NCBI RefSeq assembly: GCF_000516985.1
Contig: NW_006917091.1
Span: 2,105,770 to 2,169,769 of the forward strand
Length of the DNA stretch: 64,000 nt
From: Pestalotiopsis fici W106-1
Taxonomy: Eukaryota; Ascomycota; Sordariomycetes; Amphisphaeriales; Sporocadaceae
Direction: 5' to 3'
In this document: positions 1-64,000 of the stretch, in pieces
Layout of the letters: each line of letters begins with the position of its first letter
Position numbering within the stretch: position 1 is the first letter of the stretch
Notes under the pieces: model-generated
The model's database searches: none
What the model was told of the DNA's origin: nothing
Seen by the model: the letters and a program-made list of their open reading frames with translations, nothing else
Made by a program: the position numbers and the translations under genes

Positions 1-3000
1 ACCCTTATATTTAAGGTTTATCTAGAAACCCGTAGTATAGTCGTTACAGTTATAATAAAAATATTAGATTTTTTATTATAATAAGCTGATTCGTCTGAAA
101 TAAGTGGATTAAATCTAAGCTTTTTTAGGTTGTTTTTTAGCGTAATTTGCTATTGGCGTGGACTTTGTTTAAGACCGTATAAGGCCTTTTTGAGCTAGAT
201 TATTTGGGAGTCGTCGTTTTTCTAACCGAAATTATTTAATTCCGGGTTTTCGGAAAGAAATTCGGATAATCCGTTTATAGGGGTAATATATACTTTTTCG
301 TATAATTCCCCGTTTAGGAAGGCACCGATTATATCGATTTATTCGATTTTTTAATTATAATAGGCTGCTAAGGCTAATAAAAGCCTTTAGGTAGTGGATT
401 TTGTTCCCGTAGCGAATATTTCGAAATAATCGATTTTATATCGTTATTCGAATTTACGTATAACTAATTTAGCTTTATATTTATCGATATTTCCGTTTTT
501 ATCGGTTTTCCTTTTAAATACCCATTTTACGGATAATGGGATTTTACCGGCTTTTTGGACTTTATTTCGATCGATAGCTTGAAAAGTCCTTTTTTGAATT
601 AATTGCCGTAATTTAGCGTATATAGCCTGGATTTATTTTTCCTTTTTAGGGCTTTTTAATGCCTGTTTTATTGTTTTCGGTTCCATATAGCCTGAATTTT
701 CGATGGTTGAATAATACGAGATATCGGCGAATAATTTGTTATATTTAACGAATTTATCTCGTTCGGAATCCGTAAGTTTCGGAAAAATTACCTTAATATT
801 CGATTTATTCGGAGTAATCGAAGAGGTATTATTAATATTTATGGATTCGGAATTTATATTAGATTTATTATCTATATTGGATTCGTTCCCGGGTAAGTCC
901 GGTCGATCGTTGATTATGGACTTATTCGTAATGGATCGAAGAATTCGATTGTTTCCGGGAGGTGGATTTTGTGGATTTACCGTTTTCGATACCGTTGATT
1001 GGATAAATTTACCGTCGGTGGAATTTTTATCCGGTGTTATTTCCTGATCCGGTAATTCCGAATCCGGTAATTTCTCCCCCTTTTTTCGATTTTTAGGTAA
1101 TAATCGAATATAGGAGGTCCGTATAATTTGTGATTTATACGGTTAATCGGGAAGATATACGTAATAGATTTTATTACCGTTATATCTAATTATTTTCCCG
1201 TTTTCGGTGGTAATTCTGAATTTATCGGAGTTTTTACGGATTTCCTTCGGTTTATAAATTAAAACCGGTATTCCTAATGCATGGATTTAGGATAAATCAG
1301 GCTTATTATCCCGTTTTGGCCAGAAATAATCGTAAAATTCCTGGTAGGGGGTAAGTGGACCGGATGCCGTAGTAGTAAAATTTATTAAATAAACTACTGC
1401 TTTTGCAACGAATTTTTAGAGGTTTTTCGGGAGTTGTAAATCGATAAAAACCGTTTTAGTTTTTTCGATAATAATCCGGTTCGTACGTTCGGCTATACCG
1501 TTTTGTTTTAGTATATAAGGAGTTATAGGTTCGAAAATAATCCCTTTTTCGGTTAAATAATTTTCTAATTTAACCGGGGAAAACTCCCTGCCGTTATCTA
1601 TGCGAATAATATTCGGATATTTTCCGAATTAGGTTTTATAATATTCGATTTTATTTATTATAATATCGAATATATCGGATTTTTCTTTGGAAGATTTAAT
1701 TTCCCGAAATCCGGTTTTATTATCCGTAAAACTAGTTATATATTTATAACCGGAGTAGCTAAAAGGGGTAATATAAATTATATCGATATAAATACGATAT
1801 AACGGTTTATTAGCCTTATTCGGATTCGTACGGGGTTAGTTTCGGGTAAATTTACCCGAAATATAGGATTCGCAGTTTAAATCCTCTTTTTTTAATTCCT
1901 CCTTAGGAATCCCCGTAATTATTTTAGCTATTTTAGCTAAAATATTATAATTAGGGTGGCTTAGGCGTTTATGCTATTTTTCCGTAGCTATAAGGAAATT
2001 CGAATAATTCGAAATTAATTCGATTTCTTCGAAATCTGTGGTTTCGTTGGATTTTATATTATCCGAATTCGGTTCCGGGTAATTTGAACCGATTATACGG
2101 GCTTTTTCCACTATTTTTAGTGGATTTATGGCTAAATATGCTATATTAGGCTTTGATTTATTAGCTAAATACAGAAAAAATCCACGTTTTTTTTGATTTA
2201 ACGTGGCAAAAGGCCTGTTTTTGGAATTATATAATTTATTCCCGTTTATAATACCGCTTTTTTTGTAATGTAGTTAGCCGGATATAATATTTAGCGGAAA
2301 TTCCGGTATGTAAAGCACGTTTAATAACGTTATTTTACGTATTTCCCGGTTGATTTCGAAGGAAAGCGTAATATTTCTAATTTCTTTTGGAAATACTTTT
2401 CTACTACTTGTAATAATCGGTGAAAAATCCGATTTTATAGTGAGATTATCGAATAAGTGCTTATTATTCGATATATGCTTTGAGGAATTAGTATCGTATA
2501 ACTATTAGTCCCTGGGAACGGAGGTTAATTTTTTTTTTCGATTTATTCGAAATATTCGAAAAAGCATAGAACGATTTGTTTTCGTCCGAATTTTCGTTAC
2601 GGGGTAAGTTTTCCCGTTTTTTAGATTTCTGGTTCGTGGTGGATGTGGTCGAATTTAAGTTATTCGACTTATTCGAATTATTCGAATTATTGGTATTATT
2701 CGAATTATTCGATTTTTTCCTTTTATTCGATTTATTCGAATTCTTCCTATTTCCGCTTTAGGTTCCCTGTTAATTCTGATTAGATCGGAGGAACCGGGAT
2801 TTCTTATTATCCGTATAATAAGAATTTCTTATAGCCGTATCCGGATCCCGTCGGTTTTCATCCAAAATATCCGTAATTAACCTTTCGAGGGTAGGTGGAT
2901 TTATGGACCGTAAAGCACTGCGTTAACGGTTAGCCTATATAGGGTAAGCTAACTGGAGGGCTGTAATAAAAATCGTCTTTTGATCGATATTATCGATTTT

Positions 3001-3384
3001 TGCCCTAACGCTTAAAAGCTTTAAAATATATCCTTTAAAAGTGGATATAAACTCGTTTAACGAGTTATAATTTTCGAATTTAATCGTATAAAATTCGAGA
3101 TATAGTTATTAACGTAATATAGGACTAGTGCCTTAATAGGCTAATTGTAAGGTGGATAAGGCCTTATATAGATTTATTTTATCGAAAATTAAATTTAACG
3201 GTTTTATTATTAAATTTTAACGAATTAGAAGCAATGCCTATGCTTTCTGAATATCGGTTATACCGTTATATATATCGGTAGTTTTAAAAAACCGATCGAT
3301 TCCTAGCAGTTTAAGATATAACCGCAACGTAGATTTCCACGTATTCCAGTTTCCGGATCCGGAGAGTTTTTGTTTCTCCGGCAT

Positions 3385-3844
3385 CTGGCATCCGGCAATA
3401 GTACGGATAGAGTTATCTATTTTGCCGAATTTTTGCCGTTATAACGGTATAATTATCGTTAAAAACGGTAAAGGAATCGTTAAGAAAATGAAAATAAAAG
3501 AAATTAATTCTTTTATTTTATCGATGAAGTGTATAAGGGGATCCAGGTGCTATAATATGATATAATAGGTGCTATAGGGTGCTATAGCAGATCGGCTATT
3601 ATAATAAGGACTAGTTATAAGTGATTTTATAGCCGTTATATGGCTGTAACGGGTAAAATCACTATAATTAGCCACTTAACTATAGTTTTCGATATAGTTA
3701 CGGCTTATATAGGCTTATATATAGGCCTATAAAGGATCGGCTACTATAACGGAATTCTAGAGTTTACGTTGAATTAACTCGTTTAGGAAAGCGGCTATAG
3801 TTTTCGATATAAAGTCCGGTTCCTAATATAATCGATATTATACC
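3385..3844 (-). other. Copia 5' leader, no gene
   Basis: AT-rich untranslated leader between primer site and gag start. It contains short repeats such as GGTGCTATA around 3550-3590. No other feature is seen. Confidence 0.5.
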
Positions 3845-3861
3845 GGACCGGGCTTATAACC
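3845..3861 (-). other. Primer-binding site of half-tRNA type (initiator Met anticodon stem-loop)
   Basis: Directly inside the LTR the minus strand reads GGTTATAAGCCCGGTCC. The complement resembles the anticodon stem-loop of fungal initiator tRNA-Met (CCGGGCUCAUAACC) with one RIP-type transition. Priming from an internal cut of initiator tRNA is known for copia and Ty5. The tRNA comparison is from memory. Confidence 0.65.
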
Positions 3862-4489
3862 TGTTCTAAGGTATAATTAGTGGATCATAAACTTAGGCAC
3901 AGGGAAGCGTTCGTATAATTCGTAGAATCAGGCCGTAAAAGTAGTTATAAGGCTATATAATTAATTTATTAAAGCTTAAGGAAAGAATAACTAATTACGG
4001 AGGAATAACTACCTTTTATACCTATAAAATCAACTAATAAGAATATTCTGGAATATATTACTAATAAACTGGATTTATAATTAAGTTAATTAGTAATAAG
4101 GTTAATTTATAATCGAAGAAACTATTAAAATTTATGGATTTTTATAGTGTAGGTTACCCTGTAACCTAGGGCCATTATGGCCAGGTGCACTGGCCACACT
4201 TAGTAGGGCTGGATCCAGTGGAACGTTCCACTGGATTCCAGTGGGTTCCAGTGGCCATAGTGGCCACAACAGTCAACTATAATGACTTGTTGACTATACA
4301 GCACTGTGAATAATGGCTGTAAGTGGTGCTGTACTGACTGTAGGTCAGTACAGGGTAAGTTCCACTGATTTCCCATATATCGTTATTTAACGATATCTCG
4401 ATGGGTTTTATAGCTGTTATAACGATATGATATGCGTTATAAAGCTAATTTTATGCATTATACGATGCTGTATTAACATCCGTGCAACA
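3862..4489 (-). repeat. 5' LTR of the copia element (628 bp)
   Basis: On the minus strand it starts TGTTGCACGG and ends CCTTAGAACA (TG...CA). It is nearly collinear with the solo LTR at 20920-21548, and a piece of it recurs at 30199-30437. It carries many more C-to-T changes than the solo copy. The internal region starts at 3861. Confidence 0.92.
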
Positions 4490-7400
4490 AATAACGATAC
4501 CGTTTTACAGCTTTAATCGAAAAACTTGGCTTTAACGTTATACCTTATTCTTTATATTATAAACGTAGCTAGAAATACCGAATAATAAAAAAAAACGTCG
4601 CGGTATAAAGAGTGCATTCGTCGCGGTCGTTTTTATAACGGAATTAATATCCTAGTAGTTTTTTAATCCCGGATAATAAACAAATCGCAACGTTTACGGC
4701 GGGAAAAAAAAAACTTTTAAGCTTCTTTATCGTTTTTACGAGCAAACTGCCTTTGCGCTAGCCAAATTTAAGCGCCTTCGTACTTAATAAGATTACTTAG
4801 TAACCCGTAATGCGAAAATAATAAATCGTAATCTCTAATTTTTAAATAAGCTTAAAAAAATAAACGGGCGAAAGCGGAAGCCGTAGCCGAGGTTTAATCC
4901 TTTAAAGGCATAAACGTTATCGATTAATCTTCGATCGGAATCGGAAATAATTTTAAAAATCTTAATCCTTTAATCTTAACTAAAAATAATATTTAAAAGC
5001 AATATAATCCTTAATATACTTCCTAAATTCCCAAATATTTTCCTCAAATAGGTAATCTTCCTATTTAATATAAAATTAATATCCGCGTCCGACCTTTTTA
5101 TAATTAATAATTTCTTCGACGTTATATATTTGCTAATTTAGTTCGGTTTCTAATATTTCGTCGATTTTAGCGTTTTCTAATGCTAATTCGAGCAATAAAA
5201 TATAAAAAGTTCTATAATTTCTTATAATCTTTAGTAACTTAAATCGGTAATTAATATTTAAAACTTTTTTATTAATTTTAAATAATCCGAATTTTTTAAA
5301 ATCAAATTTATCGTTTAATCGTTTTATTTTAATATTTTTGCGTAAAAAATAAACCTTCTCTCCTTTCTTAAAGATTAGTCCTTTAATCTTTTTTTATCGT
5401 ATTAGAGTTTTATCTTTTATTAAATGGCGATAAGGGTTTTAAAAACTCCTTGGTGTCCATAGATTAATAATTTATGGTAATCTCTAATAAGGTCTTTTCG
5501 GAATTCGTCTAATATCCATAATTTGCCTTAATATTTAATAATATCTTCGAATTCTCCTATTTCCAACGCTAGGTTATAAAATAGGTCTTAAAATAATAGT
5601 CGTACTATATCGATAACTTTCTCTATCCAGCTTTTATTATTAATAACCCTTATAACTGCGCACAAAATTATAATAAATATTAGGTCTCCGTTATTATCTA
5701 TAAAAAAATAATATTAATTTCTTTTAATACTTCTTAAAAATAATCTAGTCTTCGGCTAAAAGCGTTAGTTCTCCCGTTTTCTAACCCTTTGCGGTAAATA
5801 ATCCTAAAATTAAAATCTACCAAAAATTCTGCCTATTTAATTTATCGCTTATTAAATTCTTTATTAATAATAAATAAAGCTAAATTCTTATAATCGGTAT
5901 AAACCTTAACTTAATATTTAATTCCGCTAAAATAATATTTCTATTTTTAAAATACTTTAATAATCGCTATAAATTTTTTATTATAAATCTAATAATTTAG
6001 CTATTTTTTTATAAACTTTTTGCTATAAAACGCAATTAAATATAATTTCCCGTTATTATCTTTTTGCGTAAATTATCCGCTTATAGCGTAATTTAAAGCG
6101 TTTATCTCGATTTTAAATTTTTATTTTAAATTTGCTATACGTATTACGGGTTCGTCCGTAATTCGTTTTTTAATTATTTCGAAGGCTTTTTACGCTTCGG
6201 GTATTTAATCGAAAAATATATCCTTTTTTATTAAATGCGTAAATAATACGGCGATACCTCCGAATCCTTAAATAAATATTTAGTAAAAATTTACAAATCT
6301 TAAAAAGGATTTAACTTTTATTACCGAAATCGGGGTAAGCCAATCCTTTATTATTAAAATTTTAAATAGCTCCATTTTAATTTCTCCGGGGGATATTATA
6401 TATCCTATAAAAGTAATTTCCTTTTTATAAAATTCGCTTTTTTTAGGTTAATTAGCAGGTTTATATCTTATAATTTCTATAGCATTATTTTAACGTATTA
6501 TTAATATTCGTTAAAATCTTTAAAATAAATAAAAATATTATCGAAATATATTATTACGAATTTATCGAAATATTTTTTTAAAACGTCGTTAATTATATTT
6601 TAAAAGCTTGCTAATGCGTTAGTTAATCCGAAAAATATAACCTTATATTCGAAATATCCGTATTTGCAATAAAAAACGGTTTTCTATTCTTTTCCTTTTT
6701 TAATATATATTAAACCGTACGCATTAAGCAAATCTAAAGCCGTAAACCATTAAGCTCCGTGCAATTTATCGCGTAAATCCTTAATTAAAAATAAAAAATA
6801 TCGGTTTTTAATCGTAATATCGTTAAACTTACGGTAATCGATACAAAATCTCTATTTAGGTTTCCTATCCTTACTTTTTTTAAATACAAAAAATATTAGG
6901 TATTTTACGGATAAAATAAATTCCGTAATCCATCCCTTTTATAATATATCCGTTAAATATTCCTTTAATATTTTTTCGTACTAAAGTTTTACTAAATATA
7001 TTAGCATAAAATATAGTTTTTTTCCTTTTTAAAAAAGTATTTTATAATCGTATTTCGTATATTTTAATAATTTTATTTTTAATATTCTATTAAATAAATC
7101 GCTAAATTCCTAATATTTTTTTAATATTTTAATTTCGAATTTCGGCTTAATATATTTAATTATAAAATAAAATCCAAATATTTTAAAATTGCTTAAAAGT
7201 TTATTTTAGCGCTTTTTAAAAGTTAACTCTTTTCCTAATATATCCTACTAAAATTAGCCGGTATTCTAATTTACTCTAAGGTTATTCGCTCGTAACCAAA
7301 ATATCCCTAAAATAATATCGTAATCCGTAATTTTTATAATATCGCATTTAAATCCTTTTTCGTAATCTTAAATATAAACTTAAATATATATAATCTTTAT

Positions 7401-8303
7401 ACTTATTATTCCGTTTTTATACGATATAAATTTTTTATTAATAATATTAAATACGTAAAGCGTTTTTTTTTATTTTTATAATATTTATAAAACGTTAACG
7501 ATTATTAGCGAAATAAAATTTCCTTAAGCTCCTGTATTTATTAAAGCTCGTATTTTTTAATTTATAATTTTAATCTAAATCGTAAAATATTCGTTAATAT
7601 TAGTGCTACTCGTAGTATATATAGACTTTTTAATCGGGGTCTATTTTTATCGCTTTAAAAATACCCGTAATCGTTTCCCGAATTCTTATTAATCTGTTTA
7701 TTAGCTCGTCGCATTTCGGCGGCCGTATATAATTATTATTTTAATAAGCTTAAATTTTTTTTAGCTTATAAGGGTCGATTTCCGTATTATTTAAATAATT
7801 CGCTTATTTTTTATTATATATCGGGGATATTTCCTTATTTTTTATCGTCCCTAAAAGGTTTTTTTAGCTCTTTATATTTTTAATATATAAAATATAAGCT
7901 AATCGTAGTCCTAATATAGGTTTCTCCCGTTTTTTTATTATTCTAATAATTAATCGTAATAATAAATTAGCTATTAAATATATAAATAATTCGTATCCGT
8001 CGTTTATAGCTCGTATTAAATTTTCGGCATTATCGTTTTTTAATTAAATAATTATAACGCGGATACGTCTTATTACCTTATATTTTTTAAAAAAATACTA
8101 TACTTTAATCTTCTCGGTTACGTAATATTCGCAATTATAATATAGGCATTTTTCCTATTTCCTATCCCCATTTCTTAAATATCGGTCTAAATCTTATAAT
8201 CGTATATAAAGTATTACAAATCCTCGAAAATCGATATAATTAATCTTTATATTTTCTATTTCTCCCGCCTTAAAAAAATAATAAATAACGTTTTTATTAT
8301 ATC

Positions 8304-9046
8304 CAGGGTTGGCATTTAGTTAACTACTAGTTAACTACGCGTAGTTAACTACGAATTACGCGTAATTTAGTTAATAACTAACTATGCGTAGTTTTTGGGA
8401 GTATTAACTAAAATTACGCGTAGTTAGTTAGCAGCCTGAGTAAAACTACCGTAATTAGTTAAGGCCTTGAGTAAAACTAAACTACCGTAGTTTAGTTAAT
8501 AACTACGCTAACTAATTAACTATAATTTAAATTAAATAAGAAATAAAATAATTAATTATTTAAAATGTTTTGATAATTATTAATAAAAGAATAAATAGGA
8601 ATTATAAAGCCGTTATTCTTTTATTTTTGTTTTTTTATTTCAATTTTTTATAATTCTTTTTATTTTTAATATTTTTATAATAAAAATAAATAAAAGAATT
8701 ATTAATTTTTAAAAAATAAAAATAAATAATTATAATAACGATAAAAATCTAATTATAACGGCATTTTATTTGCTTTTAATTTGTTTATTTTATTACGATT
8801 AAAGCGTTTTAAAATAAAATAAATCTTTTATAATTTAAATAAAATCGTAGTTACGTAGTTAACTACTAACTAATTCTAACTAACTACTAACTACGCGTAG
8901 TTAGTTAGTTAAATGAGTAAAACTACGGTAGTTAATTAGCAGCTTGAGTAAAACTACCGTAGTTTAGTTAGCAGGCTGAGTAAAACTACGTAGTTTCGTT
9001 AACTACGAACTACTAACTAAAACTACTAGTTAATTTACCTACCCTG
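8304..9046. mobile_element. hAT-type non-autonomous element, ACTACG-word family
   Basis: The left end is CAGGGTTGGCATTTAGTTAA and the right end read inward is CAGGGTAGGTAAATTAACTA. Both ends carry arrays of AACTACG/CGTAGTT words (AACTACGCGTAGTT, AACTACGGTAGTT) around an AT-rich core without a transposase. Flanking 8-mers ATTATATC and CCTATATA match only partly, so the target duplication has decayed or is unproven. It splits the gag of the gypsy element. Confidence 0.75.
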
Positions 9047-9594
9047 CCTATATAACTTATCCTATTTAGGCTTCGCGTATAAAAAAAGTGGTTTCCCTTT
9101 TTTTAAATACGCGGATCTCTTTAACTAATTCCAAATATTAATTTTTAATTAATTCGAAATTATCTTTTTTTATCTCTTACGCAAGCGAGCGCTAAAGGTA
9201 TTTAAATAAAAAAAAAAGTTTTCCCGGCTAACAATATTCTACTAAATATTACTCGAGGTTTCTTTTAAAGGTAACGTACCTAAATAAAAATAATCAAAAT
9301 ATAACGATTATACTACGGGTTTCTAAAATAAACCGGAAATATAAAAGGTATTAGGGTTTATATTAACAAAAAACGATAATTTCGAAAAAAAATACTAAAT
9401 AATAAATATCTAAAAATAAAGGTAATTAAACTAATTTATAAATATAATCGTTAAAGCGTATTAAATATTTTATTTATAGGTAAAATAAATGCTTAAATTA
9501 ATTACTAAAATAATAATTATTTATATAAAAAATCCTTTTATAATATATATTTATTTATTCCCTTATTAATATCCTTAAATCACCTTTTTATTAA
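9047..9594. other. AT-rich remnant sequence, probably gypsy gag/leader
   Basis: No intact frame. By continuity across the 8304-9046 insertion this is probably the upstream part of the minus-strand gypsy element. No LTR boundary is visible. Confidence 0.4.
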
Positions 9595-9743
9595 TGTTGG
9601 GCGTAGCCCAACACAATGACTAAGCAGATGACTAAGCGCGCAACGCTTAGCGTTGCTATATAATAGATTGGCCTACGGCCAATCCGTAGATAGGAAATGC
9701 ATGCTTCTACCACACTCTCTCTATGACCCAATGGTGCCTAACA
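9595..9743 (+). repeat. Solo LTR, 149-bp TRIM/chromovirus family
   Basis: Starts TGTTGGGCGTAGCCCAACAC and ends GGTGCCTAACA, 149 bp. It is flanked by identical 5-bp duplications ATTAA (9590-9594 and 9744-9748). It contains three hairpins: TTGGGC-GTA-GCCCAA at 9597-9611, GCAACGCTTAGCGTTGC at 9640-9656 and GATTGGCCTACGGCCAATC at 9666-9684. Little RIP damage. Confidence 0.88.
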
Positions 9744-10122
9744 ATTAATAATACTTTCGTTTAGCTTATTCATCTTATTATAAATTTCACTTTTAAATTA
9801 TTAATTTAATAATAAGCCTATTAATAACCGTTAATAGCTAGCAAAAGTGCTAGCCTAATTCCTATTTAAAATATTTGCGGCTTCGGTTCTAAACCCCGTA
9901 TATTGCCTTTTTAAGCGCCAATATCCTTTGTTTGCCGTATGCAAGGGTGCATATTCGTAACATCGAACTAACTTAAGTTAACTGGAATTAGGCCCAGTTT
10001 AACTGCCAGTTAACTGTTTGCAAACCCTGGTTTAATTATATTATCGGCTTTATAATCGACTTAATAATTTAAGGAATTAAAGCGTATCATCTCTTATTAT
10101 TAAAAACTTTTTATATTAAAAT
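9744..10122. other. AT-rich sequence with a truncated hAT-type end
   Basis: No gene. From about 9960 to 10029 it carries AACTTAAGTTAACTGG-type words and ends TTGCAAACCCTG, so it looks like the right end of a GTTAACTG-word element whose left end is lost. Confidence 0.4.
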
Positions 10123-10146
10123 CAGGGTTGCAATTTAATTAATTAA
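10123..10146. repeat. hAT-type left-end fragment
   Basis: CAGGGTTGCAATTTAATTAA followed by four bases, then interrupted by another CAGGGTTGG end at 10147. Too short to assign to a family. Confidence 0.4.
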
Positions 10147-10422
10147 CAGGGTTGGAAAACGGTAACCGTTAAGTTAACCGCGCTGCGGTTACTTTAACCG
10201 CATGAATTTTAAACTTTAACTTAAGTAACCGCAGCTAATTAAAACTTAAACTTAAAATAACCGCGGTTAATAAAACTTAAACTTAAACTTAACCGTAATA
10301 ACCGCTAATTATATAATATAAATAAAACTTAATTTAAATAAAATCTAAAATAAATCAAATAAATTTTTAACGCTAAAATAATAAGATTAATATTAAATTC
10401 TTTTTACTTTTTATTTTATTAC
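10147..10422. mobile_element. hAT-type element end, AACCGCGGTTA-word family (truncated)
   Basis: Starts CAGGGTTGGAAAACGGTAAC, followed by CCGCGGTTA/TAACCGC words for about 150 bp and then an AT-rich core. The first ~60 bp match the right end of 15937-16446 read inward. No right end is visible before the next element starts at 10423. Confidence 0.65.
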
Positions 10423-10690
10423 CAGGGTAGGTAAACTAATTAATAGTTTTAATTAGTAATTCGTAATTAACGAAACTACGTAGTTTTACTCAGCCTATTA
10501 ACTAAACTACGGTAGTTTTACTTAAGCTGCTAATTAATTACCGTAGTTTTACTTAAGCTGCTAATTAATTACGCGTAATTTTACTTAGGTTATTAATTAA
10601 CTACCGTAGTTTTACTTAGGCTACTAATTAATTACGCGTAATTAGTAGTTAGTTAAAGTTAATTAATAGTTAATTACGAAACTACGATTT
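10423..10690. mobile_element. hAT-type element end, ACTACG-word family (partial)
   Basis: Starts CAGGGTAGGTAAACTAATTA and carries repeated ACTACGGTAGTTTTAC and TTACGCGTAATT words. Its partner right end is not identified; it may be one of the ends at 15050 or 15682 with nested insertions between, but the flanking 8-mers do not agree. Confidence 0.6.
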
Positions 10691-11149
10691 TAATTAAATT
10701 ATTAATTTTTAAATTTAAAAAAATTCTAAAGGGAATTAATTAAGCAAAAGAAAATCTTTTATATAAAAGTAATTTTAATCTTTTTATTTTTATAGCTAAT
10801 TTAATAATTCAATTATAATAAATATCAGTTTAAGCTTTTTTAATAAAGTGTAATTTTATATATTAAAAATTATATTAATTAAACTATTATTTTTAATTTT
10901 TAAATATTTAATTTTAAGAAATCGAATTAAGGAAAATAAACCTTTTAGCATTCTAATTTATTATATCTTTTTTAATTAAATAGCTATTATAATAATTTTT
11001 ATATAAATTAACGCTAAAGCTATTAATAAGACTCCGATAATCTCCGAATTAGTCCGAGTTGTATTTATTAAGTTATTCATTTATTTTACGTTTTTTAAAA
11101 AAAACTCCGATCGAAATCCGAGCTTAATTTCCATCAGATTCCATTGCGG
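10691..11149. other. AT-rich sequence without recognisable feature
   Basis: Very AT-rich, no open frame, no repeat end. Probably the decayed core of a hAT-type element. Confidence 0.4.
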
Positions 11150-11445
11150 GGTAAAGTGAGTGGGGTCTTATCTTTCGATCCGTACGATATCTTTTTAACG
11201 TACGGATCGACGAATAAAATAACGGTTTTTAATCTAATATCTGGCTATAAAGTAGGGTAACTGGGATTTTATCTTTCGATCCGTACGATATCTTTTTAAC
11301 GTCCCGATCAACGAATAAAACACCACCTATTAATCTAATATCTAGTTATAAAGTAAATTAACTAGGGTCTTAAACCCCTCGATCCCCGTGATATCTTTTT
11401 AACGTCTGGATCAACGAATAAAATAATAACCGATAATCTTTTATC
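11150..11445. repeat. Tandem repeat, three units of about 101-103 bp
   Basis: The block CGATCCGTACGATATCTTTT plus AACG occurs at 11176, 11277 and, diverged, 11380, each followed by a GATCRACGAATAAAA box and an AATCTAATATCTRGYTATAAAGTA spacer. Spacing is 101 and 103 bp. Each unit holds the inverted pair GATCCGTACG/CGTACGGATC, clearest in unit 1. Confidence 0.8.
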
Positions 11446-11572
11446 TTTTATCCTATCTTTTCGGTAGTTTTACCATTTAATAATACTAAAATAAGTAATT
11501 TAAAATCCGGATAATGGATTTTACTTATCTTTTACCGTAAAATCCGCCAATAATATTAACTTCTTTAATCTT

Positions 11573-12120
11573 CAGGGTTGGTATTTAGTTAACTAATAAT
11601 TAACTAACGTTAGTTAATTAAAAACTACATTTAGTTTAGTTATTAGTTAATTAACGTTAGTTTTTAAAAATGCTAATTAAAACTAAATTGATTTAGTTAG
11701 CAGCTTGACTAAAATTAAAGATTTTAATTAGTAAAGTGATTAAAACTAAATAACTAAAGATTTAATATTAATATTAATTTAATTAATTTACTAATTATAA
11801 TAAAGATAATTAGCAGAATTAATTAATTAAAGCTTCCTTTAATTATTTACGTTATTAATTTTATTATATCTTTTTATAAATAATTATAACGTTTTTAAAA
11901 AATCTTTAGTTAATTAAAGAATTAACTAAAACTAAATTGATTTAGTTAGAATGCTAATTAAAACTAAATTGATTTGGTTAAGGTGTTAATTAAAACTAAA
12001 GTGATTTAATTAGCAGCCTAATTAAAACTACGTTAGTTTAGTTAATGGCTTGAGTAAAACTAAGTAGTTTAGTTAACTAAAAACTAAAACTAAAAACTAA
12101 AACTAATCATACCAACGCTG
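11573..12120. mobile_element. hAT-type non-autonomous element, ACTAAATTGATTTAGT-word family (548 bp)
   Basis: Starts CAGGGTTGGTATTTAGTTAA and ends ATCATACCAACGCTG. Exact 8-bp duplication TTAATCTT flanks it (11565-11572 and 12121-12128). Ends carry AACTAACGTTAGTT and ACTAAATTGATTTAGTTAGC words; the core is AT-rich. The same family recurs at 12579-13292. Confidence 0.9.
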
Positions 12121-12578
12121 TTAATCTTAATTCCATAAAATCCGTTCTTTTAATTTAAAATCAACGTTATAGCCGATTATTATGGTTGGCATTAAGTGTG
12201 AGCTTGAGTTAACTCAATTGAGTTGAGTTATTAATTAAACTCAATTGAGTTATTAAAAATGCTAACTCAAACTTAATGATTTAGTTAATAGGTAAACTCA
12301 AACTAAATCAATTAAGTTAAGTTAATAACTCAATTAACTCATTAACTCAAAGAATTATTAATTTTAATTAATAATTAATTCATTAAAATAATATAAAAAT
12401 ATAATTAAATAAAAGGAAAAATAATAAATAAAACGCTATATTTCTTTTTATTTTACCTGCTTTATTAGATTTTTAAGATTTATTTTACTTTTTATTAATT
12501 TTTATTTAATTATTTTATAAAACTTTCAAAAATAATTTTAAAATTAATAAAAAATAATAAAAATAAAGCTGTTAATGC

Positions 12579-13292
12579 CAGGGTTGGTATTTAGTTAACT
12601 AATAATTAACTAACGTTAGTTAACTAAAAACTACATTTAGTTTAGTTTTTAGTTAACTAACGTTAGTTAGTGAGGGTGCTAACTAAAACTAAATTGATTT
12701 AGTTAGCAGCCTGATTAAAACTAAATCAATTTAGTTTAGTTAATAACTAAACTAACTAAATAACTAAAGATTTAATATAAGAATAACCAAAATTAATTAT
12801 TAAGGTTAACCTTTATTATTATATAAATTAATTAGTTTAAAACGAATAAAATGCTAGTTTTACTTTATTTTTTTCGTTTTATATCGAATTTTTATAATTA
12901 ATTTAAAAAAATGAACTTTTAAAATAAAATAATTATTTATAAAAGGTAACTTTTTAAAAAATAAAAATAAATACTAAATAAAAAGGTTTTAATTAAATTT
13001 TAAATGCCTTTTATTTTTTAAAACTTATACTTAATAATGGTGTTATTAAAATCAGTATTTTTAATTTATATTAAATAAATTAATTAATTTTTTAGTTTTT
13101 AGTTAATAACTAAACTAAACTAAACTAACTAAAAACTAAATTGATTTAGTTAGGACCTTGACTAAAACTAAATTGATTTAGTTAGCAGCCTGACTAAAAC
13201 TACGTTAGTTTAATTAGTAACCTGAGTAAAACTAAGTAGTTTAGTTAACTAAAAACTAAAACTAAAAACTAAAATTAATCATACCAACCCTG
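12579..13292. mobile_element. hAT-type non-autonomous element, ACTAAATTGATTTAGT family (714 bp), nested
   Basis: Starts CAGGGTTGGTATTTAGTTAA and ends ATCATACCAACCCTG. Exact 8-bp duplication GTTAATGC (12571-12578 and 13293-13300). Its ends closely match 11573-12120; the cores differ in length and sequence. Confidence 0.92.
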
Positions 13293-13372
13293 GTTAATGC
13301 ATTATAATCCCGTATTTTTATTTAAGTTAATAATAAATTTAATTTAATTTTAATTATTTATTTTATAATTAA

Positions 13373-13521
13373 TATTGGGCGTAGCCCAATATAATGACTA
13401 AGCAGATGACTAAGCGCGCAACGCTTAGCGTTGCTATATAAAAGATTGGCCTACGGCCAATCCATAAATAGGAAATGCATGCTTTTACCATATTCTCTCT
13501 ATAACCCAATAGTGCTTAACA
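13373..13521 (+). repeat. TRIM 5' LTR
   Basis: 149 bp, from TATTGGGCGTAGCCC (RIP-changed TGTTGGGC) to AGTGCTTAACA. Same length and hairpins as the solo LTR at 9595-9743. Confidence 0.9.
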
Positions 13522-13523
13522 AT

Positions 13524-13534
13524 TGGTAGCTTGC
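13524..13534 (+). other. TRIM primer-binding site
   Basis: TGGTAGCTTGC, two bases inside the LTR. The first eight bases fit the complement of an initiator tRNA-Met 3' end. From CTTGCGG onward the sequence is also homologous to the end of the parental ORF, so the deletion junction falls inside or beside the site. Ty3 is known to use an 8-nt primer match. Confidence 0.65.
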
Positions 13535-13583
13535 GGACACTCCTACCCAGCGGCCATCCAAACGCCCTCGCAAGGTACGCTAG
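13530..13583 (+). pseudogene. 17-codon tail of the parental retrotransposon ORF inside the TRIM
   Basis: In the frame set by the homologous copies at 28403-28426 and 30010-30040, this reads LADTPTQRPSKRPRKVR and a stop TAG. The older copies have a C-to-T stop at the CAG codon and end earlier. The tail is strongly basic, like a nuclear-localisation signal; function unknown. Confidence 0.6.
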
Positions 13584-13723
13584 TCCTAAGGGATATAATG
13601 CACCGACGGGAACGGGAATAGCATTATAAAATAACGGGTTAATAATAACGAGATATTAGGGACTAAATAATAAGGATTATATTAATGCATTAATATATTA
13701 TAATAAATTAAAAAAATAAATTT

Positions 13724-13748
13724 AAAAAGAAAAAAAGGAAAAGGGAGG
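13724..13748 (+). other. TRIM polypurine tract
   Basis: An uninterrupted A/G run ending GGAAAAGGGAGG directly before the 3' LTR, the expected place for the plus-strand primer. Confidence 0.8.
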
Positions 13749-13897
13749 TATTAGGCGTAGCCTAATATAATAACTAAGCAAATAACTAAGCGCGTAACGC
13801 TTAATATTGCTATATAAAAGATTGGCCTACGGCTAATCTATAAATAGGAAATATATGCTTCTACCATACTCTCTTTATAACTTAATGGTGCCTAACA
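13749..13897 (+). repeat. TRIM 3' LTR
   Basis: 149 bp, starting TATTAGGCGTAGCCTAATA and ending GGTGCCTAACA. It differs from the 5' LTR mainly by C/T and G/A changes, as RIP would cause after insertion. Confidence 0.9.
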
Positions 13898-14124
13898 ATT
13901 AAAATTAATTATCTTTAAGTTATTGAGTTATTAACTCAAACTCAATTGAGTTAACTGAAACTCAATTGATTTAGTCAGGGGCTTGAGTAAAACTCATCGA
14001 GTTATTAAAATTAGTGAGTTTAACTCATTGATTTAGTTAGCACCCGGAATAAAACTCAACTTAATTGAGTTAACTCAAACTCAAACTTAAAGCTCAAACT
14101 AATTTTACCTACCCTGCCGATTAT

Positions 14125-14276
14125 TGATTTAAAATCCAGTTTAAGTCCGATTTTAAATTAAATTTTATTTAAATATTAAAAAAGTAGATTTCCCATCCAT
14201 AAAGTAGTTTCTTTTTCACTATAAACCATCACTATAATATTTAATACTTAATTATACTACCATTATTTAATATACT
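14125..14276. other. AT-rich spacer
   Basis: No frame, repeat end or motif recognised between two hAT-type elements. Confidence 0.4.
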
Positions 14277-15050
14277 CAGGGTAGGTAAACTAACTAGTAG
14301 TTTTAATTAATAATTCGTAATTAACGAAACTACGTAATTTTACTCACCTTACTAACTAAACTACAGTAGTTTTACTCAGGCTGCTAACTAACTACCGTAG
14401 TTTTACCCACTTTACTAACTAATTACGCGTAGTTTTACTCAGGCCACTAACTAATTACCGTAGTTTTTAGTTATTCGTAGTTAGTTAATAGTTAACTACG
14501 TAACTACGATTTTATAAAAATTCATAAAAGTTTATTATATTTTTAAAAGCTTTTATAATAATTAAATAAAAGAAGTAAAGGTAAATATAATGCGGTTAAA
14601 ACGGAATTTTTATCTTTTTAATATTTAACTAACTTAATTTTTTAAAATTTATCTTTTTTATTATTAAAATTTATTATTAAAATTATTAAAATATCAATAA
14701 TTATTAAAAATCGAAATAAAATAATAGAAATAAACAATTAATAGCTTTTTAATCGTTATTTATTAATTATTTAATAAGAAATTAAATATATTAATAAATA
14801 AGTTATTTTAATAATTAATTAATTTAAATCGTAGTTAATTAGTTAGCGTAGTTATTAACTAAACTACGGTAGTTTAGTTTTACTTAGGCCCCTAACTAAC
14901 TACGGTAGTTTTACTCAGGCTGCTAACTAACTACGCGTAGTTTTAGTTAGCAGCTTAAAAAACTACGCGTAATTAGTTAATAACTAAACTACGAGTAGTT
15001 CGTAGTTAACTACTCGTAATTAACTAATAATTAACTAAATGCCAACCCTG
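14277..15050. mobile_element. hAT-type non-autonomous element, ACTACG-word family
   Basis: Left end CAGGGTAGGTAAACTAACTA, right end read inward CAGGGTTGGCATTTAGTTAA, the same asymmetric pair as 8304-9046 in opposite orientation. Arrays of AACTACGGTAGTT words at both ends. Flanking 8-mers AATATACT and GTTATAAA do not match, so the two ends may not be one original insertion. Confidence 0.7.
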
Positions 15051-15059
15051 GTTATAAAT

Positions 15060-15430
15060 TTATTCATTTATTTATTTAATAAAACGATCTATTATTTTAT
15101 TAGAAAAATAACTAATTTAAATATCCGGTTTTAGCTATATTAGCCCGGTAATTTTTAAAAATTCCAGCTTCTTTAGCGGCTTTAAAACGGGTTTTTTAAT
15201 ATCAAATTCTATTATTTCTAAAGCACGAAATAATTTATCTTTAAAAACTGTTAAATAATTAACTTTATTGAAAAGTTAGGGTTTAAAAAGTGCAAAAGAA
15301 ATATAGGAGTTTATATAAGGCAACGATTTATTAAAGGAGGAAGATTAATTATTTCCTTTATTTCTTTTATTTTTATTTATTTAATAAAATTAATTAAACG
15401 CTTTATTAATTTAATTTAATTTAATTTTAT
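15060..15430 (+). pseudogene. hAT transposase C-terminal remnant (dimerisation domain)
   Basis: Homologous at DNA level to the last exon of the intact hAT at 20094-20364: the stretch around 15118-15290 repeats AACTAATTTAAATATCCGGT and TTTTAGC...TTTATTGAAAAGTT, and the GAGGAAGATTAATTATTTCC stop region is shared. Translation gives fragments such as ISKARNNLSLKT with stops. It is followed by an ACTACG-word right end (15682), so this word family also once had a transposase gene. Confidence 0.7.
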
Positions 15431-15682
15431 CGTAATTAATTAGTTAGTATAGTTGTTAATTAAATTACGGTAGTTTAGTTTTATTTAAGGTTTTAACTAA
15501 TTACCGTAGTTTTAGTTAGGCTGCTAACTAACTACCGTAGTTTTATTTATTTAACTAACTAATTACGCGTAATTTTACTTAGGTTGCTAATTAACTACGG
15601 TAGTTTTACTTAAGCTATTAATTAATTACGACCGTAATTAATTACGCGTAGTTAATTATTAGTTAACTAAATGCCAACCTTG
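15431..15682. mobile_element. hAT-type right end, ACTACG-word family
   Basis: ACTACGGTAGTTTTA words lead to the end ATGCCAACCTTG at 15682. Probably the 3' end of the element that carried the transposase remnant at 15060-15430. Its left end is uncertain. Confidence 0.6.
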
Positions 15683-15872
15683 CTAAAGAGTTATATTTAT
15701 TTAAAGTAGAGTTAAATTTAGATAAAATATTAACTTTTATATAAATTTTATTAATAGGATTAAAACTAATTAATTTATAAATTAAATTAAATTAGTTATT
15801 AATAAAAGCAATAATAACTCTTAAATAAAAGGTATTATTATTAAATCTTTATAAATTAAAAATAAAGGAAAA

Positions 15873-15936
15873 TATTGGGCGTAGCCCAACACAATGACTA
15901 AGCAGATGACTAAGCGCGCAACGCTTAGCGTTGCTA
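15873..15936 (+). repeat. Truncated 149-bp-family LTR
   Basis: TATTGGGCGTAGCCCAACAC through the GCAACGCTTAGCGTTGC hairpin, then broken by the element at 15937. It may be the 5' LTR of the chromovirus that follows on the same strand, but the flank (GAAAA) does not match that after the 3' LTR (CACCC). Confidence 0.6.
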
Positions 15937-16446
15937 TAGGTTGGAAATTATTTTTGCGGTTACTTCGTTAAATTTAAATAACTTAAAGTTAGTTAAGTTA
16001 CGGTCCGGATTTTTATTAACCGCAAGCGGTTACTTATCAGTTTAAGTTTAGGTTTTAATTAACCGCGGTTACTTTAAGTTATTTATAAATAACCGTAATT
16101 AACCGCAATATATTAATAAAAATAATTATAAATTTATTAATTTAAAAGATATTTAATTAGTTTTTTATAAAATTAAATACGTTAATTAAAAAGGTTTTAA
16201 TTATTATATAACTTTTATTATAAATATTTTTATTTAATAAAATATAAAATATTTTTATAGCGCGGTTACTTAATAATTAACTTAACTTTTAATAGCGGTT
16301 AGCGGTTAATTTACGATAACCGTAACCGCGGTTATTTTAAGTTTAAGTTTTATATAACTGCGGTTACTTTAAGTTTAAGTTTGAATTTCATGCGGTTAAA
16401 GTAACCGCAATGCGGTTAACTTAACGGTTACCGTTTTCCAACCCTA
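15937..16446. mobile_element. hAT-type non-autonomous element, AACCGCGGTTA-word family
   Basis: Left end TAGGTTGGAAATTA, right end GTTACCGTTTTCCAACCCTA. Words TAACCGCGGTTA and CCGCAAGCGGTTAC fill both ends. No matching flanks. The left half is collinear with the inward-read right end of the intact hAT but with CGCGG-type words in place of TGCAG-type words. Confidence 0.75.
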
Positions 16447-18423
16447 TATATATATAATATAAATATCGATTTCCTTAATAAAAAATTCCGCTTAATATCC
16501 GGCCTAAACCTTATAATATTAATCGATTTTTAAAAGAAAATTAAGCTAATAATACGCCGGGTAATAATAGCTATTAATACCGTAATTCCGGCTAAATTTA
16601 TAGCCCCCGTACCCGTATTATACGCGGATTTATTTAACGATAAAGGCCGTAATTATATTTTTACCGCGTTATATAACGGCGTATTTAATATAATATTAAA
16701 CGTAAATTCCGAAAAAGCAATATTAATGCTTAATAATTTTACCGCGCTTATTATATTAAAACGGAAAACCCGTATCGGCTGTATTTCGGATATAAACGAA
16801 AACGGCTAAATTTTAACTTTTTAGAAAAAAGGCTATATCGCCTAAATAGCCGCGGCTTTAAATTATACGGCTTTAAACGACGCAAATAAAGGTATATAGC
16901 TTTCCGACGAAATCGAATTTTCCGAAAAAATACTTTAATATTTAAAAAACGGTAAAGCTTCGTATCGCGATTTATAAAACGCTACTATCGCTTATAAGCC
17001 GGGCGCGGATTATAATATATTATTTTTAGGCATAACGCGGCCGGAAAACGTTAGCTTTTTAAAAATATAATATAGCGTATACGTTTATAATATAAATCCG
17101 TAATAAGCAAAAAAGCTTTAAGCTTTTGCTAAATATTTCGATATATTATAAACGGATTAGGGTATTATTAATACACCGGACGATAAAAAAATAAAAATCC
17201 GCTTAATTAACGGATAATAAAATTAACGTATAACCGTAAAAATATATTAGGTCGGTATAAAAGACCGCGCGGATATAAACGAAATTTTAAATAAAATATA
17301 TAAATTAATAAAAAATAACGGCTTAAAGCTAAATTAATAATTTTAACCGATATTATTCGCTTATTTTACGTTTATAATTTATTATATAAGCGAAAAAAAA
17401 AACGGCTAATTATCGATATTAGGGTTGAAAAATTTAGTTTTAGTTTTTAGTTTTAGTTAACTAATAACCAGGGTTGCAAAAAAGTGACTGCGCAGTGCAC
17501 TGCAATGCAGTTAACTTAACTGCATGATTTTCGGACTGCAACTTAACTGACTGCAGTTAGTTAAAATCCGGACTTAAACTGACTGCAGTTAATGCAGTTA
17601 AAACTTAAACTTAACTGCACTAACTGCAGTCAGTAACTGCAATAACTGCTAACTGCATAATAAATTAAAAGAAAATTAATTTTAATTTTTAAATAAATAA
17701 AATAAATTATTTTAATGTTATTTTTATTATATAAGTAATTTATAATTATTATTTAATTTTTAATTTTAATTTTATACGTTAAAATTAAATTATTATAATT
17801 TTTTAATGTTAATTTGCTTTAAAATAAACTTTATATTAAGTTTTGTTAATTTTAAATTATATTTTATTTATTAATAATACGGTTTCTATATTATTTTTAT
17901 TAATTATTAAGTTTATAATGTATAAAACATGGTTATTATAGCTGGTTTAGCTGTTAAAACTAGCTAAAACCCACTGGAATATGATGAAACCTAATGGAAC
18001 CTGCTGGAACCCGCTGGAACCATCCACTAAATCGGCCCTATAAAGTCTGTGGCTATGCCCTTAATAAGTTACAGGGTAACCCGGCCCGTAGAATATTCTA
18101 GAAATCGATCGAATTTTTATTACTTTCTTTAATTATAAATCAATTATATTATTAATTCTTTTAATTATAAATCAGCTTTATTATTAATTAACTTTATTAT
18201 TAATCGAAATAATTAATAATTAAATTCTAGAATCTTCTTTTAAGCTATATTTTGAATATATAAGCCGTCTTCCCTCCCGTATTTAGCTTTTTTATTCTTT
18301 AAGCTTTAATAAATTAATTTATCTAGCTTATTATATTAAACCTTTACTTTTACCCCTTTAACCCCTTTTATTTTATTTATTATAAAGTCTTTTATTTAAG
18401 AATTATTCTGTTTTATTATTAAA

Positions 18424-20364
18424 ATGGATTCTGATTCGGAAACAAATATTTCTATTACGGCCCCGGAAACCGACTCTATTGCCGAATCTTCCCAATCTCG
18501 TTCTATTAACTTATCTTTAAAATATATTAAAGATAAAGAAAACGAAGAAGATTTTCAACTTCCACCTATTGAAAAATCCGATATTTATATCTTTAAAAAC
18601 GAATTATTTACCCGGGTTTTATTACCGATAAATGCATCGAAACCCCGGGAAATGGAATTACGTTGCACTATGTAAGTTTTATTATTANNNNNNNNNNNNN
18701 NNNNNNNNNNNNNNNNNNNNNNNNNNNNNNNNNNNNNNNNNNNNNNNNNNNNNNNNNNNNNNNNNNNNNNNNNNNNNNNNNNNNNNNCAATTAATATTGT
18801 TGTTCAAACGATTTTGAAATTCTTTATTTCAAGTACCGAAGAAGATAATAATTTAATTATGGATTATATTAATTTATATATTCCATTATTAAATAATAAC
18901 GAACGGGTAGAAATACCAGAAAATTCGGATTTTAATAGTAAGTTTATTTTATAACCTTCTTTATTTTTTAAACTTTTTAATTAATAACTAATTATTTTTA
19001 GAATTAATTAATCGAATTCGACGAATTGCCGTTTTAACTAAATATTCGTCCGAAATCCATCGATTATTATTGCAAGGAATTGTTAAAGCAAAAGCCGATA
19101 ATTTACTGGACGTAAATTATAATAAAACAAAAATCCCGAACGGTAAGTTATTTTATTATTTTATTATTTTATTCTTTTATTAATTTTTTAACTAATAATT
19201 TATCAGATTCTTATATACGATGGAATTCAACTTATCGGATGTTAACGGTTATTCTTGAGCTTAAAGAGCCGTTAATTTATATTTATCGAAATACGGAAAA
19301 CGAAGAATTTATTAATATATTCTTTAACGATGCGGACTGGTTTTTAATAACCGAATTAAAACGAATATTCGAAATATTCGTTAAAGCATCCGTTAAATTA
19401 CAAGGAGAGGTTTATACGACTTTACCCCGTGGTCTTTTATATATTTATAAAATATATAAAGATTTAAAATCCGTTTATCGGGATTATAGAAATCAAATGG
19501 ACCGACGACCGGAACTAGTAAGTTTTATTATTATTATTATTTTTATTTTTAACGTTTTATTAATTATTTAATTAGGAACCTATTTTAACGGATTTATGCA
19601 ACGCAATTCAAGCCGGTGGAAATAAATTAAACAATTATTTCCCCCGTAAACTTGCTCCAAACCAGTTAAGATTATATAAACCGTTTATTTTAAGTGTGAT
19701 TTTAGACCCCCGGTTTAAAACTTCACATTTTCAAGAAAATGGATTATTATATTTTTATCCGTCGGTTTATCAAGATGTTTTACGAATTTTTCAACGGGAG
19801 TTTATTAAGTAAGTTATTTATTTTATTATTATTATTATTTAATAATTTATACTAATTTAATTAAAAGGGTAAAAGAAGAAAAAGAAGGAGATTTTAATCC
19901 TTTCGAATTAAACGAAAACACCGATATATCGGATGAAGAAGACGATATTTTTCTTAATCGAACAAGAGTTCGTATTGAAAACGAATGTGAAAAATATATT
20001 AACGAAGGGATTAATACAATCCACGTAAGTTAATTATTATTTTATATCAACTTTAATTTTAATTTTATTTATTTATTAACTAATTTTTAATAGGACGAAC
20101 CATTGGTTTATTGGAAAAATAACCAATTTAAAATATCCGATTTTAGCTATTTTAGCCCGGCGTTATTTAGGAATTCCGGCTACTTCAGCTGCTTTAGAAA
20201 GGGTATTTTCTATTTCAAGTTATATTATTTCTAAATCCAGAAATAATTTAAATCCGGAAACTATTAAGTCTTTAACTTTATTAAAAAGTTGGGGAGTTAA
20301 ATCGGTGGAGGAATTAAAAGATTTGATTAACGAAGAGGAGGTTTCGGAAGAGGAGGAAGATTAA
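18424..20364 (+). pseudogene. hAT transposase gene with one frameshift and an assembly gap
   Basis: Exons as read: 18424-18671, an exon after the gap ending at 18937, 19002-19142, 19207-19517, 19576-19808, 19868-20024 and 20094-20364. Introns share GTAAGT donors. The start ATG opens MDSDSETNISITAPE. The last exon carries the hAT dimerisation domain (LARRYLGIPATSAALERVFS) and ends in an acidic tail, EEEVSEEEED. In that exon the upstream frame (DEPLVYWKNNQFK) and the downstream frame (YPILAILARR) differ by one base at the A-run 20130-20133, so translation would fail unless this is a sequencing error. The BED finger and part of the core may be in the gap. Confidence 0.85.
18688..18787. other. 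Assembly gap, 100 N
   Basis: Exactly 100 N just after the first donor site of the transposase gene; size probably arbitrary. Confidence 0.99.
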
Positions 20365-20369
20365 TTATT

Positions 20370-20490
20370 TCTTTTATTTTATTTCCTTTACTTTATTTCC
20401 TTTACTTTATTTCCTTTACTTTATTTCCTTTATTTTATTTCCTTTACTTTATTTCCTTTACTTTATTTCCTTTACTTTATTTCCTTTTTA
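20370..20490. repeat. TTTATTTCC(T) microsatellite-like tract
   Basis: Repeats of CTTTACTTTATTTC-type units directly after the transposase stop codon, in the 3' untranslated part of the hAT. Confidence 0.7.
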
Positions 20491-20919
20491 TCTTTTATTT
20501 CTCTTTATTATTTTTATTATTATTATATTATATAATTACATTCCTTTTTAAAAAATAAATAAAACCGATTTTGAAAATATTTAAAATAAAATAAAATAAA
20601 AGTGCAGTCTGCAGTTAGTTTGCAGTTAACTTGCAGTTAACTGCATAAATAACTGCATTAACTTAAGTTAACTTAAGTTAATAAAATTCAAACTTAAACT
20701 GATAAGTAACTGCATGCAGTTAGCAAAAGTCCGGACTGCAACTGCAAAAAGTTAAGTTAACTTAAACTTCACTAACTAACTGCAGACTGCATTTTCAACC
20801 CTGCTAATAACTAAACTACTTAGTTTTACTCAGCCTACTAACTAAACTAAGTAGTTTTAGTTAGGCTGCTAACTAAATCACTTTAGTTTTAATCAGGGTC
20901 CTAACTAAATTAATTTAGT

Positions 20920-21548
20920 GTTCTAAGGTATGATTGGTGGATCATAAACTTAGGCACAGGGAAGCGTTCTTTATAATTCGTAGAATCAGGCCGTAGGAGT
21001 AGTTATAGGGCTGTATAACTGATTTATTGAAGCTTAAGGAAAGAATAACTAACTACGGAGGAATAACTACCTTTTATACCCATAAAATCAACCAATAAGA
21101 ACATTCTGGAATATATTACTAATAAACTGGATTTATAATCAAGTTAATTAGTAATAAGGTTGATTTATAATCCAAGAAACCATCGAAATCTATGGATTTT
21201 TATGGTGTGGGTTACCCTGTAACCCTGGGACCACTGTGGCCAGGTGCACTGGCCACACTTAGTGGGGCTTGATCCAGTGGAACGTTCCACTGGATTCCAG
21301 TGGGTTCCAGTGGCCATAGTGGCCACAACAGTCAACTACAATGACTTGTTGACTGTACAGCACTGTGAACAGTGGCTGTAAGTGGTGCTGTACTGACTGT
21401 AAGTTAGTACAGGGTAAGTTCCACTGATTTCCCATATATCGTTATTTAACGATATCTCGATGGGTTTTATAGCTGTTATAACGATATGATATGCGTTATA
21501 AAGCTAATTTTATGCACTATACGATGCTGTATTAACATCCGTGCAACA
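20920..21548 (-). repeat. Copia solo LTR (629 bp)
   Basis: Plus strand runs from TGTTCTAAGG to CCGTGCAACA, with the 5-bp duplication TTTAG on both sides (20915-20919 and 21549-21553). It matches the LTR at 3862-4489 along its length with fewer C-to-T changes. It arose by LTR-LTR recombination after insertion into the hAT-type element 17420-21987. Confidence 0.93.
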
Positions 21549-24379
21549 TTTAGTTTTAGTTAGCACCCTAACTAAATCAATTTAGTTTTAGTTAATTTTT
21601 TAGTTAACCAAAGAATTTTTGAAATCGTTATAATTAATTAAAATAAATATATAAAATAAAATAAAAGATATATTTTGATTAAAAACGCTTTTATTAATTA
21701 TACGTTATATTTCTCTTATTATAAAATAATTAGGTTATAAAGATAAAAATCAAAATAAGTCTTTAGTTATTTAGTTAACTAAAACTAAAAACTAAACTAC
21801 GTAGTTTAGTTTAGTTTTACTCAGCTTATTAACTAAAATCTTTAGTTTTAATCAGGCTGCTAACTAAATCAATGTAGTTTTAGTTAATACTTTAAATAAC
21901 TAACGTTAGTTAACTAAAAACTAAACTAAACGTAGTTTTTAGTTAACTAACATTAGTTAACTATTAGTTAACTAAATTGCAACCCTGATCGATATATAAA
22001 CGTTTAATAAAATTATAATAGCCGATACTTATTTTTTACTTTCGTAAAATGCAATAATTGCTAAAACCCAAGGCAAAGCTTTTTTTTTAATTATAAATAT
22101 ATCGGGTTTTTTTTATTAATTACTTATATACCCGGATAGCAAAAATATAATAATTATTATTTCGCTATAAGGCTTTAAAATATTTAATATTATATTAATA
22201 AAATATATAATATTTTTAGCGTATATTTAACGATTTATAAACCGTATATTAGTTTATTTCCGCTATTGCGCCGATTTATTTATCGATAATATTTTTATTT
22301 CGAATTATACCTAAAAATAATATTTAAAAAATATCGAAAAAGTATTTTAAGCTTTTAATAAAAAAAGCGTCGCTTTATCCCTTAATAAAATATAATTAAA
22401 ATTCGCTTTAGTTAAAATATTAAATTTAATAATAAACGGATTAAATATATTTATTACGGAAAACCGAATCGAAGCAATCCGTAAATTTAAAATACCGGAA
22501 ATTTTAAATACGTTAAAAAATTATATTAGCCTAATTAGGTATTTTTAATAATTTATCCTATATTATACGCAAAAAATTAAATTATTTTAAAGCAAAAAAA
22601 TAGCTATATTCGCCTAAAGCCGTAAAAATAATAAAATTTTTGAAACGAAATCTGGTAAAAAAAATAAATAGCCTAAATAAAATTTATTTTAATAATAATA
22701 AAGTTTTAATTTTTTGCAATTATTTAGGATTAATTATACGAGGTTATATATTTTATTTATTAGAACTTTAATAAAATAACGTTCGTTAAGCTCGACGTTT
22801 TAAAAAAACGAGGCTTTAGCATTATAATTTTTTATTTCGCTAAGCTTTAAAATAATAAGCATTTATACGTAAAAAATATTTAATTTATTTAATTTTTAAA
22901 TAAAGCCTTTACGTTTTATAAATTAGGCTATAGCGCTATTAAGCTTAAAATCGCGTATTTTATATAAATATACCGAATAAAGCGTATATAAATATAATTT
23001 TATAACGCTTTAATTATTATTATAACCGATTATTAAGCTATTAAAAATATTATATAATAAATAAATTTTAAATCCGTCGATATAATAAAAAATAATATAC
23101 GGTTAATAATAGCGTTAATTTATTTCGCTTAATTTAATTTAAATGTACGATATATTTTAGGTACGGTAAATTTAATACCGGATGCGCTATTTAGGCTTTC
23201 AACGAAAAATAGCGATAAAAATCATAAAACCCGTAAGAATATTATAAAATCGGAATTAAATAATATTATTAATAAATTCGGATATTACGTTATTTTTTAA
23301 TTAATTATTAATTTTGCTTTTAAAGCCCGTATTATAAAAAATATTAATAAAATAAAAAATAGGCCAAATTTATCGACGGGATATATTAAGCATAAGGCCG
23401 GCTTAATAAAATAAACGCCCGTAAATAAAAGGCTATAAATAAAAAATAATTTTTTAAGCCTAAAGTACCGAGCAAAATCGATTACCGCTATAAGCTCGAT
23501 AACGGCTTAATATTTTACGTATTATTTAATAAAAAGAAAAAGCTATATATTTTTTTTAATTGCGTAAACGAACTATTAAAAATAATATACAATAATATTT
23601 ATTATTTTAAACCTAAAAAAATAGCTTAGAAATTGCAAAGCTTTACGATTTACAGATTATACCGGAAAATTTAAAAATATATCGATTATTATCCGTTTTA
23701 CCTACGTAATTAGACGGATCGCGGATAAAAGCTCGGTTATTTTTAACTAATTAATATATTTAATTAGCTTTTTTATATTATCGCTTAAAGTTTTATCGTT
23801 ATTTTGCCGGAAATGCTATTTTTCGGTTTTATATAATATATTTTAAAATATAAATATTTTAATATTTGCTTTATAATTATTTATAAATTTGCTAAAAAGG
23901 CTTTTTATCCCGGGTTATATTAGGATAATAATAAAAAAGTAAAGCGAATAAATTATTAAAATATTAATAATATACGATTAAAAATGCTTTTTTCGCATTA
24001 TTTCGGATTATAACCTAAAATTTATAAACGCTTTTTAGTAAATATTTTAAGCCCGATACGGCATTAAAATTATATTAATAATTAGCTAATATTTTTAAGT
24101 TAACGGATAATTAAAACGAATTAATTAAAATATTAAAATTATTATCCGATATTATATTAAGGCGTTTTTTAATATTTTATAAAATCGTATAATTACTTTT
24201 TTTAGTATTATTTTTATAATATTAAATCGAAAATATTAAGCAGATTTTTTAATAAAATCGTTTTCGGGTTTAAACCGGCTATAATATTATTAGCGCTAAA
24301 AGTCCTACGGTATAACGTAAATTTCGACGCCGCGAAAAAAAACCTTTTAAACGGAAGCTAAGGCTATAATCGATTTTGC

Positions 24380-24930
24380 GGCCGACGTCGCTAAAATCCG
24401 TTATAATAAAATAAAAAATTTAGTAATATTCGATATTGGCGCCGAAATATATTTTAAATTATACCGAAAATGTAAGTTTTTTAATAATTTATTACGAAAA
24501 TAATTTAATTAACGCGTTAATTTATTTATTATTATACGTAAAATAAGCGATTTTATATATAAGCTTAATTTTTTAAAGTTTTAATAAATATATAAAATAA
24601 TATTCGTTAAATAGCTATTTATAGCGCTATTAAGCCTTAATCCGGTCGGACGGCGGCAAAAGCCGTTATTAAAATAAATTATCGTATAAAGCGACAACGA
24701 TAAATAAAAAAATTATAAAATTAAGCGATTAATTAACCGCTATATTAACCGCTAATATAAGCGATCGAATTTAAAATATTTAATTCGATAAAAAGGATAT
24801 TTCCCGATATATAATTAATAATACCTTTACGATTATTTTATAAAAACGCGATAAAACTCGTTAACGTATACGATAAATAATATAAAATAATAGCTAAAAA
24901 GCTAAAAATAAAATATAACGAACCGGTTTA
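24380..24930 (+). pseudogene. Chromovirus integrase C-terminus and chromodomain remnant
   Basis: Frame fragments KIRYNKIKNLVIFDIGAEIY, RVNLFIIIRKISDF and LKYLIRXKGYFPIYN resemble the GPF/Y-type integrase end followed by a chromodomain. Such chromodomains guide integration to heterochromatin. Many stops; no product. Confidence 0.7.
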
Positions 24931-25457
24931 ATAATTTATCGAAATTAATAAAAAAATAGCGTATTATAAATAAAATATTAAATATAAACGTCGAAATATA
25001 GCTATTAAAGCGTAAAGCTATTATAACCGTATAATTTTTAAGCGCTAAATATTATTATTTAAATATAATTATAAATTTAGCGCGCGCCGCGATAAAGGCA
25101 AACGAATAATTAATATATAAATTAAAGCGATAATTTTAAATTAGCATCCCGAAATACCTAATTATTAAATATATTAAATAATTTTTTATTTTAATAATAT
25201 TTTTTTAAAAATTAAATTATTAATATTTATTTTTATTTTATCGCGGATAAAATAAAATTTTTTTAGTAATTTTGCTATAATAATAGCCCGACGACATAAT
25301 AAATATTAATATTTTACGATGCTTTTTAATAATAATAATATTAATTCGCTTTTACCCGCGTTTATAACTTTCGATTACGGCGGTACCGTAAATATCGCCG
25401 TTAAAAAAATATAATAATTTAAAACGCGTTAGCTATACGTTACGGTTATTTTAAAGC

Positions 25458-26110
25458 CAGGGTTGCAAAAAAGTGACTGCGCAGTGCACTGCAGTGCAGT
25501 TAAGTTAACTGCATGGTTTTCGGACTGCAACTTAACTGACTGCAGTTAGTAAAAATCCGGACTGCAACTGCAAAAAGTTAAGTTAACTGCAAAATAACTG
25601 CTAACTGCACTTTGCAGTTAAGTTAATTAACTGCTAACTGCAATAATTAAATTATTATTATTTAATTAAATAAATTATTAATATTATTTATTTTATAACC
25701 GTTTTATAAAGCCGTTTTTAAAAGATTTAAAGCAATAAAAAGCTTTTAAAAATATTAAAAATTCGATTAATTATTGTTGGGCGTAGCCCAACACGATGAC
25801 TCAGCATATGACTAAGCCCCGCAACGCCAAGGCGTTGCTACAAAAGGATTGGCCTACGGCCAATCCATAGATAGCAATGCATGCTTCTACCACACTCTCT
25901 CTATGACCCAATGGTGCCTAACAATTATTAATTATTTTAATATTATACTGCAGTAACTGCAGGTAACTGCGCAGTTAACTTAAGTTATTAAAATTTAAAC
26001 TTAAACTGACAAGTAACTGCATGCAGTTAGCAAAAGTCCGGACTGCAACTGCACTAACTTAAGTTAACTTAAACTTCACTAACTAACTGCAGACTGCATT
26101 TTCAACCCTG
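25458..26110. mobile_element. Short derivative of the intact hAT, TTAACTGCAGTTAA family
   Basis: Ends CAGGGTTGCAAAAAAGTGAC and GCATTTTCAACCCTG match the intact hAT at 17469-20803. Exact 8-bp duplication TTTAAAGC (25450-25457 and 26111-26118). It lacks the transposase; about 500 bp without the solo LTR nested in it, so an internal-deletion MITE. Confidence 0.92.
25775..25923 (+). repeat. Solo LTR, 149-bp family, best-preserved copy
   Basis: TGTTGGGCGTAGCCCAACAC to GGTGCCTAACA with the 5-bp duplication ATTAT (25770-25774 and 25924-25928). It shows few C-to-T changes and keeps the hairpins, including AACGCCAAGGCGTT, where other copies have AACGCTTAGCGTT. Confidence 0.9.
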
Positions 26111-27540
26111 TTTAAAGCATTTTAAAAAGCTAAAAAACGCTATTAAGCCTTAATATAAAAATAATAATCCCCGTATTTACGAAAAATCCAGCTTTTTCGA
26201 AAATAACGACGCCGATACCGTCGCAAATAAAAAAGGTTATATATATTAGGCCCGAATATTAATAAAAATTTTATTTAAGCGATAAATTTACGATAAAAAT
26301 ATTAGCGACGTATTTAAATATTTAATAAATATTATATTTAACGAACCGTATAATAATTTAGGGTTATATCGAAATATTTTTAAATAGCTTATTAAAATTA
26401 CCGCTAAAAAAACGAATTTAGTTAAAATTTTGCTAAAATAGCGTTAATAAATATTGGTATCCTATTACCCAAATAATTTAAAATTATATATATTTATAAT
26501 AGCGTAAAAAAGGGATTTGGCTTTATATTTTAAAAAATAATTTATTAGCTATAATATAATAAATTAATTTAAATTACGGTTAACCTTAATAAAGCTATTA
26601 TTCCCGAATTTTAAATAAATTATTAAAAAGCTTACGTTTTTAACGCTAAGCCTAAAATAAATATTAAAAAAAATATAATTATAACCGCTATTATTTTCCG
26701 CTTAATTTAAATATATACGTTAAGCCCGATAGCTTTATTAATTTGAATAACGACGCCAACGCGTCGGACGATAACGCAAATAATATAAACGAAATAAATT
26801 TAATAGCTAATACCTTAGCCGCGGATTTTTACGATTAAAACGGCTAGCTCGCCGACGATTTAATAATTACGATTTACGTTATTAATTAATTAGGACCGGA
26901 TAATTTACCCGATAACGAAAAATCCTCCCGGCTAAGCAATTTATTAACCGATATAATTTTATATATCGATTTTTTAGCATTAAATAAGCCTTTTAGCTTT
27001 AAGCGCTTATATCGTATTAACTTTTTTATCGGTAAAAAGGCCTATAATATAAAAAAAATAATAATAATTTATATTAAAAGCGCTTTAAATTATTTTATAC
27101 CCGAATTAGCCGGCGGCTTTATTTTTTTAACTAAATATTAAAAAATTATAAACGCTAAAATTAATAAATTATAAAATAATAAAATCGCTAAAAATATAAT
27201 TATTAATTAAATTAAAATAATAATTATTAATAATAAAAACGTGCGAAATACGATTAATACCTTAATTTAAGATAAAATTAACGAATATTTGCGTAATAAC
27301 GATTATTCGAAGGAATGAGCCGCAACCGCTAATAATTACGTTTAAAAAATAATCGATAAAGCCGTTAAAATAGCTATAGCTAAGCGTATTTTAATACTTA
27401 AACGGGTTAATATATTACGATTTATTAAAAATAACGATTCCTTTAAAAAAACCGCGCTTTTTACCTTTAGCCTTAGCTATACCGGTTATTAAGCAATAGC
27501 TTATAAATTTTAAAGCTAAATTCGCTAAATATATAACCGC

Positions 27541-28252
27541 CAAGGTTGGCAAGATAACTAGTAGTTTTAGTTAGTAGTTCGTAGTTAACGAAACTACGTA
27601 GTTTTACTCATTTTACTAACTAAACTACGGTAGTTTTACTCAGGCAGCTAACTAACTACCGTAGTTTTACTCAGGCTATTAACTAATTACGCGTAATTAG
27701 TAGTTAGTTAGAGTTAGTTAGTAGTTAACTACGTAACTACGATTTTATTTAAATTATTAAAGCTTTATTCTTATTTTTAAACGCTTAAAACGTAATAAAT
27801 TAAAAGAATTAAAAATAAATAAAATGCCGTGATAACTAAGTTTTTATGGTTATTATAATTATTTATTTTTATTTTTTAAAAATTAATGATTTTTTAATTC
27901 ATTTTTATTATTAAAATAATAAAAATAAAAAGAATTATAAAAAATCGAAATAAAAGGATAAAAATAAAAGAATAACGGCGTTTTAATTCTTATTTATTAA
28001 TTTATTTATATATAATTTCATATTTTATATAATAAATTCTTTTATTTATTAATTAATTTAAACCGTAGTTAATTAGTTAGCGTAGTTATTAACTAAACTA
28101 CGGTAGTTTAGTTTTACTCAAGGTCCTAACTAACTACCGTAGTTTTACTCAAGCCCCTAACTAACTACGGTAGTTTTACTCAGGCCACTAACTAATTACG
28201 ATCGTAGTTAACTACGCGTAATTAACTAGTAGTTAACTAAATGCCAACCTTG
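27541..28252. mobile_element. hAT-type non-autonomous element, ACTACG-word family (712 bp)
   Basis: Left end CAAGGTTGGCAAGATAACTA, right end ATGCCAACCTTG. Exact 8-bp duplication ATAACCGC (27533-27540 and 28253-28260). The minus-strand copy of the same host sequence near 30175-30198 lacks the element, giving an empty site. Confidence 0.93.
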
Positions 28253-28621
28253 ATAACCGCTAAAAATATATTAATTATCGAAATATTTAGCGATATATTA
28301 TTTAATTCGGACGAATTAATCCCGATAACTTTATTAAAGCTTAAATTTAAATTTAAACTCGAAATATTTAAATTTAAAAGCTATAAAAATTTAATAAAAC
28401 AAAAGTTTATAAATATTTTTATTTAGCGATTATTTAAACGCTTTTGCAAAATACGCTAATTTTAAAGGATATAATATATTAATAAAAACGGAAATAGCAT
28501 TATAAAATAATAAATTAATAATAATAAAATATTAGGGATTAAATAATAAAAATTATATTAATATATTAATATATTATAATAAATTAGGAAAATAAATTAA
28601 AAAGGAAAAAAGGAAAAAAGG

Positions 28622-28770
28622 TATTAAGCGTAGCTTAATATAATAATTAAGCAAATAATTAAACGCGTAACGCTTAGCGTTATTATATAATAAATTAGCT
28701 TACGGCTAATCCGTAAATAGAAAATATATATTTTTATTATATTTTCTTTATAATTTAATAATATTTAATA
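28622..28770 (+). repeat. 3' LTR of the plus-strand chromovirus (149-bp family)
   Basis: Starts TATTAAGCGTAGCTTAATA and ends TATTTAATA; 149 bp and heavily RIP-changed. A purine run (AAGGAAAAAAGGAAAAAAGG) lies just before it. This links the chromovirus to the TRIM and to the solo LTRs. Confidence 0.8.
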
Positions 28771-28838
28771 CACCCCGAAATCGCATATAACGAAATAATA
28801 AGAAAACACGAAAAAAACGTAAATTAATAATTTTATTA

Positions 28839-28869
<31 letters not shown>

Positions 28870-29076
28870 TATTAATATATTTTAAAAAATCTAAAGTTAA
28901 TTTTAGTATTAATCGAACGATTTTCGAAAATTCAATAACACGTAAACGACCCCGTATAAATATAAATACCGAATTTAACGAAACCGAATTATATAATAAA
29001 ATTCTTTATTTTATAATCGATAATAACCTCTTTTTTAAATTATTAAATTCCGAATCCATAAAAGATTTATTTTAAT
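28771..29076 (+). pseudogene. hAT transposase N-terminal remnant (BED finger end and following region)
   Basis: HPEIAYNEIIRKHEKN resembles the end of a BED zinc finger, followed by a GTAAAT donor-like intron and then TRKRPRININTEFNETELYN with FIIDNNLFFKLL, as in fungal hAT transposases. Its start is missing where the 3' LTR abuts at 28770. Broken and truncated. Confidence 0.55.
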
Positions 29077-29148
29077 TAAGGTTGGTAAAAAAACTAGTAG
29101 TTTTAATTAATAATTCGTAATTAACGAAACGTCGTAATTTTATTTACT
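29077..29148. repeat. hAT-type left-end fragment, ACTACG-word family
   Basis: TAAGGTTGGTAAAAAAACTA followed by GTAATTCGTAATT-type words, cut off by the minus-strand LTR at 29149. Confidence 0.6.
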
Positions 29149-30198
29149 TATTAAGTATTATTAAATTATAAAAAAAATAATAAAAATATATATTTCCTAT
29201 TTACGGATTAGCCGTAAGCTAATTTATTATATACAGGGTTGCAATTGAGTTAACTGGCAGTTAACTCAATTGAGTTAACTCAAAACTTAATTGAGTTTAG
29301 TTATTAACTAAATCAATTGAGTTATTAAAATGCTAACTCAAACTCAATTGATTTAGTTAGCAGGCTAAGTAAAACTCAATTGAGTTAACTCATTTGAGTT
29401 TGAGTTAATAACTCAAATAATTTATTTTATTAAATAAAATACTTATAAAATAGTTTTTTATTTAATAAATTAAATAAATAATAAGCTCATAAATCTACGG
29501 TTTTATTTTTCTTTTATTTATTTTATTTATTTTTTATTAAATAAAAACAGCTTTAAGTTATTGAGTTATTGAGTTATTAACTCAAACTCAATTGATTTAG
29601 TTTAACTCAAAACTCAATTGATTTAGTTAGTAGGCTGAGTAAAACTCAATGAGTTATTAAAAGTAATAACTTAAACTCAATGATTTAGTTAGCACCGTGA
29701 GTAAAACTCAACTCAATTGAGTTAACTTAAACTCAAACTCAAAACTCAACTCAATAATTGCAACCCTGATTATATAATAATGCTAAGTGTTACGCGCTTA
29801 ATTATTTGCTTAATTATTATATTAAGCTACGCCTAATATTTTTTTTTAATTTATTTTCTTAATTTATTATAATATATTAATATATTAATATAATTTTTAT
29901 TATTTAATTTTTAATATTTCGTTATTATTAATCTATTATTTTATAATATTATTCCCGTTTTTATCGGTATATTATATCTTTTAAAATTAGCGTATTTTAT
30001 AAAAGCGTTTAAATAGCCGCTAAATAAAAATATCCGCAAATTTTCTTTTTATTAAGCTTTTACGGCTTTTAAATTTAAATATCTCGAGCTTAAATTTAAA
30101 TTTAGGCTCCGGCAGGGTTGCCGGAATTAATTCGTCCGAATTGGACGATATATCGCTGGATACTTCGATAATCGGTGTGTTTTTAGCGGTTGTGCGTT
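29149..30198 (-). mobile_element. 3' end of a second chromovirus copy, minus strand
   Basis: Read on the minus strand: tail of the terminal ORF (30198 to about 30020), untranslated end, purine-rich stretch, 3' LTR (29838-29149, split by the element 29234-29768). It mirrors 28261-28770, forming a large inverted repeat around about 28.8-29.1 kb. Truncated at 30198 by a copia LTR fragment. Confidence 0.75.
29234..29768. mobile_element. hAT-type non-autonomous element, AACTCAATTGAGTT family (535 bp)
   Basis: Starts CAGGGTTGCAATTGAGTTAA and ends AATAATTGCAACCCTG. Exact 8-bp duplication ATTATATA (29226-29233 and 29769-29776), inserted in the minus-strand LTR. Confidence 0.92.
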
Positions 30199-30437
30199 AT
30201 GGCCATAATGGCCACAATAGTTAACTATAATAACTTACTAATTATACAGTATTGTGAATAATGGCTGTAAGTGGTGCTATACTAATTATAGGTTAGTATA
30301 GGGTAAGTTCCACTAATTTCCCATATATCGTTATTTAACGATATCTCGAGGGGTTTTATAGCTATTATAACGATATAATATGCGTTATAAAGCTAATTTT
30401 ATATATTATACGATGCTATATTAACATCCGTGCAATA
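30199..30437 (-). repeat. Copia LTR fragment
   Basis: Matches the higher-coordinate 240 bp of the copia LTR (TGGCCATAATGGCCACAATA at one end, CATCCGTGCAATA at the other). The rest of the LTR is missing. Strongly RIP-changed. Confidence 0.85.
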
Positions 30438-30659
30438 AATAATAATATATTAGCGATAAAATAATTATATAAATAAAGTGCGGCAATATACGGGGGGTTA
30501 ATATTAAAATTAAAAGCTAACTAATTAAGTTACGTACGTATGGACCGGTTATATAATAATAATAGCCGGCAACGTGGTCCGGGAGGGCATTATCGTTATA
30601 AATAAAAAAAAGCATAGCGTTTTATTTATTAATTTTCCCTTTATTTAATTACGTTTTTA
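30438..30659. other. Unassigned sequence, locally less AT-rich
   Basis: Contains CCGGCAACGTGGTCCGGGAGGGCATT near 30570 with little RIP damage. No frame, no repeat end. Confidence 0.35.
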
Positions 30660-30898
30660 TATTATTTTAATTAATTAATAATTAATTAAAATTAATAATT
30701 CTTTGAGTTATTAAATTAATTAAGTTAATAATTTAATTTAATTAATTTAATTTAAATTTACTTATTAATTAAATCATTGAGTTTTACTCAGCCTGCTAAC
30801 TAAATTAATTAAGTTTAAATTAGTGGTTTTAATAACTTAATTAATTTAGTTAATAATTAAACTTAATTAAGTTTTAAATTAACTTAACTGCAACCTTA
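30660..30898. mobile_element. Decayed hAT-type right end, AACTTAATTAAGTT words
   Basis: Words AACTTAATTAAGTT and GTTTTACTCAGCCTGCTAACTA lead to a decayed end TGCAACCTTA. Probably a RIP-mutated member of the AACTCAATTGAGTT family. No left end or duplication found. Confidence 0.5.
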
Positions 30899-31154
30899 AC
30901 CTTTATTTATATAATATTATATCGTATTTAATTACCTATTAATCCGATTATCGTAACATTATTATAATTATAACGGTGCTTAATAAAGAAAGATAATAAT
31001 TATTAATTACGCAAATAAATAAAAGGATTTAAGCTCGATAAATAATAATATATGCTTTTATTATTTAATTATTATAACTTTAACGGTGCTTAACACTAAC
31101 CTTATTAATATATAAAATTTATAATTTAAATTTATTATATTATCTTAAATATCT
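30899..31154. other. AT-rich boundary segment
   Basis: Two stretches ending GGTGCTTAATA (30989) and GGTGCTTAACA (31098) resemble the last 20-60 bp of the 149-bp LTR, very diverged. Otherwise featureless; the gene-rich DNA starts right after it. Confidence 0.35.
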
Positions 31155-34100
31155 TTATATAATATTAGAAAATTCATTCAATATTAAATTAATATTCAAA
31201 CTCTCATTATTTATGCTTTGCAAACAGTAGACTGCCTCTTGGTGCCGAGCTTGAGCAATGGTTAACCTAGTCTTGTCCTTGAATGTTGAGCGGATGCTTT
31301 TATATATGCCAAGACTTGGGTATGCCACAATTCCCATGGCAGCTGTATAAATCAATTAGAATCATGTCGGGTCAAGAACGAGTGCAAGGCGGGGGGGAGC
31401 ATGTTGCACGTACCGGACGATGTCTTGAATGAAAAGCCCAGCAGACCCTTGCCTACGCCGGCAATGCCTCCTACGATGCCCTTTTCCTTGGCGCCCTTGT
31501 AGGGTTGGACTACCAGGTCGGCCAGACCCTCTCCCAGACCAAGAGTCAGATTCTTGCCAGACTTGGAGAAGCCAGATTTCCAGTCTTTCACAGTGCCATA
31601 GTCAGTCACGTCTTCACCATACAGCCTTGGCACGGCTCGCGATCCCTCGGCAAAGGCCACTGGCATGTCGATGAGAAATCCCTTGGCATAATGTTTGAAA
31701 AAGCCACCAACGCCAGAGGCAGATGCGAGAGCCATGGATGCAGCCACGTTTGGCTTGTTATTGCCATGGTGTTGGTCTCTCGCATGACGACTGTCCATCG
31801 GTGATGCTGCTTCGCCGGGAAAGTCGCCCGGGCCCCGCGCACTTGAATGGAGGGATCCCGCGTACTTGGGGTCAACAGTGCCCGAGCTGCTTTGTGCAGC
31901 GGGGGCTCGGATATGTGTGCTGCTTTTAACACGGCGGATCTGAGCAGGTTTTACGAATATGTCAGCCGTCGACTGAGCCATACCGGAGAACGTGGAGATG
32001 ACCGCAGATGTTGTTCCGGTTATGGGATCCCAACGCCGGTTCTCGATGACGAACCCCTTTGGCTCGTACCTGGTTGGGACGATCGGTCAGTTAGTGACGA
32101 TGGACGAGCCTGGGGGTGGGATATGCAGGGGAACGAACGGCTCCAATTTGTTACTATCCACCTTGAGGTGGTTGATGAGGATCTCAGCCGCCACTCCAGA
32201 TAGCTTGAGAGTCTTGCCCTTCCGTCGGTATTCCCACACGGCTGGGTGATCTTGCAGCAAGTCACAGGGCATGGCAGAGACTGGTAGGTTGGCGTAGAAA
32301 GACTTGACTGCAGTTCCAACGCCCTCTTCACTGCTCATGCTGGCCGATATGGACTGGGCAGCAGTCTGGACTTCGGGTTGCAAACAGGATCGAATGGCTT
32401 CTGCAAGGTTGGAACTGGTGAGTGCCGCATACGGTATTGGCTTTGGCCCAGCACCGGCGGCTTCTATCATCTCACCCCAGAACGGTTGGCTAGAAGGGCA
32501 AGAGTCAGTGACAGGCCATTGAAGCAATGTAAAAACAGAGGGTGGGGAGAAACAGAAGGAGGGAACAGAGGCCAGAGGAGGAGGAAAATCCTTACTCCCC
32601 AAAAAACGGCACCACCAGGGTAGGTCTGCCATAACGAAGACCACAAGCTGTAGTGCCAGCACCACCATGATGAACGACAGCCGAGACGTTCTGGAACAGC
32701 CATTCATGGGGACAGTCATCCAAGTACATGACCTGGTCGGTCGATTCGGATCCGCCGCCGAGCTTGCTCCAGCCCCTGGAAATGAGTGCTCGCACGCCTG
32801 CCGCGCCGACAGCTTCAAGGAGGAGCTGCGTCATCTCCTCGGGCTTGTCTATGACGATACTACCGAAGCCGATATAGATGGGCGGAGGTCCCTGGCGCAA
32901 GAAGTGATCCAGTTCACGGGGTGGGTTGTACCGAGGCGCATCTCGGAAGAAGAAGCCACATACGTCTGTTACCAGCAGTCAGTACGAGTTCTGAACCTGT
33001 GAAAAGAATTCCCAACCATCGTCATCATGGGACGGGGGAGGGGAAATAATCTCACCTATATGTGCAGGCCAATCCAATGGTTTGGGTATCAGCGAGGGCG
33101 ACCAACAATAGGTAAAAGGTATCTGCAATGTTTCTGCCAGGTTCGGCCCCTCGGTCATTGGAACTGGTTCCAGATCTCGGGCTTTTCTCCACTCGTTGAT
33201 GATATCGCCAAGTCTATATATATAGTATGGTTAGCACCACCACCACTCTCGCCCATGTGAACATGTATAAAGACGTTATACATACCCCTGCCAGGTCATC
33301 CACTCCACTACGGCAAAGGATACGTAATTCGCGGTGCCTTGGTCCTTGCTCGTCTTCTTCATATTGGCCAAGGGATGGGAAAACATTCTCGTGCTAGTCC
33401 ACGGCATGGTGAACATCAAGTGCAGGGGAATGCCGAGCGCTTGAGCGCAGTGGATGTGGGCAAAGCTCGGGGGGTTGGCAATAATGGCATTGGCCACGAA
33501 CGGGACGCCCGACTTGGGATCTGGCTCAATGCATGACCACCAACATCCGTCGAGCATCTCCGCCACCATGGCCCTTTTCTTCTGAATGTCACCCGCCCGA
33601 AGACTGCCCAAGCTCGGGATCAGACCCGGATTCTTGACCATGTACGCCATCAGCTCTGCTGGGTCCCCTCCAATGGGATAAAACTCGAGCCCGGAGTCGA
33701 TGACAAACTGCTCAAACGTGTTGTGGGTGGCTAGGCGTACGCGGTGCCCGTCCCTCTGGAGTTGGTTGCCCAGGGCAATAAAGGGTTGCACATCTCCGCG
33801 GCTGCCCACAACCTGTATCACGATGTTCAGACGTACTGTCGGGACAGATCGGCGGCCAGCCTCGTATTTCCAGCCCGGCCCATCATATTTGGGACAAGAG
33901 TCCTTAACCTGCTCTTCGCCGGGTCCTTTCCAGTCAGGGACAAATCTGGAGAGAGTTCTAAAGACTCTGGACTCTGGATCAACATCGACTCTTCCCGTGT
34001 CTGTTTGCCGGTTAACTCAAACATGCCCGGGAGCACGAACAGGAGGGGAAAAAACATGGAAACATGTAAATATGTATGTACCTGTCAAGTGGGCAGTTCC

Positions 34101-34202
34101 TGCCAGGAATTTCGTGTTGATGACCTCTTCATATGGCGGAGGAGCATCATCATAGATGGAGCCCGAATCGGAGGATGGCCCGGCCATGGAATCGTTGCCC
34201 AT
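31155..34202 (-). CDS. UDP-glucose:sterol glucosyltransferase-like protein (GT1/GT28 fold)
   Basis: Predicted exons on the minus strand: 34202-34082, 34000-33286, 33213-33056, 32965-32596, 32489-32106, 32069-31414, 31342-31155, giving 863 aa. The N-terminal PPPYEEV could be a PY motif. The N-terminal GT domain has [20 protein letters not shown], the C-terminal one [13 protein letters not shown] and, across a splice, PFFGDQPFWG, hallmarks of Atg26-type sterol glucosyltransferases. The enzyme should transfer glucose from UDP-glucose to sterol or a similar lipid; substrate is inferred. It lacks the PH/GRAM part of long Atg26. The 36-nt interval 32070-32105 must be an intron or else TGA 32087-32089 is read through. 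The last codons lie in the RIP-rich border. Confidence 0.85.
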
Positions 34203-35226
34203 TGATGTAGTGTGTTATTCACGGTAGTCTTGACTTGTGATGAATTTTGTCGTTTTCTACCTTGATAGCCACATGGGACGTTCAGAAATATGCTTACATG
34301 GACAAGGCACAATGGCAGAATGATGGAAAGGGTGTGGGAAAACATGCGCGTCTTTATCTTTGGCCAAGTCTCCCTGTTACAGCAAAGCCGATCCAATAAC
34401 ATGGCGTGCATACTGCGTATTCAGAAAAGCTCACCCGGCACAATGCCGAGATATTCTAGACATCATGCTACTACGACGAGTGGAAAGCTGCGCCCCCCTC
34501 CCCTGAGTCGATCGTCAAAGTTTGACCGACCACTCTCACTACCCGTGTGCAACTACTCGTGTGCGGCACCAAAGCATCCACCAGCGACATGTACAATATG
34601 GGCCATGTTTAACGGCGCTGCAATGGCTGCCACATGTAGCAGACCAACAGATGGGGACCAAGTTAGTGTGGACCACCAAACGCGAAGAATGCGAGAAATG
34701 CGAATTATCCGATATACCCGAAACACTCAATCACAGACCGGCCGCCAAGGGGCTGCTGGCCAGCGGCCACGCATCAAATTCAGTCTGGCCGATAGTACAG
34801 TATATTGACTAACACTACTAACTCTTGCGAAAGGAAAAGAAATGGTGGAAACAGTAGGCTGAGCCAGTGGATTCGTAAAATTCGGAACCACCCGAAATTC
34901 CCGAGCCATACATGAGCCATGTTCCATGCTCTACGTGTTGAGGAATAGGTCAAAATAGCTTTATGGGATATATTTGTCACTCCAATCTTTAGAAGTCTTC
35001 AGAGGTTCTCCCTTACTGCATGGAGACAATCTGAGTTGTGAGATAACCCAGCTCGGTCAGAACACAGACTGTGTTCTGTTGTCACCTGCTCGAATGAATA
35101 AGGGGAAAAGACCATCGCAATAGCTTCACTGCTAGCAAGAGTCCTCTCATTTCTCGTCCTCATCTTGCGCATAGGCACACTCCTCACTCCTCCATCTCCT
35201 ATAAACGGTAATTCGGTTCATCCAAG
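34203..35226. other. Divergent promoter region
   Basis: About 1 kb between the glucosyltransferase (leftward) and the peroxidase (rightward), so both promoters should lie here. No convincing gene; the open frames overlap one another on both strands. Confidence 0.5.
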
Positions 35227-36407
35227 ATGAGACTGCTCTCACATTTGACCACAATGACTTATGGGTCTTTGTCCTCTATCCTCGGCCAACCCGACATTTC
35301 TTGGCTGCCACCTGGACCAAATGATCGTGAGTGAGGCTCGGCGGTGTTTGCTCGATCTGGGTGTGAGCTGGTTGGTTGGTTAGATGGCTAATGAACGTGC
35401 CACAGTGCGAGGCCCTTGCCCGATGCTGAATACATTGGCAAATCACGGTTTTCTGCAGCACGATGGTACAAACATCACCTTGGACAACATGATCGCTGCT
35501 CTGTCCATGGCACTGAATTTCGATCCTAAGCTTTCAAGTCTGATGTTCGATCAGGCCATTGTCGCCAACCCCGACCCCAACGCCACATTCTTTACACTGT
35601 GAGAGGATCGTCTGTTTCGATCAGGACATCCAGCATTGGCCAACTGGGCGACTGACAGTATGCACCTCATAGGGACCAGTTGAACCGGCACAATATCCTG
35701 GAACACGATGCAAGTCTGAGGTAGATTCCTATATTCACACCTGTCTCAAGTTACGTGGGACAAGTGTCTTCATAGCATTTTGAGGTACTGTGGCTAACGA
35801 GTGCTCCGGGGGAGAGAGGAGAACAGCCGCTCGGACGCATACTTTGGCAATAATCACATCTTCAACCAGACCATCTTTGACAGCACCAAGGTGTACTGGA
35901 CGGCCGAGGTCCTGACGCCGCAAATGCTGGCAAACAGCAAGATCTTTCGCCAGATCCAATCCCGAGCCTTTAACCCGGACTACAGCTTTAGCCCAATGAA
36001 TGAGGAGTTTAGTCTAGGCGAAGTCGCTGCCCCGATTCTTGTTTTCGGCAACATGAGAACTGGAGAGGTCAACAGAAGCCTAGTCGAATACTTCTATGGT
36101 AAGTGCTCAACGATGAAACTACCCGCAAACCTATCCTCCTATCTTTTCTTCTCCCTCCCCTCCTCTCTCTCTCTCTCTCTCTCTCTTTATTCTCCCTCCT
36201 CCAACAGACCTCGATTGACAATCCCCGAAAGAGCGGGAAAGACTCCCTACCGCATTGGGATGGGTCAAGAACGCCGACGTCATCGGTTTGCCCAACGTGT
36301 TGGCCACCACGCAGCTCATTCGCAATGCTATGGATCTTCTCACCGGATTCAATGGCGCCGTAGAGCATCGAGATCTTCATGCTGGACCATTTGCTGGTCA
36401 GGACTGA
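35227..36407 (+). CDS. Heme-thiolate peroxidase (chloroperoxidase/peroxygenase family, Peroxidase_2)
   Basis: Exons 35227-35326, 35406-35598, 35673-35720, 35827-36098 and 36232-36407 give 262 aa with consistent phases. RGPCPMLNTLANHGFL holds the PCP cysteine that ligates heme iron. EHDASL, continued across a splice as SRSDAYFGNN, is the distal acid-base region. ERLPTALGW near the end is typical. The family oxidises or oxygenates organic substrates with peroxide; the true substrate cannot be read. ATG 35384 is rejected as start because it lies within the intron that joins the N-terminus to RGPCP. A signal peptide is not obvious in MRLLSHLTTMTYGSLSSILG. The last intron contains a CT run (36165-36186). 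Confidence 0.85.
36165..36186 (+). repeat. (CT)n microsatellite in a peroxidase intron
   Basis: An 11-unit CT run inside the pyrimidine-rich part of the last peroxidase intron. Confidence 0.9.
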
Positions 36408-36601
36408 TACGTATTCGTGATGAATTCATTGGGTTCCCCCCCCCCCCCCCCTATGTATGACTTTACCAGCTGGGCACTGTGAATTACAAAGAGTCTTGGT
36501 TGAGGCATGTCTAGTAGGAAAGTTGCTTCACATATTATCGTAGCGAGCCTATCTTTAAATCTATGAACCGCTGCCATTGTCGAATTATGACAGCCAGCAT
36601 G

Positions 36602-37877
36602 TTAAATGTCGGTATGGTTGATGATATATCTAACTCTGGCTTCCAGCCACGCCGTATTGCCCCAGAACCCCCAGCTGGCCTGAAATCGTAACCAGTCGAC
36701 AAGGGCTACTTCCCAATGCTTGACGAACAAATCCCAAGGGTAGTCTCTACCGCTGACGGCCTTGAGAGCCTGTAGGTAGTATGAAAGTAGTCGTGACTCC
36801 CCCGGCTGCATCTCCAGCTCCTGGCCTTCCAGCTGTTCATCATCGGCGTCGTGACCTCCGACAAGCATGGACAGGGGCACCGAGCACGTAAACAGCTTTG
36901 CCAGATCGCAGACACCAAGGCCGAAGCCGACATACTGAAAGTCAACGAACGCGACGCTGCGGCCGTCGGCAGAAGCAAACATGTTTTCCGACTTGACGTC
37001 GCCGTGGATCAGGGTCTCGTACTCGAACGCTGGGCCTGGGTTGGACGAGTTCATGGTTGGTGCCAAGTACGTAGCCACACGTTCAGCCAGCGATGGGCCG
37101 CCCCCGGACGAAGGCGAGCACAGTACAGCAGACCATTCAGAGTCGTCATCGCGTGCCAGGGCTTCATATTCTCTGCGCCGTGTCGCAAGATAGGTATAGC
37201 CGCCGTTTAGCCAAACCCCCTTGACGTCAAACTGCGCCCGCTCTTCTGGTGAAGAGCTGGCCCTGCCAATGTTGGAGACACTGCGCCTCTGCTGCTTTGC
37301 GGCTTCCTCGAGAGGAGGTTGGAGGGCGTGATTCCTTTGACGAATCTGGACGGCCGTGTTCCAAGAATACCCGTGAAAGCCGGCCAGCCAGTCGAGTGCG
37401 GCAAAGACCTGCTCCGAGTTGAGATGGCCGCGCTTCTCAAGGGCCACTGGAAAGGCAGTGAGTGGCTTGATGGCGGGAGTCGACGACGACGACTTGAGAT
37501 CCTTCAACACAATTGCTGTGGTCTGGCCGTCATTGATGCTGGCGATACACTCTGCCACGGCCACGGATTCGGGCAGCAAAGGTGCCAGATGCGTATAAAA
37601 GTACTGCTCTACCTGGTAGGACAGCACCTTGCGAATGTGTCCCTCATCGGTGATGTCGGCCGAGGTTGGAGGGGAGATATACTTTAGGATCAACGACGTG
37701 CTCTTCTCTCCTGTTCCTGCTCCTCGTCGGCCTGGTGCGGCTTGGACGGCGCAGATGTGGCCATAGCCCGCCCAGAGAGATTGGATCGTTCTGCAAGAGA
37801 TGAGCTCAAGGTCTCTTTGAGCAAGCAGCGACGAGGCAATGTCAGCAACGGATACGGCGGCGGGAGACATGCTATTG

Positions 37878-37914
<37 letters not shown>

Positions 37915-38131
37915 CATGGCCAAGGTCTTGATTCTGTTTCTGATCCTGGCCTTGATCGTCTTGGGCGGCAGCGGCAGCAGTGGGGTTGTTAGTAGCAATA
38001 GTGGGCGCTGAGTCGGGCCCCGGGGTGCTGAAAAAGCCAGCGGAGTCGCCGAGGATGGCGCGCAGCCAGAGCAAGAGGAATGACAAAATCGCGGCGACGA
38101 GGAGATGAGTCTGAACAGAGCTGCGCACCAT
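36602..38131 (-). CDS. CHK/APH-type kinase-like protein, membrane-anchored (509 aa)
   Basis: A single open frame from ATG 38131. An N-terminal hydrophobic segment (about residues 10-27, LLVAAILSFLLLWLRAIL) suggests a membrane anchor. A serine run near residues 75-87 comes from a CTG/AGC repeat. The catalytic part has LIHGDVKSENMF (Brenner-type HGDxxxxN) at about residue 372 and VAFVDFQYVGFG (metal-binding D) at about 392, followed by DLAKLF, as in the choline/ecdysteroid/aminoglycoside kinase fold. It probably phosphorylates a small hydroxylated molecule; the substrate is unknown. The gene is tail-to-tail with the peroxidase (195 bp apart). Confidence 0.75.
37876..37912 (+). repeat. (CTG)n trinucleotide repeat in coding sequence
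   Basis: Twelve or so CTG units on the plus strand encode the serine run of the kinase-like protein. Length is likely to vary between strains. Confidence 0.9.
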
Positions 38132-38610
38132 CTTTTATCTCCTTCCTTCTTCCAACTCACACCAAGAAGGTCAGTTCTTCATCGTCCCTAGGCTGTCTCT
38201 CACAGCTAAATGGGTACGTACGTCTCTGATTGCGGAGAGTTTCCATGTACTTTCGATTGCCCCGAGGCAACCTAGAAGAGTTGGACCAAGAAGCCATGAC
38301 TCTGCCCCACTATATTCAACGACTAATAAACCAACCAAGCTGGGTTATACATGACTACTACGATATATTGTAAAAAGCGGAATCAACTACATACTTGGTA
38401 CCCAGATTTCTTCCCTCTTTCTTTTCAAGGTTTCATTCTACTACTAATTCGCATATTATATATATATAAGTACTCTATTTACTTCTACTTGTGTCTAATC
38501 TTGGCAGTATATATTAGGTATACATATTCTGGGAGAATTTGTGTCCTGTTACGCAGGCTGTGGCACACTTCGCGATGAGAGCTGTGCTTTCTAACCTCTT
38601 GTTGCTCGTT
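38132..38610. other. Intergenic region
   Basis: Promoter of the kinase-like gene and 3' region of the transporter. AT-rich stretch at 38450-38525. No gene seen. Confidence 0.5.
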
Positions 38611-40573
38611 CTACAGACCGAGTTTGGACCGGCTGCGAATGCGTTCACCAAAGACGAAAAACATGACGGGAATAGGCACAAGCCCCAACGCAATAAAGGC
38701 CAGTAGGCTGTTTCCCCATCCGAGCCCCATAGCGTTGTACATCTGTAACCCGCCTAGAGGCAGCAGAGCTCCTAGCAACGAGCGCATCACTGTCAAGGCT
38801 GCAGTGACCGACGCGGCCTGTCTCGGGTATGCGTCCAAAAGGTAATTTTGCACCGGCATCTAGGAACAAGGTCATCATGCGTCAGTCGACTAGTCTGCCC
38901 GATTGTCTACTCTGCCCGTGTCTGCCTTGTTGCTGGGATATGGGAGGTGCTGCTCTGACTTACCATGATGCCCATTAGACCAGCAGAAAAGACCACCACT
39001 CCGAGCATGGGGACAATCCAGTGAACTCCCTTCTCTGTCGTCCAGCCGTATATGAAGAGCCCTACCGGTAATGCGAGGCCGCTCGGGATGGTGAGGACCG
39101 GCGCCAGCCGATACTCTGGCTTGTGAACAATTCCCGCCGCATTGTTCCGCTTTACCATTGCATCCGTGAGCGGGCCAAAGCCCACGACGCCAAACATCAT
39201 GCCGAGTCCTGCGGGGAGAAATGCCAAACCACTGGTGCCTTCGTCGAACCCATATCTCTCTGGGTACACGAATGAAAAGGTCGTGAACAGCAAATAGAGG
39301 ATTCCGTACGCGACGGCGACATATAACGAGTTGAGAGTCACGATTGGCACAAGCAACAAGAGCTTGACTGGGCGTATAATCGCCATTTTGATTTGGTCAC
39401 TGGCCGAGGCCCGGCCCGGCGATACACCACCTGACTCGCCATTATCCAGCTGTTTGCGAAGCTGGCGCGCTTTTCTCTTGAGCAGAATAGGAGGAAATGT
39501 CTCGTCGAGGAAAGAGTAGGATATAGGAACGAAGATGCCCGACTGTTGACGTGTGGTCAGTTTCCGTGTCGCGGAGAGTTATGGGGACCAGAGAGAAGCG
39601 GCTGCTGTCTCGTCATAATCATTAGCCTACCAGGATAAGAAGAAGCCAATATACCCATCGCCATCCAGCGGCTCGTATGAGATAACCCCCAGCAACTGGG
39701 CCAATACACTAGAATGTCAAAAGGTCAGCCATTTTTATTTTTTTTAAATCTCCACTGGTACCTGGGTCTAGCAGCAGGCTACCTTTCCTCGTAGCTATCG
39801 TACAGTGAAGTTGACAAGGCGAAACAAAAAGACGAGGCTGTTGTGGATCAGGAAATCTGCTTACGGGACCCAGCAGAGGACCCATGGCCCACGCCGACAA
39901 GGCTCTGCCGCGCATTTCGACAGGCATCATGTCTGCAATGCTTCCGCTTCCTATTGTAAGGGGGACCGAGCCGGCTAGGCCCATCAAAAAACGAAATGCT
40001 AGCAGCATGCCCAGGCCGTTGCTGAGCGCGACCCCCATGGTGAAGATGGCAAAGAGTACGTTGCCGGCCACGTATAGCAGCCGTCGACCATAGATCTCAC
40101 TCAAGGGTGCGGCAAGAAGTGGACCAAATGCAAAGCCAAGGACATATATGGACAGGAGGAATGTTGCCGTGATGCTCGATGTACTGCGGAACTCGACCAT
40201 GATACTTGGGATACCTGGCGCAAACATGGAGGATCCAAGGGGACTGCCATTTTGTCAGCTCCACGGATATTTATAACAAAGGAAGACTGAAAAAATACGT
40301 GACAAGAGTCAGGATCGACAAGATTGATATGTTTGTCCACTTCTTCCTATCTGGCCAGTTCATGGGATTTTGGGGGTCGTCAGGACCATCCCAGCCGACA
40401 ACGAGAGGTCCAGAATCGCTGCGAGGCTCCTCTTTTGTCATGGCGGCCTCGACATCGGCTTCGTTGCCTTGTCCGGAAGTCAAGTCACCCTCTTGAATTC
40501 CTGAACCCATCGTCGTCGTCTTCTCGGGCGAATCTACAGTGGTTCCAAAAACCTGGTCAGCGACCTTGGCCAT
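38611..40573 (-). CDS. MFS transporter, DHA1 drug:H+ antiporter type
   Basis: Exons 40573-40299, 40243-39865, 39708-39631, 39542-38964 and 38859-38611 give 519 aa, all phases consistent. A hydrophilic N-terminus ends in [11 protein letters not shown], the typical entry of fungal DHA1 transporters. [13 protein letters not shown] is the loop 2-3 motif A region and [15 protein letters not shown] lies in the next helices. A second half with hydrophobic helices follows, as in 12-helix carriers. The plasma membrane is the expected site and export of a toxic or secondary compound the expected role; the substrate is unknown. It lies among peroxidase, kinase-like and glucosyltransferase genes. Confidence 0.88.
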
Positions 40574-42654
40574 TCTGGCCTACCGTTGGTGTCAAACTCA
40601 ACCTTGTGAAGTCTTGGTTGTGAAGGTGCCGCGTACAAAAGACGAGAAAGCCCGGAAATATGGATGATGTCAAGGAATGATGATGGTCATTTGAGCCCGC
40701 TGAAATAGAGAGAGATAGAGACACCACAGTAGAACAGAGATTATTGAATGAGGGAAGGCCGAGAGGATAGAAAAGGAAAAAATAACAAGCGAACACGAAC
40801 TCGAGAGCGCCATGTTTTTTCCCTTATATTTGCGGTGGAAAGCACCGAAGAGCTTGCAATGAAATGTGCACGAGTGAGTGGTCATTAATTTACGGGGGTA
40901 GCTCTCAATGCAGTCATCACGTACTATGTATCTTGGATTATACATGTGGTTCGGGTCACAGCCAATTCCGTGTTTGCACTTATGTAAGTTGCATACACAG
41001 CTGACATTTGTCCAGGACCCATTGGGCAACAGAGATGGGGAATTTATGCAACGCGCCTTTGCGGCGTATTTGTGCAGCCCGGGGAGTCATATGAACTGAA
41101 CCAGTGGCTTGTAATCTTCCGTGATCCGAGACGCCACGTCCAGGGCGCTTTACCCATATAGGCGTATCATGTACTACTAGGACTATTGACCTGATTGACA
41201 TTGATGAAACTCGTTGCCCGAGCTGTCCTCATGTTATTATTTGGCTTCCAAGACACATTCAAGCTTTAGTGAGAGCATATAGGCTTGATGATGGAAAAGT
41301 TTGTCCGGTCGACTCGCGAGAAGGAAAGGGAAACTGCAATTTGGCCATGTTCACATGGGACAGTGGTCAGCTGGTTGGTCTGGCTGTTCCGAGGAGTGCA
41401 TGGATAAGAGATTGAGGCCCGAGAGTTAATTGTATTACATATTGGAGATGGAGAAAATGAAATAAATAAAGAATAAAAAGGCCCAAACCAGTCTTGGAGT
41501 AGCCTAGCCACCAAGGCACCCAGGGAGCCGCCGAGTTTGTAATCCAGCTATGCTACACACACAATACACAGGTATGCATATCTCGTCTGTTCATTTGGTG
41601 TATCAAAAATCTGGGGGATAGTGTTTCTCGTTGCCATCGCTTTAGCGGCCGGTTATTGTGTGAAAACACACTTACAGAGTACATGTATCGGCAGTGTCCT
41701 GAATATAATATCCGCAATTGGGCGACAGCCATACATAATACGCACACCAAGACAAATTGAAATGTACCGTGACTACGTAGGCTTCCATTATGAACCAGCG
41801 CATTTCCTAATAGCTTCACAAGGTACCACTTTTCGCTCCCCCAGTGAACAAGTACAAAATACGGAGCATATACTAGGTATTATGTAGTGGTAATATCATG
41901 TTTCTCCACCTGGAATGTTGAACAAGCATAATGACCACATAACACCCACTTTATCTCTCCGGCGAGGAGAAAAGAGAGAGCAAGGAAAGAAGAAGGTAAA
42001 TATATACTTAATTTATTGCCATGTAAGAAGAGATTACGTGCTTGACCATGGGAAAATTATACTTGAAAGCCGCCCTTGATATACAGACCTGCTTATTCTC
42101 TCCCACTTTGATTGTGCCTTTTACATCTTGTATCTATCTTCATGTTCTTATTAACTACCTAGGTACCAAAGCTACAGGCAACAATCCTGCCGCCGCCCGC
42201 TTGGTTCGAGATCAAACCACATCAGCAGTGACGGTGCTCCATTCCCTCCGGTGCTCCCCCCTCCCCGCAATGAACCCCGCCCTGAACCCCAACCTACACG
42301 CACCTAACCTAGGTAGAGTATACATAACGCAAATCCCATAATCATGTGCGGAGAGATTGATTGAAGTCAGAGGGAAAGTCACTTTGGACGCCCCTCATCA
42401 TGAAACGGGTCGACCCCCATTGCTCATTACTAGGTACTTGCATGATTGCTCGTTGCAAAGTGGAGTAGCAGTCCAGAGAGAGGCCATGAAAGAATAGTCC
42501 AAGAACCCAAAGAAACCCAGATAATTGTGCTTGCAAACTCATCTTCTCTGCCAATTCCTCACACTGCACCTTTATACATATCGACGGCGGATATCATCAT
42601 AATATCCTATCAAGGAGCGAGCAAGTCACTGAGACTCTGGTACCCGATTCCATC
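40574..42654. other. Divergent intergenic region, 2.1 kb
   Basis: Lies between the transporter (leftward) and the esterase (rightward). Overlapping short frames on both strands have no recognisable domain. TACCTAGGTA-type words occur at about 42158-42168. A longer-than-usual promoter region; a non-coding RNA is possible but not supported. Confidence 0.45.
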
Positions 42655-44071
42655 ATGGCGAAATCACCAGCCTTGATCGCTATTTACGTCGCTCTCCTGG
42701 CCGTACCGTTGGGGTACCTCTACAATACCTACTACCCAGTGGTGCAGCGGACCATCACCGTCTTTGGCATCTACAGATCACCGAGCGCCGTCAGCGTGGC
42801 CAGCGCCGAGGACCTGGTGTTGATTGACGGGACCATTCACTGCGAGGATATTCACTACTATGCCCCATCCCACGAGCTGTACATGGCCTGCGAAGACTCG
42901 CCCGTCACGAGATTCTCGTGGTTTCCACCGCTGGCCGAGTTCAATGCCTCTGTCCTGTCGCAATCGCAAGGAACCTTGGTTGTTATCGACCCGGATGTGA
43001 GTTTGACCAGTTACTTACCCCCCTCCCTACACACGTGTGTACTCAAAAGTGGGACTGACTGACTGACTGACACAATATATGACAAAATAGACCAAGAAGG
43101 CTAGAAAGTTGAAGCTGGACAATTTCTACGGACCGTTCGTCACTCACGGAATTGATGTTATAGCTGACCCCAAAGCTGGGGCCAAAAAGGCCGTCTACAT
43201 ATTTGCCGTCAATCATCTTCCCAACCCCGACTTCTGGGATGAGTCGTTCGTGCCGAGGACGACGACAACTGCCAGCAGCAGCAGCCAGCCAGCCAAGACG
43301 CGCTCACAAATTGAGATTTTCCGCCATGAGATCGGGTCGGCAACGGCCCGCCACATTCGCTCGGTGCGAGATCCGCTCATTAGAACCCCCAACGACATCC
43401 TTGCTCTTAGCCCGCAGAGATTCCTGGTCACCAATGATCATCACTATCGGGAGGGCTTCATGCGAGAGGTTGAGGATATCAACCCCTTTGCCGCATGGAC
43501 CGAAACCGTTCAAGTTGACCTGTCGGATCTCCTCGCAGCCTCGGCAGACCAAGGCATCAAGACGTCCGTGGTAGTCGAGGGTATACACAACAATAACGGT
43601 CTCGGTCGTGGCCGTACCGACACGGAGTTGTTGATAGCGAGTGCAGCAGGCGGATCGCTTCACTTTGTCGAGCCATCTCCTGCCCAGGCCGACCACAGCT
43701 TTCAGATCGTCGACAAGCTCCTCCTTGATTCCACCATCGACAACCCAAGCTACTTCAAGGATCCCTACGCCAGCGCCACCTTTGACGGCAGTGGATACGT
43801 CCTGGCTGGACTCAGCCGCGCCATTGATCTTGCCAAGACCCATGCCGACCCGCAAGCAAAGGAGCCTGTCATTGTCTGGTACGTCAAGAAGGTGGATGAT
43901 GCTTGGGAGAAGCGCATCATCTTTGAAGACGACGGATCTACGCTTCGAAGCGCAAGTGCAGCCGTCCTCATCGCCATAGATCCGGCCAAGGAAGGCGGTA
44001 AGCGGCGAGCGTGGTTATACGTGACGGGATTCATCTCGTCAAACGTCGTTGCCGTCAAGATCGACTTGTAA
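42655..44071 (+). CDS. Paraoxonase/arylesterase-like six-bladed propeller protein
   Basis: Exons 42655-42996 and 43091-44071 (440 aa). Residues 5-25 form a hydrophobic anchor or uncleaved signal (LIAIYVALLAVPLGYLY), as in serum paraoxonases. EDLVLIDGTIHCEDIHYYAP, GPFVTHGIDVI, then IRTPNDILALSPQRFLVTND and HHYREG match the calcium-site Asn/Asp pattern of the PON family. It probably hydrolyses lactones or aryl esters in the secretory pathway; the natural substrate is not predictable. GT-AG intron of 94 nt. Confidence 0.85.
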
Positions 44072-44649
44072 GGTGGTTGGTCGGATGTTTGAAAAAGCGA
44101 GGGGGCGGGGAGGGGGGGCAAGGGTAGACACATAGCGACGCAGGGCGCAAGATTGACCTCTGTAGGCGGCGGCAGTTCATATTTTATAATGGGATAGCTA
44201 CACAGCAGTGAATGAAGAGTGATGCAGTAAAGAGACCGAAGTTCGGCCCGGGTATCCATTGTGTATGTAGGTATGTATGTTACCGGTACTGCTTGTAGCT
44301 TTCCAATGTCAAAAAAGAAGTAGAGCTTCCGAAGTGTGAGAAGAAAACACTGGGATCCTTTGCCATACCTATCCACACACATTACTTTATCCAGTAGTGT
44401 GTCGTCAACAATCGTAACCTGAAAGGGACGCCACTACCGCAGACCACCAGAAAGAGCAGCACTTCCTGAGCTGAGACGACAACCGAGAACAGAATAGATG
44501 TGAAACACGCCAGCCAGCATAAGCACACAACGCCAAACACCAGATGCTGCCTTCCAGGGAAAACCTAGACACGGTGAGATATCTCACGAGAATCGCAAGA
44601 GCAAGCACTACTGCTATCAGCAGTAGTAGTAGCAGGGCGCTGTGAAACT
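44072..44649. other. Intergenic region between convergent genes
   Basis: 3' regions of the esterase and the protease gene. G-rich run GGGGGCGGGGAGGGGGG at 44101-44117. No gene seen. Confidence 0.5.
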
Positions 44650-45757
44650 TTAGTCTACACGTGGGGGGGTGTTGCTGTGGCTCGACGATCGTCTTCTCTC
44701 GCCTTCCTTGCGCAAGCTGTTGACAATATTGATCATTTCCTTGCGAGCACCAACAGCATCAATGGCCTTGTGGGCCATACTCATGGATATTTTCTCGCCA
44801 GCATTAACAGCGAGTAGCCGTTTGACCAGAAGATGGCGCATGATGATGCACACGAACACGCCACAGTCGCTGCCGTTGTCCTGTTGCGGGCACTCTGACA
44901 GGTGGTGAAAGCGCAGCTTCTTGTGAAGAACATGCTCCAGCCGCCGCAAGCACATGAGCGCCTCCTCATTATTGGCGCCCTCGAGGGAATCGTAGTGAAA
45001 GGCGACGCCGTCGATGACGCTCACGAGGAGCAGAGACCAGTGCGAACCGCCCTCGGCCATGGCAACGTTGCGGTTGTCATTGATGGGTAGGAATATATGC
45101 GTCACTCCATCAAACGAGGGGATTGCTTTCCGTACGGCGTTTGTATCTCTGTCCTTCATGAGCAAAAAGGCCATGGAGGGTCTGAGAAGCACAATGTTGG
45201 CCTGGGGAAATTTGGTGAGCACCTCACGCTCGAGGAACTCCTCCCAGAAAGCGATATTCTGTAGATTGTCAGAGACCTCGAGTCTAAGAGTTACAACACA
45301 CAAAGATCAAAGGGGAGTAACAGACATTGTCAGTGAGCCAGTCATTGCGAAGTGACTTGACATCTTCATATGTCACTGCCTCGCCAGTCAGCACGGGTTT
45401 TGTTGTCTCGTTGTCGTTTTGGACCGGGAAACGGAGAGCTCACGGCAAATATCATGATCTGGAAAAGTGTCAATCATTTAGTCGAAAGATTGTGTAGAAG
45501 TATACACGAGAGCGGAGACGAGATGAGACGGTAGAGAAATTGGACGGGGCTTACAAGACAAGTATGGCTGGTTCGGCGAAGGGTGTGGAGAAAGCTGTCA
45601 AACAAAATCAGTATCGAGCGGCTCGGGTCAAACGATGATTGTTTCCTACACTATCACCAAAGCGACGGGCGAACTTCTCGCGGAAGGGCATGGTGCGACC
45701 CTTTCGGCGCATGTTAGCATGCCGAGGCCGGCGGTGTGTTCTGAGGTGATTCGACAT
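44650..45757 (-). CDS. Ulp1-like cysteine protease, NEDD8-specific (DEN1/SENP8/Nep1) type
   Basis: Exons 45757-45650, 45594-45555, 45458-45444, 45375-45326 and 45258-44650 give 273 aa. The third exon is only 15 nt. After the start MSNHLRTHRRPRHANMRRKG, the reconstructed junctions give YLSYHDICLTYEDVKSLRND, the usual N-terminal entry of this family. The catalytic triad is visible: His in GGSHWSLLLV, Asp in FHYDSLEG, and Cys in PQQDNGSDCGVFV with the oxyanion Gln before it. It should cleave NEDD8 (or SUMO) precursors or conjugates, affecting cullin ligases. The compact size and PSMAFLLM favour the NEDD8 branch. Confidence 0.82.
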
Positions 45758-48322
45758 GGTTGCTAACCAGGACGATGAGGATTCCCCAAAGAATGCGAGC
45801 AGTGGGGAAACACAAAACAAAACAACAAGCCTAGATAGGGACTGTATCACGGCTCGCGCTTGCTGTGTTATTGGACTTGTTCGACCTGACGAGGTCTCGC
45901 TGTCTGAGGAGGACAACCTGAAGTCGGAGCCTGAGCGACAGGTCCTGTGTGTGTCGGTGCTTGCGTTTGTGGGAGAGAAAGGAGGGTCGACTCGACGGGG
46001 GAGAAGGTTTGCACAGAATCGAGGATCGGCGAAGCTTAGGTTCGGCGGGAAGGAACGAGGACGATACCGAGCGGGTAACCGTTGACCTTGTCGTCACCAA
46101 GGGTCGTGCTCAACGTTTGTATGTATGTGTGTCTGTCTGCGAGCGTGTGCGGCGTGCGGTGGTCCGTGGTTCGAAGTTGGATGACGAGTTTTCGCGCCGG
46201 GCCAAACCTCAACGGATTGGCGATTGTGAGGCAATGCGATCCAAGCCGTGCGTGGGGTTTGGTGCCTGATCTGGTGTTGAGTCGGGGACAACGGGGGTTA
46301 AAATTCCGGGACGACAATATGTGACCCCAAAAACTGGTACAACCTTCTTCTTTCCTCTTTTCTTCCCTCCTGTTTAACCTTTCCTCCCTCTCACTACGAT
46401 ACGAGGGTAAGCAGTGTCCAATGGCAGCCAGAAAACAGACAAGACCGGGAAAAGAAAAGTTTCCTTTTCAAGTTTGTTTACCAGTAAGGAGGGAGAAAAA
46501 AAGGCACAGTAACAATTTTGTGAAGAGAAGGACCAACGAAGGAAGCCCGCCAACAATTAATAGGTAGAAAGGGACGTTGCAATCATCTTTCGTCTATGTG
46601 GTTGGTTACTTTTGGGTTGCGCTCCGGGGTGTTTGCGAATGGTTTTGGGTTATGATGAAGATGTACACGCAAGTTAATTACATACCTAGTCACTGAGCCA
46701 CGAATAGTAAAGTGGGTATAAAGGCGAGGAAGAAGAAGAGTAAAATCGGAGGGAGGAAATGGGAGGGGGAGGAAAAAAAAAAGAGAAAAAGTCCCTGCCA
46801 AAAACTTGGAAGTGCCGTTGACAGCCCAGAAATTGCGGGGGAGGGGAAAAAAGGTGGAATCAATTAATCGACAAGTTCAATATCCATACGTGCAAGGAAC
46901 AATCGAAGTACCTGGCCTGGTTACTACCTACCTAGTAGTTATCCATGTGAATAAACAAACAAACTCTCGTGAAAAAAAAAAGACAAGAAAAAGGAAAAGA
47001 AAAACCTGAGTTGTTCAATTCCACTACTCGAGTTTCCTGTGTCCGGCACCCTCCCAAGGACAGTGCTGCTGTTTTGCATCGTGGCTTGGAGGGCACCTAC
47101 GCATGAACATCAAAGCGGCCTCTTTAATGACGACAGGTTCGAGGCTGAGCTGCTTGTCCACTGCCCAGTCTTAAGGCCTAGGAGCCCCGCGACTGTGGGA
47201 CCATCTTCAAGAAGGTATTGGATACCTAACTTGATAGGTGCTAAAACATACCTGGGCAGACATCGAGCATCATCAATACGTACTGTGCGACATGCGTGGG
47301 TTGCCAGATCAGATAGATCCGAAGTGTGTTCACGTACACTTTATCGGTATGCTACAGTGTACTTATCTGCGGATGCCTTACTTTTCGCCACAACGCCTGG
47401 CGATTGATCACTGGCTGACCGTATACCAGTTTGAGACTTTGCTTCGCTGTGGTCAACATCCAGCACCTTGGCTTCGGTTGGCTTTGCCGAACGGACAGGG
47501 ACTTTACTACCCATAGGGCTGAGGAAACTCTAGGATCCTACTGTGATCTTTGCCTGCCTGTGAAACGCGCGATTGCGGTTAGCGAAATACCAAAGAAAGG
47601 ACTTTTTAACCCAAGTCGCATTTGCTCCTATTGGATGATATAATTATTGACTTAATAAATCCCTTGTGTTCAATACCCACGCTATATAACATGATCGCAA
47701 GTTTTTCGATATTTAAACTATAATGCAATTTTAGTACAACCTTTATCTCGCATTTCTAAGTCTTTGCTAGGTATTTGCTCAATATTTATCGCTTTGGCAA
47801 ATGAATTTTTTTTTTTTGATTTTTTTTTTTTAATTCTTTTGCTGCCACTTCTCGTCTGCCCAGCTTTGCTCGTCACATCTATCAGTCAAAAGGCATACTG
47901 CGATATTTTATTTGATCTGAGCATGTCTGAAACTCATTCATCTGCCTTCAGCCCACGTCGTGTTTCCTCCTCGGAATTTATAGGCTGACCGCGATCTGCT
48001 TATTGACTCTTTGCCCGAGCCGGCTTAATTTTGCAGAGCTGGGGTGATAGATTGCTAGCAGCAGAATTAGTTCCTGGTAACCTGGTCTCTGCTTCCAGCT
48101 CAAAAATGCAGATTTGGCGCAAAGGTTACACCAAGAGCTTCCCGGATTCTGCTGCCACCACTGTAGGGGATGGGCCTTGATGACTAGGTAAAGAGGGTTG
48201 TGTTGAGCTCCCCCAATACTCTCCATCGATGCCACGATCCAAGATAGCTTGGAGAAGAAAACGTGATGTATGCTAATACTTACTGGGGAGCGGTGTCAAT
48301 GCTCGTGGAAACACTTGACAAC
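45758..48322. other. Intergenic region, 2.6 kb, no supported gene
   Basis: Short overlapping frames on both strands without recognisable domains. AT-rich at 47640-47840 with T runs at 47805-47833. Purine/A runs near 46760-46860 and 46970-47000. Possibly 5' regions of the protease gene plus a degenerate or lineage-specific gene at 47040-47640. Confidence 0.45.
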
Positions 48323-49019
48323 TCACTTGGCATCTGGTCTTTTCTCAATGAATGCCGGGTTTTGCTCCATGGTGGCCGAGATGAACCCTCTCAGTGCAGC
48401 CCAACGGCTGGCCGTGGCATTTTGAGCTTGTTGTTGCTGAAGGTCCGCTCCAGTAGTTTCTACTACTTGGATGCTGTCGGAAGGCTGCTCCTGAGGTGTG
48501 GCACCGACGGCATTGAGCCTGGCCAGGCTTCCTCGGAAGCGCTCAACCTCGCCCTTGACGACCTTTTCTTTCTTTTTGAGTGCGCCTTTCCTGCTCTTCA
48601 AGCTCTTCAGCCTAATCTTGCCCTCTTTGAGCTGCTGGAGGCTCTCCTCGGTCTCGCCCTCAGCCAGAAGATCTGGCAGCGCCTTTTTGAGGGAGTCGAG
48701 GTCGGTCACAAGCTTCTTGCCTGGTCGACGGCGTTTGAGCGACTTTTGGTTTGACTTTTCGATGCGCGAGACAAACGACGAGTGCTTCACCAGCCGCTTG
48801 TCCTTTTTCGAGTTGAGAAACGAGTCCGATACATCGACGGCATCATGTCGAGGCACCTTGCGCGGCGCATAGACACTGCCATCTGATTTTGCTGCTATCT
48901 TGGCGCGCAGGGAACGGCGTTTGGTAGGTATCGTAGGAGCCTGAGAGATGGAAGAGTCAGAACGAGCATGATCTTTGTAGTCTACACATCATTGCAAAAT
49001 ATAAATGGGCTCTCACCAT
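48323..49019 (-). CDS. SLX9: Ribosome biogenesis protein SLX9
   Basis: Exon 1 is only the ATG (49019-49017); a 76-nt intron separates it from exon 2, 48940-48323 (206 aa). The sequence begins MAPTIPTKRRSLRAKIAAKS, then SVYAPRKVPRHD and DVSDSFLNSKKDKRLVKHSS, which is the conserved start of Slx9, followed by lysine-rich coiled segments. Slx9 works in the nucleolus on 40S pre-ribosome maturation and export. At the 3' end AAGTGAGT could be a donor, so the last codons may differ slightly. Confidence 0.88.
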
Positions 49020-49527
49020 GGCCAGGGACTAAATGCGCAACGTGTTTTTGCGCAAAGACGTAAAAGTAGGTAGTCCAGGCAGTTTGAAATGGAGATTGGA
49101 CGATTGATTTCTTGTGCGAACCTCGGTAGGTAGGTGTGTATATGTTGTACTAAAAAAAAAGAATACAGCAAGCTGTTTGTTCTCTCCAGATGGAATTAAT
49201 TGATCGTTGGGTGCAGCTCTCAAAATTTTAGTGGGACAGCAGGCGGGAGTTTGTCTTTGTACGTATTGAGCAGTAGGTAATAAGGTAGGTACTGGGTACC
49301 TGACGGAATAGCGCCGCTATCGCTCAACCAAACAAGCACTTAATTCTTCGTACAAATCACATGCATAATATTGATGCTATGAACTGGACTTGTTTATTTG
49401 CCCTTTAATTCCATCCTAGTCTGAGTGCCAGTCCAAGAAGATATAGATAGAAGAAAGGAAGGGGGAGGGGAAAAGAAATAGAAGAGAGCCCGGAGACGTG
49501 AGGTCAGGACTTTTGGACTTGTGCATC
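49020..49527. other. Divergent promoter region of SLX9 and UBA4
   Basis: Lies between two divergently read housekeeping genes. GGTAGGTA/GGTACC words at 49265-49300. No gene seen. Confidence 0.5.
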
Positions 49528-50949
49528 ATGGATGTTGCCGCCGAGGCTGTGGCGCTCAGGCAGCAGATTCACGGAGCTGAGAAGGAGCTTGCTGCACTGC
49601 GTGCAAGGCTAGTTGAGATTGAAGCCTTGCAGACAGTCTCCAAAACCACCGGGAATCCCGAGATCGACAACACGCCGGCTACATGGAAATGGCCACTCCG
49701 GGAAGAAGAGTACGCTCGCTATGGCCGCCAGCTCATACTCCCCTCCGTCGGTATTCAGGGCCAGCTCCGTCTCAAGTCGGCGGCGGTGCTCATTATCGGG
49801 GCTGGAGGCCTGGGGTGTCCGGCTGCGGCATATCTGGCTGGTGCAGGTGTCGGCACACTGGGGCTGGTCGATGGAGATACCGTCGAGGAGTCCAATCTAC
49901 ATCGTCAGATTGCCCACAGCAGCGCCAAGGTTGGCATGAAAAAAGTCGACAGTCTGGCTGATTTCTGTCGGGAACTGAACCCCGAGGTCACCTATACCCG
50001 GCACGGCATACATCTGGAACCCCAGAATGCCGAGGAAATCGTATCAAAATACGACATTGTCCTCGACTGCACAGATCACCCAACTTCTCGCTACCTTGTC
50101 TCGGACATCTGCGTCTTGCTGCAGAAGCCGCTGATATCAGCGTCGGCACTGCGGACAGACGGGCAGTTGATTGTCCTCAATAATCCAGCAGCAGTACAGG
50201 GTCAGCCAGGAGGCGGTCCCTGCTACCGTTGCGTGTTTCCAAAGCCGCCCCCAGCTGAGAGCGTGGTGAGCTGTGGCGAAGGGGGCATCTTGGGTCCCGT
50301 TGTTGGTATCATGGGTGTGCTACAGGCGCTCGAAGCAATCAAGATTATTGCAGCTGGTGTGGGCATGTCACAACAAGAGCCTAACACGCCGAGTCTTCTT
50401 CTGTTTTCTGCTTCTGGGCCGACCACGTTTCGGTCGATGAAGATGCGCGGTCGGAGACCCAACTGCTTCGCTTGCTCACCTCTCTCCGAGCTATCTCTCG
50501 ACACGCTCAAGTCTGGCTCGCTGGATTATGTGGCTTTCTGTGGCACCTCTGCCCCGGTCAGGATATTAGCACCGGAAGAACGGATATCGGCGACAGCTTA
50601 CAATGCGATTACAAAAGAGAATCCGAGGCCGGCCCACGTCTTGCTGGATGTGCGTGAGCGAGAGCACTTTGACATTGCAAGCATTCATGGCGCAATCAAT
50701 ATCCCTTTTTCGACTTTCCAGAAGAAGACCCAGTCCACTGAGCAGTCCCGGCCGGATTGGTTACCGGAATCTCTACCCCCAGATGCGCCCATCTACGTTG
50801 TGTGCCGAGTCGGCAATGATTCGCAACTAGTGACGCAAAGGCTCAAAGATGTGGGCTTGGATGGGCACGGAGTCCGCTTCATAGGTGACATTTCTGGAGG
50901 CATGCGCGCGTGGAAACAAGAAGTAGATACAAGCTTGCCATTTACATAG
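49528..50949 (+). CDS. uba4: UBA4/MOCS3: adenylyltransferase and sulfurtransferase
   Basis: 473 aa, no intron. Start ATG 49528 (the frame is open further upstream but has no ATG). The E1-like domain has RYGRQLILPSVG and the nucleotide loop IIGAGGLGCPAAAYLAG at about residues 87-103. Zinc ligands are GGPCYRCVFP and NCFAC. SCGEGGILGPVVGIMG is typical of MoeB/E1 enzymes. The C-terminal rhodanese domain carries the active-site loop VVCRVGNDSQ at about residue 425. It activates Urm1 for tRNA thiolation and protein urmylation, and in fungi also sulfurates the molybdopterin synthase small subunit (Aspergillus cnxF). Confidence 0.95.
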   Translation: MDVAAEAVALRQQIHGAEKELAALRARLVEIEALQTVSKTTGNPEIDNTPATWKWPLREEEYARYGRQLILPSVGIQGQLRLKSAAVLIIGAGGLGCPAAAYLAGAGVGTLGLVDGDTVEESNLHRQIAHSSAKVGMKKVDSLADFCRELNPEVTYTRHGIHLEPQNAEEIVSKYDIVLDCTDHPTSRYLVSDICVLLQKPLISASALRTDGQLIVLNNPAAVQGQPGGGPCYRCVFPKPPPAESVVSCGEGGILGPVVGIMGVLQALEAIKIIAAGVGMSQQEPNTPSLLLFSASGPTTFRSMKMRGRRPNCFACSPLSELSLDTLKSGSLDYVAFCGTSAPVRILAPEERISATAYNAITKENPRPAHVLLDVREREHFDIASIHGAINIPFSTFQKKTQSTEQSRPDWLPESLPPDAPIYVVCRVGNDSQLVTQRLKDVGLDGHGVRFIGDISGGMRAWKQEVDTSLPFT

Positions 50950-51364
50950 CATGACTGGCCCAAAACTACGGCACCTCTGTAGGTCCAACATGTACGACGT
51001 TAGGTCGGCTCGAATAAGGGGAGTTTAATTTACGTGGCCCGTTGCACACGATTCCCACTGTTGATACATTTGACTAGGGGAGAGTTTTACCGAGAACGTG
51101 ACGAGGAAAAAAAAAATAGAACAACCCAAGACATCGACTCCCACGGCATATATATCGCCGCTCTTGTCCACAGATACTCCTTTGAACCCTACGATGGGAA
51201 AGCGTGTCTGCTGAATTGACTTATTTTGTACAACATTGGATGAATGATGGCACGCGCCCTTGCAGTAGCAGAGTCAGGTCGTGCTTCACCTTGACTGACC
51301 ATGTCATACTACATGATATATATATACGTGCCACATTGGTCTCCCTTGATGGGAGCGGCGCGCA
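50950..51364. other. Intergenic region between convergent genes
   Basis: 3' regions of UBA4 and PAM17. A-run at 51108-51116. No gene seen. Confidence 0.5.
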
Positions 51365-52147
51365 TTATAGGAAACTCGTTCGCTTCTTGTTAAAGGCTCG
51401 CTGGTCCTTGAGCCATTGTCTGTATCCAGCAACACTGGAGATCTTTTCACCGTAGTAGTCAGGAACTGCAGCGTTCACAGTCAGCCATTATTCAAAAGGT
51501 CAAGTCAGATACGAAGTCAACGTACCGGGGTTTCCGACAGAGCTGACGCTGGGGTCCACACGGTTCTTTTTAACTCGAGCAAAGAATTCCACCTCCTTGA
51601 GGGCCATGGGTGTCTTGACCCCCCTCTTGACCATGTAGAAGAGGGTAGAGCCCAGACTCGGGCCAGCGAGCCAGCCAAGTGCGGCCGAGCTCATGGTGAT
51701 GAGACCCAGGGTAATAAAAGGGTCGAGAGGCAGCTTGCCCAGGAAGTCGACGTCGACGTTGATGAGTACCAGTCCGGCAATGCTTCCGCCAATCATCATG
51801 GTAACGACGCTACAGGCCAGCTGATACCGCCTCCGCGTCTTGCGCAATGTGAAGAAAGTGTTCCAGTCAAGGCCGGGAGTGGATGAGGCAGAGGCAGCAG
51901 GTGCGGATGCGCGCGTTGCGCTCGACGAGGCATGTCGACGGGCGGCAAACTGGCATTGGCTGGCGGCGGGGCGTGACCTCAAGGTCTGGCTCACGGGAGC
52001 GGTACATATCGATCTGGGGGCCTTGACGGCGAATTGGCGTGAGAAGAGGGATGTGGCGGTCAGTCCTTTGGTGAGGGTAGATTGCAGCTGCAGGCCGCGA
52101 GAGCCCAGCACGCCGAAGCGCGCAAACTGCGTAGTCGAGACGAGCAT
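51365..52147 (-). CDS. PAM17: PAM17, presequence translocase-associated motor subunit
   Basis: Exons 52147-51526 and 51465-51365 with a 60-nt intron, 240 aa. The first ~85 residues are rich in Arg, Ser and Ala without acidic residues, a matrix presequence. GLDWNTFFTLRKTRRRYQLA starts the conserved domain, followed by two membrane segments (about 112-134 and 141-163). The last exon begins VPDYYGEKI and ends with basic residues, as in other Pam17 proteins. It sits in the inner mitochondrial membrane and helps the TIM23 import motor. Confidence 0.93.
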
Positions 52148-53113
52148 GATAATGATAATGATGGAACAAGTTTCTAGCAGTCGTGTAGCGGTCTCAAGAT
52201 CGAGATGCTGCTAGCATCGGTGGGAACAAACGGAGCGGACGGGCGGATCTTGTCCGGAGGCAATGTGCCAGGTCGTGTTGGCTATTTACTATGATGTCGT
52301 TGTCGCCGGCGTTATTGTCGTTGCGTTTCCGTCCGGCTTGTGGAAATTTCAATTACTGGAGAGCTCCAACTTTTGGAAGCTTTGGGACGCCCGACCCGAG
52401 CTTCAGTCTTCCAGCCCCAGCCCCAGCGGCCCATCGACCCGCTATGTAGGTCACCACCAGAACGGGGCCACATTTAGTACGTACAAACACTGAGTACTAG
52501 GGTGAGTTTGGGGAGCTAAGACAAAACACAACATGAACATTACCTAGGTAACCTAGGTAGGTAAGCTGGACTGCACGGTTCAAGTAATCATTACATACAT
52601 ACCTATACTCTTCCTGGGAAGAGAGTATACTACTTTAACCTTGGACAATTTCGCTCAGCTCAAGTAGCACCCCAACCTACCGAGAAGATAGAGAATAGCA
52701 AGAGTAGCTACCTATTCTTACATGATACATGAGGGATTCTGGGACTTGAAAGATATGCAAAGCTTCCATTGCGACAACACGACCACTGAGCAATTATTGC
52801 CAATTCAATCCAATACTGGCCGCCTAGTATACGTTGAGTAATCCAGTGGTAATTGTTGCAAGTGAGGCTCTATCATGTTGCACAGGAATTCATGGGCCGC
52901 CTTCCACAGTAAGAAGTACGAATCGTACCATGATGTACCAAACTGGTTCATATATACGCGTGGTGGCAATTCTGTAAGTCCTTTTACACGAACTGACTTG
53001 TCAATGTGTCTTCCAGTTTTTACAAAAGACTCATTCAAGCCGAGTGTAATGGTCTCAGGTGTATTGAAACACTTGGGGATGGGCGAGGGCCAGGGAGGAT
53101 ATTGACAAAGATA
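52148..53113. other. Intergenic region
   Basis: Contains CCTAGGTAACCTAGGTAGGTAA words at 52544-52564. A minus-strand frame at 52805-53170 (121 codons) has no recognisable domain and runs into the MITE end; not called as a gene. Confidence 0.45.
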
Positions 53114-53464
53114 TCCCTTGATCTGGCGGGCACCACGGTTCCCAAATAAGGCAGGTTTTGGTACAGCCAAGCCACCAAACCAGAGGGGAACCGCTTTTTT
53201 TCACCAATTATATACCGTACTCCCAGAAAATAGTATTTTGTTCTCGAGATACCACGGTATCAAAAACCAATCGAGAATTATAAAAATTTAGATAATAAGT
53301 CTCGTAATCGTAAAGATTCGATCGATACAAAATTTGTATTATTTTGGTGCAATTGTCACGGTTTTGAGGTATAGCCCTGATTTATTATAGTGTGATTGGT
53401 TCACTGAAGCAAGTCACTTGCAGGGGGACAATTGGAAAACCGTGGTGCCCGCCAGATCAAGGGA
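53114..53464. mobile_element. MITE with 27-bp perfect terminal inverted repeats, TA-flanked (351 bp)
   Basis: The left end starts TCCCTTGATCTGGCGGGCAC and continues to 53140; the exact reverse complement occupies 53438-53464. Both sides carry TA (53112-53113 and 53465-53466), the duplication of Tc1/mariner-type insertion. The core is AT-rich without a frame. The family of the parent transposase is not known from this sequence. Confidence 0.85.
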
Positions 53465-54410
53465 TAACAGCGATGAACATCTGTCAATAAGCTGGGCCAG
53501 AGCGTTGAAAGTAGGTATATAGTAGTTATTCGAAGCTCTCCCAAGGACGAGCAACGGAAAGTCACAAGCTTGCAGAGCAGATTAAATGGAGATATTCCGA
53601 AACGGACAATGACAAAAAAATATGTATATACATAGATATCAGGTATTTAATTGCTGCCATTAAAAATAATACAAAAATGGATGATGACGTGCTAAAGGTT
53701 GGGGGGAGAAAAAAATCCACTTTGGGAATTAAATAAAAAAAAATCCGCTTTGGGAATTAAAATTTTTTGGAAAAATTCCCAAAGTAGAATATTGTCAAGA
53801 AAAAAAAATTATATAAGGTATCCAAATGCGAATTACTAGAATCGCGTTATCACAAACCCAATCTTTCCGGGGCATAGTGCAGGATCAGAGAGAGCAGCAC
53901 CCCCGCCGGAGCTGGCCGCTAAGCGCAATCCAACCAAGAAGAGCAAAATCCCACCGCCCAAAAAAGGTACCTCTATACTGATAGGGTAATTTCCTAAGTA
54001 CTTGTATATAAACTTGCTGTCTGAACCTCCAACCAGCCACGAGGGCAAGGGCCTCGCTGACTTGCGCTCGACGCGTTCAGTGCCGGTGCTGGAGCTTGGA
54101 ACCAGACAGACAGACGGACAGAGTGACGGAGAAACAGCCCTGGGAAGAGAAAGTCCTGGGGTGCGATCGCGTTGTCAAAAGGTAATGTGACAGGTTCGCG
54201 TTGGACGTGCGCGTCGTGGCAGCAGTATTGTGCCGGCGGCTCCGTCAACACCACCAAAACCACCGATTCCACCGACCAACTCGCCGCGCATTGACGCGAT
54301 TCACGAGTCGCAATTCGCGGCCGCGACTGAGCCGAAGCCGCTGCTACGCGATTGTCCTACGAGTCTCGCGCCTCCGAGGAGGAGGAGAAAAAGAAAAGGC
54401 CCTTCGCAAC
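53465..54410. other. Intergenic region and probable 5' leader of the chromodomain gene
   Basis: 53715-53795 holds three copies of CTTTGGGAATT or its reverse AATTCCCAAAG in an A/T-rich context, a short direct-plus-inverted repeat. The frame upstream of 54411 is open but has no ATG in it. Confidence 0.5.
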
Positions 54411-55697
54411 ATGAACGACGTCTCAAGTCGCGTCCAAACGGCCGCCCTCCGGCTGTACCCAATCGAGGTTGTGCTCCCGTCCCGACCACCTTCTCGCCAT
54501 GTCATGACCCGCGGCCTCGGCCCGGCGTTGGCTCCGCTACATATCACCCCCGAGGACGATTCGACGGCACGCATCTCGAGTAAGGAAACTTGGTCCAGCC
54601 TGACACAGACCGGAACCACAAAGGTGCAGCTATACTACATTGTCCATTGGACCGACTTGCCTGGTGCCTCGGTGCTTGTCCAGGCCGACAAGATTCTTGA
54701 CTACGTGTCACCGAGAACCGTTGAAGACTTCGAGTACAAGCTATCGCTGGAGAGAGATGCTGCTGCTGAGCGGCTCCGAGAAGAACTGGAATTGGCAAAG
54801 CAGATTGCTCGAGAAGAGGAGATTTTGCGACACGAGGCGGCGGCTGCGGGTACTACGCCGAGCAACCCCAACAAGACCAGTGCCAAGAGGCCTGGCCGTC
54901 CCAGCAAGGCTGACATACTGAGAAGAGAGGCTGAAAAGGCTCAGGCAGGCTTGGAGGTTCTATTGCCTTCAGTTGGTTCTGCAGCCTCCGGCCCCTCGCT
55001 TTCCACGCCACAGAAATCACAAAAGGTAGCGACTGATACGCTAGATGTTGAGGATGGCGTGGAAGAGTACGATGCGGCCGAGCATCATCACCATAAAGTA
55101 TATGCTGCCAATCCTGTGGCTGCGTGGAATTCTAGGTCTGTACATTCCAAATCATCGCCAGCCACTCGTTCTCCGCGGAAAGCCAGATCCGTGGCCATCG
55201 GAGGCTTCACACCTGCGGCTCGGAGTTCTGGCAGGTGGCCTTCGAAATCGCCCCGTGTGGCCGAGGCGTCCTCGCCGTCTGTCCTTGCACACAGTATAGC
55301 CAAAGCTCCACGAAAGAAGGGAAAAGGAAAGCGGAAAGGGAAGGAAGCTGGGGAATCTCGGCCTCTACCAGAGGAGCCCGAATACGTGATAGAATGTATC
55401 GAAGACCAACGAATGTTCAAGGTCAAGGGCCAGGAGAAGCCCCATTACCTGGTGAGGTGGGAAGGGAACTGGCCACCGGACCAGAATCCGACCTGGGAGC
55501 CTGCCGAAAACTTACCCGCCAAGATGGTAAAGAAGTTCCTCCGCAAAAAGGCCCAAATGGACATTGGCCGCTATTCGAGTGTAGCTGATGCGTTCGAGGG
55601 AGACCTTGAAGAGGCAGCTGGAGATATGGATTACTACTCGTCTGACGAGAACCAGGACGCCGACATGGAAGAGATGCTGCTGGTCGAGGAGGGTTGA
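54411..55697 (+). CDS. Chromodomain and AT-hook protein (428 aa)
   Basis: Start ATG 54411 (MNDVSSRVQTAALRLYPIEV). A first conserved-looking block at about 60-105 (VQLYYIVHWTDLPGASVLVQ) could be a degenerate chromo-like fold. A charged coiled coil follows (about 108-140), then the AT-hook-like KRPGRPSKADI at about 159-169. A basic linker (KGKGKRKGKEAG) precedes a clear chromodomain at about 324-372 (EYVIECIEDQRMF, HYLVRWEGNWPPDQNPTWEP), keeping the aromatic cage positions. The tail is acidic. It is expected to be a nuclear chromatin reader of methyl-lysine; the complex is unknown. Confidence 0.8.
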   Translation: MNDVSSRVQTAALRLYPIEVVLPSRPPSRHVMTRGLGPALAPLHITPEDDSTARISSKETWSSLTQTGTTKVQLYYIVHWTDLPGASVLVQADKILDYVSPRTVEDFEYKLSLERDAAAERLREELELAKQIAREEEILRHEAAAAGTTPSNPNKTSAKRPGRPSKADILRREAEKAQAGLEVLLPSVGSAASGPSLSTPQKSQKVATDTLDVEDGVEEYDAAEHHHHKVYAANPVAAWNSRSVHSKSSPATRSPRKARSVAIGGFTPAARSSGRWPSKSPRVAEASSPSVLAHSIAKAPRKKGKGKRKGKEAGESRPLPEEPEYVIECIEDQRMFKVKGQEKPHYLVRWEGNWPPDQNPTWEPAENLPAKMVKKFLRKKAQMDIGRYSSVADAFEGDLEEAAGDMDYYSSDENQDADMEEMLLVEEG

Positions 55698-56737
55698 GGC
55701 AGCAGCCGACCCTTTCTCGGCCAAGCTTTCTTCCGAGTATTGATCATTCCGCTCCGGGGCCAGATGGATAAATGCGCTTTGACATGCTCAGCGCTGGCGA
55801 TGGCAGGTAGGCAGGAGCATTCTCTTAGGCCGTCTGCCGCAGATGGACTGGGACCATGGACAACCAGGACTGCTAACTGTGCAAGGCGCTGCAGTAGAGA
55901 GCCGACAACAGATGCGGCAGCTGCATCAAAGTAATCATGCTTGGGCTCCATATCTAGATACACCTGGGGAATGGAGCAACCCTCTGAATATGCCCATGGA
56001 CAGGCTTCGATTAAAGGCCAATATCGCGTCCACTGCTAGTAGTTAGCAGCCACTACGTCAAATATAATAACAATAGAAAGGACATCTTGCGTCTTCTCTT
56101 TGATGGTGATGATATATTAAATTGTACAAGTGAACTAGGATGGACCATGGTTTCTTTTCCTTTGCTTGGCTAGCATGCGCCTGGAATGAAAGAACATTTG
56201 TTATGGCCAGAGTGGCCGGGGACATATCAATGGAATTTCAATCCAAGCACGTTCACGCATACCATGTTACAGAGCTTGTTTCGGCCACGATGATTGAATA
56301 TCTACGCTACTGAATAACCATTGCGATTCCACCTGGGGAATGAAAACAAGGAAACAGGCTCGATGGGCTGGAAAACATGAAATGGAAACAATCGGGCCGT
56401 GAACGTCTCCACGGTGAATGAGTTCATTGGAGACTTCAACCGATTCCATCGTGTAGATGTACTTCGTCGAGTGAAAGCCAGTCTTGATCATTGTGTTCAC
56501 AATCTCTATCCTGTTCCTCTCACAATCTCTCTCCTGTCCCTATCCCCCTGTCTCTAGAGTCTGAGCGGTTTAAGTCCTCTATTGAGGCCTTTGTGGCTGT
56601 CCTAGGGTATGAAGCGGCTCGCGTCTGATTTGCGTACACGAGGACGCCAACATCCACCTCGATTGATTAGAGCCAGTGTGAAATCATCGTCTTTGGAAGA
56701 AATGACTTTGAGGCCTATCCGCAATCTCTCTTGCTCT
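55698..56737. other. Intergenic region between convergent genes
   Basis: 3' regions of the chromodomain gene and the RRM-like gene. No supported gene. Confidence 0.5.
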
Positions 56738-59533
56738 TCATTCGGGCGTGTGTTTCTTCATGTGGCCCAAATACAAAAAGTCCTTGCGCCACTGAACGGG
56801 GTCTCTCAGGTGCTCCTCGTATGCATATTCCTTGAGGAACTCCTCCATGGTGAAAATGCGGCAAACGGCAGGCTTGGACTCACGCAATGTGGCGTCTTGG
56901 GTCTTACTAGGCAGAGGCTCACGATCAAGTGGCTCCGACCCCATCACGCTGCAATGAGGAGCCTGATAATCGGCGGCATCAGAACCGAGGTTTGATGACA
57001 AGGTCTCGAGGTTGCTCGAGGGAGCAGAGACTTGCACAGCTGCCGGCAATGTATCCTCGTCCGACAAGTCAATAAGAATGCCTTGAGGCCGGTGAGGAGA
57101 AAGGGTGTCTTCCTGCTGTGCCGGCTCGTGAGGAGTAACATCAAGCTGATCTGTGCCCTGTTCGGAGAGTTCAACAATACCATACTTGTACTTCAGCCAG
57201 TCGTGCAATAAGCTCTGGTTTGCCCCTCGAGCGAAGCAAGCCGGGGAGGCCAGGTCAGCCAAAGGACCAGAGCAGGGATCGTCGACAAAATATATCTCCT
57301 CTGCCACGTGTTTATAGCTGGGGTAATTACGAACGAACGAGTGAAAACGGATAGCATAATCGATGTTTTTGAAAAGCATCAAACATGAGCCGGTTGCATC
57401 ATACCACACATCCTCCAATGCATCCTCTGCGTGACGGAACATGGACTCGATCTGCCTGAACAGTCTGCTACAGAGGTCTCGAGAGACCCGCCCCCCCAAG
57501 CTGACATGTCTCGTTTCGTCGCCCCACGGTTGGCGCATGCCGTGGCGCGGATAGGTCAAGGTGCCAGCAAGATGGACATAGACCTGCTGACCAAGCACTG
57601 TGACATAACCGGGGTTCTCCTTGGCAAAATCAACGTAGGCGCTTGCATCTGTCGAGTTTGCAAATACCACGTAGGCAGAGCGGCCAACTTGGAGCGCCGA
57701 TGTATCAGCCATGGTAGCCTGAACAATCTTGCCTCCTCGAACTCGAGGCATCACGTCTTGTAGCTTAGCCTGGCATGGTAGGCCAGAGAGGATGACAGCT
57801 TGACAGCCCAGAGGAGAGGACTCGGAGCCAGATTTTATGCTGTTGTTTCTTGCTCTGGCGGCCGCCGTGACGTACTGTAGTCCATTTGTCTTGCTTTGAC
57901 CACCGACGCCAAGATTCTCACCCAGCACGTTACCCACGGTAAGATGCTGGGGTCGCAGGGGCGATGCGACTAAATTACTTTTTTCCTGCAGGGCGTGATG
58001 TGCCAATGCAAAACCGTGTTGAGGAGTTTCTTGGATGTTGGTCACACTGAGCAATTGTCCAGAATGAGAAAAATTCTCATCTTCAGAAGTGTCCTGGCAA
58101 TGAGTTTGTGGGTGCCACGCAAACTTTGAAATCGGGGTAAGGTAGCAGCTGTTCGGAGTATCTTTCTCGTTGTCAGCGTTGCCAGAGGTTCTCTGGGAGA
58201 TGGTCTGGGAACCCGACACAAAGGTACTATTGCCATCCAGATCGATGAGATTGCGAGAGGTCCCATTGGCGCAGCCTGAATTATCGAGCTCCCCATTGCG
58301 AGGAATAAGCGTAACTAGGTCAAATAGAACGTCCAAGGAGTCGGTCTGGCGGATGGCGAGTTCATCACTGGGTCGAAGAACCTCCTGAGAGTCAGTCAGG
58401 TCAATCAGCAGAGGGTCCTTGTCATCCGTCGAGCAGCCTGTATGCTTCGGAGTGCATTCGGGAGTATAAAGCTCGGCCGGGCTCTCGCTAACGTCGACCA
58501 AGACCCCCTCTTTGATGGCGGCATTTTCTCGGAGCTCTGGAACGCCCGATAGACTACCCAGAGTTGGGATTCCACGAATGGCGTCTTGTGTCGAGGCACG
58601 AGAGATGGGCGTAGACTCAAAAACTGTAGCAGAGCCATGAAAGACCTTGTTGACATGGTGGGTCAATTGTCGACTGGGAACTGCTCGGGGAACACTCTGC
58701 AGGAATTCTGGGAAACGGGACTGGGTTGGATTCTCGACAAAAGCCTGTTGCCATTGGGCCAAGATTGCCTCGTCGTCGCACTGGTCTACACGGAATCCCG
58801 TCTCATACAAAGAGTCGACCACGGACGAGACATTGTTGACGTCGGTATTGTTAGCGGCGCCCATGGAGGGATCGCGCAACTTGGGTTGATTGCCATCACG
58901 ACGATTGACGGACTGTAGCGACAAGGGTAGAAGTACAGATGGGTTATTGAGACCTCCATCTCGGTCAAGGTCACGTCTCGAGACGGGAATGTTCTGTCGC
59001 TGGCTCAAGGTAGTGGTAGTGGTAGGCCCATTGCCACCGTTGTCGTGGCAAGAAGAAGAAGAAGAATGCTGACAGTCGGAATTGTAAACGCGGCACTCGA
59101 CACTGTCGACCCATTGCAGCTTGGCCATGAGGTTTGCCTCCATCGTACCCAGAGCTTTGCATCGCTCAAGGTCCTCCTTGAGCGAATTGATGGCCGAACA
59201 GGAAGCAGCAGTAGGACCAGAGACTTTGTACTGCGCTAGGATGGATCTGCGAAGCTCGGCCACGGCGCCACGTACAATGTGAAGCTCAAACTGGGTCATG
59301 ACACGATGGTTGCTGATGTAGTCTTTGCGCTCCTGGACGGATCGATTGTTCAGGGCTTGGCCAACGAGGCTTGCCAAGTACTTGCCAGAACTCTCGATAT
59401 AAGCCCTGGTGCTGGCTCCTGCATCTTCTTGGACGAGAAGACAGTCGCCATGCGTAATGAGTCGTCGACTTTCGGCACAGTGGCCAATTCCCGTCTTCTG
59501 CTCGGCAGGAGACATGCTGAAGTGAGGAGCCAT
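56738..59533 (-). CDS. Large protein with tandem RRM-like folds and repeated IDL-acidic motifs (931 aa)
   Basis: First ATG in the frame is 59533 (MAPHFSMSPAEQKTG); the frame is open to 59638 but without ATG. Not recognised by name. Residues about 577-660 look like an RRM (VILSGLPCQ as strand 1, RSAYVVFANSTDASAYVDFA as RNP1-like strand 3), and about 674-755 like a second, degenerate one (HVSLGGRVS, GSCLMLFKNIDYAIRFHSFV). The long N-terminal half is low-complexity and rich in Ser, Thr and Asp. Four short motifs, VLVDVSES, LLIDLTDS, NLIDLDGN and ILIDLSDED, resemble SUMO-interacting motifs. It may bind RNA or act as a scaffold; function unknown. Confidence 0.7.
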   Translation of the reverse strand: MAPHFSMSPAEQKTGIGHCAESRRLITHGDCLLVQEDAGASTRAYIESSGKYLASLVGQALNNRSVQERKDYISNHRVMTQFELHIVRGAVAELRRSILAQYKVSGPTAASCSAINSLKEDLERCKALGTMEANLMAKLQWVDSVECRVYNSDCQHSSSSSCHDNGGNGPTTTTTLSQRQNIPVSRRDLDRDGGLNNPSVLLPLSLQSVNRRDGNQPKLRDPSMGAANNTDVNNVSSVVDSLYETGFRVDQCDDEAILAQWQQAFVENPTQSRFPEFLQSVPRAVPSRQLTHHVNKVFHGSATVFESTPISRASTQDAIRGIPTLGSLSGVPELRENAAIKEGVLVDVSESPAELYTPECTPKHTGCSTDDKDPLLIDLTDSQEVLRPSDELAIRQTDSLDVLFDLVTLIPRNGELDNSGCANGTSRNLIDLDGNSTFVSGSQTISQRTSGNADNEKDTPNSCYLTPISKFAWHPQTHCQDTSEDENFSHSGQLLSVTNIQETPQHGFALAHHALQEKSNLVASPLRPQHLTVGNVLGENLGVGGQSKTNGLQYVTAAARARNNSIKSGSESSPLGCQAVILSGLPCQAKLQDVMPRVRGGKIVQATMADTSALQVGRSAYVVFANSTDASAYVDFAKENPGYVTVLGQQVYVHLAGTLTYPRHGMRQPWGDETRHVSLGGRVSRDLCSRLFRQIESMFRHAEDALEDVWYDATGSCLMLFKNIDYAIRFHSFVRNYPSYKHVAEEIYFVDDPCSGPLADLASPACFARGANQSLLHDWLKYKYGIVELSEQGTDQLDVTPHEPAQQEDTLSPHRPQGILIDLSDEDTLPAAVQVSAPSSNLETLSSNLGSDAADYQAPHCSVMGSEPLDREPLPSKTQDATLRESKPAVCRIFTMEEFLKEYAYEEHLRDPVQWRKDFLYLGHMKKHTPE

Positions 59534-61090
59534 GTCCTTTGTCACCCAATAGTCGAAGTGGTGATGACTAGATAGGTCAAGTAGGACGAGCGAAGAATGG
59601 CAGTAGTTCTCGGTTGAAGGCAGGCATGAACTTTGCAAGAAGTGGGGGAGAGATACCGTGGAAATGACTTGGTGGCGCTGATGGACGAACGAGCCCGCCG
59701 AACTTGCTCAACCTGCAAAAGACACTAGAGCGGAACGAACAAAGGCAGTTGCCAGTTTGTCCACGCTCACGACCGATGATGTGTATGAAATTGAGGGTGG
59801 TGTAGATGGACGATGCGGAAGCGTGACTCAGAGCTGGAGATCAAAGGGAAGAGTGACTGGTCTTGGGGGTCACTTTTTTGTTATCCACGAGTGAAGGTGT
59901 TACCATAGGAGGAAGAATAGAAAGGTGATGTCGTGGCTAAGGAAGTAATGGAATGTGTTCCCAGATACAACAGAAAAGTAGAAAGAAAAGTGTGCACACA
60001 CCGAAGACGAGATATCACTGCTTGCTTTAGTCTTGATTAGCAGTGGGTGTGCACGATTTTGCCAGGGCAGGAACGAGATTGCATGAAAGGAACGAAATGG
60101 GACGAAAGGAAACGGGCTTGACTCTTCTTCTTTTCTCCCTTTCTCCAGTGGTCAGTCAAGGTGATGGAGAATGCCTAGCTATGTGTTCGATTCGAAATGA
60201 CCCAAACGTATCTACTCCTTGCATGTCCAACCATCAATGATCGATTTTTGAGCATTATACAAGTGGAAGGAGTTGGAATAATGCTATTACTTCTTACAGA
60301 CACTAAAATACTATGGGTTGGCTACCCAGGGAGGAGTAGATATGTTAACACTGTTCGTTCAAATTGATTATGAAATAAAATGACTGCAGTTCCTTGCCTC
60401 GTTGATGTCTTACCTTGATGCCTCTTCGGGAATGGGATCTGATAGAGTCCTTGAGTGCACAAGATCCGAGGAAATACCACAACGATGAAGGGGACGTGAT
60501 ATCTTCTAACCCATGTACATTTTTCCTAATCATGTCGAAACTGCTTATCGATCTCCCATGAGTACACAACTAGTGAAGGCTGAATTTTCATATAGACCGT
60601 CTCAAGGATACGATGGCACGCAACGCCCAGATGGACACCACCCAGGTTCGTGGTCAGTCATAGATGATGCTCCCTGGACAGGATGACTAGCTTTTGCAAG
60701 TGTATAATGTCTTCTAATGCTCGTGAAGGGCAGTCAAACTAAGAGGAATTATGAGCGATGCGCATTCCGAACAATTAGTACGTGCGGGTTGAAATAAAAC
60801 TCTTGAGCAATGTTGCAGAGATTACTCGGATATATATTCGGAGCTGGGGATTCTTGCTGGATCCTCAAGCTTCTCAAACGCATTGGTGAACTGGCAAGTG
60901 TGGGACAGCAACCCTTTGAACCGAATCCGGCGAATAAATAGCAGACTATGCCGCAGCAGGAGCTTTCCAAGAGACCAAGGCAAGGTGCCAATTGTGATAT
61001 TCCAAACATATAGACTAGGACCTCAGATGATGACAACTGACATTGCATGTTAGTAGTTCAGCTGCTGACGATTTGGTGTCAATGACTCCA
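59534..61090. other. Intergenic region, 1.6 kb
   Basis: Promoter and leader of the RRM-like gene on the left, 3' region of the dehydrogenase on the right. Short frames only; no supported gene. Confidence 0.5.
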
Positions 61091-62880
61091 TCACAGACGA
61101 CTCTTTATTGTCTGATTTCCCCATGGCCGCCAAGCTTCATTGAGGAGACGAGAGGCATTAACCAGATCTGGATGGACCTGGTCCAGAGACGTTATCCCAA
61201 CCAAGGCCATGGCTGTGCGTAATTCTTCGGCCAAAACTGTCACACCACAAGTCAGCACAAAAAGATGGCAACAAAACCAAAGAGTTTCAAATTAGAGTCA
61301 GATCAGATTCCACCCACCACGGAGTTCATGGGTAAGGGAAAGAAGGGGAAAAAAACTTACTATCGACACATCGTTCTACGCCAGCAGTACCGTAGGCGCT
61401 CAGTGCATAACTGAATGGACGGCCAACACCGACGGCCTTGGCACCCAGACAGAGAGCCTTGAGAACGTCGGCTCCGTCACGAAGACCTCCGTCCACAAAG
61501 ACTTGTAGCTTGTCGAATACCTCGGGGCAGTGAAGGCGAATCTCCACTAGAGTCGATAGGGCCGAGGGGGCCGAGTGAAGTTGCCTGCCGCCGTGGTTGG
61601 ACAGCAGGATGCCTTCACACCCACAGTCCACGGCCAGCTTGGCATCTTCGGCGGTCTGGATGCCCTTGAGAACCAGCGGTCCTCCCCACGCCTCCTTGAT
61701 CCACTTCAAATCTTCCCACTTGAGGGCGCCGTTCTGGGCTTGCGTGGTGAAGCTCTGGATACCAAGACTGAGATTGGATGCCTGCTGCTCGGAACCGATA
61801 GCGAGCGCTGCCTGAGCCATATGCCGGCGGTCTATGGTTCGTTTCCCGAGGAGGGGCGTGTCAACAGTCACCCAGAGTGACTTGTACCCGGCCGCCTTGG
61901 CTCTGCGGATGTAGTTTAGAGTAGGCTCTTGCTCTGGTCTCGTGTAGAGCTGGAAGTGGAGCTGTGGTAATGGGCCACCGGCCTCTTGGACCACGCAGTC
62001 TCGTAAGGTGGTGGCAATGTCTTCCATGGGTCTTGTGGACACAGTGCTGATGACAGCATGGGCACCGCTGCGGACCAGTCCCCGCACGAGGGCAAGTTCG
62101 GCATGCTCGTGGGATCGGCCGAGAAGGCCCATTGGAGAAATGTAAAAGGGAAGTGAGGAAGCCTGGCCAAGGATGGACGTCTCGGTCGAGACTTTGGTAA
62201 TGTCGCGAAGCACTCGGGGACGGAATGTGATGGTATTCCACGAGTCCAGGTTGCCCTGCATGGAGTGCCCGCCGTTGGCAAAGGATGAGACGTAGGACCA
62301 AGTGGGCGCGGGCATGGTCAATCTTGCGGCGCGCTCAAAGTCGTGTGTGTCTACGCACGTGGCCAGATGAGGCACTTCTCCCTCTTGCACTAGCGCATCG
62401 ATTGCAGCAGATACACGCGGCGCCGGCGTCAGTGCTGCCAGCGTTGCCGTGTCGACGGGGCCGAGGTTGCTGCCCTCGGGCAAGAATTCGAGAACATCAG
62501 GTGAGTGAATCTTGCTGAATTCTGCAGTAGCATCCTGTAAGACAGTTTTGATTATCAGCCTTGGTAGGTTGGAAACACGAGTAGCAAAGTTTCAAAAAGA
62601 AGAAGAAGAAGAAGAAGAAGAAGACGACGACGGGTAGGTATATATCTAGGTAGGTCAATCTCCACGACGACGACGACGACGACGTTTTATCACCAGCGTC
62701 ATCGTCATTGTTCACTATGTTCAATATAAACATACAACATACCTGGCCGGCGTTGGTTAGGAGAATGGCAGCGCCGCCGGGGTGTTCTTCAAGGTAAGAA
62801 GTTACATCGTACACGTTTCCCCGGAGCACGATATAACACGACTTGCTTGTGTTATGTTTCGCAACCTCTGCTCCGTCCAT
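61091..62880 (-). CDS. Flavocytochrome b2-type 2-hydroxyacid (L-lactate) dehydrogenase, PTS1-like end
   Basis: Exons 62880-62743, 62534-61361, 61236-61091 (485 aa). An N-terminal cytochrome b5 domain has YLEEHPGGAAIL (first heme His) and FSKIHSPDVL (second). The FMN domain has YISPMGLLGRSHEHAEL, WVTVDTPLLGKRTIDRR, catalytic His in LLSNHGGRQL, and phosphate-binding DGGLRDGADVLKALCLGAKA. It should oxidise L-lactate or a related 2-hydroxyacid and pass electrons through heme b. No mitochondrial presequence is visible: the b5 domain starts within 10 residues. The C-terminus is IKSRL, and SRL is an accepted peroxisomal PTS1 variant. Introns are 208 and 124 nt. Confidence 0.9.
62594..62684. repeat. 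GAA and ACG trinucleotide runs in an intron
   Basis: About nine GAA units (62597-62623) followed by ACG units (62663-62684), both inside the first intron of the dehydrogenase. Confidence 0.85.
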
Positions 62881-63727
62881 GGTGCTAAGTGACACTTTTG
62901 GTCTCACAAAACCTGGGCAAGCAGTGTAAACCAAATGAAACACTCTGTTTTTTTTGATGCAGATTGTATGCCAACAGAGACGAGACAGACAAACCGGCCT
63001 CAACTCTATATTCAGCCTGATGGCAGTATGTATACTCTCTTCTTGGGTTCCCCTTTTCCCAGAACCAAGACGAGCAGAGGAGGAGATGAGATAGATGGTG
63101 AGATTGGTGAGGGATCACGACAGAATGAGGGGCGGGGGAATCCATCGAGCCACCGGCGTATTACTACACACGGAATCTTACTGGAGACCCCGGACCCCAG
63201 AGATGCGGCTTGTCGATCAATTGCGTGCGTGTGTGTGTGCGGAGACACAACAAAAGTGTTCCAGATCCCCCAGGGCCCAACTACCTACTCCCTAGGTTAG
63301 TACATACTAATTAGATCCCCGCATTCTCCCCGCCGGAAATCAGTGGCTGCGACACGGAGAGGATCCATCACCATCATCATCTTCTTCTTGTCCCTTTTCC
63401 GGACCGGATGTGGGAAGCGGGAATTGACCAAAAGCCGCCAGTAATCTAGTATTCATTCGTGAGATGCAAGGGTGGAGTATTCTCATGTATTATTTTATTT
63501 TCACTTGAAAAAAAAAATAAGAAGAAGGAATATTTGCGTTTGAAAAGAATCATCCATTGACTTGATGCCTCCTCTCTCTCTCTCCGTCTCACTCCTTGTC
63601 GTGTATTGATTTAGTTCTTCCTCCGCGGTGCTCCATCACCAACTACCCGACCCGTCCTTAGCGACCCTTGCACCCACGAACCCCAACCCTAATCCAACCC
63701 TAGCTGCACCCAAGCTTGCTTTCCCTC
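62881..63727. other. Intergenic region
   Basis: Promoter of the dehydrogenase and 3' region of the CBM1 gene. CT run at 63573-63586. No gene seen. Confidence 0.5.
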
Positions 63728-64000
63728 TCACAGGCATTGCGAATAGTAGTCATTTTGGTATTTACACTAAAAGAAAAAAAAAGAAATCCACTAGTTAGTT
63801 TTTGATTTTCCATATCTTCAAGATCAATCACCACAAATATGACCTAGATTAAACAAAGAAAGTACTCACGCTAGAGCCTGAATTGCAACTTGTGCACCCA
63901 TTCCAGTTTCGACCGGCGCACTGTCCGTACTTTGCAGTTTGGCACGCTTGTCCTGTGTTATGTTTGGTCTGGTCAGCAAGTGCTTCTCTCTCTCTCTCTC
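63728..64000 (-). CDS. CBM1 cellulose-binding-domain protein, C-terminal exons only
   Basis: Read on the minus strand: acceptor at 63953, exon 63952-63870, a 103-nt intron (GTGAGT...TTTTAG, branch-like CTAAC) and the last exon 63766-63728. The joined end gives CQTAKYGQCAGRNWNG, then CTSCNSGSS, then CKYQNDYYSQCL and stop. The cysteine pattern and aromatic residues are those of fungal CBM1, found on secreted cellulases, hemicellulases and related enzymes. The catalytic part lies beyond base 64000, so the enzyme class is unknown. Too short and split for simple ORF calling. Confidence 0.85.

Follow-up and report, generated by a model that had tools for sequence, protein, structure and literature searches.

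Fungal TRIMs have been described in several publications. Seven Copia-related and two Gypsy-related elements are given in a portion of PMC4112212, further fungal TRIMs are described in passages of PMC5689174, and 113 Helenus families of rust fungi are counted in sections of PMC10886601. The definition of a TRIM in the relevant passage of PMC10886601 includes a total length below 1 kb, and a figure legend of that article states that some TRIMs form when an autonomous element loses part of its interior to a deletion. TRIM and LARD annotations are present in passages of PMC4646964; TRIMs are named once, in the background, in PMC3562529, and neither TRIM nor LARD is mentioned in the main text of PMC4905642. 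On strand-transfer errors yielding miniature LTR elements, a search of the literature by title returned nothing to the point.

Here, we analysed a 525-bp LTR-flanked unit in a 64-kb stretch of DNA (hereafter "the window"; C1:2105770-2169769 of a 51.7-Mb assembly in 20 contigs). The unit is a real insertion with TRIM-like anatomy, to be counted as one deletion derivative and not as a demonstrated mobile TRIM. The original prediction had regarded a structurally complete TRIM in a fungus as unusual. Neither half of that description is supported: TRIMs in fungi are already published, as the cited parts of PMC4112212, PMC5689174 and PMC10886601 attest, and the primer binding site of the unit is cut to 7 nt.

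Anatomy and insertion site of the 525-bp unit

The predicted anatomy, i.e., two 149-bp LTRs, a 227-bp interior, a polypurine tract and exact ATTAA copies on both sides, was confirmed in the sequence in each of these parts. The features are as follows (positions in the window).

13297..14118 (ends approximate), no strand assigned: host repeat split by the unit, a partial copy of a hAT-like MITE that measures 702 bp in two C2 copies
13368..13372, + strand: left target-site duplication ATTAA, seen in the sequence; occurs once where the flanks meet in each of five empty sister stretches
13373..13521, + strand: 5' LTR, 149 bp, lightly RIP-mutated (11 of 71 C/G sites changed relative to the solo LTR at 9595)
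13522-13748, + strand: interior, 227 bp, between both LTRs
13524..13530, + strand: shortened primer binding site (TGGTAGC), two bases past the LTR; its 7 nt are the complement of the CCA-bearing 3' end of initiator tRNA-Met
13528..13530, + strand: deletion joint AGC, present in the long element both in the leader and in the 3' interior
13530..13583, + strand: last 17 codons and stop of the coding-like tract of the long element
13531..13748, + strand: remaining interior; its homology is to the final ~220 bp of the long element's own interior
13724..13748, + strand: polypurine tract, adjoining the 3' LTR, seen in the sequence
13749..13897, + strand: 3' LTR, 149 bp, more RIP-mutated (23 of 71 C/G sites changed relative to the solo LTR at 9595)
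13898..13902, + strand: right target-site duplication ATTAA, from the sequence and the empty-site alignment

The unit resembles TRIMs in its total length below 1 kb (525 bp) with two direct LTRs of 149 bp, in its polypurine tract by the 3' LTR and in its integration with a target-site duplication. It likewise has no protein-coding capacity for mobilization, the longest stop-to-stop stretch in any of the six frames being 56 codons. An Rfam scan of window positions 9500-14000 (E up to 1) matched nothing tRNA-like or 5S-like in the LTRs; its eight matches were all to microRNA families below gathering scores, and none lay in an LTR. As RNA, the LTR at 9595-9743 would form several short hairpins, including a palindrome at its extreme 5' end, and its fold is more stable than those of shuffled sequences (z -3.05, with 0 of 200 shuffles as stable).

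Matches to the left and right flanks of the unit adjoin at nine places in the genome. Seven sister stretches, five of them from these nine places, were aligned with the joined flanks; these five read straight across the joint with a single ATTAA, i.e., the empty site, and the other two (C1:2097027 and C5:3577780) have a left side too short or too diverged for judgement. The empty site in five sister stretches thus makes the unit a true insertion, and the alignment, as a comparison of sequences, shows the ATTAA duplication directly. A random pair of 5-mers from the AT-rich block agrees with a chance of 0.006, and ATTAA accounts for 1.6% of the 5-mers of the block.

The two LTRs of the unit are 86.6% identical, and their 20 differences are all transitions (from 5' to 3' LTR, seven G>A, nine C>T, three T>C and one A>G). 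At one site both carry A, where the other 18 aligned LTRs carry T (14), G (both LTRs of the C12 copy) or A (two). A reading of this shared A as a substitution private to the pair was rejected, as the two other LTRs with A are the diverged solos at 25775 and on C14; it could be a RIP change of a C12-type G. The pair is consistent with one template and subsequent RIP, the basis being transitions only plus one shared site.

Chance or an assembly artefact, i.e., neighbouring solo LTRs or a collapsed assembly that joined the ends of a long element, would be in keeping with the repeat-dense AT-rich block around the unit and with this modest evidence for a shared template. Such an origin is very improbable, however, given the outer ATTAA with its empty sister sites, the continuity of interior and purine tract with the 3' end of the long element, and the interior C/G letters that match no other aligned copy.

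The left ~31 kb of the window is part of an AT-rich block at about C1:2096000-2137000, with GC-normal DNA on either side. In the right half, the closest named relative of a gene at 49498-50946 is from Pestalotiopsis sp. NC0098 (81% identity), followed by Seiridium (77%) and Truncatella (75%), which points to a host probably within or close to the Sporocadaceae. With a RIP-tolerant pattern, the core of the hAT-like MITE gave 41 matches on 8 of the 20 contigs, confined on each to one block (C1:2097163-2133455, with one place each on C3, C5, C11, C12, C15, C16 and C18); the reversed pattern, as a control, gave 0 matches. The end of C3 falls inside its MITE-core block, and no telomere array is present there. 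These AT-rich, MITE-core blocks may be candidate centromeres, a reading against which speaks C12, where the long LTR element (447-462 kb) and the MITE place (2.204 Mb) are far apart.

The LTR family and its long relative

A genome search with the 525-bp unit gave at least 22 matches (19 of 19 candidates scored), and one with the LTR gave at least 21 (20 of 20 candidates scored). Among the at least 21 LTR matches of this assembly, no second pair in the same direction and less than 1 kb apart was found besides the unit, so that the miniature form, of which a TRIM would show more than one dispersed copy, was found once. Exact 5-bp duplications flank the unit (1 of 1), two of three long copies and seven of eight solo LTRs (the exception being C3:6128887), a count that omits 7 of 23 LTR stretches of which one end only is visible or which are truncated. 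Related features of the window, and nested MITEs elsewhere, are as follows.

9595..9743, + strand: solo LTR, duplication ATTAA, the un-mutated reference for RIP counts
15873..15938, + strand: first 66 bp of the LTR after a purine tract, the truncated 3' end of a further copy
16445..28770, + strand: broken, heavily RIP-mutated 3' part of the long element
16445-17419, 21988-25456, 26111-27543 and 28253-28621, + strand: pieces of this broken copy, with its 3' LTR at 28622-28770
25775..25923, + strand: solo LTR of the diverged subtype, duplication ATTAT
About 25458-26110 and 27541-28252: nested hAT-like MITEs in the window
29148..30198, - strand: further 3' end of the long element, with its LTR at 29770-29838 plus 29148-29233
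29234-29769: 536-bp insert splitting the LTR of this minus-strand 3' end
C2:4330040-4330741, C2:4343854-4344555, C18:57818-58316 and C3:6136653-6137425: nested hAT-like MITEs outside the window

The LTR copies at 9595 and 25775 were correctly predicted to carry 5-bp duplications of their own (ATTAA/ATTAA and ATTAT/ATTAT), and the LTR family was mobile, as claimed. The claim does not carry over to the miniature itself: no second unit was found, and a mobile TRIM family is therefore unsupported. Two observations had been named in advance as counting against the prediction, and they came out on different sides: another pair of such spacing was indeed not found in this assembly, and the flanking ATTAA was found as an empty site.

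Other members of the family lie in varied surroundings. On C2, a solo LTR (4328802-4328950, duplication ATTAT) sits within a minus-strand copy of the long element, the pieces of which overlap by 5 bp around it. On C14, a diverged solo LTR of the family (88084-88233, duplication GGAGT) lies in GC-normal DNA outside the AT-rich blocks, and on C3 two family LTRs (6128887-6129036 and 6129119-6129266) stand head to head, ~80 bp apart, the first without a matching duplication.

Long copies of the element are found at C12:447400-462380 (duplication AAGCC), C3:6129119-6144367 (GAATT) and C18:57515-67759, the last flanked by AATTA/AATTT, which agree in four of five letters and form no exact duplication. 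The long relative has LTRs, a primer site and a polypurine tract. The C12 copy contains a nested insert from ~1232 to ~6488 that is missing from the C18 copy; the latter measures 10.2 kb including a 499-bp MITE, which by subtraction puts the element at ~9.7 kb. In BLAST against the 14,981-bp C12 element, unit positions 13375-13530 fell on 3-158 and positions 13528-13895 on 14613-14979. On this alignment, the unit consists of both ends of a ~9.7-kb LTR element, brought together by a deletion whose two sides overlap by 3 bp.

The prediction had also placed a probable parent in the window. Broken pieces of the longer element are there; no gag/pol domain was recognised in it, and a parent able to move the unit is unsupported. 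Of the matches in genome scans for RVT_1 (40), rve (7) and RVT_2 (83), none fell between the LTRs of the C12, C18 and C3 copies. On C2, two plus-strand pieces of the long element flank an RVT_1 match (4340782-4341249, minus strand), which is taken as a probable nested insert. By Pfam in six frames, no gag/pol was found in C12 L010:1-6512 (E up to 0.01 and 1) or in C18:58316-67611, a scan that leaves out the last 652 bp before the 3' LTR, 499 of them MITE. On the plus strand alone, none was found in C12 L009:2050-10000, in five shorter pieces or in C3:6129299-6135499, the part of the C3 copy covered; these scans gave a retroviral SH3-like domain within the C12 nested insert and a hAT domain within an insert of C3. 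With stops read as X, the positive control, a RIP-mutated Gypsy-like copy (window 5500-7500, minus strand), gave RVT_1 at 6.1e-15 and RNase H at 3.4e-19. The method can miss domains, since the C12 nested insert gave an SH3-like match only and is absent from the RVT_2 list.

In a shared-stop test, the long element had 6.3-8.5 shared stops per 100 codons in all six frames and 1 in its best 150-codon window. Copia controls had 0.8 per 100 codons in the coding frame, and their best window held 0 in 35 of 35 triples; Gypsy controls showed no clear frame (4.4-7.7 per 100), and their best windows held 0-4 across the 40 triples run of 56 possible. As the best window of the long element falls within the range of the Gypsy controls, a Gypsy-like pol may still be present in it. 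Near its 3' end lies a low-stop, coding-like tract (L010:5405-6580, plus strand) that ends 17 codons into the interior of the unit; this tract had no homologue among 4074 candidates, no Pfam match and no PDB match better than E 1.1, and a PDB search with one frame of the C18 copy gave an E 0.26 match only. A description of the long element as non-coding was dropped once this tract appeared; it appears to be a RIP-degraded element without recognisable gag/pol, with a coding-like tract present.

At window positions 17420-21987, the long element is interrupted by a 4,568-bp insert with an 8-bp duplication (ATCGATAT) and hAT-like ends, which a Dimer_Tnp_hAT domain (3.9e-13) marks as a RIP-degraded hAT transposon. 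It is a possible source of the hAT-like MITEs nested in long-element copies, which measure ~500-770 bp, have ends of the CAGGGT or CAAGGT type and carry 8-bp duplications, with ambiguity at some boundaries.

Origin of the deletion joint

Four initiator tRNA-Met genes were found in the genome by a loose pattern search, of which three were read; the tRNA 3' end plus CCA corresponds to the primer site TGGTAGCACCACTCC. With C>T and G>A allowed, the leaders of four long copies (C12, C18, C3 and C5) match this site over 13 nt, a level reached at 2 of 14,663 places in a scan of the C12 interior, one of which should be the primer site itself. The tRNA-Met-like site predicted two bases after the LTR of the unit is present, albeit over 7 nt only, versus 13 in the long copies, which places the joint inside the primer site.

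RIP fractions (C/G sites changed C>T or G>A relative to the solo LTR at 9595) were 0.15 for the 5' LTR and 0.32 for the 3' LTR of the unit, 0-0.27 for the eight solo LTRs including 9595 (four of them at or below 0.03), and 0.21-0.61 for ten LTRs of long or broken copies. At 66 C/G sites retained in the interior of the unit, 51-55% of the cells of seven other copies are mutated; possible RIP in this interior amounts to 4, 2 and 13 sites in three successive segments, the third being the purine-rich end with poor alignment. This lack of RIP where other copies are mutated argues that the unit was not cut from a heavily RIP-mutated copy, and the retained C/G letters argue that the deletion was early.

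We lean towards an origin of the unit as an internal-deletion derivative of a ~9.7-kb LTR retrotransposon, formed in reverse transcription and integrated once. The alignments show that the unit entered a MITE copy, duplicating 5 bp, and that it descends from the long element; we infer the supply of enzymes in trans and the reverse-transcription error, the latter mainly from the breakpoint at the primer site and the hardly mutated interior. During reverse transcription of one RNA, either a template jump or a faulty strand transfer at the primer site would have joined the 5' LTR and 7 nt of primer site, over the 3-bp overlap, to the last ~220 bp of interior and the 3' LTR. With enzymes supplied in trans, the product would have integrated once; RIP would later have struck its LTRs, mostly sparing the short interior. 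The cut primer site would probably not allow efficient recopying, from which the single state of the unit would follow.

The breakpoint inside the primer site, with 7 of 13 nt kept, counts for a reverse-transcription error; a random joint in the ~9.4-kb interior rarely hits this site (about 1 in 15, by our estimate, if only short-interior deletions are noticed). A weak post hoc lead in the same direction may be the recurrence of CACTCC of the tRNA copy at 13538-13543, 7 nt past the joint (chance about 0.01 in GC-rich stretches).

The main rival is in-place loss: a ~9.7-kb element would have entered at ATTAA in full length and then shed ~9.2 kb through end joining at AGC, leaving the unit as a relic without any movement in miniature form. 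Both readings predict the same duplications and LTR pair, no second unit was found in the assembly, and the joint has a 3-bp overlap, of a kind common in ordinary end joining. This in-place loss is a possible but unlikely alternative, as the 5' breakpoint lies inside the primer site and as the hardly RIP-mutated interior demands a deletion older than the RIP of those long copies that were examined. Against a reverse-transcription origin count the single junction, the identical anatomy that an early in-place deletion before RIP would give, the shared LTR A that is not private, and the C18 copy without an exact duplication.

A true TRIM family, in which the miniature was copied in trans and left one survivor, the others being lost, reduced to solo LTRs or missing from the assembly, would account for the TRIM-like size and anatomy; some of the seven solo LTRs with exact duplications could stem from miniatures, and half of the eight solos are low in RIP. 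This is improbable, however, in view of the absence of a second unit, the primer site cut to 7 nt, and the informative LTR site, which is T in six of the eight solos and the A of the unit in two of the diverged subtype.

A fuller version of the reverse-transcription reading takes the unit as a snapshot of the birth of a miniature, in which strand transfer went wrong at the tRNA primer site of a gag/pol-less element, with an interior short enough to escape RIP and with the AT-rich block as a possible centromere; the combination as a whole is possible but unlikely. A testable idea, namely that shrinking may protect LTR-element copies in fungi with RIP, draws on the interior of the unit and on the four of eight solo LTRs that keep C/G letters lost to RIP in the long copies examined. 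Short yet mutated, and hence counting against protection, are two of the eight solos (0.25 and 0.27) and the 3' LTR of the unit.

Comparison with described miniature elements

TRIMs and the unit have in common a short LTR pair, a short non-coding interior, a primer site, a polypurine tract, a 5-bp duplication and a relationship to a longer element of their own genome. The unit differs in being found as one copy, in its 7-nt primer site and in showing no sign of the miniature being copied. Helenus, as portrayed in sections of PMC10886601, is likewise fungal, with 5-bp duplications, a primer site and a polypurine tract, and some of its members use the 3' end of initiator tRNA-Met. However, the same sections place tRNA-like sequence in Helenus LTRs, whereas none was matched in those of the unit, and the families counted there are mostly multi-copy, whereas the unit was found once. 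The long relative is comparable to LARDs in its LTRs, primer site, polypurine tract, duplications and lack of recognisable gag/pol, and departs from them in the coding-like tract near its 3' end.

As an instance of TRIMs in fungi, the unit adds little, since such elements have already been described. Set beside them, what it contributes is a single breakpoint, cleanly defined, that links a long LTR element with its miniature derivative, together with empty-site proof of insertion.
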